DNA from: Lachnospiraceae bacterium
GTDB taxonomy: Bacteria > Bacillota > Clostridia > Lachnospirales > Lachnospiraceae
Assembly (NCBI GenBank): GCA_022794265.1
Contig: JAAWEK010000003.1
Location: 409,195 to 473,194 of the forward strand
Length of the DNA: 64,000 nt
Direction of reading: 5' to 3'
Notes under the pieces: model-generated
What the model was told of the DNA's origin: nothing
Databases searched by the model: none
What the model saw: the letters and a program-made list of their open reading frames with translations, nothing else
Translations under genes and position numbers: made by a program
Shown here: in pieces, positions 1-64,000 of the stretch
How the letters are laid out: each line of letters starts with the position of its first letter
Numbering within the stretch: position 1 is the first letter of the stretch

Positions 1-1170
1 ATGCACTGGTATAGAATACTGGGGTTTTACAAGGGAGTAAATCAGTTTAATCTCTTCCTGGCATGCATGTCCGGATACATGGGTATCCTGAAAAATAACA
101 TTTGCTCCTTTTCTGGTCAGTTCATTGATAACTCTGGAAACCGCTTTTTCATTTCCCGGTATCGGAGTAGAGCTCAGGATAACCGTATCTCCCGGATTAA
201 TTGTTACTTTCCGGTGAATAGATGCCGCCATTCTGGACAAAGCCGCCATGGATTCTCCCTGGCTTCCGGTAGTTATTAACACAATCTGTTCATCCGGATA
301 ATTCTTCATGGTTTCGATATCAATCAGCGTATTTTCCGGAATATTGATATACCCCAGTTCATCCGCAGTGGTAATGACGTTTACCATGCTTCGTCCTTCA
401 ATAATTACTTTTCTGCCATATTTATATGCAGAATTTATAATCTGCTGTACACGGTCCACATTAGATGCAAAGGTTGCAATAATAATCCGGTGGGTTGCAT
501 TTTCCGCAAATATATGATCAAAGGTCTTTCCCACTGTTTTTTCTGACATGGTAAATCCTGGCCGCATGACATTGGTACTGTCGCACATCAGCGCCAATAC
601 GCCTTTTTTGCCCAGTTCCCCAAATCTGGTCAGATCAATGGCATCTCCGAACACCGGCGTATAATCAATCTTAAAGTCTCCAGTATGAACAATGATACCG
701 GCCGGGGTAAATATGGCCAGCGCCGCTGCATCCGCAATACTGTGATTGGTACGGATAAATTCAATACGGAAACACCCCAGATTAATGGACTGTCCGTATT
801 TTACAATCTTTCTCTTTACGGATTTGGTAAGGTTATGCTCTTTTAACTTGCCCTCTATAATTCCAAGGGTTAATTTTGTTGCATATACAGGAACATTTAA
901 TTCTGTCAGTATATACGGCAACGCTCCGATATGGTCTTCGTGTCCATGAGTAATCACAAACCCTTTCACTTTTTCAATATTATCTTTTAAATAGGTAACA
1001 TCCGGAATCACCAGATCGATTCCAAGCATTTCATCATCCGGAAAGGCCAGGCCGCAGTCTACCACCACAATGGTATCTTCATACTCAAATGCAGTGATAT
1101 TCATTCCAATCTGTTCCAAACCGCCAAGCGGTATTATCTTTACTTTCTCTTTGTTTATTTCTGTTTTCAA
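1..1170 (-). CDS. rnj: Ribonuclease J, C-terminus cut off by the window edge
   Basis: Metallo-beta-lactamase/beta-CASP ribonuclease that degrades and matures mRNA and rRNA in the cytoplasm, with 5'-exo and endo activity in this family. 390 residues are visible and the frame runs off the left edge. The zinc motif reads THGHEDH near residue 75, and the visible end IPVH is the start of the family's PVHGE motif. The start is TTG at 1170, seven bases after GGAGG; the upstream ATG is out of frame. It is the last gene of a leftward row mtaB-ireB-ruvX-DUF1292-rnj, with about 100 bases before it. Family assignment is firm; J1 versus J2 cannot be decided. Confidence 0.93.
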   Translation of the reverse strand, partial: MKTEINKEKVKIIPLGGLEQIGMNITAFEYEDTIVVVDCGLAFPDDEMLGIDLVIPDVTYLKDNIEKVKGFVITHGHEDHIGALPYILTELNVPVYATKLTLGIIEGKLKEHNLTKSVKRKIVKYGQSINLGCFRIEFIRTNHSIADAAALAIFTPAGIIVHTGDFKIDYTPVFGDAIDLTRFGELGKKGVLALMCDSTNVMRPGFTMSEKTVGKTFDHIFAENATHRIIIATFASNVDRVQQIINSAYKYGRKVIIEGRSMVNVITTADELGYINIPENTLIDIETMKNYPDEQIVLITTGSQGESMAALSRMAASIHRKVTINPGDTVILSSTPIPGNEKAVSRVINELTRKGANVIFQDTHVSGHACQEEIKLIYSLVKPQYSIPVH

Positions 1171-1242
1171 AATTCTGCCTCCATTATTTACATATTCTGT
1201 TATATTTTCACACTTAATATCTTTTCGCACACAAAAGTATAA

Positions 1243-1264
1243 GGAACCTGTGATTACCGGTTCC
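1243..1264 (-). terminator. Weak hairpin between the DUF1292 gene and RNase J
   Basis: GGAACC and GGTTCC arms around a 10-base loop lie just after the DUF1292 stop codon. On the minus strand they are followed by TTATACTTTT, so this could be a weak terminator or a processing hairpin. The stem is short and the T-run interrupted, so the call is tentative. Confidence 0.3.
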
Positions 1265-1268
1265 CTGT

Positions 1269-1538
1269 TTAGTGTTCCAATTCTACATCGTCAAGTAATT
1301 CACCAAATATTTTTGATACATACTCTATCTCATCATCATTTTCTACCATCTCATACCTGGCTTCCGTCTCTTCCGCCGAGGACAGATCCTTTAATATATA
1401 AGCAGCTGCTTCTTCGGTGTCATCATTGTCTTCTGCCACCAGCAGATAATTAATATTGTTTATTCTTGTCTCTTCAATAACATAAAAATCTATCTCTTCT
1501 CCTGTTTCCACATCCAAAAATTTAATCTTATCCTCCAA
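1269..1538 (-). CDS. DUF1292 (UPF0473, YrzB-like) protein
   Basis: An 89-residue, very acidic protein of the DUF1292 family. The molecular function is not established. The body has the family's short beta-rich start (IKFLDVETGEEIDFYVIEE) and an acidic C-terminal part. The start is TTG at 1538 with AGAGG about seven bases upstream. In many Firmicutes this gene follows ireB and ruvX, and it does so here. The shared operon suggests common expression rather than a known shared reaction. Confidence 0.85.
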   Translation of the reverse strand: MEDKIKFLDVETGEEIDFYVIEETRINNINYLLVAEDNDDTEEAAAYILKDLSSAEETEARYEMVENDDEIEYVSKIFGELLDDVELEH

Positions 1539-1595
1539 ATCCGATCCTCTTTTCTAAATTCTGTTTTATATATAATTCTGGCTGCCTCAGCAGTC

Positions 1596-2036
1596 CTATC
1601 CTTCCCGGTCCTCTCTGTTTTTACATGCATCCAGATATCCCTGCAGGATAAATGTAGCAGCAATCTGGTCCACGTATTTTTTCCGGTTTTCTCTCCGTAT
1701 GCCGACTTCCATCATCGTCCGGTCAGCAGCCACCGTAGTTAACCTTTCATCCCATAAAACAACCGGCAGACCGGTACGGCGTTCTACCATCTGCTTAAAT
1801 TCTTCGGTTTTTTCTCCACGTTCTCCTACGGTATTATTCATATTCTTCGGATACCCAAGCACAATCTCTTCTATTTCATACTCCTGAACCAGTTCTTCAA
1901 TTCTGGCAAGGGTACGGCGCAGCTTGTTCTCCTGTTCTCTTCTTATGATCTCCAGTCCCTGAGCAGTGATATGCAGCGGATCTGATACCGCTACCCCAAC
2001 TGTCTTAGAACCGAAATCCAGTCCCATCACTCTCAT
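1596..2036 (-). CDS. ruvX: RuvX/YqgF, putative pre-16S rRNA nuclease
   Basis: 146-residue RNase H-fold protein of the YqgF family, linked to the final 5' processing of 16S rRNA. The N-terminal [16 protein letters not shown] carries the first catalytic Asp, [14 protein letters not shown] is the family's central motif, and DERLTT the next acidic motif. The ATG lies two bases after the ireB stop codon, so the two genes are probably translationally coupled; no strong separate ribosome binding site is seen. An internal ATG at codon 4 is possible. Confidence 0.92.
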
Positions 2037-2038
2037 AA

Positions 2039-2305
2039 CTACTTCAGCTTATTATTGATATAATAGGTTAGTGCTTCTTCAATCAGTTCATCACGTTCAA
2101 CTTTCATTATAAGACTTCTGGCATTATTATGACTGGTTATGTAAGTCGGGTCTCCGGACATAATATATCCCACAATCTGATTTACCGGATTATATCCCTT
2201 TTCCACAAGGGCTCTGTAAACACGTTCCAGAATCTGATCAACTTCAAGGGCCGTTTCAGAAGGTGCTTTAAAATATTGTGTATTACTCAGGTTGTTATTG
2301 TTCAT
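2039..2305 (-). CDS. ireB: IreB family regulatory phosphoprotein (UPF0297)
   Basis: 88-residue UPF0297 protein. Its Enterococcus homologue IreB is a substrate of the PASTA kinase IreK and affects cephalosporin tolerance; the role here is inferred from family. The core [25 protein letters not shown] is highly conserved. The start is ATG at 2305, placed by GGAGG five bases upstream; a longer frame begins at a TTG that overlaps this ribosome binding site and was rejected. The N-terminal [11 protein letters not shown] segment contains a Thr in the region phosphorylated in IreB. Confidence 0.9.
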
Positions 2306-2361
2306 TTTATCCTCCAAATTGCCACGTCCACTAAATATCTTTATCTATTCTAATATAAAAA

Positions 2362-3699
2362 CTAAAATTCGGCAAGTACTATTTCTGTATTTAATAAATT
2401 CTTTATTTTTACCGGAAGAATCTTATTTGTTAAATTCTGATCTGTCAAAACCGCAGTTTTCACATATTCTTTTGTATGCCCGATGAAATATTCCACCTCT
2501 CCAATTTTTACGGATTCCTCAAACAAAACTTCCTGTTCTGTGCCTGTAAGCCTTTCCAGGTATTCCACCCGCATATGTTCTTCCAACGCCATCAGTTCAT
2601 CGCTCCGGGCCGCTTTTACCGAATCGTCAACCTGATGTTCCATTCCGGCCGCTTTGGTGCCTTCCCGTCTGGAATATTTGAATACATGAATTTTAGAAAA
2701 CTTCACCCGTTCTAAAAACTGTCTGGTCTCCAAAAATTCTTCTTCCGTTTCTCCAGGAAATCCTACGATTACATCAGTGGTAATAGCCGCATCCGGATAA
2801 TACTTTCGAATACATTCACATCGGTTTAAGTATTCACCAGATGTATACTTTCTATTCATCCGCTCCAATGTTTTATCACATCCGCTCTGCAATGACAGAT
2901 GAAACTGTGGACAAAACGAAGGAATTTTAACAACTTCCCGCATAAATTCTTCGGTTATAATCCCTGGCTCCAGAGAGCCCAGACGGATTCTTTTAATACC
3001 CGGATGTCTGCCGATTTCCCGGATTACATGAATCAGTGATATCTCCTCGTCTTTCATATCCACTCCATAAGAACTTAAATGAATCCCCGTCAGTACCACT
3101 TCCTGATAGCCGGAAGCCGTCAGACGTTCTACTTCCTCCATTATGTCCGGCAGTTTCCTGCTCCGCACCCTGCCTCTGGCATAAGGTATAATGCAGTATG
3201 TACAGAACTGATTGCATCCATCCTGAATTTTCATATAAGCCCTCGTATGTTCCTCCATACTGTCAATCATCAGATATTCATAATCAGTAAGAATCCTGTT
3301 CTCTTCCACATGAATTCCCTTCCTTTTCGGGGTGTTTCTTTCCTCCTCCAGATTTCTCTGATATTCTTCAATTATATCCACAATCTCTTTTTTCCGGTTG
3401 TTTCCTACAATAATATCCACGGAATCATCCTGTTCCAGTTCCTGTTCTGCCGCCTGGACATAACAACCCGCTGCCACAATTACCGCAGCCGGATTCAGTT
3501 TCTTTGCCTTATGTAGCATTTGTCTGGATTTCCGGTCCGCAATGTTGGTAACCGTACAGGTATTGATAATATAAATATCCGCCTCTGCTCCAAATGGTAC
3601 TATTTCATATCCCCGGTTCTTCAGCAATTCTGCCATAGCTTCTGTTTCATATGCATTTACTTTACATCCCAGATTATGCAATGCGACTTTTTTCCTCAA
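2362..3699 (-). CDS. mtaB: tRNA t6A37 methylthiotransferase MtaB
   Basis: 445-residue radical SAM methylthiotransferase that converts t6A37 to ms2t6A37 in tRNAs reading ANN codons. The order is the UPF0004 domain (LGCKVNAYETEAM with its Cys, later TCTVTN and AAGCYVQ), the radical SAM core with the CNQFCTYC cluster motif followed by IIPYARGR near residue 165, and a C-terminal TRAM domain. It starts at TTG 3699 after a GAGGAAT site. It is the first gene of the leftward group. A TATAAT-like box on the minus strand at 3808-3813 could be its -10, but no good -35 was seen. Confidence 0.95.
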   Translation of the reverse strand: MRKKVALHNLGCKVNAYETEAMAELLKNRGYEIVPFGAEADIYIINTCTVTNIADRKSRQMLHKAKKLNPAAVIVAAGCYVQAAEQELEQDDSVDIIVGNNRKKEIVDIIEEYQRNLEEERNTPKRKGIHVEENRILTDYEYLMIDSMEEHTRAYMKIQDGCNQFCTYCIIPYARGRVRSRKLPDIMEEVERLTASGYQEVVLTGIHLSSYGVDMKDEEISLIHVIREIGRHPGIKRIRLGSLEPGIITEEFMREVVKIPSFCPQFHLSLQSGCDKTLERMNRKYTSGEYLNRCECIRKYYPDAAITTDVIVGFPGETEEEFLETRQFLERVKFSKIHVFKYSRREGTKAAGMEHQVDDSVKAARSDELMALEEHMRVEYLERLTGTEQEVLFEESVKIGEVEYFIGHTKEYVKTAVLTDQNLTNKILPVKIKNLLNTEIVLAEF

Positions 3700-3747
3700 A
3701 ATTAATTCCTCATTTCCGACTTTATTTTTCTTATAAATAAATTGTAG

Positions 3748-3776
3748 TTGACTTTTGCTCTCATAAAATGTAGTAT
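3748..3776 (+). promoter_or_regulatory. Sigma-A promoter of the HPr-like gene
   Basis: TTGACT and TAGTAT are separated by exactly 17 bases. The box lies about 70 bases before the start codon, in the divergent gap between mtaB and the HPr-like gene. A second TTGACT at 3823 is too close to the start codon to serve. Confidence 0.6.
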
Positions 3777-3848
3777 ATAGTTGTTAGTGGGTTTGAGTAT
3801 TGCCACTATTATAACATAAGCATTGACTTATAATCAGGAGGTATTTTT

Positions 3849-4082
3849 ATGAAAACAGTGAAGATTTGTTTAAATTCAATTGACAAGGTTAAGGCATTTG
3901 TAAATGATATCACAAAATTCGATTCCGATTTTGACTTAGTTTCAGGAAGATATGTTATCGATGCAAAGTCAATCATGGGTATTTTCAGCTTAGACCTTTC
4001 AAAGGATATTGACTTAAATATCCATGCAGAAGATAATATTGATTCTATTCTGGAAACATTAAAGCCTTACATTGTTGAATAA
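3849..4082 (+). CDS. HPr-like protein lacking the active-site histidine
   Basis: 77-residue protein with the HPr fold signature. The motif AKSIMGIFSLDLSKD matches the region around regulatory Ser46 of HPr. The segment that normally carries the PEP-phosphorylated His15 (GLHARPA) reads NSIDKVKAFV instead, with no His. It therefore cannot pass phosphate in the PTS; it could still be a Ser-phosphorylated regulator in the manner of Bacillus Crh, which is inference. Ribosome binding site AGGAGG seven bases before ATG. Monocistronic, with its own promoter and terminator. Confidence 0.75.
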   Translation: MKTVKICLNSIDKVKAFVNDITKFDSDFDLVSGRYVIDAKSIMGIFSLDLSKDIDLNIHAEDNIDSILETLKPYIVE

Positions 4083-4157
4083 ACCATTTATTACGGTTTA
4101 TGCTTCCGATTACCGGCCAGCAGCATGACTGGTGATCAAATACGAATGTACATAACT

Positions 4158-4193
4158 GCTGTGGTGTGATTTCATACACACCACAGCTTTTTA
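4158..4193 (+). terminator. Rho-independent terminator of the HPr-like gene
   Basis: An 11-bp perfect stem (GCTGTGGTGTG with CACACCACAGC) with an eight-base loop is followed by TTTTT on the plus strand. It separates the HPr-like gene from the convergent thiI. Confidence 0.85.
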
Positions 4194-4205
4194 TCATTTT
4201 ATTTT

Positions 4206-5384
4206 CTACTCACACCAAATCACTTCCACTGTTTCAACAGCTTTTCGTACCAGTTCCTCCATATCTTCCCCCAGCTTTTCTTCCGAATTTTTAATGTATT
4301 TCAGATTCGGTTTTGTAACCGGATGTTTTGCAACAAAAATGGTACAACAGTCTTCAAAAGGCAGAATCGATGTTTCATAGGTATCTATCTGAACCGCAAT
4401 ATCCACGATATCCTGTTTGTCAAATGCTATAACCGGCCGGTAAACCGGCATGGTACATACTTCATTGGTAGCATTTAAACTCTGCATGGTCTGACTGGCC
4501 ACCTGTCCGATACTCTCTCCGGTAATCAGTCCCAGACAGCCGGACTCCTCTGCAAAATGCTGGGCAATCCGCATCATATATCTGCGCATGATAATCGTCA
4601 GTTCATCGTGCGGACATTTGTCATAGATAAACAACTGTGCATCTGTAAAATTTACTACATTTAATTTAATGGGACCGGAATATTTCGCTACTTTTTTTGC
4701 CAAATCCACTACCTTCTGCTTTGCACGCTCACTGGTATACGGCGGCGCATGGAAATAAGTGGCTTCCAGCGTTACTCCCCGCCTGGAAACCATATATCCG
4801 GCAACCGGACTGTCAATGCCTCCAGACAGCAGTAACATGGCCTTCCCTGCCGTACCGACAGGCATTCCTCCGGCTCCCTTTATGGTTTCAGAATAGATAT
4901 TAATCTTTTCCCGTATTTCAACACTGATTAATTTATCTGGTTTATGAACGTCCACACTCATTTCCGGATAAGCATCCAAAATCCTGCTGCCCAGTTCCAT
5001 ATTAATTTCCGTGGAAGTCAGAGGGTAATTTTTCCTTGCTCTTCTGGCATTTACCTTAAAGGTCAGATTCTTATTCGAATACATATTATCCAGGTATTTT
5101 ATAACCTGCTCCGCCAGATCATCAAATCCGTTGTCTTCAATCTGCAGCAACGGACAGATTCCCACCAGACCGAATACCTTCGTCAATGCAGTTATCGCTT
5201 CATCATAATCAAAGTCACTTTCTGCCGTCACATAGATTCTGCCGGATACCTTTGAAACGGAAAAGATTCCCTCCACCTTCGTCAATGCAGACTCAATCTG
5301 CCGGACCAGGGCATTTTCAAATAAATATCTATTTTTCCCCTTTACTCCAATCTCCGCATATTTCAATAAAAATGCTTTAAACAT
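4206..5384 (-). CDS. thiI: tRNA 4-thiouridine synthetase ThiI
   Basis: 392 residues. It adenylates U8 of tRNA and transfers sulfur to make s4U; in this group it also serves thiazole synthesis. The N-terminal ferredoxin-like/THUMP region is followed by the PP-loop LLLSGGIDSPVAGYM near residue 185. The C-terminal rhodanese domain of the E. coli enzyme is absent, as usual in Firmicutes. It lies 45 bases downstream of a cysteine desulfurase, the expected sulfur donor, on the same strand. The start ATG has GGAGG upstream. Confidence 0.95.
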   Translation of the reverse strand: MFKAFLLKYAEIGVKGKNRYLFENALVRQIESALTKVEGIFSVSKVSGRIYVTAESDFDYDEAITALTKVFGLVGICPLLQIEDNGFDDLAEQVIKYLDNMYSNKNLTFKVNARRARKNYPLTSTEINMELGSRILDAYPEMSVDVHKPDKLISVEIREKINIYSETIKGAGGMPVGTAGKAMLLLSGGIDSPVAGYMVSRRGVTLEATYFHAPPYTSERAKQKVVDLAKKVAKYSGPIKLNVVNFTDAQLFIYDKCPHDELTIIMRRYMMRIAQHFAEESGCLGLITGESIGQVASQTMQSLNATNEVCTMPVYRPVIAFDKQDIVDIAVQIDTYETSILPFEDCCTIFVAKHPVTKPNLKYIKNSEEKLGEDMEELVRKAVETVEVIWCE

Positions 5385-5429
5385 CTAAATTCCTCCATTT
5401 CCAATCACATCCGCAGGATAACAATATCA

Positions 5430-6587
5430 CTATTTCTTTCTTGTATAGAGCCTGAGTCTCGGAAGCAGTTCCCGAATCTCATTCAGTGCATATTCGATTT
5501 CTTCCCTGGTTGTAAATATACTGAAACTAAAACGGATGGCAGATTCTATTTCCTCACTCTTCAATCCGATTCCTTTTAGTGTGGCGCTCACGGTCTGTTT
5601 GTTGGTGGAACAGGCAGAACCTGCAGATACAAATACGTTTCGTTCCTCCAGGGAGTGCAATAACACTTCACTGCGGACACCGACAAAACTGGCATTCACG
5701 ATATGTGGCGCTGTATCATTTCCCATTTGGGTATTTACTTTTACATTCTCCATCTGCTGCAGTTCTCTGATCAGGTAATTCTTCAATTCCTGCAATCTGG
5801 CTCTTTTTTCCGGCAGATTTTCATAAATTTCCTTTGCAGCCACCCCCAGTCCGGCAATTCCCGGAACATTCTCTGTACCGGAACGCAGACCTTTCTGCTG
5901 GCCACCACCCAACAGAACCGGCTTAATCTTGCATTTATCCCTGATATATAAAAATCCTGTTCCCTTGGGACCATGTATCTTATGACCGCTCACTGACAGT
6001 AAATCGATATGCTGTCTTTTCGGATAAATTTCAAATTTTCCAAAAGCCTGAATGGCATCCACATGAAACAGAATATCTGGCTTTTTCCGGCCAATGATTT
6101 CCGCAATGCCGTCAATCGGCATGACTGAACCGATTTCATTATTTACATACATGACAGATATGAGTATAGTATCCTCACAAATAGCTTGTTCCAACTCTTC
6201 CAATGAAATAACTCCTGACGCATCCACTCCCAGACGGGTTACCCGGAATCCCTGCTCTTCCAGAAATTCCATGGGACTATGTACCGATGCATGCTCTACG
6301 GCAGTGGTAATAATATGCATCCCAGCCCGCCGGTTTGCCATTGCCACTCCCAGAATGGCCAGATTATTGGATTCCGTTCCTCCGGATGTAAAAATTATCT
6401 CTTTTTCTTCTACTTTCAGAATCCCCGCAATGGTTTCTGCCGACCGTCTGATATACCGTTCTGCCTCCACCCCCCGCATATGCATGGAAGAGGGATTTCC
6501 GTAATTCTTCGTCATGGTTTCCACCATAATATCTCTTACGTTTTCAAATACTTTTGTTGTTGCAGAATTATCTAAATAAGCTTCCAT
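5430..6587 (-). CDS. Cysteine desulfurase (NifS/IscS family)
   Basis: 385-residue class V aminotransferase-fold enzyme that releases sulfur from cysteine as an enzyme persulfide. The PLP lysine lies in SVSGHKIHGPKGTGF near residue 205, and the persulfide Cys in VSAGSACST near 325. Adjacency to thiI makes it the likely donor for tRNA thiolation, like NifZ-type desulfurases next to thiI in other Firmicutes. ATG at 6587 follows GAGGTGAC. The gene is 13 bases after rsmE begins to read through, so the row prmA-rsmE-desulfurase-thiI is probably one transcript. Confidence 0.93.
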   Translation of the reverse strand: MEAYLDNSATTKVFENVRDIMVETMTKNYGNPSSMHMRGVEAERYIRRSAETIAGILKVEEKEIIFTSGGTESNNLAILGVAMANRRAGMHIITTAVEHASVHSPMEFLEEQGFRVTRLGVDASGVISLEELEQAICEDTILISVMYVNNEIGSVMPIDGIAEIIGRKKPDILFHVDAIQAFGKFEIYPKRQHIDLLSVSGHKIHGPKGTGFLYIRDKCKIKPVLLGGGQQKGLRSGTENVPGIAGLGVAAKEIYENLPEKRARLQELKNYLIRELQQMENVKVNTQMGNDTAPHIVNASFVGVRSEVLLHSLEERNVFVSAGSACSTNKQTVSATLKGIGLKSEEIESAIRFSFSIFTTREEIEYALNEIRELLPRLRLYTRKK

Positions 6588-6600
6588 TTGTCACCTCATT

Positions 6601-7377
6601 CTATACTGTTTCATTGTTCCGCCCATTCTCCAGGTGATACATGATTACGGATAACAGCATGAATCCCGCCGTCTCTGTCCGCAGTATCCGTCTTCCCAGA
6701 GAAACCGGATGAATTCCGTGTTCTCCTGCATAATCAACCTCTGTCACATCAAAACCGCCTTCCGGACCTATAAAAATCCCAATGCTTCCGTTCTGACTGC
6801 TGTCACAGATTTTTTCTATGATTTCTGCGGTACTCCTCATATCTTTAAAATTTTCATACGGAATCAGTTTCCATTCCATATTTTCCGCATAGGCTACCGC
6901 CTGTCTGAATGTCATTACACCGGTCACTTCGGGAATGATTCCCCGCCGGGACTGTTTTGCGGCGCTTTCTGCAATCCCGTTCCACCGTTTTATCTTTGCC
7001 GCCGCTTTCTTCTCATCCAGTTTCACTACCGAGCGTCTGGTAGAAACAGGAACCACCTGATACACACCCAGTTCCACTGCTTTCTGAATGATCAGCTCCA
7101 TCTTGTCGTTTTTAGGAAGTCCCTGAAATAAATATATTTTTGATCGAAGCTCCGTTCCTTCGAATGTCTCCTCAGATATATCCGCAAGAACCGTACCATC
7201 TTCTTCAAAAGATGCTATCCGGCATACATAATCATGTCCCTGTCCGTCACTGACCAGCATGTCCTCCGACACTTTCATTCTCAGTACATTCCGAATATGA
7301 TTTACATCGCCGCCCCGGATTACGATTTTTTTTTCCGCTTCATCCACCTGGGAAGGATTAACAAAAAAATGATACAT
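6601..7377 (-). CDS. rsmE: 16S rRNA m3U1498 methyltransferase RsmE
   Basis: 258-residue SPOUT-fold methyltransferase acting on U1498 of 16S rRNA. The N-terminal PUA-like part (MYHFFVNP...HIRNVLRMK) is followed by the knot with FIGPEGGF and LGRRILRTETAG. The start is ATG 7377 after GAGGAATATC; a frame 16 codons longer overlaps the end of prmA and has no ribosome binding site. It directly follows prmA, as in most Firmicutes. Confidence 0.95.
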   Translation of the reverse strand: MYHFFVNPSQVDEAEKKIVIRGGDVNHIRNVLRMKVSEDMLVSDGQGHDYVCRIASFEEDGTVLADISEETFEGTELRSKIYLFQGLPKNDKMELIIQKAVELGVYQVVPVSTRRSVVKLDEKKAAAKIKRWNGIAESAAKQSRRGIIPEVTGVMTFRQAVAYAENMEWKLIPYENFKDMRSTAEIIEKICDSSQNGSIGIFIGPEGGFDVTEVDYAGEHGIHPVSLGRRILRTETAGFMLLSVIMYHLENGRNNETV

Positions 7378-7428
7378 GATATTCCTCATTTCTACAATTT
7401 TCCAAATTTCCCATCTGATTTTCACCCT

Positions 7429-8394
7429 TTACCGGACTCTGACTGCCGTTACGTTTACCCAGTCCTTCTGTCTGGTAATCTCTTTCAGTTCCAACATTGG
7501 ATTTTCACGAATTGCAGCCACCACATCAGCTTCCCTGGTATCAATGATTCCGGATGTGATAAATAAACCGCCCACTTTCAGATGGGGCGCCACTATCCGG
7601 GATAAGGGTATAATCACGTCTGCAAGAATATTCGCCGTCACAATATCATAGCAGTCATAACCGGCCCGTTCCTGTAATTCCTTATCTTCCAGAATATTTC
7701 CTTCAAAAAATGCAATCCGTTCTGTCACACGATTTACTTCAGCATTTTCCACGGAAGCCTTCACAGCCGCCTCATCAATATCTATGCCTGAAGCCTCAAA
7801 AGCTCCCAGTTTTCTGCCAATAATGGTGAGAATCCCGCTACCGCAGCCGATATCCAGCAACCGGGAATCTGCCGTAATATATTTCCGAAGCTGACGAATA
7901 CAAAGCTGGGTGGTTTCATGCAGCCCGGTTCCGAATGCGGTTCCCGGGTCGATTTCAATCACCATTTTATAATCTTCCGGATTGTCAACTGACTCCCAGG
8001 TAGGTTTAATCAGAATATCATCCACAGAAAAAGGCTTAAAAAACTGTTTCCAGTTATTGACCCAGTCTTTGTCCTCCGTACTGGATTCTTCAATGGTGCC
8101 TTCCCCCACCTCAGTAAAGTTCCTCAGTTCTTCCAGACCGGCCTGAATACCCTGAAGGGTATGTCCAACTTCCTCCTCTGCCACATCCGAATCCATATAA
8201 AATATAATCCTCGCCCTGCCGTCATCATCCTGAGGGTCTGGAAGAATATCCACAAACATGGCTTTCTTATCCTCTTCTGATAAAGGTTTCCGGTCTTCTA
8301 TCTCAAAACTGTCAATACCGTTTTCTGCCAGCATGCCAATAACAAAATCCGTTGCTTCTGTTGTTGTGTTAAGGGTAAATTTTCTCCACTGCAT
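7429..8394 (-). CDS. prmA: Ribosomal protein L11 methyltransferase PrmA
   Basis: 321 residues. It trimethylates L11 with SAM. The motif DPGTAFGTGLHETT and the SAM loop LLDIGCGSGIL are present, followed by the NILADVI motif near residue 250. ATG at 8394 has GAGAGGAG upstream. It sits downstream of dnaJ but has its own likely promoter at 8437-8465, with a 240-base gap that contains a palindromic repeat. Confidence 0.95.
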   Translation of the reverse strand: MQWRKFTLNTTTEATDFVIGMLAENGIDSFEIEDRKPLSEEDKKAMFVDILPDPQDDDGRARIIFYMDSDVAEEEVGHTLQGIQAGLEELRNFTEVGEGTIEESSTEDKDWVNNWKQFFKPFSVDDILIKPTWESVDNPEDYKMVIEIDPGTAFGTGLHETTQLCIRQLRKYITADSRLLDIGCGSGILTIIGRKLGAFEASGIDIDEAAVKASVENAEVNRVTERIAFFEGNILEDKELQERAGYDCYDIVTANILADVIIPLSRIVAPHLKVGGLFITSGIIDTREADVVAAIRENPMLELKEITRQKDWVNVTAVRVR

Positions 8395-8436
8395 GGGAAC
8401 TCCTCTCTATAATCCGAAATTTAATACACTTGGGAT

Positions 8437-8465
8437 ATCATAACATAAAATCGGGATAAAGTCGA
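8437..8465 (-). promoter_or_regulatory. Probable promoter of prmA-rsmE-desulfurase-thiI
   Basis: On the minus strand TCGACT and TATGAT are 17 bases apart, about 45 bases before prmA. The -35 is imperfect. Confidence 0.45.
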
Positions 8466-8546
8466 TAACTTAACGTGTATTGTTGAAATTCTGCGGGGGT
8501 ATAATAAATTTTATATATTTAATTGTTCTGTGGTAAGCATTCTAAA

Positions 8547-8604
8547 GCAGACGCTACCAGCGGATTTGAGGCACGAAGACCGAATATCCGCCGGTAGCGT
8601 CCGG
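8547..8604. repeat. REP-like palindrome between dnaJ and prmA
   Basis: Arms GACGCTACCAGCGGAT (8550-8565) and its complement (8586-8601) match at 15 of 16 positions around a 20-base loop; flanking AGC and GCT may extend the stem. No T-run follows on either strand, so it is not a classic terminator. It resembles a REP/palindromic intergenic unit and could stabilise the 3' end of the dnaJ transcript. No second copy was seen in the window. Confidence 0.55.
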
Positions 8605-8634
8605 CTGACCAATACTATATAGGCAATTTATATT

Positions 8635-9831
8635 CTACTCAAAAGAGTCCTTAATTTTATCAAACAGTCCCTTTTTCTTTTTTCCTTCTTCTTTTCCGCC
8701 CTTCTCCTCTTTTCCTTCTTTCCGGTTTTCCTTTCCAACATTCAGGCTTCCGCCCATAGCCTCGTCAAATGCCCGCAGTGCTTCTTTCTGTTCATTGGTC
8801 AGTCGTTCTGGTACCTGTATCACCAGTGTTACAATATGGTCACCCCGGATGGATTTATTTCTGAGGGTTGGGATTCCTTTTCCTCGCAATCTGACTTTGG
8901 TGCCGGTTTTGGTTCCCGGCTTGATGTTAAAGAGAACTTCTCCATCAATGGTCTTAATACGGATATCACCGCCCAGAGCTGCCTGGGCAAAAGTTATTGG
9001 CGACTCTGAGTAAACGGTATAATCCTGCCGCTCAAATACCGGATGACGGGAAATCACAACTTCTACCAGCAGGTCTCCACGCTCGCCACCATTTATCCCC
9101 GGTTCTCCTTTATCCCTGATTTTAATGCTCTGTCCGTTATCGATTCCGGCCGGAACCGTAATCTGTATCTTCTTTCTGACACTCTTATAACCGGTACCGT
9201 AACAATCCGGACATTTATCTTTGACAATCTTTCCTTTTCCTTTACAATCCGGACAGGTTTGTACATTCCGAACCATTCCAAACAGGGACTGCTGTGTATA
9301 AACCACCTGCCCCTTTCCACCACATTTCGAACAGGTCTCCGGTGTGGTTCCGGCTTTTGCACCGCTTCCATGACAGGTGGCACATTCTTCTTTCAGAGTT
9401 ATATCGATTTCCTTTTCACACCCAAAAGCTGCCTCTTCAAAAGTAACACGGATACTGGTTCTTAAATTTGCACCTCTCTGCGGACCGTTATTGTTCCGGC
9501 GGCTTCTTCCGCCGCCAAACATACCTCCGAAAATATCACCGAAGATATCGCCCATATCGTCAAAATTAAAATCAAAACCGCCTGCTCCGCCTCCTGCTCC
9601 GCCTTCAAAAGCTGCATGGCCAAACTGATCATATCTCTGTCGTTTTTCAGCATCACTTAAAACTGCATAGGCTTCGCTTGCTTCTTTAAATTTTGCCTCA
9701 GCCTCTTTATCTCCGGGATTGGTATCAGGATGATACTTTTTTGCAAGTATGCGGTAGGCTTTTTTTATCGCTGCATCATCTGCGTTTCTGTCAACGCCCA
9801 GCACTTCGTAGTAATCTCTTTTATCTGCCAT
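8635..9831 (-). CDS. dnaJ: Chaperone DnaJ (Hsp40)
   Basis: 398 residues. Co-chaperone that delivers substrates to DnaK and stimulates its ATPase. J domain with HPD (KYHPDTNPG, about residue 33), a long Gly/Phe-rich linker, four zinc repeats ([32 protein letters not shown]) and C-terminal substrate domains; the last 30 residues are unusually Lys/Glu/Gly-rich. The start is ATG 9831 after AGGGGAATT; the 14-codon longer frame has no ribosome binding site. Last gene of the CIRCE-controlled operon. Confidence 0.97.
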
Positions 9832-9872
9832 AATAATTCCCCTGACTTTAATAATATAATGTAATACGTGCA

Positions 9873-9899
9873 AAGTCTGACTGTTTACCAGTCAGACTT
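9873..9899 (-). other. Stem-loop between dnaK and dnaJ
   Basis: An 11-bp perfect inverted repeat (AAGTCTGACTG, loop of five, complement) lies in the dnaK-dnaJ gap. No T-run follows on the minus strand, so it is more likely an RNA-processing or stability element that separates dnaK and dnaJ expression. Confidence 0.6.
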
Positions 9900-9935
9900 A
9901 CACCCTTGTTAAAAGTTCATAAAACGCTTTGTTAA

Positions 9936-11903
<1,968 letters not shown>

Positions 11904-11913
11904 TCATCAGGCT

Positions 11914-12576
11914 TTAATTTGCCACCTTAACCATACTATGACGTACTACAGATTCTTTATACATATAACCTTTCTGAAGTACCTCAATGACCTCATTATC
12001 TCCATACGTTTCATCTTCCACATGCATAACCGCATTATGGAGATTCGGATCAAATTCTCTGCCTTCCGCTTCAATTTCACTGACACCACACTCATTTAAT
12101 GTAGTTAGAAGCTGTTTATAAATCTTATCCATACCTTCTGCAAACGGTGTATTCTTTTCTTCTTCCGAAACAGCTTTGAATCCTCGTTCAAAATTATCTA
12201 CCACCGGCAATATTTTTTCTATGATATCTTTTGCACCGATTTCATACATGGAAGCTTTTTCTTTTTCGGAACGTTTACGGAAATTATCAAATTCAGCAAA
12301 GGTTCTCTTATATTTATCCGTCAGTTCCTCAATCAACTCATCTTTCTTATCTTTTTTCCTGTCCTTTTTAAAAAAGCCCTTTTTCTCACCTTCTTTGGAA
12401 TCGGCTGTCTTTCCGGTCATTTCTTCCTCTTCCGTATTCTCCTGCACATCTCCCAAATCAGCTGCTGGTTCTTCACTTAATCCGTCGGATTCATTTTCCG
12501 GTTCTGTACTTATTGTTTCTTCATTCTTCATAGTTTCTTCATTCTCTTGATTATCATTCATTTTATTATCTGCCAA
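11914..12576 (-). CDS. grpE: Nucleotide exchange factor GrpE
   Basis: 220 residues. It exchanges ADP for ATP on DnaK. A long acidic, disordered N-terminus (about 80 residues of Glu, Thr and Ser) and a Lys-rich patch precede the coiled coil (LTDKYKRTFAEFDNFRKRSEKEK), and the C-terminal beta domain ends GYMYKESVVRHSMVKVAN. The start is TTG 12576, eight bases after AGGTGG; the ATG at 12561 is the alternative. Confidence 0.95.
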   Translation of the reverse strand: MADNKMNDNQENEETMKNEETISTEPENESDGLSEEPAADLGDVQENTEEEEMTGKTADSKEGEKKGFFKKDRKKDKKDELIEELTDKYKRTFAEFDNFRKRSEKEKASMYEIGAKDIIEKILPVVDNFERGFKAVSEEEKNTPFAEGMDKIYKQLLTTLNECGVSEIEAEGREFDPNLHNAVMHVEDETYGDNEVIEVLQKGYMYKESVVRHSMVKVAN

Positions 12577-12633
12577 TCTTATTACCACCTTTCTATACAT
12601 CTGTATGTTATAATTATAACTCTTAATGATTCT

Positions 12634-13689
12634 TTAAATCTGTTTTTTAAAAGCTTCATCCAATTGAGTTTTTACAGTCTTTAGTGTTTCCACTACTTTT
12701 TCATAATCCATCCGCTTCGGACCGATAATTCCGATTGTTCCCTGTACTCCTTCTTCTATTTCATAAGTAGCCGTAACAACACTGCAGTCCTTCATCGTCT
12801 GAACCGGTGTTTCATTTCCGATATATACCTGTATCCCATTACCCTCTGCATGTTCCATGGTATCAATGACCAAATCCGTTAGCATTTTTTTCTCTTCAAA
12901 TGTACTGATAATCTCCTGAGCCTTTGTATTATCACTTAATTCCGGATATTTAAATATATTGGTAGCTCCGCTGGTATATATTTTCAATTCTTCATCGCCA
13001 GCCAGCGCCAATCCAATGGCATCGATGATATCTCTTACCAATTCCATCTGTTCCATCGCCTGACCAGTCATTTTTGATATAATTCCAATATTCATTTCTT
13101 CCAGTGTCAGCCCGTTCAGACTGCTGTTAAACAAAATGTTAAGCTTCAGAAGTATCTCATTATCAATTTCTTCTTTCAGCGGAATAATCCGGTTTCGAAT
13201 GATATTCCCTTCCAAAACTACCACACATAACAGTTTATCTTCCTCCAGCATGGACAACTGAATAAATTTCAGTTTCTTGGAATTGCTAAGTCTCGGTGCG
13301 CTGATCATAGTGGCATAATTCGTATTGTTTGCAAGAAGTTTTGCTGTATTCTGCAAAAGTTCTTCCACCTTTTCCACCTTTTCAACAAGAAATCCTTTCA
13401 TGTCTTCCAGGTCTTTTTCTTTCTCATTCAGTTCAGACATCTTCTGTTCCATCATATTATCTACATACAAACGGTAGCCTTTATCTGATGGAATCCGTCC
13501 GGCTGAGGTATGAGGCTGTAAGATATAGCCCATTTCTTCCAAATCAGACATTTCATTTCGAATTGTTGCAGAACTCAGTTTCAAATCAGTGTCCTTGGAA
13601 ATTGTTCTGGAACCCACAGGTTCTCCTGTTTCAAGGTAATTCCGAATAATAGCCTTTAATATTTTAAGTTTTCTATCATCAAGTTCCAT
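12634..13689 (-). CDS. hrcA: Heat-inducible transcription repressor HrcA
   Basis: 351 residues. Repressor that binds CIRCE and controls this operon. The N-terminal winged helix (LKILKAIIRNYLETGEPVGSRTIS...SSATIRNEMSDLEEMGYI) is followed by LQPHTSAGRIPSDKGYR and the GAF-like core. The start ATG 13689 follows AGGTGTGC; an 11-codon longer frame was rejected for lack of a ribosome binding site. First gene of hrcA-grpE-dnaK-dnaJ; autoregulated through the CIRCE upstream. Confidence 0.96.
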   Translation of the reverse strand: MELDDRKLKILKAIIRNYLETGEPVGSRTISKDTDLKLSSATIRNEMSDLEEMGYILQPHTSAGRIPSDKGYRLYVDNMMEQKMSELNEKEKDLEDMKGFLVEKVEKVEELLQNTAKLLANNTNYATMISAPRLSNSKKLKFIQLSMLEEDKLLCVVVLEGNIIRNRIIPLKEEIDNEILLKLNILFNSSLNGLTLEEMNIGIISKMTGQAMEQMELVRDIIDAIGLALAGDEELKIYTSGATNIFKYPELSDNTKAQEIISTFEEKKMLTDLVIDTMEHAEGNGIQVYIGNETPVQTMKDCSVVTATYEIEEGVQGTIGIIGPKRMDYEKVVETLKTVKTQLDEAFKKQI

Positions 13690-13755
13690 GCACACCTTTC
13701 CTTTCTCTGATGTCTCAAACATGAGTCTGATGTTTTACACTTATATTTTGTTTTG

Positions 13756-13782
13756 TTAGCACTCACCTTGAAAGAGTGCTAA
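13756..13782 (-). promoter_or_regulatory. CIRCE operator for HrcA
   Basis: Perfect TTAGCACTC-N9-GAGTGCTAA, the consensus HrcA binding site. It lies 12 bases downstream of the -10 of the hrcA promoter, so a bound repressor would block initiation and early transcription. Confidence 0.97.
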
Positions 13783-13794
13783 TTTCTATTACAT

Positions 13795-13823
13795 AAAATA
13801 GCACTCCTACATCAATTTGTCAA
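13795..13823 (-). promoter_or_regulatory. Sigma-A promoter of hrcA-grpE-dnaK-dnaJ
   Basis: TTGACA and TATTTT are 17 bases apart on the minus strand, directly upstream of CIRCE. Confidence 0.8.
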
Positions 13824-13906
13824 TATATTTTTTTGTATTTTTTAATTTTATTTTTCAGACCAGTATTCAATCCTCCCCTGTATTCCGGAAAACCGGACAC
13901 GAAAAT

Positions 13907-14893
13907 TCACCGGATAGCATTGCACCCTTTATGCAACACTTTCAGAAACCTTTGCTCAATCACTTTTTCTATATTCAAATTCTCACATAACCGTTCTCTA
14001 GAATCAGAAAACAATAATCCTCCAGCCATTGCCGCATGTCCGCCGCCATTGCCGATTCCCTCCAATGCATTTGATACCAGCATTCCTGCATGAACATCAT
14101 CCATCATACTTCTGACTGAAAATTTATAACCTCCGTTTCTGTCCGCATATACAACAGAGCCTGATACTTCATTCAGGGATAAAATAAACTCGGATATCAT
14201 AGCAATCAATGCATCGTTGCAGCTGAAAGGTATATACACAAATCCAATCCCATCAATAATATGAATGTTCTCGATTGCAGCACCATATGCTTTCAAATCG
14301 CCCAGTTCCATTGTATTCACCCATAACTTCATTATTTTATGATTATCCGCCTGTCGGTGTAAATATCCGAACATCTCAATATCAAGTTCCGTTACCCCTC
14401 TGGACATGGAAGAAGTATCCATACGAAGCCCGTATAAAAGTGCAGTTGCGACATCTGTATCCATATCCGTTCCACTTTCATAATAATAATGTGCCACAAT
14501 ACTGGAACAGGCTCCCACGATCCGAATATCCGAAAATTTATAATTGCATTGGATAAATGTGGGATGATGGTCAATACATGCCACCTCATCGCCAATCAAA
14601 TCAGTAAAATTTGCATTGTATTTCTGGCCATCAACGGTTACTATATAATCTTCTTTCTTCATATCTCTGCACTCCGATGCTGGATAAATTTCCATGCCAA
14701 ACTCCATAACCATACGTTTTGCAGAAAGTGTATCCAGACTTCCGTCATAACATAACTTCGTCTCCACACCATATTTTTTCAAAAACTGCTGCAGACCGTA
14801 AGCACTTGCCAAAGCATCCGGATCCGGAAAGTTATGGGTCTGGAGATATGTTTTATGTCCTGTTAAAAGTTCCGTTAAAGCTTTCCATTTCAC
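13907..14893 (-). CDS. DHH family phosphoesterase (NrnA-like)
   Basis: 328 residues. DHH/DHHA1 protein related to nano-RNase/PAP phosphatase NrnA. Metal motifs: NFPDPDALASAYGL near residue 21, VDGQ near 87, CIDHHPT near 108; the DHHA1 end carries GNGGGHAAMAGG near 285. Substrate (nanoRNA, pAp or cyclic dinucleotide products) cannot be told from sequence. It follows dut on the same strand with repeat copy A between. It is one of three DHH proteins in this window. Confidence 0.85.
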   Translation of the reverse strand: MKWKALTELLTGHKTYLQTHNFPDPDALASAYGLQQFLKKYGVETKLCYDGSLDTLSAKRMVMEFGMEIYPASECRDMKKEDYIVTVDGQKYNANFTDLIGDEVACIDHHPTFIQCNYKFSDIRIVGACSSIVAHYYYESGTDMDTDVATALLYGLRMDTSSMSRGVTELDIEMFGYLHRQADNHKIMKLWVNTMELGDLKAYGAAIENIHIIDGIGFVYIPFSCNDALIAMISEFILSLNEVSGSVVYADRNGGYKFSVRSMMDDVHAGMLVSNALEGIGNGGGHAAMAGGLLFSDSRERLCENLNIEKVIEQRFLKVLHKGCNAIR

Positions 14894-14933
14894 TTCTGAA
14901 AATTCCTTTCTTTATCTTTCATGTATATTATAT

Positions 14934-14972
14934 GATTGCGAAACTTCTGACCTGTGACTATGAGTTTCGCAA
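14934..14972. repeat. Palindromic repeat, copy A
   Basis: TTGCGAAACT and AGTTTCGCAA arms flank a conserved 17-base centre containing TCTGACCTGTGACT. It sits between dut and the DHH gene. Its reverse complement matches the copies at 15449, 15582 and 20858. Confidence 0.8.
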
Positions 14973-14976
14973 ATGT

Positions 14977-15411
14977 TTATCGTTTTCCGGTACTTCCGAT
15001 TCCTCCCCTGTTTTCGCCATTCAGTGCTTCTACTTCCTCAAACTCTACCTTTGGCTGATGTTCCATAATTCTGAACTGACAAATCCGGTCATTTACTTCT
15101 ACTACCGTATCCCGCATGGCAATTGCCGGAAAATAAAACCAGTCCTCTGGTCCACAGTAACTCTCATCCACAACTCCCACAGAATTTGCCTGAATAATCC
15201 CAAAATTTTTATATGTACTGCTTCGTGGTGCGATATGGGCTTCATATCCGTCCGGCAACTGCATTGCGACGCCAAGATTAATTAATTTAAACTCTCCTTT
15301 TTTTAATTCCACACGCTCTGCCGAACGCAAATCAATCCAGTCGGATTTTCCGTCTATATACCTCAGACGTTCTATTTCATCACTTAAATATTGAATCATT
15401 ATTTTTTTCAT
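14977..15411 (-). CDS. dut: dUTP diphosphatase
   Basis: 144 residues, typical trimeric dUTPase length. It hydrolyses dUTP to dUMP, keeping uracil out of DNA. Motifs: DLRSAE (motif 1), [12 protein letters not shown] (motif 2), [12 protein letters not shown] (motif 3 with the catalytic Asp), RICQFRIM (motif 4) and [10 protein letters not shown] (motif 5, the phosphate-binding arm). ATG at 15411 has AAGGAATTG upstream. Divergent from argH across a 400-base gap that is mainly a palindromic element. Confidence 0.93.
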
Positions 15412-15448
15412 ACTGTAAATACAATTCCTTTCTATTTATTATTTTAAT

Positions 15449-15621
15449 CAGGCGATTGCGAAACTCATAGTTACAGGTCAGAAGTTTCAACGACTTGCGA
15501 CTTTAGACGAACAATTTTGGTTTCTTTGCCCGCTGTATGCGAACAAGAAGGCCGAAATTGTCCGGCTAACGGAATGAGAGCGAAATTTCTGACCTGTAAC
15601 TATGAGTTTCGCAATTACCTG
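15449..15621. repeat. MITE-like element: repeat copies B and C as a 40-bp inverted pair
   Basis: Two 40-base arms (15449-15488 and 15582-15621) are inverted and differ at only three positions, each starting CAGG..ATTGCGAAACTC. They enclose 93 bases with a nested stem (ACAATTTTGG with CCGAAATTGT). The arms are the same sequence family as copies A and D. No open reading frame with a ribosome binding site lies inside. Nothing else was seen in the dut-argH gap except a TATAAT box at 15730-15735 that may serve argH, with a poor -35. Confidence 0.75.
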
Positions 15622-15810
15622 TAATATTCTAATTATAGCATATACCTTGAGAAAGAAAAAGGCAGCATTCTTCCTCGATAGTATAATTATAATAGCTACA
15701 AAACCCTTTTCCAATTCTTTTAATTATGTTATAATCGACCATGGTTTATTGTTATATGTTAAAACGATATGAAAATTTCAGATATTACACAGGAAAGGCA
15801 GGAATCTATT

Positions 15811-17184
15811 ATGAAATTATGGGGCGGACGTTTCACCAAAGAAACCAACCGGTTAGTTCATAACTTCAATGCATCTATTTCATTTGACCAAAAATTTTAT
15901 AAACAGGATATACGGGGAAGCATTGCCCATGTTACCATGCTGGCAAAACAGGGAATTTTATCCGACGAAGACCGGGATATCATTATAAACGGATTAGAAA
16001 ACATTTTATCCGATATCGAAAACGGAACACTGGATTTTTCACCGGAGTCCGAAGATATACACAGTTTTATAGAACAAAATCTGATTGAACGTGTAGGCGA
16101 AGCGGGCAAACGGTTACATACGGGCCGCAGCCGGAACGACCAGGTAGCCCTGGACATGAAACTTTACACCAGGGATGAACTGGATGAAATTGACGGTTTA
16201 TTAAAAAACCTTTTAGTTTCTGTATTAAAAGTTATGGAAGATAATTTAGAAACATATATGCCAGGATTTACCCATTTGCAAAAAGCTCAGCCCATTACTC
16301 TCGCACACCATTTTGGCGCCTATTTTGAAATGTTCCGTCGGGACAGAAGCCGGATCAGCGACATCCGTTCCAGAATGAATCTCTGTCCGCTAGGTTCCGG
16401 AGCCCTTGCCGGCACCACATACCCTCTGGACAGGGATTATACTGCTTCTCTTCTGGAATTTGACGGTCCGACCCTGAACAGTATGGATTCTGTATCTGAC
16501 CGGGATTATCTGATTGAACTGCTCTCAGCTCTATCTACCATTATGATGCATTTAAGCCGGTTCAGCGAGGAAATTATTATCTGGAATTCCAATGAATACC
16601 GTTTTGTGGAAATTGACGATTCCTACAGTACTGGCAGCAGTATCATGCCTCAAAAAAAGAATCCGGATATTGCAGAGCTGGTACGCGGCAAAACTGGACG
16701 TGTCTACGGCGCACTTATGTCACTACTTACCACAATGAAAGGAATTCCTCTGGCATATAATAAAGATATGCAAGAAGATAAAGAACTCTCTTTCGATGCC
16801 ATTGACACGGTAAAAGGATGTATCACCCTGTTTACCGGAATGATAGACACCATGAAATTTAATCGGTCAGTGATGGAATCCAGCGCCAAAAACGGATTTA
16901 CCAATGCCACGGATGCCGCAGACTATCTGGTAAATCACGGCGTACCGTTCCGGGATGCACATGGGATTGTGGGACAGCTTGTACTGTTCTGTATAGAAAA
17001 AAATATTTCTCTGGACGATATGTCACTGGAAGAATTCCAGGCAATCAGTCCCGTATTTGAAGAAGATATCTATGAAGCCATCAGTCTGAAGACCTGTGTG
17101 GAAAAACGAACCACCATCGGCGCTCCGGGCAGAGAAGCAATGAGCCGTGTCATAGAAAACTGCAAAGATTATCTGAATCTGTAA
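15811..17184 (+). CDS. argH: Argininosuccinate lyase
   Basis: 457 residues. It splits argininosuccinate to arginine and fumarate. The fumarase/aspartase superfamily signature [16 protein letters not shown] lies near residue 280, [13 protein letters not shown] near 105, and [14 protein letters not shown] near 155. ATG 15811 follows AGGAATCTATT; an in-frame ATG 14 codons earlier has no ribosome binding site. It stands alone with its own terminator; argG is not adjacent. Confidence 0.97.
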
Positions 17185-17185
17185 C

Positions 17186-17233
17186 AAAAACGGACAAGGA
17201 GCAGAAATTCTGCCATTCCTTGTCCGTTTTTCT
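17186..17233. terminator. Bidirectional terminator between argH and mscS
   Basis: A 13-bp perfect stem (AAACGGACAAGGA and complement) with T-runs on both strands lies between the convergent argH and MscS genes. Confidence 0.9.
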
Positions 17234-17234
17234 T

Positions 17235-18176
17235 CTAATTATCCAAATGCACCACCAGCTGATTAAAGGGAATTTCAATTCCTTTTTCATCAAAAATTTT
17301 TTTAATCCCCTCAGTCAAATCAAACTTAACAGTCCAGTAATCGGACGTCTGACACCAAACCCGAAGTCCCAGCGTTACCTGGCTGGAATCCAGATTGCTG
17401 ACAAAGGAAAATATTTCTTCTTCTTTCAATATCAGTGAGTGATTGTTTGCAAGGTTTTCCATTTCCATCTTTGCTACCGAAATATCTGCAGAATAGCTGA
17501 TGCCTACTTCAATATCTACCCGTCTTTTTTCAAAAGCAGAGGCATTGGTAAGACTGCTGTTTGACAGATTTCCATTGGGAATCACAACTTTTTTATTATC
17601 TGGTGTAATCAGCGTGGTATAACAGATATCTATCTGCTGAACAGTTCCTTCCCTTCCGGTTCCGCTTTCCGAAATATAATCTCCTACCTTAAAAGGCTTC
17701 ATCAGAAGTATCAGCACACCGCCGGCAAAATTGGATAAACTGCCCTGAAATGCCAAACCCAGAGCCAGACCTGCCGAACCAATAACAGCTATAAACGATG
17801 TCGTCTCAATTCCCAGCTGACCGCATATAGTAATTGCAAGAATCACAAATAAGATTGTTTTGATTAAAGAAAGTAAAAATTTCTTTACACTGATTTCCAT
17901 ATTTGCTTTATCAAAAAACTTATTACATATTTTTAATAAACATCGTATCAGTATTTTTCCAAATCCAAATATTACTATGGCAATCAGGATATTGATTCCG
18001 AAATTAATAATGGAAGGTACCATATTTTCCAAATGGTCCAAAAACTGATTGGCCTTTTCAACCGTTTCCTTTAATGATTCACCAATGACTTCTGTGGCCG
18101 GCTCCGTGGCCCCATCCACAGAAGTCTCTGCTATATCGGCTGCTGCCTTTATAATTCTATCCGCCAGCATTATCAA
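17235..18176 (-). CDS. Small-conductance mechanosensitive channel (MscS family)
   Basis: 313-residue inner membrane channel that opens on hypo-osmotic shock. Three hydrophobic segments are followed by the pore helix signature GSAGLALGLAFQGSLSNFAGGVLILLMKPF near residue 135 and the MscS beta domain (GTVQQIDICYTTLITPDNKKVVIPNGNLSN). The N-terminal 40 residues are amphipathic and possibly periplasmic. A TTG at 18176 lies eight bases after AGGA; the ATG two codons later is the alternative. Confidence 0.93.
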   Translation of the reverse strand: MIMLADRIIKAAADIAETSVDGATEPATEVIGESLKETVEKANQFLDHLENMVPSIINFGINILIAIVIFGFGKILIRCLLKICNKFFDKANMEISVKKFLLSLIKTILFVILAITICGQLGIETTSFIAVIGSAGLALGLAFQGSLSNFAGGVLILLMKPFKVGDYISESGTGREGTVQQIDICYTTLITPDNKKVVIPNGNLSNSSLTNASAFEKRRVDIEVGISYSADISVAKMEMENLANNHSLILKEEEIFSFVSNLDSSQVTLGLRVWCQTSDYWTVKFDLTEGIKKIFDEKGIEIPFNQLVVHLDN

Positions 18177-18218
18177 AATAATATCCTTTCTTCTATTGTA
18201 TTTATTTCAGCAATTCTC

Positions 18219-20819
18219 TTATTTTGATTCTGATTTTGGCTTTGTATCCGGTTTCTTTGTTTCTTTATCCGGTTCTGCCTTTCCGTTTTCTGTCTTCTGT
18301 TCTTCTGCTTTCTTCACTTCTGTTATTTTTTTCGCAGTCTCTTCTTTTTTTGATACAGACTCATTTTTTTCAGCGGTTACTTTCTTTTTTGCCGTTGTTT
18401 TCTTTTCCGTAATATTTTCTTTCTTCGCTGTTGCCTTTTCTGCGGTTTCTTTCTTTTCTGCAGATTTTACTTTGGAAACTGTTTTTTCTTTCACTGCCTC
18501 CTTGGAAGCTGTCTGTTTTTTTGCCGCATTTGCCTTGGCCTCTTTATTTCCTGCCAGCTTTTCATCTGCCTTGGAAAATTTAAAAATTGCAACGCTTAAC
18601 CCCGGAACATTGACGCGAACGGATTCCTCTCTGCCGTCACACTCATCAGTCTTAGACTGTTTCAGTCTCGGATTGGTAAATCCGTTGCCTCCAAAGGCAG
18701 TATTGTCGGAATTAAAAATTTCCTTATATTTTCCTCTTTTCGGAACCCCAATCTTATAATCGCTCCGGTCAACCGCATCAAAGTTACAGACCACCAAAAG
18801 CATATCATCTTCTTTAACGTTTTTCTTATCATAATTAATACCTTTTCGAACAAATGTAAGTATACTTTCTCTTGCCGAAATATTATTAATCCATTCAAAT
18901 CCTTCACTGTCATTATCCAGTTCATAGAGCGACGGCTCGCTTACATAGATTTCATTTAATTTCTTTACACATTCATTAATCTGTTTGTGTTTATCCGTAT
19001 TCAGAAGTTCCGGACTGAACTGTCCGTCCGGTTTCCACTCACCATACTCAGCCAGATCCTGTCCCATGAACAGCATCTTTTTACCCGGATGTACCATAGC
19101 ATAAGCAAGGGCAAGTCTCATATTGGCAAACTTTCTCTCCTCGGTATCTCCCGTCATTCTTCCAATCAGAGAGGATTGTCCGTTGATAAATTCTACGCTT
19201 GGGAACCCTACAATAAAATCATCGCTATACTGATAAATCATGCTTAACGATAATTCATTGTAATGTCCTTCCCGGAGATATGGCGGAACCCCGAGATAAT
19301 TCAGAAAGTCTTTTCTCCATTCCTCATTCCATTTTAAATCAAATCCTAAGCAATCCTCATCCACAATACCCGTCATTTTCGGATAGCCGGAATTATCTTC
19401 GGCAATGGTAATCACACCTTTTTCTACTTTATGAATAATGGAATTAAAATGTTTGATAAACTCGATGGCCTCCAGATTTTCATTTCCTCCATAGATATTC
19501 GGTATCCATTCTCCCGGCTTTCTGTCATAATCCAGATACAGCATAGCGGCTACTTTTGCCATTTTTAAACCGTCCGCATGATACTTCCGAATCCACATAA
19601 ATGCATTTCCAATCAGATAGCTGGTAACCTCCGGTCTGGCATAGTTAAACATATAGGTTCCCGTTCTCGGATTGATTCCCTTCTTCGGGTCCATATGTTC
19701 ATAGAGACCGGAACCGTCAAATCCTCTCATTCCGCTCTCATCCGATGCAAACTGATACGGTGTAAAATCAAAAATAACGCCAATTCCATGGGTATGCATA
19801 TAATCCACAAATGCCATCAGTCCTTCTGCATTACCATATCTGGCTGTTGGAGCATAAAAATTAGTGGTATCATATCCCAGAGAGGCATCGTTGGTATATT
19901 CCGAAACCGGCATCAACTGAATATGAGTATATTTCATTTGTTTCACATAATCCGCAATATCCCTGGCTGCCTGTTCATACTGAATGATTCCGTCCTTTGC
20001 AAAATTGCCGAGATAAATTTCATAGATATTCAACGGCATGGAAGAAACATCCTGTTTTCCCCGTTTCGTCATCCATTCCTTATCATTCCACTGATATCCG
20101 CTGCCAGACTCCATGGCCGCAGATACCACCGATGCATCTCCCGGCTGTTGCTCCATAGCAAACGCATAAGGGTCTGTCTTTAAAAGATTTTCACCGCCCT
20201 TTTTCTTTATTTCATATTTATACAAAGAGCCGGCTCCGGCTTCCGGAACAAAGATTGTAAAAATCCCCGTATCCTCCACTCTGTTCATCTGGTGAACCCT
20301 TCCGTCCCAATGATTGAAATCGCCTACTACACTGACACGAACTGCATACGGCGCCCATACTGCAAATCTCACACCTTCTACTCCGTTTATTTTCATCGGA
20401 TGAGCTCCCAGAACTGTATAGGCATCATATCCGATACCAGCATTAAACTTTTTGATTTCCTTCATCGGCAAATTTGGATCAAATGCATAGGCATCGTATC
20501 GCTCAATCTTTTCTTCTCCATATGTGACGGCAAGTTTATAATTCAATTCTTTTTTTCCGTCAATCAGTACCGCATAAAAACCTGCTTCATCCATTTTCTG
20601 CATTTCATAATACTTCCCTCCGGTTTTTACTTCAGCTTTGTCAGCACCCGGTAGAAATGCCTGTATCAAAACCCCATGTTCTGTCACGGTCTGTCCCAGA
20701 ACATCCGACGGATTATCGATATCCGTATACTCAATTCCCTCAATAACCGGCCAGTTCATCATTCCATACAGTAATTCGCTCATAATCGCACCAATGTGTG
20801 TCAATGAGTTCAGTGACAC
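18219..20819 (-). CDS. Branching-enzyme-like GH13 protein without catalytic residues
   Basis: 866 residues with full GlgB architecture: an extra N-terminal domain, CBM48 (about 130-230), a GH13 barrel (about 260-620), the C-terminal beta domain to about 750, then a 115-residue tail of Lys, Glu, Thr and Ala. The catalytic motifs are degraded. DWVPxHF reads DFTPYQF (His to Gln356); RVDAVASM reads KMAKVAAM (nucleophile Asp to Ala421); SHDEVVHGK reads PSVEFINGQ (Asp to Val542). Scaffold motifs such as MLYLDYDRKPGEW and GRMTGD are kept. So it is probably not an active branching enzyme but may bind glycogen. A GTG start at 20819 fits the AAAGGA site; ATG 20783 is the alternative. Confidence 0.85.
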   Translation of the reverse strand: MSLNSLTHIGAIMSELLYGMMNWPVIEGIEYTDIDNPSDVLGQTVTEHGVLIQAFLPGADKAEVKTGGKYYEMQKMDEAGFYAVLIDGKKELNYKLAVTYGEEKIERYDAYAFDPNLPMKEIKKFNAGIGYDAYTVLGAHPMKINGVEGVRFAVWAPYAVRVSVVGDFNHWDGRVHQMNRVEDTGIFTIFVPEAGAGSLYKYEIKKKGGENLLKTDPYAFAMEQQPGDASVVSAAMESGSGYQWNDKEWMTKRGKQDVSSMPLNIYEIYLGNFAKDGIIQYEQAARDIADYVKQMKYTHIQLMPVSEYTNDASLGYDTTNFYAPTARYGNAEGLMAFVDYMHTHGIGVIFDFTPYQFASDESGMRGFDGSGLYEHMDPKKGINPRTGTYMFNYARPEVTSYLIGNAFMWIRKYHADGLKMAKVAAMLYLDYDRKPGEWIPNIYGGNENLEAIEFIKHFNSIIHKVEKGVITIAEDNSGYPKMTGIVDEDCLGFDLKWNEEWRKDFLNYLGVPPYLREGHYNELSLSMIYQYSDDFIVGFPSVEFINGQSSLIGRMTGDTEERKFANMRLALAYAMVHPGKKMLFMGQDLAEYGEWKPDGQFSPELLNTDKHKQINECVKKLNEIYVSEPSLYELDNDSEGFEWINNISARESILTFVRKGINYDKKNVKEDDMLLVVCNFDAVDRSDYKIGVPKRGKYKEIFNSDNTAFGGNGFTNPRLKQSKTDECDGREESVRVNVPGLSVAIFKFSKADEKLAGNKEAKANAAKKQTASKEAVKEKTVSKVKSAEKKETAEKATAKKENITEKKTTAKKKVTAEKNESVSKKEETAKKITEVKKAEEQKTENGKAEPDKETKKPDTKPKSESK

Positions 20820-20857
20820 TCATTTATCCTTTCTTTTTTATTTTTGTTAAACAGACA

Positions 20858-20897
20858 ATTGCGAAACTCATGGTCACAGGTCAGAAGTTTCGCAATC
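20858..20897. repeat. Palindromic repeat, copy D
   Basis: ATTGCGAAACTC...TTTCGCAATC with the same central TCACAGGTCAGA as copies A to C, followed by CACCTG as in copy C's flank. It lies in the 400-base gap upstream of the branching-enzyme-like gene and YihY. The rest of that gap is AT-rich with one promoter (21111-21139). Confidence 0.8.
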
Positions 20898-21110
20898 ACC
20901 TGTTATTCTTGTTAAAATAATTACAGAATCTATCGCATAAATTCATTAATTATGCAATTTTCTGATATTTCTATTTCTTCCTGTTTTTCTTCATTATTAT
21001 CTCATATTTTTCATGCTATTTCAAGAAGTATCGCATCGCCCCATTCTATCAAATTCTACAAAGATACACATCTAATCATCCTGCCAGGTGAAAATATGCT
21101 CACACCCTCC

Positions 21111-21139
21111 TTGCAATAATAAGCCATTCATGCTAAAAT
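21111..21139 (+). promoter_or_regulatory. Sigma-A promoter of the YihY gene
   Basis: TTGCAA and TAAAAT are exactly 17 bases apart on the plus strand. Transcription would begin near 21146, about 75 bases before the chosen TTG start. Confidence 0.65.
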
Positions 21140-21221
21140 TCTTCAATAGATTATAAAAAATTTGGAAACTCATAGGTTTCATAATTCCAGAATATATGCA
21201 CTATGGAAAGGATGCAAAACA

Positions 21222-22097
21222 TTGATTAACGAAATTTATTTATTAATTAAAGGATTCCTGAATCAGACAAAGAAAGACAGTGTCAGCGCCTTCTCTGCCC
21301 AGGCTGCATTTTTTCTTATTTTATCCGTCGTTCCGTTTTTTTCTCTTCTGCTGACACTGGTACAGTTTCTTCCAGTAAATAAAGCAGAAATTCTCACCAC
21401 TGTGGTGGATATCATGCCTTCTGCATTTGAGCCGGTTGTTTCCACCATTATTGACGAATTATTTAATCAGAGTACCGGTGCCGTAATTTCCATTTCCGCT
21501 TTAATTGCCTTATGGTCTGCGGGAAAAGGAGTAATGGCCATCATCAGAGGTCTGAATTCCGTCTATCATGTAACGGAAAAGAGAAATTATTTTGTTCTGA
21601 GAATCGTATCCGCAGTCTACACCATCTTATTTATTTTTGCACTGGTGTTATCACTGCTGCTACTGGTATTCAGCAATTCCATTTATAATTTTTTAAAAAA
21701 ACATATACCCGTCATTGCCGAATTTACCAACATATTTTTTAACCATAAGATTATTCTTTCCCTTGGAATATTAATCATTGTTTTTATCTTTATTTACCGT
21801 CTGGTACAGGATACCCATTCAGATTCGGCATTATTTGTCGTACCCGGAGCATTGATTTCTTCCGTCTCCTGGGTTGTATTTTCCTATGCCTTTTCTCTAT
21901 ATATTGATAAATTCAGCGACTTTTCATACACATATGGAAGTCTTTCAACCATTGTAATTGCCATGCTCTGGATTTATATCTGTATGTATATTCTATTTAT
22001 TGGTGCAGAAATCAACCAGTATTTCCGTCTCCATTTTAAAATGGCTTATAAATATTTCAGGAAACGCAGGAAAAAAAAACAACCCATTCAAAAATAA
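21222..22097 (+). CDS. YihY/BrkB family membrane protein
   Basis: 291 residues from TTG 21222. The family was once called RNase BN but is a multi-spanning membrane protein of unknown function. Six hydrophobic segments, the family motif SAQAAFFLILSVVPF in the first and a conserved SYTYGSLSTIVIAMLWIYICMYILFIGAEINQ near the end, then a Lys/Arg-rich cytoplasmic tail. The start was chosen because AAAGGA lies nine bases upstream; a frame beginning 20 codons earlier lacks one. Convergent with the SpoIID gene. Confidence 0.88.
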   Translation: MINEIYLLIKGFLNQTKKDSVSAFSAQAAFFLILSVVPFFSLLLTLVQFLPVNKAEILTTVVDIMPSAFEPVVSTIIDELFNQSTGAVISISALIALWSAGKGVMAIIRGLNSVYHVTEKRNYFVLRIVSAVYTILFIFALVLSLLLLVFSNSIYNFLKKHIPVIAEFTNIFFNHKIILSLGILIIVFIFIYRLVQDTHSDSALFVVPGALISSVSWVVFSYAFSLYIDKFSDFSYTYGSLSTIVIAMLWIYICMYILFIGAEINQYFRLHFKMAYKYFRKRRKKKQPIQK

Positions 22098-22108
22098 AAT
22101 TTCCGATA

Positions 22109-24385
22109 CTATCCCAGATATGCTTCTGATAAGACCACTTCTATACCCGGATAAAAGAAACTGAGAATACTCTTATAATCCATTCCCTGATCTATCATTT
22201 TTTTTACCGCCGTCTGGCTCATACCTGCACCATGTCCGTAACCTCCTCCGTATATCTCAAAAGAATTACCGTCCGCCCCTTTGTTTATGGCAAAAAACGC
22301 GCTTGGTAACGTAGTAAAATGGTCAATCACCGAACCATCGTTCCGAACGATATCATTTCCGTAAGGATTAAAAATTTTGCGGATATTTCCCTGCTTGATA
22401 ATCTTTACTTTTCCTTTATCACCAGTAATAATCATCTCTTCAATGATTCCCCCGGCCCCACGTTTTGTAACCGATATATCATACACCCGGCCTACCGAAT
22501 GTACCGGCACGCTCTCGAACTCACCGGAAGCATTGGCGGTAAGCACCTGATTTTCATTGGCACAATACAACGAATATAATAAATGATTAACACTGTTGGA
22601 TATGGTTTCTATACTCAGGGTTACATTCCACCGGTACCAGACGGAATCCATATCAAAGTTCTCCGGCTTCTGTTTAATAAATTCCGTAAATACATCATTA
22701 TTCATTAAATCCGGCATTTCCTGAGAAGGGTTTAAATACTTTGCCCTGATATAAGGAATATCCGTATCACTCCATACCGTTCCGTTTGTAGTACATCCAC
22801 AGGAAGTTGCATAAAAATATGCAGTAACCACTGCTCCGTTAAAATTCATGACCATTCCTTTGGTGGCATCTACCGCAGATATAGAATTCTCGGTTTCTGC
22901 TGTATTGTTGTATACCTGATATGTGGTGCTGTCATCCACATGGGCACCATATTTTGCCAGCCTGCTGCCGGTCATATGGCTGATGGCATAACTTCTGGCA
23001 CAAACGGCCTGAACCTTTAAAGCTTCCACTCCATAAGACGATGGCATTTCGCTGGGCACTACGGAATACAGATATTCCTCTACAGAAACTTCGTTAATCA
23101 GAATCAGCCGTCCCTCATATGCTGATATCTCCAGACTTCCCCTATATTGCGGATTCTGAGCATTTCTGCTTAAAGATACCACTTTTAATCTGGCATTTTT
23201 ATCTGTAGGTACAATTTTAATTCTGCTGTATTTTAAGATATCATTATCAGCATTAATACTCAGAACTTCTCCTGCTTTATAGGAATGTACCACTTCATTA
23301 CCAGATAATAACCCCTCTGCCCCTCCTTCTTTTGCTGCTTCATTAAAAATAAGATTAAAATCACTCTGACAGGTAATCGTTACAATATCGTGAAACATAT
23401 CCGCATATCCACTGCTATTCAGCAACACCCTGATATTTGCCGACTGTATCACTCCATGTACGATTGCCCCGCTTATCTCTCTGTCTGCCACCACAAAGCT
23501 GACATTGCTGCTGCCCACCACAATATCGGACAGATTTCCCGGTACAAAACTCTCTGTCTTATATACCCGAACCGCTGGAGAAACAGATATTCGGCCAAAA
23601 CCCTCCAGTTCAACGGTATCCTCCGATACACTGAGAACCTTTGCAGAAATTTTTTCTCTCTTCAATCTTAACTCCTGAACAATTCCCTGCTCCATTGTGA
23701 TATCCGCCAGTACATTTTCCAGAACTGCCGTTTCGGAACTTCCCAGTCCCCTGACCTCAAAGCACCGCTCCACACCAAACAGCTGCACGGTAATCATATC
23801 ACCTTCGGTTTTCTTAATCAGAACATTCTGAAATCCCGCCTCTTCCTCCGTCTTTATTACAAAAAGTATAATATTGTCCCTATGAATAAACGAAATCTTT
23901 TTATCCACTAAGGCTTCTTCTGCCGCCCTGTACTGATATTTTCCTTCGTCGCTGACCAGTTCTCCGAATTCCCGGTTCCAGTCATAGACAGATATCCTGC
24001 CTTTTCCACAGACCTGGGAAAGACCGGTCGCCTGTCCCAGCAGCAGCAGAATCTCTCCCCATTCTGCCCTGCCGATAAATCCTGCTGCCGCTTCCTGTTT
24101 AATCTGTTTTGTATATTCCTCTGAAATCTGCAAATGGTTCAGTAATTTTAAAATTTTTTCCGGTGTAACGATATCCTCCGGCTTCCCGTCAAAGGAGCGG
24201 GCATTTACATAATTTTCAACATCATATAAAAGATTAACGCTATCTGCTGCCTCCGCAATCGAAACCACGTCGGTTCCCTGTTCCCTGAACGAAGGGTCCT
24301 TTTTTCCAAACTGCAGCATAACAACCATCAGTATGCCCAGCATTATAAATATAAGGATAATGGTAGCCCTTATTCTTGACTTCAT
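22109..24385 (-). CDS. SpoIID/LytB domain protein
   Basis: 758 residues. An N-terminal membrane anchor (about 7-26) is followed by a long extracytoplasmic region of about 370 residues without an assigned domain, then the SpoIID domain: EISAYEGRLILINEVSVEEYLYSVVPSEMPSSYGVEALKVQAVCARSYA, with the catalytic-type Glu in PSEMP, and the C-terminal GGGYGHGAGMSQ motif. SpoIID is a lytic transglycosylase needed for engulfment. This protein is about twice the length of Bacillus SpoIID, so it may be a paralogue acting on the wall in other conditions. Two 13-bp direct repeats lie just upstream. Confidence 0.88.
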   Translation of the reverse strand: MKSRIRATIILIFIMLGILMVVMLQFGKKDPSFREQGTDVVSIAEAADSVNLLYDVENYVNARSFDGKPEDIVTPEKILKLLNHLQISEEYTKQIKQEAAAGFIGRAEWGEILLLLGQATGLSQVCGKGRISVYDWNREFGELVSDEGKYQYRAAEEALVDKKISFIHRDNIILFVIKTEEEAGFQNVLIKKTEGDMITVQLFGVERCFEVRGLGSSETAVLENVLADITMEQGIVQELRLKREKISAKVLSVSEDTVELEGFGRISVSPAVRVYKTESFVPGNLSDIVVGSSNVSFVVADREISGAIVHGVIQSANIRVLLNSSGYADMFHDIVTITCQSDFNLIFNEAAKEGGAEGLLSGNEVVHSYKAGEVLSINADNDILKYSRIKIVPTDKNARLKVVSLSRNAQNPQYRGSLEISAYEGRLILINEVSVEEYLYSVVPSEMPSSYGVEALKVQAVCARSYAISHMTGSRLAKYGAHVDDSTTYQVYNNTAETENSISAVDATKGMVMNFNGAVVTAYFYATSCGCTTNGTVWSDTDIPYIRAKYLNPSQEMPDLMNNDVFTEFIKQKPENFDMDSVWYRWNVTLSIETISNSVNHLLYSLYCANENQVLTANASGEFESVPVHSVGRVYDISVTKRGAGGIIEEMIITGDKGKVKIIKQGNIRKIFNPYGNDIVRNDGSVIDHFTTLPSAFFAINKGADGNSFEIYGGGYGHGAGMSQTAVKKMIDQGMDYKSILSFFYPGIEVVLSEAYLG

Positions 24386-24440
24386 AAACTATCTCCATTC
24401 TCATTTCTATGTACTGTCAGGATAGATTTCAAAATTCTTT

Positions 24441-24480
24441 TATGTTTTTAACCTGTCTTACATAATGTATGTTTTTAACC
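24441..24480. repeat. Two exact 13-bp direct repeats upstream of the SpoIID gene
   Basis: TATGTTTTTAACC occurs at 24441-24453 and 24468-24480, a 27-base period, 55 to 95 bases before the SpoIID start codon. The spacing (2.6 helical turns) and position suggest a regulator site, but the regulator is not recognised. Confidence 0.5.
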
Positions 24481-24517
24481 GGAAATCTATACGTTTTATT
24501 TCAAAGGATTTCCATAT

Positions 24518-24547
24518 AAAAAAGCAACACATATGTGTTGCTTTTTT
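24518..24547 (-). terminator. Terminator after the 6S-like RNA
   Basis: Perfect palindrome GCAACACATATGTGTTGC flanked by six A and six T, strong on both strands. It ends the 6S-like transcript. Confidence 0.88.
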
Positions 24548-24740
24548 ATAACCCAAAATGCCGGCTTCTGCAGTTTTGATTCCTAGCCAGGCTAGGTGGG
24601 TTTCCGCATACAGGCTTCTGCCGTCCGCTCAAACGGCGGCTTGACATCTACCTGAAAATCTAGGAGTCCCTATTCAAAAATGTAGGTTCAAAAAAACAGA
24701 AGTTGTCGTACATCCCAGGCAAATCAGATATACTAATCTT
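24548..24740 (-). ncRNA. ssrS: Probable 6S RNA
   Basis: A 420-base gap between prfC and the SpoIID gene contains a promoter, a structured stretch and a terminator but no reading frame. The predicted transcript folds as one long hairpin. A ten-pair outer stem (CCUGGGAUGU at 24719-24710 with GCAUUUUGGG at 24561-24552) is followed by CUUCUG/CAGAAG. Next comes a large asymmetric bubble (about 30 bases against 8), then CCUAG/CUAGG and CAGG/CCUG, and an apical hairpin GCCGCCG/CGGACGGC. A closing stem, central bubble and terminal stem over about 190 bases is the 6S layout, which mimics an open promoter and binds sigma-A polymerase. Primary sequence was not compared to a covariance model, so another structured RNA is possible. 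Confidence 0.62.
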
Positions 24741-24752
24741 GTAATTAGTATA
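24729..24752 (-). promoter_or_regulatory. Inverted repeat over the -10 of the 6S-like RNA
   Basis: TATACTAAT and ATTAGTATA, nine-base perfect arms six bases apart. The first arm contains the -10 and the second covers the start point, so this would be an operator or a second, opposing -10. Confidence 0.5.
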
Positions 24753-24775
24753 CTCTATTTTATGTGATTTTTCAA
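24747..24775 (-). promoter_or_regulatory. Sigma-A promoter of the 6S-like RNA
   Basis: TTGAAA and TATACT exactly 17 bases apart on the minus strand, transcribing toward 24518. Confidence 0.8.
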
Positions 24776-24807
24776 TAAAAAATTCTGCAAAATTTAATGT
24801 TTTTTAG

Positions 24808-26406
24808 TCAATTTCTTCCAAATTCAGATAACACCAGTCCCGGATTGCGTTCCAGTACCATATTGACACTCCATGGATTGATAAAGAGCAGCAACGGATT
24901 GTCTTTCAAATCTTTTATTTTTTTCATATCCGATGTTCCGGTAATCTTATTCACATCCATATCCCCGCTCTCAATCCAGCGGATATGCTCATACGGTAAC
25001 TGTTCCAGACGGATTTCCACATTATATTCATTTTCCAGACGGTATTTTAAAACATCAAACTGAAGGACGCCTACCACTCCTACAATGATTTCCTCCATGC
25101 CAGCATTAAATTCCTGAAAAATCTGTATAGCGCCCTCTTGTGCTATCTGATTCACACCCTTTACAAACTGTTTTCGTTTCATGGTATCTATCTGACGAAC
25201 TCTGGCAAAATGCTCCGGTGCAAATGTCGGAATTCCTTCAAACTGGAATTTCTCTCCGGAATTTGTCAGCGTATCCCCAATGGAAAAAATACCTGGATCA
25301 AAAACACCTATGATATCGCCGGCATACGCTTCCTCTACAATATGCCGCTCCTGCGCCATCATCTGCTGGGGCTGTGACAATTTTACCTTCTTTCCCCCCT
25401 GTACATGGTTTACATCCATACCGGCTTCAAACTTTCCGGAACATATTCTCATAAATGCAATTCTGTCCCTATGAGCCTTATTCATGTTTGCCTGAATTTT
25501 AAACACAAAGGCGGAAAAATCTTCCTGAAACGGAGATATTTCTCCGATATCCGACTTCCTTGGCAGCGGCGATGTTGTCATGGTTAAAAAATGCTTCAAA
25601 AAATTTTCAACTCCGAAGTTTGTTAATGCGGAACCAAAAAATACAGGCGTCAAATCACCTGCCCGGACTTCCTCCAAATCAAATTCTGCGCTGGCGCCGT
25701 CCAACAGTTCCAAATCCTCTATCAGTTTATCATATAATTCATTTCCCACATGAGAAATCAATTCGTTATGGTTGGAATCTGAAACTTCTATCCGACTGGT
25801 TTCAACCTGTTTCTGACCGTTCATAGCCGCCTTAAATGTAGTCACACAGTTCTCTTTTCTCTCATATACTCCTTTAAAACTTTTGCCGGAACCAATGGGC
25901 CAGTTAATAGGACAGGTCCGGATTCCCAGTACATTTTCAATATCGTCCAGTAAATCATAGGGATCATTGGCTTCCCTGTCCATCTTATTAATAAACGTAA
26001 AAATAGGTATATGGCGCATCACGCATACTTTAAATAATTTAATCGTCTGCTTTTCCACACCTTTGGAGGCATCGATTACCATAACCGCAGAATCCGCTGC
26101 CATCAGGGTTCTGTAAGTATCCTCCGAGAAATCCTGATGGCCTGGCGTATCCAGAATATTAATGCAGTAACCGTCATAATTAAACTGCAATACCGAGGAA
26201 GTAACGGAAATACCTCTTTCTTTTTCAATCTCCATCCAATCGGAAACTGCATGTTTTGCGGTTTTCTTTCCCTTAACAGAACCTGCAAGATTAATCGCCT
26301 TTCCATACAGCAGAAACTTCTCTGTCAATGTGGTTTTTCCCGCATCAGGATGGGATATGATTGCAAAAGTACGTCTTTTCTTTATTTCCGAATGTAAGTC
26401 AGCCAA
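24808..26406 (-). CDS. prfC: Peptide chain release factor 3
   Basis: 532 residues. GTPase that recycles RF1/RF2 after termination. G1 SHPDAGKTTLTEKFL near residue 18, switch II DTPGHQDFSEDTYRTL near 92, NKMDREANDP near 146, then the EF-Tu-like domain 2 and RF3 C-terminal domain. The start is TTG 26406, eight bases after GGAGG. It follows the second dynamin gene by 25 bases on the same strand and may be cotranscribed with it. Confidence 0.96.
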   Translation of the reverse strand: MADLHSEIKKRRTFAIISHPDAGKTTLTEKFLLYGKAINLAGSVKGKKTAKHAVSDWMEIEKERGISVTSSVLQFNYDGYCINILDTPGHQDFSEDTYRTLMAADSAVMVIDASKGVEKQTIKLFKVCVMRHIPIFTFINKMDREANDPYDLLDDIENVLGIRTCPINWPIGSGKSFKGVYERKENCVTTFKAAMNGQKQVETSRIEVSDSNHNELISHVGNELYDKLIEDLELLDGASAEFDLEEVRAGDLTPVFFGSALTNFGVENFLKHFLTMTTSPLPRKSDIGEISPFQEDFSAFVFKIQANMNKAHRDRIAFMRICSGKFEAGMDVNHVQGGKKVKLSQPQQMMAQERHIVEEAYAGDIIGVFDPGIFSIGDTLTNSGEKFQFEGIPTFAPEHFARVRQIDTMKRKQFVKGVNQIAQEGAIQIFQEFNAGMEEIIVGVVGVLQFDVLKYRLENEYNVEIRLEQLPYEHIRWIESGDMDVNKITGTSDMKKIKDLKDNPLLLFINPWSVNMVLERNPGLVLSEFGRN

Positions 26407-26431
26407 AATAAATTCCTCCTACATGAACCTG

Positions 26432-28546
26432 CTATTCATTTATATTAATTTTCTCTATTATATCTATAATTTCCTGATATCTGGCAATCTTGGCATCCTT
26501 ATCGCCGGACTGCTCAATAACAGTATTCAGTTCTTTCTGGATATCTCCCAGCAAATCTCTGGAAAAACTCTGTTTCAGAGACTCAATGGTATCTGAAAAA
26601 CGCATAACCTCATGCTCCAGCTTTTTACAGATGCCTTCCCGGACATCGTATATGGTATCAGAAAGAATTTTTTTAAAGTTGGATTTCATGGAGTTGCTCT
26701 TAATTTCTCCGTTAAACTCCGAAGTAATGATTTCTTCAAACTGGGTGGTCGGAAATTCTATAGTCGGAATCCGGATTCCCTGTAATGTTTTTTCCACCAG
26801 CATTTTGTAGTAAGATGCATCAAATTTTTCCCCCAGGGAATCCAGATTATCTATGATAATGCTTAATAACTGATGTTTTAATGCTGCAATATCCAGGGAT
26901 TTATTGAATGCCAGTTCAATACATTCCTTTCCGTCTTCCACAAAATTCCTGATATTCTCAATCGCATCATAGGCATCGATATATTGATATTTTTCATCAT
27001 AACTATATATTACCCTGGAACTGGTTCCCCAGGTCCATGGCTTACACCATACTGCAGTGGATTCCTTCCGGATTTCGAAATGAGTGGTAACGCCCTCCTT
27101 TTCCGAAACCTGTAAATATTCCCTGTTATAGGCCCGGATTTCACTGATTGCCTGCATCTTATGCTGATCCACTTTCTCCAGCAGTTCATTAAAAACCACC
27201 TCCAGATTGGAATTCATTTTATTAATCTGGGTAGTAATCAGGCGTTTCTGCTCAGACAGTTTTTCCTTATCATAAGTTTTAAGCTGTTCTGAACGCTTAA
27301 ATGCAAGTTTGGATATCCGCACCAGTTTATCGTTTAATTCATCTTTGGCAATCGGAATAAACGTAGAAGCCTTTTCCTCCAGCATTTGTTCTTTCTGCTC
27401 TACCACATCTTTAAAAATCTTTCTTACCTCATCCATATTTCCAATGGTACGCAGGTCCTTATTGGTAGGCTTATTTTGTGTGCAAAGATCTTCATAAATC
27501 CGCATTTCCTTTTTATTAAATTCTTCCACAGATTTCTTCGACATATTCTCTACCATGGAAGACACAAATACCGGATGCTTAAACTGTTCTATGATATCAT
27601 TATTGACATAAATATTATTATTTCTATAGTTAATAAACGCCTGTTGGGCATAATTCGTCAATTTCTGCTTTGTGGAATCAATAGCTTCTTTGATATTTTT
27701 ACAGTTCCACAAGGTATCCCGAAGTCCGTCATCGAAACGGCTGCAAACCAAAACGACTTTTTTGACGCCCTTCTTCGGAAGCTGGGATGCCATTAAATCA
27801 ATATCATTTTTATCCAGAAATGAAGTGGATTTGCTTAAGAAAAATACCACATCACACAATTCCATAAACTGCTTTGTCTTATCCACACGGGATAAAATCG
27901 GGTCATAGAGTCCCGGCGTATCTACAACCGAAATATCTTCCAGTTCCTCTTTATCCACAAAAATGCTGACACTCTTTACAATCGGTGTAAATGTTCCGTT
28001 TTCACCCACATACTCGTTCAATTCGTTCATCAGATCATCATAGGTTTCATAACGAATGGTTTCATGACCTTTTAAGATATATTTTTCCGGCTCCAGTTCC
28101 CGCTCTTTCACCATGGAAACAATTTCTCTGGCAACCACATATTCATCTGCCTGAATATCGTCTTTGGATTTAGACAAAATCAGTTTCCATTCCTCATGAC
28201 TGAAATACTCGATTTCTATCCGGTTCTCATCATCATATTCGATTCTTGTCAATGCGGCAGTCTTAGGCGTAACTGCCGACGGAAGAATATTTTTCCCATT
28301 AAATAAAAGAGAATTCAGAAATGTAGACTTTCCCACTTTTACCCTGCCGATAATTCCGATATTCAGCTTTCTGTCTTCCCGAAAGAAATCATCCGTCTTT
28401 GCAATAAAATTCTTTTTTATGGATGCTATGTCAAATAAATCAATTTCTTCCTCATAAGGCTGCAGTTTCATATAAACATTATCAACTTTATCGGTAAAAC
28501 TTTTAAATTCTATTTCATCTTCCCTGGTCTTTTTAAAAATGTCCAT
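26432..28546 (-). CDS. Dynamin-family GTPase, downstream member of a pair
   Basis: 704 residues. G1 GRVKVGKS (67-74), G3 DTPG (209-212) and a G4-like SRFDDG near 263 give a complete bacterial dynamin-like GTPase domain. A long predicted helical stalk follows (about 340-700, rich in Lys/Glu/Leu) with a short Trp-rich stretch WCKPWTWGTS near 500 that could be a membrane-touching loop. No true transmembrane helix is seen, unlike its partner. Bacterial dynamin-like proteins often act as unequal tandem pairs in membrane remodelling. It starts three bases after the upstream dynamin's stop codon, with GGAGG inside that gene's end. Confidence 0.85.
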   Translation of the reverse strand: MDIFKKTREDEIEFKSFTDKVDNVYMKLQPYEEEIDLFDIASIKKNFIAKTDDFFREDRKLNIGIIGRVKVGKSTFLNSLLFNGKNILPSAVTPKTAALTRIEYDDENRIEIEYFSHEEWKLILSKSKDDIQADEYVVAREIVSMVKERELEPEKYILKGHETIRYETYDDLMNELNEYVGENGTFTPIVKSVSIFVDKEELEDISVVDTPGLYDPILSRVDKTKQFMELCDVVFFLSKSTSFLDKNDIDLMASQLPKKGVKKVVLVCSRFDDGLRDTLWNCKNIKEAIDSTKQKLTNYAQQAFINYRNNNIYVNNDIIEQFKHPVFVSSMVENMSKKSVEEFNKKEMRIYEDLCTQNKPTNKDLRTIGNMDEVRKIFKDVVEQKEQMLEEKASTFIPIAKDELNDKLVRISKLAFKRSEQLKTYDKEKLSEQKRLITTQINKMNSNLEVVFNELLEKVDQHKMQAISEIRAYNREYLQVSEKEGVTTHFEIRKESTAVWCKPWTWGTSSRVIYSYDEKYQYIDAYDAIENIRNFVEDGKECIELAFNKSLDIAALKHQLLSIIIDNLDSLGEKFDASYYKMLVEKTLQGIRIPTIEFPTTQFEEIITSEFNGEIKSNSMKSNFKKILSDTIYDVREGICKKLEHEVMRFSDTIESLKQSFSRDLLGDIQKELNTVIEQSGDKDAKIARYQEIIDIIEKININE

Positions 28547-28548
28547 AA

Positions 28549-30186
28549 CTAATCCTCCTGAGTTAACCCATCATTCCGAAATGCCTTTATCATTTCCAAA
28601 TCTTTCTCTAACTCTTCAATATCCCTTGCCCGGGTATTTTCCTCAATACTGATATCTATTTTTATATCCTGCAGAGATTTTTCCATAATTGCCTTCTGCT
28701 TTAATACATCATTTTCAATCTTCTGATTGATACTTGTTATATATTTGGTGATTTCTCCCTCTATACTGGCAATAGTCTGCTTCGTCACCTCCGCAATTAT
28801 GGCATTTGCCGCCTTGTCAACTTCCTTCTGTTTCTTTTTATTGTTGGAAATATTATGTACGGTATCAGCCATTACACCTACCAGACCGCCAATCACAGCC
28901 GCAATCGGAGACAGAATCAGCCCTACACCTGCAAGTATCACCGGAAGCGCAGACTTTGCCACTTCTTCCACAACACTATCCTTCAGGGCTGAAGTGACAT
29001 TCTGAACAATAATATCATTGTCCGGAAATTCAATGGTAATCATCTCTGATATATGTTCCACATACTTTTTTAATTTCGGCTCAAATTCCGTATTGATACC
29101 AATCCGCACGGAACGTCTGACAACGGAATTAATCTTATCCGTAATATCCGTTCCATTCTCCAACATAGCGCTGATGGTCGGCAATGTTGCCTCTAAATCA
29201 CCTTTTACCCGGTCCCGGATGGTATTGATACAAACTTTTGACTGCCGGTCAAAATTATTCTTCTCTCTCTCAATATCTACAGTAATGGACTGCATTTTCT
29301 TTTCCAGTTTTTCCTGTTCCTGTTCCAGCCGGGACGTAGAAAGACAAGCCTTATCAATCCGCTCCAACAGATAGACTTCCGTAAATCTGGATGCGGTTCT
29401 CAGGGCTTTTGAATATTTATTCTTAAAAATCTGACTGGTCTGGGACTGTATCTCACGCAGAATATCTTTCAGTTCTTCCACATTTATTCTTCCGTAAGAA
29501 TCCACACAGGCAACCGTAACGTCTTCCCGTTCCACAATCCTTCCAACCAGCTTCTTTAACAATGCCTTACATTCCTCAATTTCATCGTCATCCAGCCGGT
29601 TGCTTTTTGTGATTACAACATATACAGGCATATTATATACTTTCAATTCCTTCAGGAAATCAGATATACTTTCTTTTAAAACCGGTTCATCCGAGGAAAC
29701 CACCAGCAAATATGCCAGACTGTTAGGCAGATACTGGTCTATGGCCCGGTTATGAAGTTCAAAACTGGTATCAAAGCCCGGCAGATCCACGATATTTACC
29801 GTCTTGATTTCCTTTAAAAATTCATTCTCATACTCAATTTTCACCAGGTCCGTAGTCTGAATGGTAAGACCCTTTAACGGCAGTTCTTCAATTCTCCGCT
29901 CAATTACAGCATCTTTATCATACTGATAAACTTTATTGTTTCCATAATAAATTTCCGTTGGTACCGCTGTCTCCGGCGTTATTTCCACACTCAGCAACGG
30001 TCTTCCGATAATCGCATTGATCATGGAACTCTTACCGGTACTGAAATTACCAACCACTGGTGTATTTACTCTATAGGAATCAATCCCGTCTAATATCGAC
30101 TCAGTGTCTGCCGGATCAATTCCATACTTATCCTGAATTTCTTTCAGTTTCCTGAATTTCTGCTTGTATTCATTTAAGTATTCCAT
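28549..30186 (-). CDS. Dynamin-family GTPase, upstream member of a pair
   Basis: 545 residues. G1 GNFSTGKSSMINA (46-58), switch motif ETAVPTE, G3 DLPG (134-137), G4-like TKSN near 205, then coiled coil (LEQEQEKLEKKM near 285) and a 27-residue Gly/Ile/Val/Leu hydrophobic segment (about 411-437) that fits a membrane paddle. A second coiled coil ends the protein. ATG at 30186 follows AGGAGG. It begins 16 bases after the stop of the LacI-type gene and runs into the second dynamin. Roles known for relatives: membrane fusion, envelope stress, phage tolerance (Bacillus DynA), toxin vesicle release (LeoABC). Function here is unknown. Confidence 0.86.
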   Translation of the reverse strand: MEYLNEYKQKFRKLKEIQDKYGIDPADTESILDGIDSYRVNTPVVGNFSTGKSSMINAIIGRPLLSVEITPETAVPTEIYYGNNKVYQYDKDAVIERRIEELPLKGLTIQTTDLVKIEYENEFLKEIKTVNIVDLPGFDTSFELHNRAIDQYLPNSLAYLLVVSSDEPVLKESISDFLKELKVYNMPVYVVITKSNRLDDDEIEECKALLKKLVGRIVEREDVTVACVDSYGRINVEELKDILREIQSQTSQIFKNKYSKALRTASRFTEVYLLERIDKACLSTSRLEQEQEKLEKKMQSITVDIEREKNNFDRQSKVCINTIRDRVKGDLEATLPTISAMLENGTDITDKINSVVRRSVRIGINTEFEPKLKKYVEHISEMITIEFPDNDIIVQNVTSALKDSVVEEVAKSALPVILAGVGLILSPIAAVIGGLVGVMADTVHNISNNKKKQKEVDKAANAIIAEVTKQTIASIEGEITKYITSINQKIENDVLKQKAIMEKSLQDIKIDISIEENTRARDIEELEKDLEMIKAFRNDGLTQED

Positions 30187-30201
30187 TGAATAACCTCCTA
30201 A

Positions 30202-31233
30202 CTATAGTTTAAGATTCCTGGTAGATTCTCCTATTATAAGCTCACCCGGAAACACCTTATGCACAGGCTTTCCCTTTTTATTAATCATATCAAACAATAC
30301 CTTTAATGTTTCCGTTGCTATTTCTTCCACCGGCTGTCTGATGGTAGTGATTGACGGCGAATAAAATCTGGAAAGTTCAAGCCCGTCATATCCCGCTACC
30401 GAATAATCTTCCGGTATTTTCCTTCCGGATTCCAAAATGGCCCTGCATGCACCGATGGCAATATTATCGGTAATTGCAAAAATTGCCGTACAATCGCAGT
30501 GATCCGCAAGCAGTTTTCTTGCTGCCAGGTACCCGCTTTCCATGGAATATCTGTCATTTCCGCTCTGTAAATAATATACTAAATTCTCATCGAATTCAAT
30601 ATGATTATCTGATAATGCCTTTAAATATCCTTCCAGTCGAAGTCTGCCGATACTTTCATCATCTTCGGTTGCAGATAAAATCGCTATTCTATTATGACCT
30701 AATTTGCACAAATAATCAACTATTTTATAACTTTCTTTTAAATCATCCACTGCCACGGAAGAATAATTTAAATTCTGAAACTGTGACATTCTGACCGTGC
30801 TTAATACAAAAGGTACTGTCAGTTTTTCTAATTTCTCTTTAGAATGAGAAAAATAGCCGCCCAGAAATATAATTCCTTTTAAACGTTTCTCTTTCTCCAA
30901 CTCTATCGCAACATCTATCTCGTCCTGATTTTCATCCACTCTCTGTAAGATAAATGTATATTTTCTCTTTTTAATTTCTTTTTCAAATGCAGTAATTATG
31001 GGACTGAAAAACGGATTATTGATACCTTTAATCAATACTGCAATGGTTCTTGAAACCTGTCGTTTCAGATTCCTGGCACTATTATTCGGAATATAATTAT
31101 ATTCCCGGATTGCCTGAAGAATTTTATTTTTGGTTTCTTCATTAATTCCCGCCTCGTTATTGATGGCTCTGGAAACAGTGCTTACACCGACTCCGCAAAT
31201 CTTTGCAATATCTTTTATAGTTATCTTATCCAT
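30202..31233 (-). CDS. LacI family transcriptional regulator
   Basis: 343 residues. The N-terminal helix-turn-helix ITIKDIAKICGVGVSTVSRAIN and hinge YNYIPNNSARNL are followed by a periplasmic-binding-protein-like sensor domain. It directly follows malQ and the sugar transporter on the same strand, so it most likely controls that locus through the palindrome at 36229-36240, with a maltodextrin or glucan product as inducer (inference). Confidence 0.93.
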   Translation of the reverse strand: MDKITIKDIAKICGVGVSTVSRAINNEAGINEETKNKILQAIREYNYIPNNSARNLKRQVSRTIAVLIKGINNPFFSPIITAFEKEIKKRKYTFILQRVDENQDEIDVAIELEKEKRLKGIIFLGGYFSHSKEKLEKLTVPFVLSTVRMSQFQNLNYSSVAVDDLKESYKIVDYLCKLGHNRIAILSATEDDESIGRLRLEGYLKALSDNHIEFDENLVYYLQSGNDRYSMESGYLAARKLLADHCDCTAIFAITDNIAIGACRAILESGRKIPEDYSVAGYDGLELSRFYSPSITTIRQPVEEIATETLKVLFDMINKKGKPVHKVFPGELIIGESTRNLKL

Positions 31234-31296
31234 TTCCCAATCCCACTTTCAATTGCCGAAATCCTTACGCTTCAGCAAAAATATATCAAATCACTG

Positions 31297-32781
31297 TCAA
31301 CCCAGTCTCTCATAGGTTTCCGTCATTCCTTTAATTTTTTCCAGTAACTCCTCCGTCAGATCTTCTGACTTCATCCTCCATTTCCAATTGAGTCCCAGAG
31401 TAGAAGGTATATTGATTCTTGCTTCAGAACCCAGTCCCAGGTAATCCTGAAGCGGTATAATAGCAGTATCCGAAACAGAAGCCAATACCGCCCTGATATA
31501 ATCCCAGTGAATCTCTTCCCTTGGTGTATCCGAATTATTCAGATACAGTTTCGCATATTCTTTATCCGATTCCGAAATAGAATCATACCATCCCTGCAGG
31601 GTATCATTATCATGGGTGCCTGTATACACAACGGTATTTTTATGATAGGTATGGGGAAGATAATTGCTCTCTTCCCGGGAATCAAAGGCAAACTGCATAA
31701 CTTTCATTCCCGGATATCCGGTGTCCTGCACCAGTTTCAAAACCGTATCCGTCAGATATCCCAGATCTTCTGCAATAATGTCCAGTCTGCCTAGTTTTTC
31801 ACTCAGAGTATTAAACAGCTCAATTCCCGGACCTTTTTCCCAATGACCGTTTTCAGCGGTTTTGTCTCCAAACGGAATGGAGTAGTATTCATCAAATCCC
31901 CGGAAGTGATCAATCCGCACTATATCATATAACTTAAAACTGTATTGAACCCGCTTAATCCACCATTCATATCCGGTAGATTTATGATATTCCCAGTCGT
32001 ATAACGGATTTCCCCAAAGCTGTCCGGTAGCCGCAAAAGCATCTGGCGGACATCCGGCTACTGCCAGAGGTTCATTTTCCTCATTAAACTGAAATAATCT
32101 GGTATCTGCCCAACAGTCCGCACTGTCAAATGCAACATAAATAGGAATATCACCGATAATCCGTATTCCCTTTTTATTCGCATAATTTTTGAGCTTCGTC
32201 CATTGTTCCATAAATAAAAATTGAAGATACATATAAAACCGAATATCTTCCTGTAATTCTTTTTCGTATATTTTTAAAGCTGCCGGTTTCCGAAGACGGA
32301 TGTCTTCTTCCCATTCCGTCCAGCTTACCCCGTCATTGGAATCTTTGATTGCCATAAATAAAGCATAATCCTTCAGCCAGTCTTTATTTTCCTTTACAAA
32401 AGCATTAAAACCTGCATCTTTATCTAAATCCGCCCGCTGGAATGCCTGCCATAACAGTCCGAATCTGGATTCATAAATTTTCCCATAATCAATACTTCTG
32501 TCATCATCACCAAAGTCGCATTCTTCACATTCCTCTTCTGTCAGCAGTCCCTGCCGGATTAACTCTTCCAGGTCGATAAAATACGGATTCCCGGCAAAGG
32601 TGGAAAAGGACTGATAAGGCGAATCCCCAAAACTGGTAGGCCCTAAAGGTAATATCTGCCAATATGACTGATGGGCTTTACTAAGCCCATCAATAAATTC
32701 ATATGCTTCCTTTGAGAAACATCCGATACCGTATTTGGATGGCAGACTGGCAACTGGTAATAATATGCCGCTTGCTCTCAT
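31297..32781 (-). CDS. malQ: 4-alpha-glucanotransferase (amylomaltase)
   Basis: 494-residue GH77 enzyme that transfers maltosyl chains between alpha-1,4 glucans, releasing glucose. All catalytic residues are present: nucleophile Asp in IVRIDHFRGF near 295, acid Glu in IIAEDLGYLT near 342, and Asp in GTHDNDT near 395; the 250s-loop region is intact. The start ATG 32781 is eight bases after AGGA; an ATG three codons upstream overlaps the ribosome binding site. It lies between the transporter and the LacI gene. Confidence 0.95.
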   Translation of the reverse strand: MRASGILLPVASLPSKYGIGCFSKEAYEFIDGLSKAHQSYWQILPLGPTSFGDSPYQSFSTFAGNPYFIDLEELIRQGLLTEEECEECDFGDDDRSIDYGKIYESRFGLLWQAFQRADLDKDAGFNAFVKENKDWLKDYALFMAIKDSNDGVSWTEWEEDIRLRKPAALKIYEKELQEDIRFYMYLQFLFMEQWTKLKNYANKKGIRIIGDIPIYVAFDSADCWADTRLFQFNEENEPLAVAGCPPDAFAATGQLWGNPLYDWEYHKSTGYEWWIKRVQYSFKLYDIVRIDHFRGFDEYYSIPFGDKTAENGHWEKGPGIELFNTLSEKLGRLDIIAEDLGYLTDTVLKLVQDTGYPGMKVMQFAFDSREESNYLPHTYHKNTVVYTGTHDNDTLQGWYDSISESDKEYAKLYLNNSDTPREEIHWDYIRAVLASVSDTAIIPLQDYLGLGSEARINIPSTLGLNWKWRMKSEDLTEELLEKIKGMTETYERLG

Positions 32782-32831
32782 AACACACATCCTATTCTGC
32801 CGAAATAAAACGGCTGATTTTTAATTTAACC

Positions 32832-33701
32832 TTAACCTTTTACTGCACCTGCTGCAACACCCTTTATGATATGTTTCTGACACAGCAGATAGAATACAAT
32901 AATTGGAATAATTGCAATTACAAGCATGGCCATCAGCCATCCCAGTTCCGTTACACCATGGGAACCGCTGCAGGCATCAATGGCAATCGGAATCGTCTTA
33001 ATTTTTCCTGTTCTTGGAAGTATCAGATACGGCAACAGATAATCGTTCCATACCCACATGGTTTCCAGAATCGCTATCGTAATCATGGTTGGCTTTAACA
33101 TCGGCGCCACCACCCGGAAATATGTCTGAATCGGATTGCAGCCGTCAATCATAGCCGCTTCTTCCACATCAAACGGAATGGCTTTCACAAAACCTCCGAA
33201 CATGAATACACACTGCCCGGCTCCAAAACCTACATACATAACAATCAGACCAAACGGCGTATTCAGTCCCAGCATATCTGCCAGACTTGCCATCGGGAAC
33301 ATGACCATCTGGAACGGAACAATCATGGAAAATACAAAAGAATAAAAAATAACACTGGTGATTTTAGATTTCACTCTGGTCAGATACCATGCTGTCATGG
33401 ATGTAAACAGAACGATTACCACCACTGCACTTACAGTAATAATCACCGACCATTTCACTGCCGTAAACATTTCTACTCTTTTCGCACCATTTATATAATT
33501 CTTCCAGCCGTAAAAAGATTCCTTCGTAACTAAATCAAACGCCATTCCGGCTCTTAAAAAGACTTTCTTCTTAAAAGAATTCATCACAACAATCACAATC
33601 GGGGCAAGAAATACGATTGCACAGGAAACCAAAATAATAAAAGAAACCGTACTTGCAATCATTCTATGAATTCTCTGAGATTTCATTTTTTCAGCTTCCA
33701 T
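32832..33701 (-). CDS. Carbohydrate ABC transporter permease (MalG type)
   Basis: 289 residues with six hydrophobic segments. The cytoplasmic EAA loop reads EEAAMIDGCNPIQTYFRVVAPMLKP near residue 188, the site that contacts the ATPase. It starts in the stop codon of the upstream permease gene. No ATPase is encoded here, so a shared MsmX-type ATPase elsewhere is expected. The substrate is probably maltodextrin because of malQ. Confidence 0.92.
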   Translation of the reverse strand: MEAEKMKSQRIHRMIASTVSFIILVSCAIVFLAPIVIVVMNSFKKKVFLRAGMAFDLVTKESFYGWKNYINGAKRVEMFTAVKWSVIITVSAVVVIVLFTSMTAWYLTRVKSKITSVIFYSFVFSMIVPFQMVMFPMASLADMLGLNTPFGLIVMYVGFGAGQCVFMFGGFVKAIPFDVEEAAMIDGCNPIQTYFRVVAPMLKPTMITIAILETMWVWNDYLLPYLILPRTGKIKTIPIAIDACSGSHGVTELGWLMAMLVIAIIPIIVFYLLCQKHIIKGVAAGAVKG

Positions 33702-34555
33702 TATGATTCAACCTCCTTGGATCGTGTAAGTCTGAGTTGGGCAAACGTAATACATGCAACAATTAAAAAGAATATAACTGCTTTTGCCTGGGCTCGTCCT
33801 TCCGAAAATGGACTGCTTCCATTGTAAAACGTATTATATATATCCAGCGCAACCAGATTTGTTTTCGGAGAAATTCCGTTCAGCGCATAGTTCTGATCAT
33901 AAAGCTTGAAGGAATTTGATATTGTAAGGAATAAACAAATGGTTACTGAAGGCATAACCAATGGAATCGTAATCTTATATAGTATCTGAAATGGCGTAGC
34001 GCCATCTATTTTCGCTGCTTCTAAAACATCTTCCGGAATATTCTGAATCCCTGCGATATAAATAATCATCATATATCCCATCAGCTGCCAGCACATGACT
34101 ACCAATAACCCCCAAAATCCATAATCAGCGCCTGTATATGTCAATGGTCTTCCGGTAGTCTTTAAGAACACCGTATTCAGAATTTCTCTCCATATAAAAC
34201 CCAATACAAGACCGCCAATTAAGTTTGGCATAAAAAATATAGTTCTGAATATATTTGTTCCCGGTATTTTCTTTGTCAGCAGCAACGCCAGAGCAAATGC
34301 ACCTACATTAATTAAAATAACCGAAATAATCGTAAACTTTGTTGTCCTTAATAATGCATTTAAGAAATTTTGATCTTTTGTCAAAATATAAACATAATTC
34401 TTGATTCCTACAAAAGATGCATCACGAATCGTGTTAAATTTACAAAAAGATAAATAAATTCCCATAACAAACGGTATAACAAATGCAATTATAAATGCAA
34501 TCAACGTTGGGAGGACAAATATTGGAAAATATTTTTTTAATGATTTGCTATTCAT
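33701..34555 (-). CDS. Carbohydrate ABC transporter permease (MalF type)
   Basis: 284 residues, six hydrophobic segments, EAA loop EDVLEAAKIDGATPFQILYKITIPLVMP near residue 180. It lies after the binding-protein gene with a 146-base gap containing a strong hairpin, and overlaps the next permease by one base. Size fits a MalF without the large periplasmic domain, as in Gram-positives. Confidence 0.92.
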   Translation of the reverse strand: MNSKSLKKYFPIFVLPTLIAFIIAFVIPFVMGIYLSFCKFNTIRDASFVGIKNYVYILTKDQNFLNALLRTTKFTIISVILINVGAFALALLLTKKIPGTNIFRTIFFMPNLIGGLVLGFIWREILNTVFLKTTGRPLTYTGADYGFWGLLVVMCWQLMGYMMIIYIAGIQNIPEDVLEAAKIDGATPFQILYKITIPLVMPSVTICLFLTISNSFKLYDQNYALNGISPKTNLVALDIYNTFYNGSSPFSEGRAQAKAVIFFLIVACITFAQLRLTRSKEVES

Positions 34556-34642
34556 GATAATATCTCTCCTAACCTGTTTTTTGAAAAAAATAGTGAGTAA
34601 GGTTTGTAATACCCTCTCACCTTTAACCGTAGCTTTATTTAT

Positions 34643-34676
34643 ATATTTTCACACCGCCGGAGCGGTGTGAAAATAT
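34643..34676 (-). terminator. Hairpin after the binding-protein gene
   Basis: A 15-bp perfect inverted repeat (ATATTTTCACACCGC and complement, four-base loop) lies between the binding protein and permease genes, with no long T-run. It would allow partial read-through and protect the upstream message, giving excess binding protein over permease. Confidence 0.7.
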
Positions 34677-34701
34677 GTAAAACAAAGTTACAAATCAAAC
34701 A

Positions 34702-36123
34702 TTATTCATTTGCTGCTGCTTTTTCTGCTTTCCACTTATCGATGGCATCCTTTACAACTGTATCCCATTCTGCACTGCCTTCAGCATATGCTAACAGGTT
34801 TACACCCAAAGCATCCTTCCAAGCCTGGCTTGGTGTAGTTGTGGTTACCCATGAAACAGTTGTAGTTGAAGAATTTGCTACATCTGCATTTGCCAGCTTA
34901 ACAAGAGGATTAGCCTCTTCTGCTGCAGAGTTATCAAATCCGTCAAACGGAGCAACACCATAGTTCTTAGATACGAATTCCATACCTGTCTTTGAAGAAT
35001 ATAACCATTTTAAGAAGTAAGCAGAAGCTTCTTTATCTGCATCTGAAGCATTGCTGTTCATACATACGAAGTTTTCTGTACCGGTACAAAGACCCTGGGA
35101 TTCTTCTCCTTCTGCACCTGTGTAGATTGGCATATAGTACAGGTCATCCGCACTTACTTTTCCGCCGTCAACATTAATCTGGCTCCATGCCCAAACACCG
35201 TTCTGTGCGATTGCTGCTTCTCCTAAAGCAAATTCAGCCATGGAATCGTCTACAGAACCGGTAGAAGCCTGATCCTTTGATACAGTTGCATTGTTCAGGT
35301 ACAGATCAATGATGTTCTTGAAGTTCTCATTAAATGAGAATGTAATTTCCTGCTTGTCTGTTGCGTTATCAGCCTTGTATTCATAGTATAACGGCAGACA
35401 GAATAAATGGTTTGTAATTCTCCAGTTATTGCTTGAATTCAAAGCAACCTGTGAGAATGCACCCTTAATGCCCAAATCAGCCTTATGAGCCTGCATATCT
35501 TCTACAACAGCCTTTAACTTTGCAAAAGAATTGATATCTTCAATCTTTTCGCAACCAGTATCAGCAATACCTTCCAGTGCAAAATAATCAGCAAAAATCT
35601 TCTTGTTGCAGATAAGACCATATGTTTCCATCATAAGAGGAATACCATATACGCCGTCTCCGCTCTTGATTACGCTTTCTTTATCTGTTAACATATTATA
35701 GAAGTCTGTATCGGACATATCTTCGCAATACTCTTTCCATGTGTTATAACCAACTGGTCCGTTAACAGTAAAGAGTGTAGGTGCATCGGACTTAGCCATC
35801 TCAACTTTTAATGTTGATTCATACTGGTTCTCTGCTGCTGTTACTACCTTTGCATTAAGTCCTGTTTCCTCAGAGAATGCTTTCATAAGCTTCTCGTACT
35901 CGCCAGAAATTTCAGGCTTAAAGTTCAGGAAATATACGGAACCTTCTGTAGGTACCTCTCCGGAATTGTTCTTGTCATCACCGGAAGTGGTGGTTTCTTT
36001 GTCATCACCGGCAGGTGCCTTTGTTGTAGTTTCTTTGTTGTCATCATCGTCTGAACCACAGCCAACTAATGTAGTAGCAGCCATAGCCACACAAAGTGCT
36101 ACGCTTAATAATTTCTTTCTCAT
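34702..36123 (-). CDS. Sugar ABC transporter substrate-binding lipoprotein
   Basis: 473 residues, family 1 extracellular solute-binding protein. The signal peptide ends in the lipobox LVGC (Cys 22), followed by an Asp/Thr-rich linker and the two-lobed binding fold. Being first in the operon and next to two permeases, malQ and a LacI regulator, it probably binds maltodextrin or a related glucan; the ligand is not provable from sequence. Promoter and operator lie just upstream. Confidence 0.92.
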   Translation of the reverse strand: MRKKLLSVALCVAMAATTLVGCGSDDDDNKETTTKAPAGDDKETTTSGDDKNNSGEVPTEGSVYFLNFKPEISGEYEKLMKAFSEETGLNAKVVTAAENQYESTLKVEMAKSDAPTLFTVNGPVGYNTWKEYCEDMSDTDFYNMLTDKESVIKSGDGVYGIPLMMETYGLICNKKIFADYFALEGIADTGCEKIEDINSFAKLKAVVEDMQAHKADLGIKGAFSQVALNSSNNWRITNHLFCLPLYYEYKADNATDKQEITFSFNENFKNIIDLYLNNATVSKDQASTGSVDDSMAEFALGEAAIAQNGVWAWSQINVDGGKVSADDLYYMPIYTGAEGEESQGLCTGTENFVCMNSNASDADKEASAYFLKWLYSSKTGMEFVSKNYGVAPFDGFDNSAAEEANPLVKLANADVANSSTTTVSWVTTTTPSQAWKDALGVNLLAYAEGSAEWDTVVKDAIDKWKAEKAAANE

Positions 36124-36228
36124 TCTAGTATTACCTCTCCTTCATAAGATTGTGAGTAGTTATTAGTTACCAGAGTTATTACCTTTTCAATAACAAACAA
36201 TTTTATTCAATTAATGGTCTGTCATTGC

Positions 36229-36240
36229 GGTAACGTTTCC
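36229..36240. promoter_or_regulatory. LacI-type operator of the sugar locus
   Basis: GGTAACGTTTCC, a near-perfect palindrome around AACGTT, the usual LacI/CcpA-type core. It lies about 15 to 27 bases downstream of the -10 of the binding-protein promoter, a repressing position. Binding by the LacI protein of this locus or by CcpA is possible. Confidence 0.6.
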
Positions 36241-36255
36241 AATTACTATGTGTAG

Positions 36256-36284
36256 ATATTAACATATCTATTCATCATTTGCAA
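36256..36284 (-). promoter_or_regulatory. Sigma-A promoter of the sugar transport operon
   Basis: TTGCAA and TAATAT exactly 17 bases apart on the minus strand, about 130 bases before the binding-protein start. Confidence 0.7.
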
Positions 36285-36319
36285 CACTCTTTCCATATTC
36301 CTATATTTCTTTGTATGTT

Positions 36320-36351
36320 TTTCACAAAAAAATCAATTGATTTTTGTGAAA
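36320..36351 (-). terminator. Hairpin after hisA
   Basis: A palindrome TTTCACAAAAA...TTTTTGTGAAA with AATCAATTGATT at the centre lies 13 bases after the hisA stop codon. Its own arm supplies the T-run on the minus strand, so it probably ends the hisA transcript. Confidence 0.6.
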
Positions 36352-36364
36352 TATTAACTGTTTT

Positions 36365-37192
36365 TCAAATGTCAGATTTTGAAGAATTGTGAAAATCTTG
36401 TGTATTTTGTATATTCTCCCAATCCCGGATAACAGCTAAGCTTCTGAACGGAATTGTTCCGCCGAATAAATCCAGCGCACTGCCTATAGTATAATCCAGG
36501 GTTCCGCCAGAACACCCGTGCAGAATCCTGATATCCTCCATTGAAGATATGCCTCCGGCATAAGTGACCGGTATTCCATTCCAGTCCCCCAGAAGTTCTG
36601 CCAGTTCCCTCTCTATCCCGGCCGCTTTTCCTTCCACATCAACAGCGTGTACCAGAAATTCATCGCAATGCTCTGATAATTCATCCAGAATTTTTTTATC
36701 CACTGTCACATCCGTAAAATTCTGCCAGCGCTCTGTCACCACATAATAATGGTTTCCTTTCTTCCGGCAGCTCAGGTCCAAAACCAGCCGTTCTTTACCC
36801 ACTGCTTTTTCTATCTGCTTCAACCGGTCATAGTGAATTTTTCCGTTTTGAAATACATAGGAAGTTACGATTACATGAGAAGCACCTGCCTCAAGATAAG
36901 CAGCTGCATTTTCTGGATTTATGCCGCCTCCGATCTGCATTCCTCCCGGATATGCCTTTAACGCCTCCATTGCCTGAACTCTGGTGGCATCATAATATTC
37001 CGAATTTGCAGCATTCAATAAAACAATATGTCCTCCAGTCAGATTACAACTCTTGTATAAATCTGCAAAATAAACAGCGCCCTGCTCCGCAACAAAATTT
37101 TCCGAAGCCGTATTCCCCGCATCCTTTAATGAAGAGCCTACAATCTGTTTTACCCTGCCATTGTGAATATCAATACATGGTCTGAATTTCAT
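36365..37192 (-). CDS. hisA: HisA of the eukaryotic His6 type
   Basis: 275 residues. ProFAR isomerase of histidine synthesis, a (beta-alpha)8 barrel. The N-terminus FRPCIDIHNGRVKQIVGSSL matches the fungal/plant His6 form (CIDLHNGxVKQIVGxTL) rather than the common bacterial form. Catalytic Asp 8 and the Asp in LVHAVDVEGKAAG near 175 are present, and phosphate loops GGGIN and YAGGISS are intact. It is not in a his operon but follows an FtsX-type permease gene by 17 bases. ATG follows AAAGGA. Confidence 0.85.
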   Translation of the reverse strand: MKFRPCIDIHNGRVKQIVGSSLKDAGNTASENFVAEQGAVYFADLYKSCNLTGGHIVLLNAANSEYYDATRVQAMEALKAYPGGMQIGGGINPENAAAYLEAGASHVIVTSYVFQNGKIHYDRLKQIEKAVGKERLVLDLSCRKKGNHYYVVTERWQNFTDVTVDKKILDELSEHCDEFLVHAVDVEGKAAGIERELAELLGDWNGIPVTYAGGISSMEDIRILHGCSGGTLDYTIGSALDLFGGTIPFRSLAVIRDWENIQNTQDFHNSSKSDI

Positions 37193-37209
37193 AATCCGTA
37201 TTCCTTTCC

Positions 37210-39633
37210 CTATTCCACACTTTTTAACGATGTGGTCATATCTATTTTCTTCAATTTAAAATGCATGGAGCAGTTGATGATTACTGCAAACAGCAGTGTA
37301 ATCAAAGTAGCATACAGATAGCTGGAAGCATAGATTTCCCTTCCGAACATTACCATATCCACTTCTATGGTATCAATTACAAATTTATGCAGGAAATTTC
37401 CGCCAATATAACCACACAGAATACCGACAACAGTAAGAATTACATTTTCCCGGAATACGTAAGAAGATACTTCGCCGTCATAAAATCCCAGCACTTTCAA
37501 CGTAGCCAGTTCCCGTATTCTTTCTCCTATATTTATGGTATTCAGATTGTACAGTACCACAAAAGCCAGTCCGCCGGCAGCCACTACAATTACAACAATA
37601 ATGATATCAAGACCCTTTAGCATTTCCGAAAATGTATTCCGCAGAGTGTCAATGGAATTCGTGGAACTGATACCCTCTATTGCCAGAAATTCTGCCGATA
37701 CATCTTCATCTTTATATTCTTCCACAAGATTCACCAGAATCTGATTGGATTCCGCAGCTATTCCGAACATTCTGGCAAAAACAGTCTTCGTCATATAAAC
37801 ATAGTGATAAACATAATTCTCCGTAACCGCTCCCACTACGGCCGTTCCGCTGATTTTCCCTCCCATTTTCAGGGTAAGCGTATCTCCTTTGGATATCCCA
37901 AGTAATTTAGCCATTTTTTTGGTGATTACAATTTCGTTATCATTCAGTTCTATAGATTTTTTTGTAACGCTGTCCCTTAATACGATATAATCCTTTAGTT
38001 CCGATGGTTCATCTGGTACATAAATATAACCGTTTAATTCATGTCCGTCAAATTCAAATATGGCTCCTCCCTGATAAATGTTAATGGCAGCATCTACTTT
38101 TTCATCGGAAACCAGCCGGTCCCGTACCTGCTCTTTTTCTGTTGCGGACAGTCCGTTTTCAAAGGAAAGTTCTGCATTATAGGTATGGAGACTTCCATAC
38201 TGCACAGCAACAATGGAGCTAATGGAATTTTTTATGCCAAAGCCGATAAGCAGCAGGGACATACAGCCGCAGATTCCAAAAATAGTCATAATGATTTTTT
38301 TCTTGTAACGGATTAGATTTCGAATGGCCGATTTCCAGATAAAACTTAAATGTTTCCAAAGCAACGGAACGTATTCCAGAAAAATCCGTTTTCCCTGCTT
38401 TGGCGCCGCCGGCCGCATCAATTCCGCCGAAGATTCCAAAAGTGTTTTAAAGCAGGCCGCCATGGTAGCTCCGGTCACACATGCCATGGCAAGCACTACT
38501 GCTGCCAGAAAATGCCGCAGATTCAAAGGCGTAACAATAACCGTCAGATTCTGGTACACAATCCTGTAAGCATTGATAATTATAAAAGGAAGAACCTTTC
38601 CTCCTATAATCCCGCCCAGCAGACTGCCGGATATGGTTGCCAGAAATCCATACATAATATATTTCATGGATATCAGAAAATTTCCGTAACCCAGCGCCTT
38701 TAATGTTCCAATCTGGGTCCGCTGCTCTTCAACCATTCGAATCATGGTGGTAAGACTGACCAGCGCCGCTACAATAAAAAATATGATTGGAACCGTTTCT
38801 CCTATTTTCCCTACCCGGTCCGCATCCATTTCAAATTCCACATACTGCTGCAATTTATTTCTGTCCAGCACATAAAATAATTCGTTTTCTTTTTGAATCC
38901 GGTCCACTGCCTCTGAAACCAGCTCTTTATACCCGGGGGAATAACATTCCAGTTCTCCGGCACCTGTTACGGTAATATAGGCTTCCGTATATACCGGCGA
39001 AACGAAATTTTCACTTTCTACATATATAACACCGCTTACCTTTCCGTTTCCGATATCACTGCTGCCTTTGTCACTCTGAATATAAAAGGGACTGGTAAAA
39101 GTTCCTACTATCTTATATTCTGTTCGTTTCAAATAATAAGAAATATCCTGTTCCCGACCGGAGGCGAGCCGGATTACATCCCCCAGTTTATATCCCTGTT
39201 TTTTCATATACTGGACATCTACAATACATTCCTCAGTCTTTGTTACCGGTCTACCCCTATTTATAGTGACCTGATTCATTTCACTGTTCTGAGACATCAG
39301 CCGCACAACTCCGGAATCCTCCAGGCTCACATCCAATACATCTGCGGTATAACTTCCCGCAATCCGTTTCACCTGCTCCAGTTCACCCAGTGCATCCAGT
39401 TCCGCCTGTGTCAGCCCTGAGGGTGCCATCAGTTTGATATCCATAAAATTACTGTCATCATAGAGTTTATCCGCCGACCGCTTCATATCCGGCTCCGTGG
39501 AACGCACTCCGGAATAGAACGCCACTCCCAGTGCTACAATCAGCAATAATGACAAAAACTTATTATATGTTTTTCTGATTTCCATAAAAAAGTCTTTCCG
39601 CAGTGCCTTATGGCTTTTCTTCCGTTTCATCAT
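37210..39633 (-). CDS. ABC transporter permease, FtsX/MacB type
   Basis: 807 residues with two FtsX repeats: one transmembrane segment near the N-terminus, a large extracytoplasmic region (about 45-260), three segments (about 275-400), then a fourth near 440, a second extracytoplasmic region and three terminal segments. This is the layout of LolC/MacB-like lipid, peptide or antimicrobial exporters. The start ATG 39633 lies nine bases after AGG; an upstream TTG overlaps the ribosome binding site. Partner ATPase is next door. Substrate unknown. Confidence 0.9.
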   Translation of the reverse strand: MMKRKKSHKALRKDFFMEIRKTYNKFLSLLLIVALGVAFYSGVRSTEPDMKRSADKLYDDSNFMDIKLMAPSGLTQAELDALGELEQVKRIAGSYTADVLDVSLEDSGVVRLMSQNSEMNQVTINRGRPVTKTEECIVDVQYMKKQGYKLGDVIRLASGREQDISYYLKRTEYKIVGTFTSPFYIQSDKGSSDIGNGKVSGVIYVESENFVSPVYTEAYITVTGAGELECYSPGYKELVSEAVDRIQKENELFYVLDRNKLQQYVEFEMDADRVGKIGETVPIIFFIVAALVSLTTMIRMVEEQRTQIGTLKALGYGNFLISMKYIMYGFLATISGSLLGGIIGGKVLPFIIINAYRIVYQNLTVIVTPLNLRHFLAAVVLAMACVTGATMAACFKTLLESSAELMRPAAPKQGKRIFLEYVPLLWKHLSFIWKSAIRNLIRYKKKIIMTIFGICGCMSLLLIGFGIKNSISSIVAVQYGSLHTYNAELSFENGLSATEKEQVRDRLVSDEKVDAAINIYQGGAIFEFDGHELNGYIYVPDEPSELKDYIVLRDSVTKKSIELNDNEIVITKKMAKLLGISKGDTLTLKMGGKISGTAVVGAVTENYVYHYVYMTKTVFARMFGIAAESNQILVNLVEEYKDEDVSAEFLAIEGISSTNSIDTLRNTFSEMLKGLDIIIVVIVVAAGGLAFVVLYNLNTINIGERIRELATLKVLGFYDGEVSSYVFRENVILTVVGILCGYIGGNFLHKFVIDTIEVDMVMFGREIYASSYLYATLITLLFAVIINCSMHFKLKKIDMTTSLKSVE

Positions 39634-39663
39634 TCTCACAAACCTTTCCAATCCTTTATGACA

Positions 39664-40371
39664 TTACCACTCTATTTCCTCCACTGGCGTTTTCTGCCGG
39701 TTCATCTTCACTGAATGGACATTTCCGTTTTTAATCGAGATAATACGGTCTGCCATTGGTGTGATTGCCTGATTATGGGTTATGACAATCACGGTCATTC
39801 CCTTTTCCCGACAGGTGTCTTCCAAAAGCTTTAATATGGATTTTCCAGTATTATAATCCAATGCCCCCGTGGGTTCATCGCAGAGCAGAAGCTTTGGATT
39901 TTTGGCCAGCGCCCGTGCAATAGAAACCCGTTGCTGCTCCCCGCCGGAGAGCTGTGCCGGAAAATTACCCAGCCGGTCCGAAAGTCCCACTTCCCGCAAA
40001 ACAGTCACGGCATCCAGAGGATTTTTACTGATCTGATTGGCCAGTTCCACATTTTCCAGCGCTGTCAGATTCGGTACCAGATTATAAAACTGGAATACAA
40101 AACCGATATCATAGCGGCGGTATGTAGTCAGTTCCCTGCTGCCAAACCGGCTGATATCAACGCCGTCAACAATCATCTGTCCTGAAGTCAGCGTATCCAT
40201 GCCGCCTAAAATGTTTAGTATCGTAGTTTTTCCCGCGCCGGAAGGACCCACAATCACTACAAATTCCCCTTTATTAATCTCAAAACTCATGTTTTCCACC
40301 GCCCGAATGGTCACATCACCCGTTTTATATTCTTTTTTTGCATTTATACACTTTACAAAGGCTTCGCTCAT
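39664..40371 (-). CDS. ABC transporter ATP-binding protein, LolD/MacB type
   Basis: 235 residues. Walker [10 protein letters not shown] near residue 40, signature [15 protein letters not shown] near 140, Walker [13 protein letters not shown] near 162 and the H-loop ITHN. The closest family pattern is LolD/MacB/FtsE, which always works with FtsX-type permeases such as the next gene. ATG 40371 is seven bases after AGGAG. Confidence 0.93.
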
Positions 40372-40392
40372 GTACATTCTCCTATTCCCGTT

Positions 40393-40425
40393 AAAAACAG
40401 GCCGGCAATCCTGTTGCCGGCCTGT
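40393..40425 (-). terminator. Terminator after metY
   Basis: A 12-bp perfect stem (ACAGGCCGGCAA and complement, five-base loop) followed by TTTT on the minus strand, between metY and the ABC ATPase gene. Confidence 0.85.
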
Positions 40426-40430
40426 AATTC

Positions 40431-41702
40431 CTAATTTAATGCCTGTTCAATATCCGCAATGATATCCTCTGCACTCTCCGTCCCTACAGAAAAACGGATT
40501 AAATCCGGCTGAACGCCTGCTTCCCTTAACTGCTCGTCTGTCAGCTGTCTGTGGGTATGACTGGCAGGATGAAGCACACAGGTTCTGGAATCCGCCACAT
40601 GTGTAACAATAGCAGCCAGCTTAAGCTTATCCATAAATTCAATAGATTCCTCCCGGCCGCCTTTCAATCCGAAGGCAATCACACCACAGGTACCCTTTGG
40701 CATATATTTCTGAGCCAGTTCATAATATCTGCTGCTCTTTAAGCCTGCATAGTTTACCCATGCCACCTTCTCATGGTTTTCCAGATATTCTGCCACTTTC
40801 CTTGCATTCTCGCAGTGTCGAGGCATTCTCAGATGAAGCGTTTCCAGACCAATATTTAACAGAAATGAATTGGTTGGAGACGGGATGGAGCCTAAATCTC
40901 TCATAAGCTGCGCCGTTGCCTTGGTTATGTACGCGCCCTTGCCAAACTTCTGCGTATAGATAATTCCATGATAAGAATCATCCGGCTCCGTCAGACATGT
41001 AAACTTATCATGATACTTTTCCCAGTCAAAATTGCCGCTGTCAACCACACACCCCCCCACTGCCATGGCATGACCGTCCATATATTTCGTGGTGGAATGG
41101 GTAACAATATCAGCGCCCCATTCAAACGGCCGGCAGTTGATAGGGGTTGCAAAGGTATTATCCATGATAAGCGGCACCCCATGGGAATGTGCAAGCCTTG
41201 CAAACTTTTCAATATCCAGAACCACCAGAGACGGATTGGAAATTGTTTCTGCAAACAATGCTTTTGTATTCGGCTGAAACGCTTTTGCAATTTCTTCCTC
41301 TGGTGCATCCGGATCGATAAATGTAAAATCAATACCTAATTTCTTCATGGTCACCGCAAAGAGATTAAAAGTTCCTCCGTAAACCGGCGCAGAACTTACC
41401 ACATGGTCTCCCGCCTGACAGATATTAAAAATTGCATAAAAATTAGCTGCCTGACCGGAAGATGTAAGCATTGCCGCAACACCACCTTCCAATTCCGCAA
41501 TTTTTGCTGCAACTGCATCATTGGTAGGATTCTGAAGTCTGGTATAAAAATATCCTTCATCTTCCAGGTCAAATAACCTTGCCATCTGCTCACTGTTATC
41601 ATATTTAAAGGTGGTACTCTGATAAACCGGCAATACCCGGGATTCTCCTTTTTTCGGTTTCCAGCCGCCCTGAATACATATCGTATCTAAATTCTGTTTC
41701 AT
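40431..41702 (-). CDS. metY: O-acetylhomoserine sulfhydrylase
   Basis: 423 residues. PLP enzyme making homocysteine from O-acetylhomoserine and sulfide. The PLP lysine is in VTHSTTKYMDGHAMAVGG near residue 205, and the Cys/Met metabolism family signature is clear. It follows pnp by 30 bases with no SAM riboswitch or S-box between, so it is probably read from the pnp transcript. Cystathionine gamma-lyase type function is less likely given the length. Confidence 0.9.
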   Translation of the reverse strand: MKQNLDTICIQGGWKPKKGESRVLPVYQSTTFKYDNSEQMARLFDLEDEGYFYTRLQNPTNDAVAAKIAELEGGVAAMLTSSGQAANFYAIFNICQAGDHVVSSAPVYGGTFNLFAVTMKKLGIDFTFIDPDAPEEEIAKAFQPNTKALFAETISNPSLVVLDIEKFARLAHSHGVPLIMDNTFATPINCRPFEWGADIVTHSTTKYMDGHAMAVGGCVVDSGNFDWEKYHDKFTCLTEPDDSYHGIIYTQKFGKGAYITKATAQLMRDLGSIPSPTNSFLLNIGLETLHLRMPRHCENARKVAEYLENHEKVAWVNYAGLKSSRYYELAQKYMPKGTCGVIAFGLKGGREESIEFMDKLKLAAIVTHVADSRTCVLHPASHTHRQLTDEQLREAGVQPDLIRFSVGTESAEDIIADIEQALN

Positions 41703-41732
41703 TGTTTCATTCCTTTTCTGCTTTTTTATGAA

Positions 41733-43820
41733 TTACTGCTGTACGTCTTTCATGCTGAAGCTGATACGCCCCATCTTGTCCTTGCCCGTACATACCACTT
41801 TTACAACATCACCCAACGTCAGTACATCTTCAATCCGGTTAATTCTTTCTTTGGATATTTTGGAAATATGAACCATGCCTTCTTTGCCTGGTGCAAATTC
41901 AATAAATGCTCCAAACTCTTTAATGCTGATTACCTTTCCTTCAAATATCTGACCTTCCTCAAAATCCGTAGTGATGGTCTGTATCATATTAACTGCCTGG
42001 TCCATGCCTGCCCGTTCAATACCGCAAACGGAAACAGCTCCCTCATCTGTAATATCGATTTTCACACCGGTCTGCTCGATTATGGCATTAATGACTTTAC
42101 CGCGCTGACCTACCACATCACCGATTTTTGCAGGGTCAATCTGAATCTGTACGATTTTCGGCGCATACTTTCCAACTTCCGTTCTAGGCGCTGCAATGGC
42201 CGGTTTCATACAGTTGTCCATTATAAACATTCTGGCTTCCCGGCATCTTGCAATGGCTCCCTCCACAATCTGTCTTGTCAGACCATGAATCTTAATATCC
42301 ATCTGAATCGCAGTAATACCTTCCGTTGTTCCGGTCACCTTGAAATCCATATCGCCAAAGAAATCTTCCAGTCCCTGAATATCCGTTAACAATACGAAAT
42401 CGTCATCGGTTTCGCCGGTTACAAGACCGCAGGAGATACCTGCCACCATTTTCTTAATCGGTACGCCTGCCGCCATCAGCGACATACAGGATGCACAGGT
42501 AGATGCCATCGACGTCGAACCGTTGGATTCAAAGGTTTCCGATACGGTACGGATGGCATACGGAAACTCTTCCACGGAAGGCAGTACCGGAATCAATGCA
42601 CGTTCTGCCAGTGCCCCGTGTCCAATCTCACGGCGTCCCGGACCTCTGGAAACCTTTGTTTCTCCTACCGAATAAGACGGGAAATTGTACTGATGCATAT
42701 AACGCTTTGAAACTTCATTTTCATCCAGTCCGTCAATCTTCTGGGCCTCCGATAATGGCGCCAGTGTAGTCACATTACAAATCTGGGTTTGTCCCCGGGT
42801 AAACATGGCGCTGCCATGTACTCTCGGTATTAAATCAATCTCTGCTGCCAGCTTACGAATCTGGGTAATCTCACGGCCATCCGGACGTTTTCGGTCTTTC
42901 AGTATCATCTTTCTTACGGTCTTCTTCTGATACTGATACAATGCTTCTCCCAGCAACTCCAGCCATTCTTCTTTTTCCGCAAAGGCTTCTTCCAGTTTTT
43001 CCCGGACCTGTCTTATATTTTCTTCTCTTATCTGTTTTTCATCGGTAAACACTGCCGTTTCCATTTCGGCAGGTGTGACAATTTCACGGATTGCCGCAAA
43101 TAATTCTTCTGGAATCGCACAGCTTGTATATTCATGTTTCGGTTTTCCCACTTCCGCTACAATCTCATTAATAAATGCAATAATCTTCTGATTCATTTCA
43201 TGAGCCATATATATGGCTTCTATCATTTTTTCTTCCGGTATCTCATTGGCGCCTGCTTCAATCATGATAACCTTTTCACTGGTAGAGGCTACCGTCAGGT
43301 TCAGATCTCCGTTTTTCCATTGCTGCTGGTTCGGATTAATCACAAACGCTCCGTCAATCATTCCCACCTGTGTGGTAGCGCAAGGCCCGTCAAACGGAAT
43401 ATCGGAAATAGAAGTTGCAATGGCAGAACCCAGCATTGCCACCAGTTCCGGACGGCATTCCGGATCTACCGACATTACCATATTGTTCAGGGTTACATCA
43501 TTTCTATAATCTTTCGGAAATAACGGCCGCATCGGACGGTCGATGACACGGGACGTCAGTATGGCATTTTCAGATGCCTTTCCCTCTCTTTTATTAAATC
43601 CTCCCGGAATCTTTCCTACCGCATATAATTTTTCTTCATATTCCACGCTCAACGGAAAAAAATCTATTCCGTCCCTTGGTTTTTCTGATGCAGTTGCCGT
43701 AGATAATACGGTGGTCTCTCCATACTGCATCAATGCTGCTCCATTGGCCTGGGCTGCTACTTTACCGATTGTGACATTTAAGGTTTTGCCAGCAATCTCC
43801 ATACGAAATGTCTTATACAT
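41733..43820 (-). CDS. pnp: Polyribonucleotide nucleotidyltransferase (PNPase)
   Basis: 695 residues. Phosphorolytic 3'-5' exoribonuclease. Two RNase PH domains with the FFPLSVEYEEKLYAVGKIPGGF and SNGSTSMAS motifs, then KH (VVGQRGKVINAIIEQTGVKIDI) and S1 (FEGKVISIKEFGAFIEFAPGKEGMVHISKIS) domains. The ATG 43820 gives the usual MYKTF start, but its ribosome binding site is poor. The strong GGAGG is 50 bases upstream, before a nine-codon reading frame. An in-frame TTG at 43844 overlaps that frame's stop. It follows rpsO, as is usual. Confidence 0.95.
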   Translation of the reverse strand: MYKTFRMEIAGKTLNVTIGKVAAQANGAALMQYGETTVLSTATASEKPRDGIDFFPLSVEYEEKLYAVGKIPGGFNKREGKASENAILTSRVIDRPMRPLFPKDYRNDVTLNNMVMSVDPECRPELVAMLGSAIATSISDIPFDGPCATTQVGMIDGAFVINPNQQQWKNGDLNLTVASTSEKVIMIEAGANEIPEEKMIEAIYMAHEMNQKIIAFINEIVAEVGKPKHEYTSCAIPEELFAAIREIVTPAEMETAVFTDEKQIREENIRQVREKLEEAFAEKEEWLELLGEALYQYQKKTVRKMILKDRKRPDGREITQIRKLAAEIDLIPRVHGSAMFTRGQTQICNVTTLAPLSEAQKIDGLDENEVSKRYMHQYNFPSYSVGETKVSRGPGRREIGHGALAERALIPVLPSVEEFPYAIRTVSETFESNGSTSMASTCASCMSLMAAGVPIKKMVAGISCGLVTGETDDDFVLLTDIQGLEDFFGDMDFKVTGTTEGITAIQMDIKIHGLTRQIVEGAIARCREARMFIMDNCMKPAIAAPRTEVGKYAPKIVQIQIDPAKIGDVVGQRGKVINAIIEQTGVKIDITDEGAVSVCGIERAGMDQAVNMIQTITTDFEEGQIFEGKVISIKEFGAFIEFAPGKEGMVHISKISKERINRIEDVLTLGDVVKVVCTGKDKMGRISFSMKDVQQ

Positions 43821-43840
43821 ACACTTACCATTGCCATGCT

Positions 43841-43870
43841 TCAAAATATTTTCGTTTCTGTTTTCCGCAT
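43841..43870 (-). CDS. Possible nine-residue leader peptide upstream of pnp
   Basis: ATG CGG AAA ACA GAA ACG AAA ATA TTT TGA sits two bases after AAAGGAGG, the best ribosome binding site in the region. Its TGA overlaps a TTG in frame with pnp. It may couple translation to pnp, or simply be chance. Confidence 0.35.
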   Translation of the reverse strand: MRKTETKIF

Positions 43871-43919
43871 GGCCTCCTTTCTTAAATTAATCGCTTACTG
43901 TTTCAGTTCTGCAGGTCGC

Positions 43920-43978
43920 CCGAAAACACTGAAAAATACATATACTGTTTCCCACTATGTCCTTTTCAGTGGTCTCGG
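43920..43978 (-). promoter_or_regulatory. Long stem-loop in the pnp leader
   Basis: A 59-base hairpin about 100 bases before pnp: CACTGAAAA pairs with TTTTTCAGTG, an outer CCGA/TCGG-type closing and an inner ACATA/TATGT extend it. In E. coli a leader hairpin of pnp is cut by RNase III and then destabilised by PNPase itself; the same arrangement here is inference. Confidence 0.55.
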
Positions 43979-44017
43979 TTTGCTTTCGCCTGCCATATCT
44001 TTAACATATAATTCTGT

Positions 44018-44044
44018 AAAAAAAGGGGCGGTCAAACCGCCCCG
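44018..44044 (-). terminator. Terminator after rpsO
   Basis: GGGGCGG-N5-CCGCCCC followed by TTTTTTT on the minus strand, 26 bases after the rpsO stop codon. Confidence 0.92.
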
Positions 44045-44069
44045 AACTATCGCTGTTTCTCAACCGCAA

Positions 44070-44336
44070 TTACTTTCTGATTCCTAACTGCTCAATTAAC
44101 TTACGGTATCCTTCAAGATCAGTTTTCTTTAAGTATGCAAGCAAACCTCTTCTCTGACCAACCAGCTTAAGCAGACCTCTTCTTGAATGATGATCTTTCT
44201 GATGAATCTTTAAATGCTCTGTTAACTCTCTGATTCTGAAAGTTAAGATTGCAATCTGTACTTCCGGTGAACCTGTGTCTTCCGGTGTTCTGCCGTATTT
44301 AGCAATTAATTCAGCTTTTTGTTCTTTTGAAATCAT
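44070..44336 (-). CDS. rpsO: 30S ribosomal protein S15
   Basis: 88 residues, the standard length. It binds the central domain of 16S rRNA early in 30S assembly. The core [43 protein letters not shown] is near-universal. The ATG 44336 follows AGGAGG; a frame 21 codons longer runs into the leader. Own promoter and terminator. Confidence 0.98.
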
Positions 44337-44432
44337 ATAAAATCCTCCTGAAATTTCACTGCAGGCTCTTAGAAAAAGGTCGGAGTGTCCAGAAACCAAG
44401 CACCTGCCGAATATATTTATTTAGCATAAGCC
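44337..44432 (-). promoter_or_regulatory. rpsO leader, possible S15 autoregulatory RNA
   Basis: A leader of about 95 bases lies between the start point and rpsO. GCAGG (44400s) can pair with CCTGC near the ribosome binding site, enclosing a GC-rich CTCCGACC segment. S15 represses its own mRNA through leader structures in many bacteria; no specific family could be matched by eye. Confidence 0.35.
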
Positions 44433-44438
44433 TTAAGC

Positions 44439-44467
44439 ATTATAGCACAACTAAAATGATTTGTCCA
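44439..44467 (-). promoter_or_regulatory. Sigma-A promoter of rpsO
   Basis: TGGACA and TATAAT exactly 17 bases apart on the minus strand. Confidence 0.8.
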
Positions 44468-44475
44468 CAATATTT

Positions 44476-45807
44476 TTATTCTATAATCCTTGCGGCACAG
44501 GCCGGCGTGGTATAATAGGCATTGCTGATAATAATACCCGTCCGTTCCGTACTGGCATGAATAATCTGACCATTTCCAATATAGATTGCCACATGACCGA
44601 TACGGCTTCCATGATTATAGAACAATAAATCACCTGGCTGAATCTCTGACAGAGATACACGCCTGCCATTATTAGACTGGGCAGCTGAAGTCCTGCTCAG
44701 GGAATATCCGAAATGCTCAAATATCCGCATGGTAAATCCAGAGCAGTCTGCACCTCTGGTCAGACTGGTTCCGCCCCATACATACGGATTACCCAGAAAC
44801 TGTTTTGCATATTCAATCAAATCAACGGCGGTCGACGTAACTCCCTCTCCATAGGAAAGCTGTTTCAGTGTAACACCCTTCGGAAGAGTATTGTAAACCT
44901 GCACATAATCGGCACAAACATATCCGGTTACGCTATCAATATTAACCTTAATCCATCCGTCTAATATTTCGGCAACTTCCAGTTCCTCATTTTCCGCTAC
45001 CTTGGTTAATATCGTACACTCTGTATTCGGCTGTTCCCTTACCATCAGTTTATCAGCTTTGACCAGGGCAACTGTGCTTAATGCCTCTGACGCCCGCTGG
45101 TTTGCAGCTTCTCCGGTGAGAAGATACTCTCCTGCCACATAGCCCTCCAGTTCTCCAGACTTCACTTTATACCAGCCGTTTATTTCTTCCATTATCTCAC
45201 ATCCGGCATTCATCGGAAGTTTACCCAGTATTTTTCCATCTAAATTAGGCTCTTCCCTGACGTTCAGATAATTGGTCACATTGGCTACACCCAATACCGT
45301 ATATTCTGGCAGAATAGAGGCCACTGGTTTATTTTCCGCAGGCGGTTCTGCTGGCGCTTCGGTCTGTGGCTCAGCTGGCGGGGTTTCCGTTTCTGCTTTT
45401 AAGACGCTTTCCGCTTCCGGAACCAGCGCTGACGAATTTCCCACAGAGTCATTTCCCGGCAACATACTTACGACCTTTTCCAATCCCTTACGATTCGGAG
45501 ATATTGTATCGGTTTCTGCCTGTGCAAGATAATAATCATTCAAAACGGAAGCAATTCCGGCAGATAATTCTTTTGCCGGAGCATTTTCTTCACTGGCAAC
45601 TGAGGTATTCTCAACTGCGTCATAAATTACAGAAGCAATCCCCGCGGACGGCACTGTCACATCCACGCTTCTTTCATATCCCCTGCCAGTACCGTAACTA
45701 CCTGCAATCCCGGCTCCCATAAGAACTGCTGCCGATAAAGACACAACTCCGATTCCGATTGTTTTTCTATAGTTTTTCAAAAAAGTCTTAATCACGTTTT
45801 TTTCCAT
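44476..45807 (-). CDS. SH3b-NlpC/P60 peptidoglycan hydrolase
   Basis: 443 residues. Secreted or membrane-anchored DL-endopeptidase. A hydrophobic segment (about 15-35) is followed by a Glu/Pro/Ala-rich linker (PAEPQTEAPAEPPAE), two bacterial SH3 domains (about 170-230 and 245-305) and a C-terminal NlpC/P60 domain with the catalytic Cys in GADCSGFTMRIF near 355, His in GHVAIYIG near 405, and a third polar residue His in IIHAST. ATG 45807 follows AAAGG closely. Own strong promoter. Confidence 0.93.
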   Translation of the reverse strand: MEKNVIKTFLKNYRKTIGIGVVSLSAAVLMGAGIAGSYGTGRGYERSVDVTVPSAGIASVIYDAVENTSVASEENAPAKELSAGIASVLNDYYLAQAETDTISPNRKGLEKVVSMLPGNDSVGNSSALVPEAESVLKAETETPPAEPQTEAPAEPPAENKPVASILPEYTVLGVANVTNYLNVREEPNLDGKILGKLPMNAGCEIMEEINGWYKVKSGELEGYVAGEYLLTGEAANQRASEALSTVALVKADKLMVREQPNTECTILTKVAENEELEVAEILDGWIKVNIDSVTGYVCADYVQVYNTLPKGVTLKQLSYGEGVTSTAVDLIEYAKQFLGNPYVWGGTSLTRGADCSGFTMRIFEHFGYSLSRTSAAQSNNGRRVSLSEIQPGDLLFYNHGSRIGHVAIYIGNGQIIHASTERTGIIISNAYYTTPACAARIIE

Positions 45808-45861
45808 ACCTTTCAAAAAAATTAAAACTTGTTACGAATTTATTAATTTTATTACAAAGGT

Positions 45862-45889
45862 ATTATATCATATAATTTTCAGATGTCAA
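45862..45889 (-). promoter_or_regulatory. Sigma-A promoter of the NlpC/P60 gene
   Basis: TTGACA and TATAAT, both perfect, 16 bases apart on the minus strand. Confidence 0.85.
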
Positions 45890-45905
45890 CCACATCCGTA
45901 TTCTA

Positions 45906-47525
45906 TTATATGTACTCTTCCTCCCGGAATGTTGCAAATGCTATATTGGTAGCATGATCTGACACACGCTCAAAATTGGAAATCAAATCTGAAAATATAG
46001 CTGCCTTCGGACTGCATTCATTTTTGCTCATTCTTCTTACATGGTTTTTCTGGTATTTTTTCTCCAGATCATCCACTTCATTTTCCAGCTCCATGATTTC
46101 TTTTAAATGGTTTTCATTTCTCTCCGTAAAAGCTTCAATGGATAACTTAACCTGCTTATTCATAATATCAAACATATGCTGCAGTTCTTTCTTCCCCTGT
46201 TCACTAAATTCTATCTCTTCATTTATCCTTGTGGCCGCAAATTCCGCAATATTTTCCGCATGATCCCCGATGCGCTCCAAATCGTTGACCACATGAAAAT
46301 ATCCTGCAATATGCTTGCTCTCCGAAATTGGCAGCATCTCATTGACCCGGACAAGGAAATCCGTTATCCTGCGGCTCAAAAAGTCTACTTCATGTTCCCG
46401 CTCAAATACTTCATTTATAATATCTTTGTCTTTATCCATCAGGGCATTCATGGAACGCTCCAGATTATAATTGGCAATCTCTCCCATTCTCTTTATCTCA
46501 TTGGTCACTTCCAGTACCGCAACTGCAGGAGAAGCCGTGGTATCCATACCGATATATTTTAATTCATACCGCTCAGACTTATCATCTTCCCCACGGATTA
46601 TCCATTCCGTCAGCTTCACCAGACCTCTGGCAAACGGGAACAAAATAATTACCTGGAATATTTTAAACATGGTATGGGTGTTGGCAATAGCTCTTCCCGG
46701 TGTGTTTGAAATATGGTTAATAAGAGATTCCACCTGTCCGCCGAATGGCAGCAATATCATAATGATAATGATTGAACCGATTATATTGAAGAACAGATGA
46801 ATCAATGCCGCCCGTTTGGCATTTTTCTTTCCCGTCAGACTCACAAGGATGGCTGATGTACATGCGCCGATATTACATCCCAGAATTATGTAAAAACAAA
46901 TGGATACTTCCAGCAGTCCGCTGGCTGCCATGCTGACCAGGATTCCCACCGTAGCGGAAGAGCTCTGAAGAATCGTTGTCAATACCAGACCTACCAGTAC
47001 CGCAAAAAAAGGATTCTTCAACGAACCAAGCATTGACATGAGCTGGGCAGAATCTTTGATACCTGCCATGGCATCCTTCATCATGGTCATACCCAGAAAC
47101 AGCGTTCCAAAGCCGAATACAACTTCTCCCACTTTTTTTACCGTTTCATTTTTGAAAAACATTATCATTACAACACCGATGATTACAAAAATCGGCGCCA
47201 CTGAATCCAAATCCAGGGAAACGATTTGTGCCGTTACGGTTGTACCAATATTGGCACCCATAATCACACCCACAGCCTGCATCAGATTCATCAGTCCGGA
47301 ATTAACAAAGCTGACTACCATTACGGTGGTTGCACTGGAAGACTGTATAATAGCCGTAAATATTGTTCCCACAATGACGCCCACCAGTCTGTTTTTTGTA
47401 CACCATTCCAGAATGGTCTTCATTTTTGAACCTGCTACTTTTTCAATTCCTTCTCCCATCAATTTCATTCCATAGAGAAATAAGCCCAGACCTCCAAGCA
47501 ATCCGATTACCATTGTACTGTTCAT
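45906..47525 (-). CDS. Na/Pi cotransporter family protein with PhoU domain
   Basis: 539 residues. Two Na/Pi repeats with the characteristic QSSSATTVMVVSFVNSG (about 60) and QSSSATVGILVSMAASG (about 185) motifs, about eight membrane segments to residue 310, then a cytoplasmic PhoU-like helical domain (about 340-535). Family: sodium-driven phosphate uptake, or phosphate export. ATG 47525 follows AAAGGAATA. A TTGTAT/TATTGT pair upstream, inside the inverted repeat at 47604-47632, is a possible promoter. Confidence 0.92.
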   Translation of the reverse strand: MNSTMVIGLLGGLGLFLYGMKLMGEGIEKVAGSKMKTILEWCTKNRLVGVIVGTIFTAIIQSSSATTVMVVSFVNSGLMNLMQAVGVIMGANIGTTVTAQIVSLDLDSVAPIFVIIGVVMIMFFKNETVKKVGEVVFGFGTLFLGMTMMKDAMAGIKDSAQLMSMLGSLKNPFFAVLVGLVLTTILQSSSATVGILVSMAASGLLEVSICFYIILGCNIGACTSAILVSLTGKKNAKRAALIHLFFNIIGSIIIIMILLPFGGQVESLINHISNTPGRAIANTHTMFKIFQVIILFPFARGLVKLTEWIIRGEDDKSERYELKYIGMDTTASPAVAVLEVTNEIKRMGEIANYNLERSMNALMDKDKDIINEVFEREHEVDFLSRRITDFLVRVNEMLPISESKHIAGYFHVVNDLERIGDHAENIAEFAATRINEEIEFSEQGKKELQHMFDIMNKQVKLSIEAFTERNENHLKEIMELENEVDDLEKKYQKNHVRRMSKNECSPKAAIFSDLISNFERVSDHATNIAFATFREEEYI

Positions 47526-47603
47526 TCTATATTCCTTTCGCCTCTGTTACAATTTTCTTTTCTTCTTTTTCCAATTTTTATCTGTCCTTATATACAATAA
47601 CTT

Positions 47604-47632
47604 AAAATTCCATTTTATACAAGTGGAATTTT
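47604..47632. other. Inverted repeat upstream of the Na/Pi gene
   Basis: AAAATTCCA and TGGAATTTT, nine-base perfect arms with an 11-base centre, 80 to 110 bases before the gene. It overlaps the possible -35 and may be an operator. Confidence 0.4.
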
Positions 47633-47667
47633 ACATTTTCAGGAGACTGTCTAATGTCAGATTTACA

Positions 47668-47701
47668 TAAAAAATGGCATGGAACATATGATTACCATGC
47701 C
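47668..47701 (-). terminator. Terminator of the rimP-ribF operon
   Basis: GGCATGG-N12-CCATGCC followed by ATTTTTT on the minus strand, 18 bases after the small membrane gene. Confidence 0.85.
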
Positions 47702-47718
47702 GCTGTTCTTTTAAAATC

Positions 47719-47856
47719 CTATTTCTTTTTTCCCAAAATCCCCAGTACCACTACAATAATAACCGCAACAATACACAACCCTCCAAGTATCAGGTATGTA
47801 TTGGAATCCCCGCTGTCTCCCGTCATTACGGCTGTCATAGATAATATTTCGTTCAT
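47719..47856 (-). CDS. 45-residue single-span membrane protein
   Basis: ATG at 47856 follows a strong AAAGGAG seven bases upstream. 45 residues: a polar N-terminus (MNEILSMTAVMTGDSGDSNT), one hydrophobic segment (YLILGGLCIVAVIIVVVLGILG) and a KKK end. This looks like a stand-alone C-terminal cell-wall-type anchor, but no LPXTG-like motif precedes the segment. It is the last gene after ribF and before the terminator. Function unknown; the ribosome binding site, codon content and hydrophobic pattern support a real gene. Confidence 0.75.
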   Translation of the reverse strand: MNEILSMTAVMTGDSGDSNTYLILGGLCIVAVIIVVVLGILGKKK

Positions 47857-47876
47857 TTTAATTCTCCTTTCCCAGT

Positions 47877-48839
47877 TTATTCATGCATTTTAAATTCAAA
47901 ATCCTCCTCCGCAAACCGAAGTATCGCGCCGTGGGGAACATATTCCCGAACCCTCTCAATATCAATGCATATCTGTCTTTGCAGCGCCTCAAGATTCTCA
48001 AATTTCCGCTCCTCCCGGATATAAAAATCAAAATACACCGCTGCCTCCGAACCATACACCTCCTCTTCAAAGTCCAGCACATGGGTCTCCACCGTAACCG
48101 CTCCGTTATCTGTTACCGTAGGGCAGGTTCCGATATTAGTAATGCTTTTATATTTCTTTCCATCGATGACTGCCGTCGTTCCGTATACACCCTGAAGCGG
48201 AAGCAGTTTGTTTTTTTCCACTGCCAGATTCAATGTACGGATTCCAATCGTACGGCCCAGCTGTCTGCCTTTGATTACGGTTCCTATTATGAAATACCGG
48301 TATCCCAGCATGTTTTCCGCTTCTTTCAGGTTTCCCTGGCCCATGGCCTGCTTAATCCTGGAACTGCTGATTTTTTCATTTTTATACAGACAGCTGGATA
48401 TGGTAATAACGGAATAGTCAAACCGGTTGCTGTAACGAATCAGGGTATCCACACTTCCCTTCCGGTCCTTTCCGAAACGAAAATCCGGTCCGGTAACCAC
48501 GGTTCTCGCCCCTAATTCTCCTGCAAGTATCTCTCTTATAAAATCTTCCGCCGACATTGCCATGGTCTGTTCATTGACCGGAAACAAAACCATGTGTTCA
48601 ATTCCGAATGTTTCACATAACTGCGCCCGTTCCCGAAAAGTGGTCAGGGAACTGACTCCCTTCCGTTTCGCCGTATCAAAGGAAAATAAAACAGGTGATA
48701 ATCCGGACTGTTTTTTTTCCTGAATCAACCGCCGGATCAACTCCTGATGTCCCAAATGAAGTCCATCAAATTTTCCCAGAGTAACCGCCGTGCCGTTCAG
48801 TCCGATATTATCGCCTGTTGTATAAATTTGCATGTTCAT
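47877..48839 (-). CDS. ribF: Bifunctional riboflavin kinase/FAD synthetase
   Basis: 320 residues. It phosphorylates riboflavin to FMN and adenylylates FMN to FAD. N-terminal nucleotidyltransferase with GKFDGLHLGHQELI near 25 and the ISSSRIK motif near 160, C-terminal flavokinase with GTVIKGRQLGRTIGIRTLNL. The usual PTANL of the flavokinase reads RTLNL here, a conserved-site change that deserves note. ATG 48839 overlaps the end of truB; ATG 48833 fits the AAAGGA spacing slightly better. Confidence 0.92.
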   Translation of the reverse strand: MNMQIYTTGDNIGLNGTAVTLGKFDGLHLGHQELIRRLIQEKKQSGLSPVLFSFDTAKRKGVSSLTTFRERAQLCETFGIEHMVLFPVNEQTMAMSAEDFIREILAGELGARTVVTGPDFRFGKDRKGSVDTLIRYSNRFDYSVITISSCLYKNEKISSSRIKQAMGQGNLKEAENMLGYRYFIIGTVIKGRQLGRTIGIRTLNLAVEKNKLLPLQGVYGTTAVIDGKKYKSITNIGTCPTVTDNGAVTVETHVLDFEEEVYGSEAAVYFDFYIREERKFENLEALQRQICIDIERVREYVPHGAILRFAEEDFEFKMHE

Positions 48840-49804
48840 TCTTCCTTTCTTCCCATCTGTCTGCAGCAAAACATTTTATTTGACTTAAATGTCCGGTTTC
48901 GCTTCTGATATTCATAAACTGCCAGAAAACGACCGGAAGAATCATGAATCCGGAACCATTGCCCGTCTTCCACACCGGCTTCCATATTGACTGCATCAGA
49001 AAAAGACTCCCATGCAAGTACATTTCCGTTTCTTACCAGTTTATCCGCATGCGGCATGGTCTTCAGTACCGGATACTCTTCCAGGGCTTTTTCGGTTTCC
49101 AGCAATATGCCGGATTCAAAAAAGCGTCCTTCGTTCCACAGCTCTTCAATCTCCGATAAGGTATGACTGTCTGTTATATGAAATCTTCCCACTGCATTCC
49201 GCACAAGAGATGCCATACACCCTCCGCAGCCCAATCTGCTGCCGATGTCATGGCAAAGGGTCCGTATATAAGTGCCTTTGGAACAGCGGACAATCAATTC
49301 CGCGCGGGGTATTTCCATGCTTACAATTTCTATATTATAAATCTCAACATTCCGCGGCTTTCGTTCCACCTCAATACCTTCCCTGGCAAGCTCATATAAT
49401 TTCTTTCCGTTTACTTTTAATGCAGAATACATAGGCGGTATCTGACTGTATACACCAGTAAATCCCAAAACTGCCTGCCGGATTTCCTTCGTGCTTAATT
49501 CCTTCCATGAATTGTTTCCGCCGATGATTGTTCCACTGGTATCCTGTGTATCCGTAACGGTACCAAGCAGTAATCCCGCCTGATATTCCTTTGTCTTATC
49601 CGTTAAAAGTTCGCAGAGTTTCGTTGCATTTCCGATACATACCGGCAGAACCCCTTCCGCATCCGGGTCCAGTGTTCCAGTATGGCCGATTTTCTTTGTC
49701 TTCAGTATGCCCCGAAGCTTTGCTACCACATCATGAGAAGTAAATCCCGGTTCCTTATAGACATTTATGATTCCATTTATCATCTGCTCTGCCATTTCCA
49801 TCAT
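48836..49804 (-). CDS. truB: tRNA pseudouridine(55) synthase TruB
   Basis: 322 residues. It makes pseudouridine 55 in the T-arm of tRNAs. The catalytic Asp is in HTGTLDPDAEGVLPVCIG near residue 45, with KEYQAGLLLGTVTDTQD and the RCSKGTYIRTLCHDIG motif later. Its start overlaps the nrnA stop (ATGA), so translation is coupled; internal Met codons at positions 4 and 8 are other candidates. Confidence 0.95.
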   Translation of the reverse strand: MMEMAEQMINGIINVYKEPGFTSHDVVAKLRGILKTKKIGHTGTLDPDAEGVLPVCIGNATKLCELLTDKTKEYQAGLLLGTVTDTQDTSGTIIGGNNSWKELSTKEIRQAVLGFTGVYSQIPPMYSALKVNGKKLYELAREGIEVERKPRNVEIYNIEIVSMEIPRAELIVRCSKGTYIRTLCHDIGSRLGCGGCMASLVRNAVGRFHITDSHTLSEIEELWNEGRFFESGILLETEKALEEYPVLKTMPHADKLVRNGNVLAWESFSDAVNMEAGVEDGQWFRIHDSSGRFLAVYEYQKRNRTFKSNKMFCCRQMGRKEE

Positions 49805-50760
49805 CCCAATTGTTTTTCAATCTGCTGGGAAATATTGTTGATAACATCATACATATTTCCTTTCATGTTAAAACCGGCTGCCCGTATATGTCCGCCTCCG
49901 CCAAAATAGGTGGCAATTTTGCTGACATCCACGATTTCATTGGAGCGAAGGCTTACCTTATATTCCAGTTCCGCTACTTCATACAGGAATATGGCGCATT
50001 CCACTCCTTTTGTAATTCTTAACTGCTCCACGACCCCATCCAAATCTTTGCTGGTAATATTATAAAATTCCATAATATCCCGTTTAATCACGGAAAAAAT
50101 ACATTTTCCGTTAAAGAAGAGAATACTTTCTAATAAAGCCCTTCCCAGTACCTGATTCTGAACATAGGTCTTGGAATAAAAAGTATTATCAATAATCCAG
50201 GTAAAAGGAATTCCCATTTCCATCAGCCTGCCTGCAACATTCATGGTGTGAGCCGAGGTATTGGAATACTTAAACGCCCCGGAATCATGGACGATTCCAA
50301 GGTATAAGGCACACGCCGTATCATAATCTATCAAGGATTCTTCCAGCATATCATAAACAACTTCGCTGGTGGAACTAGCCGTAGGATAGACAATATTTTC
50401 AGAAGCATATTTATTATTACTGATATGATGGTCAATACAAATTGTCCGTTTTGCCTGATCAAAATAGGGTTCAAATTCTCCCAGTCTGTCTCTGTCGCTG
50501 GAATCCAGAAGGATAAACAAATCATACTCTTCCATTTTATCCACTGAAGAAATAATCTCTTCTGAATATTTTAAAAACTTAAATTTCTCAGCAATGGGCT
50601 GTAAATATAAATCTGCTTCTATCTCTGGAAAATTCTTCCGAATATAGGCATAAAGCCCAAGGCCGGCGCCAACACAGTCTCCATCGGGCCTGATATGACC
50701 GCCGATACCCAGTTTCTTAACTCCTGCCAAATAATCTTTTATTTTTTCGGTTACCTGCAA
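49801..50760 (-). CDS. nrnA: Bifunctional oligoribonuclease/PAP phosphatase NrnA
   Basis: 319 residues. DHH-DHHA1 enzyme that degrades short RNA and pAp. Motifs: GHIRPDGDCVGAGLGL near 22, LLDSSDRDRLG near 85, CIDHHISN near 110, and GGGGHIRAAGF near 290. Position between rbfA and truB is the standard one for NrnA, which makes the assignment firmer than for the other two DHH proteins here. TTG 50760 follows GGAGGTG. Confidence 0.92.
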   Translation of the reverse strand: MQVTEKIKDYLAGVKKLGIGGHIRPDGDCVGAGLGLYAYIRKNFPEIEADLYLQPIAEKFKFLKYSEEIISSVDKMEEYDLFILLDSSDRDRLGEFEPYFDQAKRTICIDHHISNNKYASENIVYPTASSTSEVVYDMLEESLIDYDTACALYLGIVHDSGAFKYSNTSAHTMNVAGRLMEMGIPFTWIIDNTFYSKTYVQNQVLGRALLESILFFNGKCIFSVIKRDIMEFYNITSKDLDGVVEQLRITKGVECAIFLYEVAELEYKVSLRSNEIVDVSKIATYFGGGGHIRAAGFNMKGNMYDVINNISQQIEKQLG

Positions 50761-50783
50761 CGGTTACACCTCCATTACAAATC

Positions 50784-51164
50784 TCATTCTTCCTGTTCCA
50801 TATCATCTTTTAAATCTTTTGTAACATCATCAATCAGTTTTGACATATTTACTCCGTATTCAATTGACTGATCAAGAATAAAAATTATTTCCGGTGTGTT
50901 CCGCAGATTAATGGTGGCTGCCAGTTGTCTCCGGATATAACCTTCCGCACTTTTTAAACCTTCCAGCGTACTCTTCTGGGATTCTTCATCACCCAGAACA
51001 CTGATATAAGCCTTACACTGTTTCAGATCCGGGGTTACTTCCACGGAAACCACACTTGTCATGGGATTTATGCGTGGGTCTTTAATCTCCCCACGGATGA
51101 TATTACTTAATTCACGCAACACTTCTCCGTTAATTCGCGTATTCTTTATGCTGTTCTTTCTCAT
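50784..51164 (-). CDS. rbfA: Ribosome-binding factor A
   Basis: 126 residues, KH-like fold. It binds the 16S 5' helix during 30S maturation and cold adaptation. Signature RINGEVLRELSNIIRGEIKDPRI at the start and STLEGLKSAEGYIRRQLA in the middle. It sits between infB and nrnA. Confidence 0.95.
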   Translation of the reverse strand: MRKNSIKNTRINGEVLRELSNIIRGEIKDPRINPMTSVVSVEVTPDLKQCKAYISVLGDEESQKSTLEGLKSAEGYIRRQLAATINLRNTPEIIFILDQSIEYGVNMSKLIDDVTKDLKDDMEQEE

Positions 51165-51259
51165 TTTTATTAACCTATTTCCTTTATATTTAATACTATC
51201 TGCTTATTTTTTTATTAATGATGCTTCTGCAAAAATGCTGAAAGGAAAACCGCCAGAGT

Positions 51260-53755
51260 TTATCGCGGAACTTCTTCCATAACATATGCCTCAACAATAT
51301 CGCCCTCTTTTACATCATTATATTTTTCAAAAACAAGGCCACACTCATAATTGGATTTTACTTCCTTCACATCATCTTTAAATCTCTTTAAGGAAGCCAG
51401 CGGTCCATCAAATAACTGTTCTCCGTCCCTGGTAATTCTGCAGCTGCAGCCTCTGCGGAATACGCCGTCCAGTACATAGGAACCCGCAATGGTACCCACA
51501 CCGGAAGCCTTAAATATCTGCCGCACTTCCGCATGACCGATGACTTTTTCTTCAAAAACAGGATCTAACAGTCCCTTCATGGCCTTTTCAATATCGTCAA
51601 TAGCCTGATAGATGACACGGTATAATCTTAAATCTACATTTTCCCGGTCTGCGATTTCTTTTGCCATGTTATCTGGTCTTACATTAAAGCCGATAATAAT
51701 GGCATTGGATGCAGATGCCAGAATCACATCCGATTCATTGATGGCGCCGACACCAGCATGTATGGCTTTTACCACAACTTCCTCATTGGACAGTTTCACA
51801 AGACTTTGTTTCACGGCCTCAACGGAACCCTGTACATCGGCTTTTACTATAATATTTAATTCTTTCAGTTCTCCTGCCTGAATCTGGCTGAATAAATCAT
51901 CCAGCGACATTCTGGTTTTTGACTTTGAACCTTCCAGAAGCTTTTCTCTTCCGTCTTTGATAAAGGTTTCCGCAAAATTTCTTGCCTCTTTTTCATTCTT
52001 TGTTGCCACCAGAACTTCTCCGGCATTCGGAACACCGTTCAGACCCAGTATTTCCACCGGTGTGGACGGTCCTGCTTCATTCACCCGCTCCCGCTGGTCA
52101 CCAGACATAGCGCGGACTTTACCGTAGAAAGAACCTGCTGCCACGGCATCTCCAACCCGCAGCGTTCCCTTCTGTACCAGAACAGTTGCCACCGGTCCCT
52201 TACCTTTATCCAGCTTCGCTTCAATCACAAGTCCTCTGGCCTTCCGGTTCGGATTCGCTTTCAGTTCACAGACTTCCGCCTCCAGCAGTATCATTTCCAG
52301 CAGCAGTTCAATACCTTCTTTGGTATGGGCAGATACTGGAACAAATATGGTCTGGCCGCCCCAGTCTTCCGCCACCAATTCATATTCTGCAAGTTCCTGT
52401 TTTACTTTATCAATATTGGCGCTAGGTTTATCAATTTTATTGACCGCAACAATAATGCTGATGCCTGCCGCCCTGGCATGGTTGATGGCTTCAACGGTCT
52501 GCGGCATAACGCCGTCATCGGCGGCTACTACCAGAATCGCAATATCCGTCGACTGCGCGCCTCTCATACGCATGGCAGTAAACGCCTCATGTCCCGGCGT
52601 ATCCAGAAATGTAATCTTTTCTCCATTAACTTCCACAGTATATGCGCCTATATGCTGGGTGATTCCGCCGGCCTCTCTGTCGATGACATTGGTTTCCCTT
52701 ATGGCATCCAGCAGGGAGGTTTTACCATGATCAACATGCCCCATAACACACACAACCGGAGGTCTCTTTACCAGCTTGCTTTCGTCTTCTTCTTCCTCCC
52801 GGAGAAGCTCTTCTATAATATCTACTTTTTCTTCCTGTTCCGCAATCACTTCAAACTGCAGTGCGATATCCTGTGCAGTTTCAAAATCTACTTCCTGATT
52901 GATGGTTACAATCTGTCCCTGCATAAATAATTTTTTTACAATAACGGATGGCTGGATTTTCATTTTATCTGCCAGTTCTTTAATCGTCAGATATTCCGGT
53001 ATGGTAATTTCCCTGATTTCTTCTTTGGTTTCCTGTACCGGCTGCGGTTTATTCACATTATTGCGGTTATTGTTATTCTTCTGACCATTGTTCTTATGAT
53101 TATTGTTTCCTTTCTGGTTCGTCCGGGTTCCACGGTTTTCATTATTTCTTACATTATTATTTCTGTCATTATTCCTGTTATCATTATTTCTTACATTGTT
53201 ATTTCTGTCATTATTCCTGTTATTATTATTTCTGTCATTATTTCTATTGTTTCCGCTCTGACCGTCATTTTTTACGTTATTTTTATTATCCGTATTTTTT
53301 GTGTTTTCATTTTTCATATCACGTTTTGGATTACTTTTAGTTTCATTCTGTTTCGGCGCCTGATTCGTATTACTACTTCTTCCGTCACCGTTTTTATGAT
53401 TATTACCGTTGTTATTATTTTTTTTATTCTGTTTTTGTTTATTATGATTTCCACTGTTCTGCGGATTGTATACCTGGGTGATATGTGACTTCTTCTCCGC
53501 TTCTTTTGCTTCCGGTTTCCTGACCGGTTTCTGTCCGGACTCCGGTTTTTCCTTGGATTTTGCCGGTTCCTCTTTCCTGTTTTCACTGCCGCCAGCATTT
53601 GGGCTAAGTTCTTTTTTTACCAACACGGCTGTTTCTTCCGTAATGGAACTCATATGGGTTTTTGCTTCAATGCCATGTTGTGCCAGCACCTTTAAAATAT
53701 CCTTTGAGTCTTTACCCAATTGTTTTGCCAGTTCATGAACTCTTATATTCGACAT
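51260..53755 (-). CDS. infB: Translation initiation factor IF-2
   Basis: 831 residues. GTPase that positions initiator tRNA. IF2 N-domain at 1-50, then a linker of about 150 residues dominated by Asn, Lys, Arg and Asp (about 95-240), a second IF2_N domain (about 250-300) and the G domain with GHVDHGKT at 339-346, DTPGHEAF and NKID. The C-terminal domains are complete. The linker contains 14-residue repeats encoded by 42-bp tandem repeats. Confidence 0.97.
53140..53223. repeat. Two 42-bp tandem repeats within infB
   Basis: Copies at 53140-53181 and 53182-53223 differ at two positions and encode an Asn/Arg/Asp 14-residue unit. Degenerate shorter units flank them. In-frame length change is possible. 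Confidence 0.8.
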
Positions 53756-53860
53756 TCTATTACCTCTTTTCTGCGCTGCATGCTACATCTTTTTACCGTT
53801 TTGTGACCAGGCAGCGCATAGACACAAACCGTATATTATACGTTCTTTTTTGTTATTGTT

Positions 53861-54163
53861 TCATGTTTTCATTAAATTTATAATTGTATCTGCAAAACCA
53901 TTATCCTGAACCGAAACGGAAGCCCTGCTGCCTTTTCCGATGGCATGGCCCAATACCTCTTTAGAACTGTAAAAGTAAATCGGTACATTATAATAGGTAC
54001 ACATATTTATAAACATTTTTTTTGTGTTATCCGATGCTTCTTCCGCCACAATTACCAGACGGGATTTTCCGGTTTTCACAGATTTCTCAACGGAAAATTC
54101 TCCGCTTGCCACTTTACCGGCTCTCATAGCCATACCCAGCATTGATAATACCTTATCTGCCAT
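53861..54163 (-). CDS. ylxQ: L7Ae-family RNA-binding protein YlxQ
   Basis: 100 residues. L7Ae/L30e fold, K-turn RNA binding. The N-terminal LGMAMRAGKVASGEFSVEKSV and LVIVAEEASDNT match the family. It lies between ylxR and infB in the conserved nusA operon. The C-terminus retains the typical GKGSRASVSVQDNGFA. Confidence 0.93.
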   Translation of the reverse strand: MADKVLSMLGMAMRAGKVASGEFSVEKSVKTGKSRLVIVAEEASDNTKKMFINMCTYYNVPIYFYSSKEVLGHAIGKGSRASVSVQDNGFADTIINLMKT

Positions 54164-54179
54164 TCTGTTTTTCCTCTGC

Positions 54180-54452
54180 CTATATTTTTTCTTCCATCGA
54201 CGCTTTCAGATTTTCATATACCTGTGATGATATCTTCATCTTAAATGAACGCTCCAGACCATGATTTTTCATACTTTTCTCAAAACATTCCCTGGAAGCG
54301 CACAGATACGCACCTCTTCCATTTTTCCTTCCGGTGGTGTCTACCACAAATTCTCCCTCTGCTGTTTTCAGTATTCGTATTAGTTCTTTTTTTGATTTCA
54401 TTTCACCACAGCCAATACACATGCGCATGGGGATTTTTTTTGCTGCCGCCAT
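54180..54452 (-). CDS. ylxR: YlxR/RnpM, RNase P modulator family
   Basis: 90 residues. DUF448 protein; the Bacillus homologue RnpM binds and modulates RNase P RNA. The signature PMRMCIGCGEMKSKKELIRI is followed by DTTGRKNGRGAYLC and a Cys-Cys pair spaced as in the family. ATG 54452 is placed by AGGTG seven bases upstream; a GTG two codons earlier lies inside that site. Confidence 0.93.
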   Translation of the reverse strand: MAAAKKIPMRMCIGCGEMKSKKELIRILKTAEGEFVVDTTGRKNGRGAYLCASRECFEKSMKNHGLERSFKMKISSQVYENLKASMEEKI

Positions 54453-54473
54453 ATTCACACCTGTCTTTCCGGC

Positions 54474-55553
54474 TTATTCTTCACTGAAATCCGCTTCTTC
54501 GCTCTCAGCCTGCTCCGCTTCCTTTGCCTGTGTTTCACTCTTAATGTCAATCTTAAATCCAGTGAGTTTCGCCGCCAGTCTGGCATTAATTCCACCTTTG
54601 CCAATGGCAAGGGATAACTGGTAATCCGGAACTACAACTTTTGCTGTTTTGGCAACATCATCTGCTATCACCGATACCACTTTGGCAGGACTTAACGCAT
54701 TTTCCACATAAACCGCCGCATTGTCACTCCAAGGCACAATATCAATTTTTTCACCGCGAAGTTCATTTACGATAGCATTGACTCTGGCTCCATTGACACC
54801 TACGCAGGCTCCCAACGGGTCCACATGTTTGTTATTGGATTTTACGGTTATTTTGCTTCTTACGCCCGGTTCCCTGGAAACACTGACAATTTCCACGGTT
54901 CCGTCCCTGATTTCCGTTACCTCCGCCTCAAATAAACGTTTTACCAATCCCGGATTTGCTCTGGATACGGTGATTTTAGGCCCTTTTGGAGAGTCTTTGA
55001 CTTCCGATACATATAATTTAATACGCTCTGTAGGCATAAATACTTCTGTAGGCACCTGTTCGGATTCCAGCAAAACGGCATCTGCCTTTCCCAGATTAAT
55101 GCTTATATTTTTTCCGTTTATCCGCTGTACAATTCCCGTTACGATATCATTTTCTTTGGCAAAATACTGGTCAAACACTACTTTTCGTTCTTCTTCCCTG
55201 ATTTTCTGAAGAATAATATTTTTTGCTATCTGTGTGGATATACGTCCGAATTCCCTGGATTTGACATCCACCTTAACCACATCACCCAGTTCATATTTAA
55301 TATCCAGTTCCTTTGCTTTTTCCAAAGAAATCTCTGTTGCCGGGTCTTCCGGATCTTCTACCACGGTCTTATCCGCAACAATGCTGAAATCGCCTGTTTC
55401 ACGGTTTACGCTTACCGTAACATTATCCGCTTTACCATAATTATTCTTATACGCCATTATTAATGAATTTTCAATGGCTTCAAAGATTACTTCCTTGCTG
55501 ATGTCTTTCTCCTTTTCCAGAATATTTAATGATTCAATTAATTCGCTGTTCAT
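54474..55553 (-). CDS. nusA: Transcription elongation factor NusA
   Basis: 359 residues, the Firmicute length without the C-terminal acidic repeats. N-terminal polymerase-binding domain, S1 domain (about 130-200), KH1 (GACVGVNGARVNAIVNELRGEKIDIVPW) and KH2 (LAIGKGGINARLAAKLTGFKIDI). It modulates pausing, termination and antitermination. Between rimP and ylxR. Confidence 0.97.
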   Translation of the reverse strand: MNSELIESLNILEKEKDISKEVIFEAIENSLIMAYKNNYGKADNVTVSVNRETGDFSIVADKTVVEDPEDPATEISLEKAKELDIKYELGDVVKVDVKSREFGRISTQIAKNIILQKIREEERKVVFDQYFAKENDIVTGIVQRINGKNISINLGKADAVLLESEQVPTEVFMPTERIKLYVSEVKDSPKGPKITVSRANPGLVKRLFEAEVTEIRDGTVEIVSVSREPGVRSKITVKSNNKHVDPLGACVGVNGARVNAIVNELRGEKIDIVPWSDNAAVYVENALSPAKVVSVIADDVAKTAKVVVPDYQLSLAIGKGGINARLAAKLTGFKIDIKSETQAKEAEQAESEEADFSEE

Positions 55554-55596
55554 GACTGTTCACATTTCTCCTTTTCTGATTAGATTTATTCCATAT

Positions 55597-56061
55597 TTAA
55601 AAATCAAACGCAAGTCTGATCAATGCAATTTCATTTCGTTCAAATGTAAGGGATTCTCCCCCATCTTCTATGGTCACCGTTTCCTTATCATAAGAACAAA
55701 GGGTTCCTGTATATTCTTTGTTTCCGTTTTTCGCCCGGTACAAACGGATATCTACATCTTTTCCAATACTTCTTTCAAAATCTTTTTCTTTTTTTAACGG
55801 TCTTCCCAGTCCTGGAGAACTTACTTCCAGAATATATGCATCCTCAATGTAGTCTCTCTCATCCAGTAAATCGCTTAACGCCCTGCTGACCAGCTCGCAG
55901 TCATCCACATTGATTCCGCCCGGTTTATCGATGTATACTCTCAGATACCAGCAACTGCCTTCTTTTACATATTCCACATCCACCAGTTCAAATTGATTCT
56001 GCTGAATTATTGGCAACACCAGCTCCTCTGTCTTTGACTCATATAAATCTCTTTTTGACAA
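55597..56061 (-). CDS. rimP: Ribosome maturation factor RimP
   Basis: 154 residues. Needed for 30S assembly. N-terminal domain with FELVDVEYVKEGSCWYLRVYIDKPGGI, the central LEVSSPGLGRPLKKEKDFERSIG motif, and a C-terminal SH3-like domain. TTG start 56061 after GGAGGAGG. First gene of the rimP-ribF operon; its leader carries a strong hairpin. Confidence 0.95.
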   Translation of the reverse strand: MSKRDLYESKTEELVLPIIQQNQFELVDVEYVKEGSCWYLRVYIDKPGGINVDDCELVSRALSDLLDERDYIEDAYILEVSSPGLGRPLKKEKDFERSIGKDVDIRLYRAKNGNKEYTGTLCSYDKETVTIEDGGESLTFERNEIALIRLAFDF

Positions 56062-56081
56062 TCTGCCTTACCTCCTCCAAT

Positions 56082-56113
56082 ATGAAAGAGTGGACTCACG
56101 CCCACTCTTTCAT
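56082..56113 (-). promoter_or_regulatory. Stem-loop in the rimP leader
   Basis: Perfect 12-bp stem ATGAAAGAGTGG/CCACTCTTTCAT with an eight-base loop, between the promoter and the rimP ribosome binding site. No T-run follows before the start codon, so it is more likely an mRNA stability or regulatory element than a terminator. Confidence 0.6.
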
Positions 56114-56135
56114 GATAACTCTATTAACTTCATTG

Positions 56136-56164
56136 AGTATAACACCGATATTTCCTATTTGCAA
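56136..56164 (-). promoter_or_regulatory. Sigma-A promoter of the rimP-ribF operon
   Basis: TTGCAA and TATACT exactly 17 bases apart on the minus strand. Confidence 0.8.
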
Positions 56165-56195
56165 CACTTTTTTTTATTTTCCTGTTTTTCAAAGG

Positions 56196-56224
56196 TTGTT
56201 TTTTTGGTGAAAAAATGTTAAAAT
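56196..56224 (+). promoter_or_regulatory. Possible promoter of the DHH gene
   Basis: TTGTTT and TAAAAT 17 bases apart on the plus strand, 32 bases before the start codon and divergent from the rimP promoter. Confidence 0.5.
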
Positions 56225-56255
56225 AAAGCAAATTCTTTGACATGGGGGCAAGACA

Positions 56256-57176
56256 ATGCGATTAATTACAAGATCAGATTTTGATGGACTGGCATGTGCC
56301 GTATTACTAAAGGAAGCAGGAATTATCAGTTCCTATAAATTTGCACATCCAAAGGATTTGCAGGACGGTCTCATAGAGGTAACAAAGGATGACTGTCTGG
56401 CAAATGTTCCGTTCGTGGAAGGCTGCGGTTTGTGGTTTGACCACCACTCCAGTGAGCAGGAGAGAAATGCTTACAAAGGAAAATATGAAGGCTCCAGTAA
56501 AATGAGTCCCAGCGCTGCGCATGTAGTCTATGACTATTATGGCGGCAAAGAGCGTTTTCCTCGCTTTGATGATTTACTGGCAGCCGTTGACAAAGTCGAT
56601 TCTGCAAATCTCACCAAAGAAGAAATTCTGAATCCTCCGCAGTGGGTTTTATTAGGATTTATCATGGACCCGAGAACTGGTCTCGGCCGGTTCCGAAACT
56701 TCACCATCAGTAATTATCAGCTTATGGAAAAATTAATTGAATGGTGCCGAACAATGTCCATTGAGGAAATCATGGAGCTGCCGGATATCGTAGAACGGAA
56801 AGAACTATATTTTGAACAGTCCGAAAAGTTTATTGAAATGGTCAAAGCTCATACCAAAGTGAGAGATAACGTTATCATCAGTGATTTAAGAAATCTGCCG
56901 ACCATTTATACCGGAAACCGGTTTATGATTTACAGCCTGTATCCGGAGGCAAATATTTCCTGCTGGATTGTATCCGGCCGGGGCGGTCAGGGTTGTTCCT
57001 GTGCCGTGGGTTACAGTATTCTGAACAAAACCAGTAAAGTAGACGTTGGTGCTCTCATGCTGAAGTATGGAGGAGGCGGACATAAGGCCGTGGGTACCTG
57101 CCAGTTTTCCGATGAGACAATGGATGAAAAAGTACCACAACTGCTGAATGAGCTTGTGGAACTGAATAAGCAGTGA
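56256..57176 (+). CDS. DHH/DHHA1 family phosphoesterase
   Basis: 306 residues. DHH-fold hydrolase. The N-terminal TRSDFDGLACAVLLKEAG lacks the usual histidine-rich opening but has two Asp; WFDHHSSEQ near residue 68 is the DHH motif; AAVDKVDSANL near 108 and a DHHA1-type GGGGHKAVGTC near 270 complete the set. This pattern resembles the exopolyphosphatase-like subgroup rather than NrnA. Monocistronic with its own terminator. Substrate unknown. It marks the end of the ordinary housekeeping segment before the van genes. Confidence 0.85.
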   Translation: MRLITRSDFDGLACAVLLKEAGIISSYKFAHPKDLQDGLIEVTKDDCLANVPFVEGCGLWFDHHSSEQERNAYKGKYEGSSKMSPSAAHVVYDYYGGKERFPRFDDLLAAVDKVDSANLTKEEILNPPQWVLLGFIMDPRTGLGRFRNFTISNYQLMEKLIEWCRTMSIEEIMELPDIVERKELYFEQSEKFIEMVKAHTKVRDNVIISDLRNLPTIYTGNRFMIYSLYPEANISCWIVSGRGGQGCSCAVGYSILNKTSKVDVGALMLKYGGGGHKAVGTCQFSDETMDEKVPQLLNELVELNKQ

Positions 57177-57218
57177 TACGTTTTTCTACATAATTAAAAT
57201 TGGCAGAAAAAACTATTT

Positions 57219-57268
57219 AAAAATGCTTTCAGCAGTGGGTATGAATAGCTGCAGAAAGCATTTTTATT
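57219..57268. terminator. Terminator between the DHH gene and vanX
   Basis: A stem AAATGCTTTC-AGCAG with CTGC-AGAAAGCATTT, 13-base loop, followed by T-rich sequence on both strands. It serves the DHH gene and probably the van operon, whose last gene vanX ends 80 bases away. The rest of the 170-base gap shows nothing else. Confidence 0.85.
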
Positions 57269-57347
57269 ATTCTATAAAATTTAGAATACAAAACACAGAT
57301 TTTTTTGGATTTGTGGATGGTTGTGTTGATATTTCTTCAAACTCCCA

Positions 57348-57959
57348 CTATGCAATGTAAAAATTAAAATATGTATTTGGGTACGGTTCATCTGCCAGAA
57401 CATAATGCCACCACTCATTACAATAGGCTTCAAATCCGCTGCTTTCCATGATATGACGCAGACATTCCCGGTGTCTTGATTCCTCCTCTGTCAGTCCGCT
57501 TGCAGTGTGATGGGACCGTTCATCCATAAAATCGAAATCTCCGCCCATAGGAACAAGCATACCAGTATCTAACTGAAAAATCGTGAGATCAACCGCACCT
57601 CCGCGGCTATGGCTGGACTGTGAGGCTACATATCCCTTTTCAACCATCTCATTCCTCTTTATATTTGGGTAATACCGCTTTTTCGTCAGATTGTTCTCCG
57701 GAAGTGACGCCCAATGCAGAAAGTAATCTACGGCACACTGTGGGCGATAACCATCCCACAAGAGCAGACCATACCCCTGTTTCATGGCAAGTTTTTGAGC
57801 TTTGAGTAAAGCGGCTCCCAGTTCTTTGGTCCCTGCAATACGGTTCACCTTATATCCATCCACCGGTTTTCCTGTGAAATTATCCCATGTAGCATATTTT
57901 GCGTCCCAACGGATGCCGGGCAGCATTTCATCCAAAAAAATAAAATTCTTTTTCATCAT
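57348..57959 (-). CDS. vanX: D-Ala-D-Ala dipeptidase VanX
   Basis: 203 residues. Zinc dipeptidase that destroys D-Ala-D-Ala so that only D-Ala-D-Lac enters the wall precursor. Zinc ligands and catalytic residues: SSHSRGGAVDLT (His and Asp near 116-123), Glu/His in ECLRHIMESSGFEAYCNEWWHY near 185, and WDGYRP near 68. ATG 57959 overlaps the end of the ligase region with AGGAGG seven bases ahead. Last gene of vanYHDX. Confidence 0.96.
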   Translation of the reverse strand: MMKKNFIFLDEMLPGIRWDAKYATWDNFTGKPVDGYKVNRIAGTKELGAALLKAQKLAMKQGYGLLLWDGYRPQCAVDYFLHWASLPENNLTKKRYYPNIKRNEMVEKGYVASQSSHSRGGAVDLTIFQLDTGMLVPMGGDFDFMDERSHHTASGLTEEESRHRECLRHIMESSGFEAYCNEWWHYVLADEPYPNTYFNFYIA

Positions 57960-57961
57960 GT

Positions 57962-58993
57962 TTACCTCCTGAGCGCCAGTTTAATCAAACGGTCAATAAG
58001 TTCCGAAAGGGTAAAGCCAGCCGCAGTCATCATACGTGGATAGCGGCTATACGAAGTAAAGCCAGGCATGGTATTCACTTCATTGAGAACAATATGCCCG
58101 TCCTCACGTAAAAACAGGTCAATACGGGCCAATCCTCTACAACCGAGTGCCTGATAAATTTGTTTAGCTGTTTGCTGAATCCGTTCTCTTACCTCTGCTG
58201 ACAGGTCAGCCGGAACTTTGATCATTGCATTTTCAGACCCCTTTTCAGGCTGCGCTTCCTGGTGAATCTTGAAAAAACCGTGTTTCAGGATGATCTGATC
58301 GACCTCGCCTACAATTAAGTCAGTACCGGTTCCCAATACGGCGCAGCCCACCTCACTCCCGGAAACTGTCTGCTCAATCAATACTTTTCTATCATATTTC
58401 CTGGCTTCATTTATCGCTGCGAATAAATCCTCCGCTTTATCTACCTTGTTTACTCCAAAGGAAGAACCGGAACGTGCAGGTTTCACAAAAAGAGGAAATT
58501 CAAAATCCTCTATTTCCGGGCTGCCATCGGTCTGGATAATCTGAAAATCAGGGACCTCTATACCTGCATTTTTTACAGTGGTATAGGCAAGAGACTTGTC
58601 CATACAAATCACAGAACTTTGAATATCACATCCAACATAAGGAATACCAGATAGTTCGAGCAGCCCCTGTATTGATCCATCTTCCCCGAATTTGCCATGA
58701 ATAATCGGAAACACTACATCTATAGGTTGGGTTTCATATCCATCATCTTTTTGTATCAGCAAACCATGCGTATTTCTCCCCGGCGAAAAGACGACCGGAT
58801 TTTCCGCATATTCTTCCCAATCAATGCAAGGCTTTTCGCACAGTTTCCAAACTCCGGATTTTGTAATCCCAATATAAAAAGGTTGATATTTTTCCGTATC
58901 TATGTTTGCGGCAAGCTCCATTGCAGATTTTATCGATACAGTATGTTCTTCTGAACAGCCCCCGAACAGGACCGCAACGTTTATTTTATACAT
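57962..58993 (-). CDS. vanD: D-Ala-D-Lac ligase, VanD type
   Basis: 343 residues, as in VanD. ATP-grasp ligase joining D-Ala and D-lactate, which lowers vancomycin binding. The start MYKINVAVLFGGCSEEHTVS, the middle KPARSGSSFGVNKV and the omega-loop GFFKIHQEAQPEKGSENAMI are those of the VanA/VanB/VanD branch; His in KIHQE marks D-Lac specificity. The sequence resembles remembered VanD more than VanA or VanB. The start ATG 58993 follows AAAGGAG and overlaps vanH by eight bases. Confidence 0.94.
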   Translation of the reverse strand: MYKINVAVLFGGCSEEHTVSIKSAMELAANIDTEKYQPFYIGITKSGVWKLCEKPCIDWEEYAENPVVFSPGRNTHGLLIQKDDGYETQPIDVVFPIIHGKFGEDGSIQGLLELSGIPYVGCDIQSSVICMDKSLAYTTVKNAGIEVPDFQIIQTDGSPEIEDFEFPLFVKPARSGSSFGVNKVDKAEDLFAAINEARKYDRKVLIEQTVSGSEVGCAVLGTGTDLIVGEVDQIILKHGFFKIHQEAQPEKGSENAMIKVPADLSAEVRERIQQTAKQIYQALGCRGLARIDLFLREDGHIVLNEVNTMPGFTSYSRYPRMMTAAGFTLSELIDRLIKLALRR

Positions 58994-59957
58994 TTCCAAG
59001 ACTCCTTTCAAAATTCAGACAATTTAGAATCGTATTGCTCACTGTATCAACTAACACCCGTTCCGTATGGTAGGCCGTATGCGGCGTAACAATCACATTT
59101 GGCATTCTTTGGAGGACAGATAAGTAGGGATGGTCTAACGTCTTATGTGTACAGTCATAATAAAAAATTCCTTCTTCGCCTTCCAATACATCTAAGGCGG
59201 CACCTCCAATTCTCTCATCTTCCAGCGCATCTACCAGTGCCTGGGTGTCCACTAAAGCGCCCCGCGCCGTATTGATAAGAAGCGCCTCTTTCTTCATCAT
59301 TTCTAACTGTTCACGGCCAATCATATGGAAAGTATCTTCTGCCAGCGGAACATGAAGCGTAATGATGTCGCTGCTTTGTAACAGTTCACAAAACGAAACA
59401 TAGTCTGCTCCAGGCCTGTGATTACGGTCATATGCCAGCACCGTACAGCCAAATCCCTTCAGACGTTCCATGACTGCCTGTCCGATTCGCCCGGTTCCCA
59501 TCACACCAACCGTCATATCCCGCAGTTCCTTACCTCGCAGGTTATTCAGACAATAATTCTGTCTTTCTGCCATGTGTATTACGGATTTTGTTCCACGCAT
59601 CAGCATAAGCATCAACATAATGCTATAGTCGGCAACGCTCCCCGGTGAGTATGCTACCGTGCCGATGGTTATACCCATTTTCCCAGCCGCCTGTATATCA
59701 ATGTGGTTAAAGCCGATACTCCGGGTACAGATATATTTTACTCCTGCGTTTTTCAGCTCAAAAAGCAGAGGTTCCGATAGTTCGGCTTTATGGCTTACGC
59801 TGATACACCGGCATCTGGCGGCTAATTTTACATTGTTTTCCGAAACGGCTTCTTTTATGAGTGAGACCGTAACACCTAATTCATAGGAAAGTTTATTGAA
59901 AACCGCCGCTTCGTCCGGCTCACATCCATAAACAGTAATATCAATCTCTTTCTTCAT
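58986..59957 (-). CDS. vanH: D-lactate dehydrogenase VanH
   Basis: 323 residues. NAD(P)H-dependent reduction of pyruvate to D-lactate, the substrate of the ligase. 2-hydroxyacid dehydrogenase fold: TRSIGFNHIDIQAA near 85, nucleotide loop GVMGTGRIGQAVMERL near 150, catalytic Arg in NTARGALVD near 235, Glu in GAALDVLEGEEG near 262 and His in VTPHTAYHTE near 295. It overlaps vanY by 17 bases; GGAGG lies inside the end of vanY. Confidence 0.95.
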   Translation of the reverse strand: MKKEIDITVYGCEPDEAAVFNKLSYELGVTVSLIKEAVSENNVKLAARCRCISVSHKAELSEPLLFELKNAGVKYICTRSIGFNHIDIQAAGKMGITIGTVAYSPGSVADYSIMLMLMLMRGTKSVIHMAERQNYCLNNLRGKELRDMTVGVMGTGRIGQAVMERLKGFGCTVLAYDRNHRPGADYVSFCELLQSSDIITLHVPLAEDTFHMIGREQLEMMKKEALLINTARGALVDTQALVDALEDERIGGAALDVLEGEEGIFYYDCTHKTLDHPYLSVLQRMPNVIVTPHTAYHTERVLVDTVSNTILNCLNFERSLGNV

Positions 59958-61029
59958 TGGTTACCTCCTTAATAGCGCATTGGGTTTTTATTGCGTTATA
60001 AATATCGATACTGTCCTGAAATCTGTCATCCTCAGTAGACCCCATAACTGCGCAGATATAGGTATTTCCGTTTATGACAGCAGCAGAAACGATACATGCG
60101 CCGCTGAGACTGCTGGTTCCTGTCTTTAGGCCGATTACTTCAGGGAGATAATATTGGCTGCCTGGATTGAGAAGTTCATTTGTATTGTTATAAGTAACCT
60201 CCCGGCCATTCGGCCATCTTTCATAAGACGAATTACTTGCTACAATCTCTGAAATATAAGGGTCATCTAAACATGCCTTTGCTATAACGGCGAGATCATA
60301 TGCCGTGGTATACTGCCCATCAGCGTCATATCCATCCGGGACTACAAAATTCGAGTTTTCTGCGCCAAGCGATTTTGCCTTCCCGTTGACTTTATCCACG
60401 AACACCTGGGTAGCCTGCTTATTTGTCAGACTGTTATCGCCGGCAATTTTCTTTCCGGTATTTACCGCAAGCGTATAAGCCGCGTCATTGCCAGAAGGAA
60501 GCATAAGAGCAATTAAGAGCTGTCTGACAGTCAGGGTATCGCCCTGCATAAGCCATGCCCTTGACGAATCATCATGTATCATTTCAATTTCCGCACCTAC
60601 CCTCATTTCATCGTCCGGAGAACAGTAGTCCAGCACGGTCAAAGCCGTAATCATCTTAGCTGTGCTGGCCGGCGCAATTTTATCTGTACTGCTTTTCTGA
60701 TACAATACCGTATTGGTGTCGGCATTGATTACAATGGCGTTTGCCGCCGTGACGTCCACGGAAAGAGAATTTGCAGAGTCAGGGGAAGTGGGAACTGTCT
60801 CGTTTTGTTCGCCATCTGCCAAAGAATAATTCTCATTATTTTGAGTAACCTTTCTGCCGGGGATAGCAGTTTCTTTACCGCCTCTTATCAGATTCACAAT
60901 TCCGAATACCGTAACGGCTGTGAGTATACAGAGCACAATACATACAACCCTGTAATAACCCCTTTTTTTCTTTTTTGCTTTCCTCCGGTTCCTGCTTTCG
61001 TAGTTTCCGTTATTATTCTGATATTCCAT
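59941..61029 (-). CDS. vanY: D,D-carboxypeptidase VanY, penicillin-binding-protein type
   Basis: 362 residues. It removes the terminal D-Ala of pentapeptide precursors. The N-terminal Lys/Arg cluster and one membrane anchor (about 30-50) are followed by a serine DD-peptidase: STAK near 120, SGN near 175, KTG near 305. VanA/VanB clusters use a zinc VanY; the serine type is a mark of VanD clusters. The start ATG 61029 is within a longer frame; its AAAGGAG is 12 bases upstream, a long but usable spacing. Confidence 0.92.
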   Translation of the reverse strand: MEYQNNNGNYESRNRRKAKKKKRGYYRVVCIVLCILTAVTVFGIVNLIRGGKETAIPGRKVTQNNENYSLADGEQNETVPTSPDSANSLSVDVTAANAIVINADTNTVLYQKSSTDKIAPASTAKMITALTVLDYCSPDDEMRVGAEIEMIHDDSSRAWLMQGDTLTVRQLLIALMLPSGNDAAYTLAVNTGKKIAGDNSLTNKQATQVFVDKVNGKAKSLGAENSNFVVPDGYDADGQYTTAYDLAVIAKACLDDPYISEIVASNSSYERWPNGREVTYNNTNELLNPGSQYYLPEVIGLKTGTSSLSGACIVSAAVINGNTYICAVMGSTEDDRFQDSIDIYNAIKTQCAIKEVTNEERD

Positions 61030-61054
61030 CGTTATCCCAAACTCCTTTCTGGAA

Positions 61055-61103
61055 GTAAAAAATCGCTCCACCCGATATATAGCATATCAGAATGGAGCAA
61101 TTT
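61055..61103 (-). terminator. Terminator-like hairpin upstream of vanY
   Basis: AAUUGCUCCA pairs with UGGAGCGAUU (ten pairs, one G-U) around a 22-base loop and is followed by a U-run. It would separate vanRS from vanYHDX. Its loop contains the putative vanY promoter -10. Confidence 0.65.
61076..61084 (-). promoter_or_regulatory. Putative extended -10 of the vanYHDX promoter
   Basis: TGC-TATATA on the minus strand, without a good -35, as expected for a promoter activated by VanR from upstream sites. Confidence 0.5.
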
Positions 61104-61146
61104 ATGTTTTCGCTTTTCTTTGTGGATAATATATGATTTTTAACGG

Positions 61147-61169
61147 AATTTCTTACGATTTTCCTACGA
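61147..61169 (-). promoter_or_regulatory. Tandem VanR boxes upstream of vanYHDX
   Basis: Two adjacent direct copies, TCGTAGGAAAA and TCGTAAGAAAT, with an 11-base period; a weaker third copy (TCCGTTAAAAA) follows. They match the TCGTA-N-GAAA core remembered for VanR sites at vanH promoters. They overlap the last codons and stop of vanS, about 65 bases before the -10. Confidence 0.65.
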
Positions 61170-62306
61170 TGGGCAATGACACCTCAAAACAGGTGAGACC
61201 GTCCGCACTGTGGGCGGTAATCTGCCCGTGATGAAGTTCAATAATCTCCTTTGCAATGGCAAGTCCCAGGCCAGCCCCGCCCGTAGCGGAACTTCTTGAC
61301 ACATCCAGACGGCAGAACTGCTCAAATATTCTTTTTAATCGTTCCTGCGGGATTGTATTTCCCTCGTTCATGACTTTAATCAGCACATGATCTTCTATCT
61401 GCTCTGCAACAATCTTAATGCTTGTATCTGCATCACAATAGCTGACCGCATTTCGCAGCAGGTTATCAAATACACGTTGCATTTTATTTGCATCGCACGA
61501 AACAATAATGTCTGGCTGCATTTCAAATTCCAGCTTCAGATTTTTGCCGGCCAGCATCGGCTTAAACTCGTATGCCAACTGTTCGAGCATTCTCGTCAGA
61601 TTGATTTTGCCATATACAAGCGTAATATTGGAAAGGTTGAACCGCGTGATTTCAAAAAATTCGTTAATCAAATCCTCAAGACGTTCAGCCTTATCCAGTG
61701 ATATGGATAAATACCGTTCCCTGAGTTCATCGGAAATCTGACCTTCATCCCTTAACAGTGTCAAATATCCGATTACTGATGAAAGAGGAGTTTTTAAGTC
61801 ATGGGCCAGATACATAACAAGGTCATTTTTCCTTTGTTCCGCAAGCTCGGCATCCGACTTTCTTTTCATAAGAGTATGCCGTATGGAATTAATCTTTCTT
61901 TCCGTTGAAGCCAGTTCTGCCGGCAAAGCAATATCCTGGGCATCTTCATGCATTAGAGAATCAATGCCACGGTTAATCTCCTTAAAGTATTTTGAAACAT
62001 TGCCCACAAACATGCGAAAAATCACGAAAAACACAGCCAAAATTGCCAGCAGGAAAAGCCAAAATTCATATCTCTTAAAGGTATTCCAGTAGGTGACTAC
62101 GGCTTCATTGCGGTCATGGTAAACGAAATACTCTAAAATATAAACTACGACGTTTGCAAAATTTCCTTTTAAGATAAACAGATAAACAGATAAACACCCG
62201 CTATAATCAGAAGGGAACATGCCATCATGAGCAGCATTTTGATGGATAATCTGTTTTTAAAAAGTAAATAGTCATCTTCATATTTTGTTTTCTTTCTATT
62301 TTTCAA
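61153..62306 (-). pseudogene. vanS: Sensor histidine kinase VanS, frameshifted by an 8-bp expansion
   Basis: Kinase/phosphatase partner of VanR. The reading frame opens at TTG 62306, overlapping the vanR stop, and encodes 45 residues with the first membrane segment, then hits TAA at 62169-62171. The rest (second membrane segment, H-box LAHDLKTPLSSVIGYL, N-box NLLRNAVSYC, G-box GAGLGLAIA) is intact in another frame. Three tandem octamers AGATAAAC (plus strand, 62172-62195) cause the shift. With two copies the frame reads GVYLFILKGNF and gives 381 codons, the length I recall for VanS of VanD clusters. An ATG at 62220 could restart the downstream part, but without a ribosome binding site or first membrane segment. 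Confidence 0.88.
62172..62195. repeat. Three tandem 8-bp repeats in vanS
   Basis: AGATAAAC at 62172-62179, 62180-62187 and 62188-62195. Loss of one unit restores the gene. Such short repeats expand and contract by slippage. Confidence 0.95.
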
Positions 62307-62994
62307 TGGTATATCCCACTCCCCACACAGTTTTTATAAATTTCGGGTTCTTTGCCCGTTCCTTCATTTTTTCTCTGAGACGTCCGATATGGGCCATAAC
62401 AGTATTATTGTTATCCATATATTTTTCACCCCATATTGCTTCAAATAGCTCCTCCGTTGTAACAACCTTCCCCTGGTTTTCACACAGATACCAAAGAATG
62501 GAAAACTCTGTCGGCGTCAGTTGAATCTCTTTTCCAAACAAGATACATTTGTGACTATTCTTGCTGATTGTCATTCCTCTTATATCGTATTCACTTCGTT
62601 CAGCTTCCTGTTTGATATGGGGTTGTCTGTATCTCATATACTGTCTTAGCTGCGCTTTCACTCTGGCAACCACTTCCAGGGGATTGAACGGTTTCGTGAT
62701 ATAGTCGTCCGCAATGGACAGCCCCATGATTTTATCCCCATCAAGGGCTTTCGCTGTTAGCATAATTATAGGAAAATAAAATTTCTCCCGGATTTTCTGG
62801 CAAATTTGAAAGCCATCAATATCCGGGAGCATAATATCTAATATGGCTAAATCCAGTTCCGTGGACTCAATGCACTTTAACGCATCTGTGCCGTTGTAAA
62901 ATTTATAAACGGTAAATCCATCATTTTTCAGATAGAGTTCGACCAAATCGGCCAACTCCTTTTCATCATCAACCACTAAGATTTTTTCATTCAT
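62296..62994 (-). CDS. vanR: Response regulator VanR
   Basis: 232 residues. OmpR/PhoB family activator of the van genes. Receiver domain with DDE near residue 8, phospho-acceptor Asp in LAILDIMLPD near 53, and Lys in YITKPFNP near 102. The C-terminal winged helix contains LTPTEFSILWYLCENQGKVVTTEELFEAIWG and VWGVGYTIEK. The start ATG 62994 follows AAGGAGC; a 16-codon longer frame lacks a site. Without VanS it could be phosphorylated by acetyl phosphate or other kinases. Confidence 0.96.
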   Translation of the reverse strand: MNEKILVVDDEKELADLVELYLKNDGFTVYKFYNGTDALKCIESTELDLAILDIMLPDIDGFQICQKIREKFYFPIIMLTAKALDGDKIMGLSIADDYITKPFNPLEVVARVKAQLRQYMRYRQPHIKQEAERSEYDIRGMTISKNSHKCILFGKEIQLTPTEFSILWYLCENQGKVVTTEELFEAIWGEKYMDNNNTVMAHIGRLREKMKERAKNPKFIKTVWGVGYTIEK

Positions 62995-63064
62995 TGTATT
63001 GCTCCTTGTTTCTCCAATCAATCTGTCTTTATTATGTGCCAAAACACTGTCACATTACCAGCCG

Positions 63065-63093
63065 ATAGTAGCATAATTATAGATAATCGTCAA
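63065..63093 (-). promoter_or_regulatory. Sigma-A promoter of vanR
   Basis: TTGACG and TACTAT exactly 17 bases apart on the minus strand, about 70 bases before vanR. The -35 lies in one arm of the inverted repeat 63085-63120. Confidence 0.7.
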
Positions 63094-63120
63094 GACGGCT
63101 TACTTCCGTTCTTGACGATT
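63085..63120. promoter_or_regulatory. Inverted repeat at the vanR promoter
   Basis: AATCGTCAAGACGG and CCGTTCTTGACGATT pair with one bulged base. Each arm contains TCGTCAAGA, which resembles the TCGTAAGAA of the VanR boxes, so it may be an autoregulatory VanR site. It also covers the end of the methyltransferase remnant. Confidence 0.5.
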
Positions 63121-63512
63121 ACCCACATTAAGGGAAACAGATAGATAGGGCAGTTGGTAAATTCATTCCCAACATATTTTTCTAAGAGTTTGTTAATTGC
63201 TTTCTCACGGCGAATAAAATAGTTTACTGTCCAACATTGTTCCGGCAAAGCAAAAGACGCAATAAACTGATAACCGCATTTCTGCATGGTTTCTATATTT
63301 TCACTGATAGAATCCAATCGGCTTCCCGCATCTGTCCAAAACTTTTGAACAACCGTCGGCTGTTCTATTGTAAGCCAAGATGGACAGGTTACTGCGACAA
63401 AACCTTCTTTTTTAAGAAAATCATGCCAGTGTGAAAGTCCCTTTTCAAAACCAATGTTATCAATCGCACCTTCCGACCAGATTAAATCCAGGGAATTCTT
63501 TTGAAATGGCAA
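63090..63512 (-). pseudogene. 5'-truncated SAM-dependent methyltransferase remnant
   Basis: 140 codons from TTG 63512 match the C-terminal half of a class I methyltransferase: LPFQKNSLDLIWSEGAIDNIGFEKGLSHWHDFLKKEGFVAVTCPSW. The SAM-binding glycine loop is missing; in-frame sequence upstream reaches a stop within about 65 bases and belongs to the next gene. The last 20 residues also depart from the usual end. So it is a remnant, probably not functional. Confidence 0.75.
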
Positions 63513-63552
63513 GTTTCCATTTTTATTTCCTCCATAAATTTCAGTTTGAAAA

Positions 63553-64000
63553 TCACTTCTTTTTGATAAGCTTCAGTTTTATATTTCTTCTTTCAGCAAT
63601 CTTCTGAAACACCTCTACCACATACAAGCATTGTGCCTTAAATGGTAGTGAAGACAATTCGTCATTGGATTGTATTTGCTTTATTGCTTCTTGTAGTTCT
63701 GAAAGATCTAATAAATTGACTGCCACACAAAAGAAATTCTTCCTACGCCCGTCATTATAGTTAGAAAGTAAGTAAGAAAGAATTTGTGTTTTTTCCTGCT
63801 GTTCAAAATTATATTGCTCAATGCCAATTTTTTTTGCTCTTTCTAAATCTGCTTTTTGTCGCCTGCTTGTAATAAAAAGGTCATATTCATCAATGTGTTG
63901 ATATTTTTCGCATGGATATTGTTTGCATTCATAGCAATATTCAATCTTTCCATGTTCAAGACTGCATTTCGCAATTTTGCATGATTGATTACCATTGCCG
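63553..64000 (-). CDS. DUF3795 protein, N-terminus cut off by the window edge
   Basis: The last 148 codons of a reading frame entering from the right edge. Cys pattern CKIAKC...YCYECKQYPCEKYQHID at the visible start is typical of the Cys-rich DUF3795 domain, probably metal binding. A helical C-terminal part rich in Lys, Gln and Glu follows. The stop is 40 bases before the methyltransferase remnant. Function unknown; such proteins are often accessory. Confidence 0.75.
   Translation of the reverse strand, partial: GNGNQSCKIAKCSLEHGKIEYCYECKQYPCEKYQHIDEYDLFITSRRQKADLERAKKIGIEQYNFEQQEKTQILSYLLSNYNDGRRKNFFCVAVNLLDLSELQEAIKQIQSNDELSSLPFKAQCLYVVEVFQKIAERRNIKLKLIKKK

What the first reader, a model, noticed from the sequence alone, without database searches (positions are those of the whole stretch)
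61153..62306. vanS inactivated by a reversible 8-bp tandem expansion
Three head-to-tail AGATAAAC units put vanS out of frame; two units give an unbroken 381-codon gene. Loss of VanS phosphatase activity is known to leave VanR phosphorylated in VanD-type enterococci and to make resistance constitutive. A slippable repeat at codon 40 would make this an on/off switch between inducible and constitutive states rather than a dead gene.
Basis: partly seen in the sequence, partly recalled or inferred. Interest (0 to 1): 0.78.

Follow-up and report, generated by a model that had tools for sequence, protein, structure and literature searches.

The report
Frameshifted vanS in VanD cluster
A probable gut bacterium's vancomycin-resistance cluster has lost its drug sensor through a small repeated-DNA mutation, which probably leaves resistance always on; this is a recent mutation of a known kind, not shown to be a switch.

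Summary
The minus-strand vanS of a VanD-type cluster (vanRSYHDX) carries 3.12 perfect head-to-tail octamers at 62172-62196. The upstream frame stops directly behind the array after 45 codons; the kinase part is open only in another frame. Of 17 close relative loci, 16 (13 distinct sequences) have an unbroken 381-codon vanS; the 17th (L016) lost its 3' part. None has three units. An exact octamer pair occurs in 3 of the 13 and is eroded in 10, so it is no maintained contingency repeat. dN/dS of the kinase part is low (0.09-0.17, five relatives), so the break is young. The other van genes, two VanR boxes before vanY and the host ddl are intact. In print, a stop after codon 30 of VanSB gives constitutive resistance. 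Best reading: recent loss of VanS with probably constitutive, VanR-driven resistance (not measured). Reversal by slippage is possible but unshown; 'switch' is not supported. A conserved terminator-like hairpin between the VanR boxes and vanY adds an untested layer.

The parts
62172..62196 (-). octamer array, 3.12 perfect copies (AGATAAAC on +, GTTTATCT on -)
62169..62306 (-). vanS upstream piece: 45 codons from TTG plus stop TAA; keeps membrane helix 1 only
61153..62220 (-). vanS downstream piece in another frame (355 aa from an ATG with no ribosome-binding site evident by eye); keeps helix 2 and the kinase part, lacks helix 1
62296..62994 (-). vanR-D response regulator, intact
   Evidence: NCBIfam vanR-D 518.5 bits, cut-off 500; start taken where the profile match begins in ORF 62296-63042
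61147..61169 (-). two VanR boxes (11-base spacing, sharing one base) across the vanS stop codon; both fit the published consensus (T/C)CGTANGAAA(T/A)T
   Evidence: consensus from a PMC4405338 passage
61057..61103 (-). hairpin plus T-run between the VanR boxes and vanY: terminator or attenuator candidate
   Evidence: window and 12 relatives; 5 loci folded, z -6.5 to -6.9; the simple terminator scan found none; no Rfam match
59941..61029 (-). vanY-D carboxypeptidase, intact
   Evidence: NCBIfam 661.1 bits, cut-off 625
58986..59957 (-). vanH-D dehydrogenase, intact
   Evidence: NCBIfam 613.8 bits, cut-off 550
57962..58993 (-). VanD D-Ala-D-Lac ligase, intact
   Evidence: NCBIfam 713.3 bits, cut-off 700
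57348..57959 (-). VanX dipeptidase, intact
   Evidence: NCBIfam 350.4 bits, cut-off 320

Best explanation
A recent frame-shifting gain in an accidental tandem octamer repeat (most likely replication slippage) broke vanS early, inside the first membrane helix, in an otherwise intact VanD-type cluster of a probable Lachnospiraceae-type gut bacterium. No working sensor is expected: the first piece is a 45-residue peptide with one helix, and the kinase piece lacks helix 1 and any evident start signal near its beginning. Without VanS phosphatase, VanR phosphorylated by acetyl phosphate or by another kinase stays active at the two VanR boxes before vanY, so vanYHDX is probably expressed without drug. 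Shown: the break, the intact neighbours, the unbroken relatives. Inferred: slippage as cause, absence of an evolved switch, constitutive expression, the host's kind.
For: Array and frames. Unbroken 381-codon vanS in 16 of 17 close relative loci (13 distinct), no three-unit array in any of the 17. Octamer pair exact in 3 of 13 distinct relatives and eroded in 10, as expected of a by-product of coding. Kinase part dN/dS 0.09-0.17 against five relatives, within the range of the intact neighbours (0.054-0.208). Other cluster genes intact. VanR boxes intact. Precedents (passages): a stop after codon 30 of VanSB is constitutive (PMC8541618); almost all genetically characterised vanD enterococci carry vanR/vanS and/or ddl changes (PMC10765050); a 30-bp duplication in C. 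difficile vanS raised vanG-cluster expression (PMC11326576).
Against: No expression data. VanR without its sensor may stay mostly unphosphorylated in this host. A second, intact VanRS-like pair on contig C19 could dephosphorylate VanR as well as phosphorylate it. The conserved hairpin in the vanY leader could hold expression down. Intact ddl departs from the usual constitutive VanD strain. The kinase piece might be made from ATG 62220, or a shorter one from starts further down, two of which (61815, 61671) have purine-rich letters before them. dN/dS only shows that the break is young compared with the divergence from these relatives.
Confidence: 0.7

Rival explanations
1. Phase-variable switch: the array gains and loses units often enough that the population always holds both sensor states (inducible and constitutive), and selection keeps the repeat. 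(Not exclusive of constitutive expression in the state seen.)
For: Unit length not divisible by three, perfect copies, position early in the gene; 3 x 6-bp arrays in mutL convert both ways in a mutator Salmonella (PMC2955026 passages).
Against: Pair not conserved in relatives, no three-unit relative; only three units, far shorter than typical contingency tracts (recalled); the same study found no conversion in non-mutators.
Confidence: 0.06
2. VanS is lost and the cluster is silent: without the kinase VanR is not phosphorylated enough, and the leader hairpin stops the rest.
For: Conserved hairpin with T-run behind the VanR boxes in the window and 12 of 12 relatives aligned; intact ddl means the cell does not need VanD; two relatives show vanRSY without vanHDX in the stretch fetched.
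Against: Enterococcal VanS null is constitutive; vanHDX kept intact here.
Confidence: 0.17
3. Sequence or assembly artefact: the real genome has an unbroken vanS.
For: 16 of 17 close relative loci have an unbroken gene; the gene lies about 1.7 kb from the contig end.
Against: An exact 8-base gain in a 25-base array is not a usual read or assembly error (recalled); the downstream frame is otherwise clean.
Confidence: 0.06
4. The downstream frame is translated from ATG 62220 or a later start and gives a short VanS without helix 1 that acts as an unregulated kinase.
For: Open 355-aa frame that scores above the VanS cut-off; the two frames overlap by 86 nt.
Against: No ribosome-binding site seen by eye before ATG 62220; no X XXY YYZ heptamer in the upstream frame.
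Confidence: 0.07

Closest known systems
VanB-type E. faecalis with a stop after codon 30 of VanSB (Lefort 1999, as told in PMC8541618 passages; original not read)
   Same: early loss of VanS; expected constitutive resistance
   Different: here the cause is a frame-shifting octamer gain, the cluster is VanD-type and the host a probable gut anaerobe; phenotype unknown
VanD-type enterococci with vanS and/or ddl changes (PMC10765050 and PMC8301612 passages)
   Same: VanD-type cluster, altered sensor
   Different: here ddl is intact, so no dependence on VanD is expected; the cluster sits beside the infB-nusA group of the host
C. difficile vanS 30-bp duplication (PMC11326576 passages)
   Same: short duplication in vanS that changes van expression
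   Different: that one is a 10-residue in-frame gain, in a vanG cluster, and arose under drug in the laboratory
mutL 3 x 6-bp repeat allele conversion (PMC2955026 passages)
   Same: three short perfect units inside a gene whose copy number decides function
   Different: in mutL three is the working state and two-way conversion was seen (in a mutator line); here three is the broken state and conversion is unseen

Membership tests
VanD-type glycopeptide resistance cluster | VanD ligase, VanH-D, VanY-D, VanX, VanR-D above curated cut-offs, order R-S-Y-H-D-X | tested here: met
   (713/700, 614/550, 661/625, 350/320, 518/500 bits), order
VanD-type glycopeptide resistance cluster | VanS sensor present as one unbroken gene | tested here: not met
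   two frames; kinase piece 449/400 bits
VanD-type enterococcal phenotype | impaired host Ddl (usual, not universal) | tested here: not met
   ddl open, Pfam N and C domains nearly full length
VanD-type enterococcal phenotype | constitutive expression | not testable with these tools
   needs RNA or precursor analysis
Phase-variable contingency locus | frame-altering tandem repeat in the coding part | tested here: met
Phase-variable contingency locus | repeat kept in relatives | tested here: not met
   exact pair in 3 of 13 distinct unbroken relatives, triple in 0 of 17 close loci
Phase-variable contingency locus | several array lengths within one strain or species | not testable with these tools
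   one genome per species held; no reads; metagenome scans capped at 0

The most novel reading that the evidence does not exclude
The octamer array is a slow but real stochastic switch that lets a gut commensal keep a minority of cells with drug-independent D-Ala-D-Lac walls, a heritable bet-hedge on a sensor kinase of antibiotic resistance.
Probability: 0.06. Interest if true: 0.72.

Novelty: new member of a known kind. Interest (0 to 1): 0.3.

Why it matters
It is a natural loss of the VanS sensor in what looks like a gut anaerobe (a possible source group of vanD, PMC8301612 passages) with intact ddl. If the inference holds, constitutive VanD-type expression exists outside enterococci without dependence on it. 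It also shows how an accidental codon repeat can become a mutation site in a resistance sensor.

Tried and rejected
Rejected: recoding at the break (no X XXY YYZ heptamer in the upstream frame); restart close to the stop (no in-frame ATG, GTG or TTG between 62220 and 62040); old pseudogene (low dN/dS); a viral or plasmid home of this vanS (no viral contigs match; 421 plasmid records match parts of the 7-kb cluster query, none over 80% of it, best places all at 60-80% identity). Led nowhere: Rfam on 56000-64000 (none); Pfam and NCBIfam for the ORFs 56256-57176 and 63090-63512 (no match); species name (genome unnamed); sigma-70 scan of 60900-63300 (6 sites, 6.4 expected). The terminator scan in the same call found 0 sites (1.8 expected): it misses the hairpin, I think because the stem is interrupted. 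VanR-box pattern at up to one mismatch: 12 matches in the window against 16.0 expected, so only the two exact, adjacent ones mean anything; I drew the pattern after seeing the sites and met the published consensus afterwards. Literature: ten searches. Among the rows listed (not every hit was listed) I saw no slippage switch in vanS; subscription papers are mostly not held. Rows: one search kept the best 80 of 82; one search listed 97 matches in 86 of 397 genomes at E <= 1e-80, 4 of 97 with an in-frame stop inside, not sorted by van type. The 17 close loci are all those, the window's own left out, at about 77% VanS identity or more; L003, whose protein was the query, is one of them.

Full report
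What is there. The window ends at the end of a 473-kb contig of a 2.88-Mb genome. On its minus strand lies a VanD-type cluster in the order vanR, vanS, vanY, vanH, vanD, vanX. All genes except vanS are single open frames that pass their curated NCBIfam cut-offs. vanS starts at TTG 62306, overlapping the end of vanR, and stops after 45 codons at TAA 62171-62169, directly behind an array of 3.12 perfect octamers at 62172-62196. The rest of vanS is open in another frame from 62256 to 61153, with a first ATG at 62220. That 355-aa frame matches VanS at 449 bits (cut-off 400).

Its close VanS relatives come mostly from named Lachnospiraceae or uncultured gut genomes, so 'Lachnospiraceae-type gut bacterium' is an inference.

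Is it more than chance? In 444 kb of the same genome (window plus 19 stretches) this is the only perfect array of three or more copies with a unit of 5 to 12 bases. Twelve random sets of that length made with Markov models gave 14 such arrays, none with unit 8. Such an array somewhere is thus unremarkable. What matters is where it lies, and that it breaks the gene.

Relatives. A scan of species genomes and of 397 genomes of the host's family gave 17 loci whose VanS is at least 77% identical to that of L003, L003 itself included. In 16 the gene is unbroken and 381 codons long; three pairs are identical copies from the two collections, so 13 are distinct. The 17th, L016, is open past the site but has lost its 3' part. 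The octamer pair is exact in 3 of the 13 (L004, L007, L008), one base short in 2 (L005, L006) and more eroded in 8; in L016 it is eroded too. Three exact units occur in none of them: the pattern hits only the three copies of the window's own locus among 155 loci. The pair is simply how some of these genes spell part of membrane helix 1. The window is the sequence with a gain. Intact copies exist, and the repeat is not conserved as a repeat.

Age. The kinase part, taken alone in its own frame, shows dN/dS of 0.134, 0.171, 0.101, 0.102 and 0.090 against L003, L004, L005, L006 and L008 (5 of the 16 unbroken loci). Its neighbours range from 0.054 (vanR) to 0.208 (vanY); vanH, vanD and vanX gave no match in L004 and L006, and vanX only a part in L005. 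The break is young compared with the divergence from these relatives.

What the pieces can do. The upstream piece keeps helix 1 (hydropathy peak 2.6); the first 110 residues of the downstream frame show only helix 2 (first window at or over 1.6 at residue 48). There is no slippery heptamer of the X XXY YYZ kind in the upstream frame. By eye there is no ribosome-binding site before ATG 62220; of the 12 in-frame starts listed, 61815 and 61671 have purine-rich letters before them, but these would give kinases cut at or behind the phospho-histidine region (my reading). A working, sensing VanS is very unlikely.

Consequence. [quoted passage not shown] It cites a VanSB with a stop after codon 30 that is constitutive to vancomycin and teicoplanin. 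That is close to the window's case. Two VanR boxes that fit a published consensus (PMC4405338, passages) lie across the vanS stop codon, ahead of vanY. They are the only exact matches in the window; at one mismatch the pattern is no commoner than chance, and there is no match before vanR. So VanR-driven, drug-independent vanYHDX expression is the likely state. This is inference; nothing here measures expression.

Two complications. First, the host ddl, next to a gene that looks like murF by eye, is intact, unlike most VanD enterococci (PMC10765050 and PMC8301612, passages). The cell would make both precursors and rely on VanX and VanY, not depend on VanD. Second, between the VanR boxes and vanY lies a hairpin of -21.6 to -24.6 kcal/mol (5 loci folded) followed by a T-run. 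It is there in the window and 12 of 12 relatives aligned, with 16 predicted pairs, mostly unchanged or changed on one side; only one pair has a two-sided change, so covariation support is weak. The simple terminator scan did not report it. If transcription from the VanR boxes starts before it, it is an attenuator; if not, it ends the vanRS message. Either way it makes the step from VanR to resistance less certain. A further VanRS-like pair, intact and with no van enzyme beside it by eye in the 3.9 kb fetched, lies on contig C19 and could talk to VanR in either direction.

Switch or not. For: the unit shifts the frame, and in Salmonella a 3 x 6-bp array in mutL converted both ways in a mutator line; locking that repeat lowered mutability (PMC2955026, passages). 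Against: no conversion was detected in non-mutators in that study, though its authors note that rare conversion could have escaped them; the array here has only three units; it is absent or eroded in relatives; only one allele of this species can be seen with these tools. Slippage back is possible in principle, as for any short tandem gain, but that does not make it a contingency locus. I give a real switch 6%.

Novelty. VanS changes in VanD-type clusters are known; a 30-bp duplication in C. difficile vanS that raises van expression has been described (PMC11326576, passages). Among the rows listed by my ten searches I saw no slippage switch in vanS. The finding is a new member of a known kind, with a neat cause.

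Noticed in passing
window 61057-61103 (-), with 12 relatives: Conserved terminator-like hairpin and T-run between two VanR boxes and vanY in the window and 12 of 12 relatives aligned, without an Rfam match: possible attenuation of vanYHDX; covariation support weak.
   Followed up: partly
L016 (Extibacter muris, second van cluster), 6890-12695: A second VanD-type cluster in a genome that also has an unbroken one (L003); its vanS loses its 3' part to a permease-like ORF, and vanY, vanH, vanD and vanX look damaged by eye.
   Followed up: partly
L004 2330-4036 and L006 8038-9697: vanRSY without vanHDX in the stretch fetched, in an uncultured Lachnospiraceae genome and in Cuneatibacter caecimuris, the latter with two short vanH-like scraps; L004 also carries an insertion between the hairpin and vanY.
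   Followed up: partly
G000:C19:54402-55277 (L091): Second VanS-like kinase (405 bits, cut-off 400) with its regulator and no van enzyme beside it in 3.9 kb; possible cross-talk with VanR.
   Followed up: partly
window 57330-63150: Homology to relatives' clusters covers about this 5.8-kb block; on one side stand the gene 56256-57176 and the infB-nusA-rimP group, on the other the contig ends within 1 kb. In three same-genus genomes the 56256-57176 gene has no other match to window 48001-64000 in the 9-13 kb fetched around it. Looks like a separately acquired cassette.
   Followed up: partly
window 53135-53245: Imperfect tandem arrays (15-, 27- and 42-base periods) inside infB (831-aa IF-2), coding an Asn-rich stretch.
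   Followed up: no
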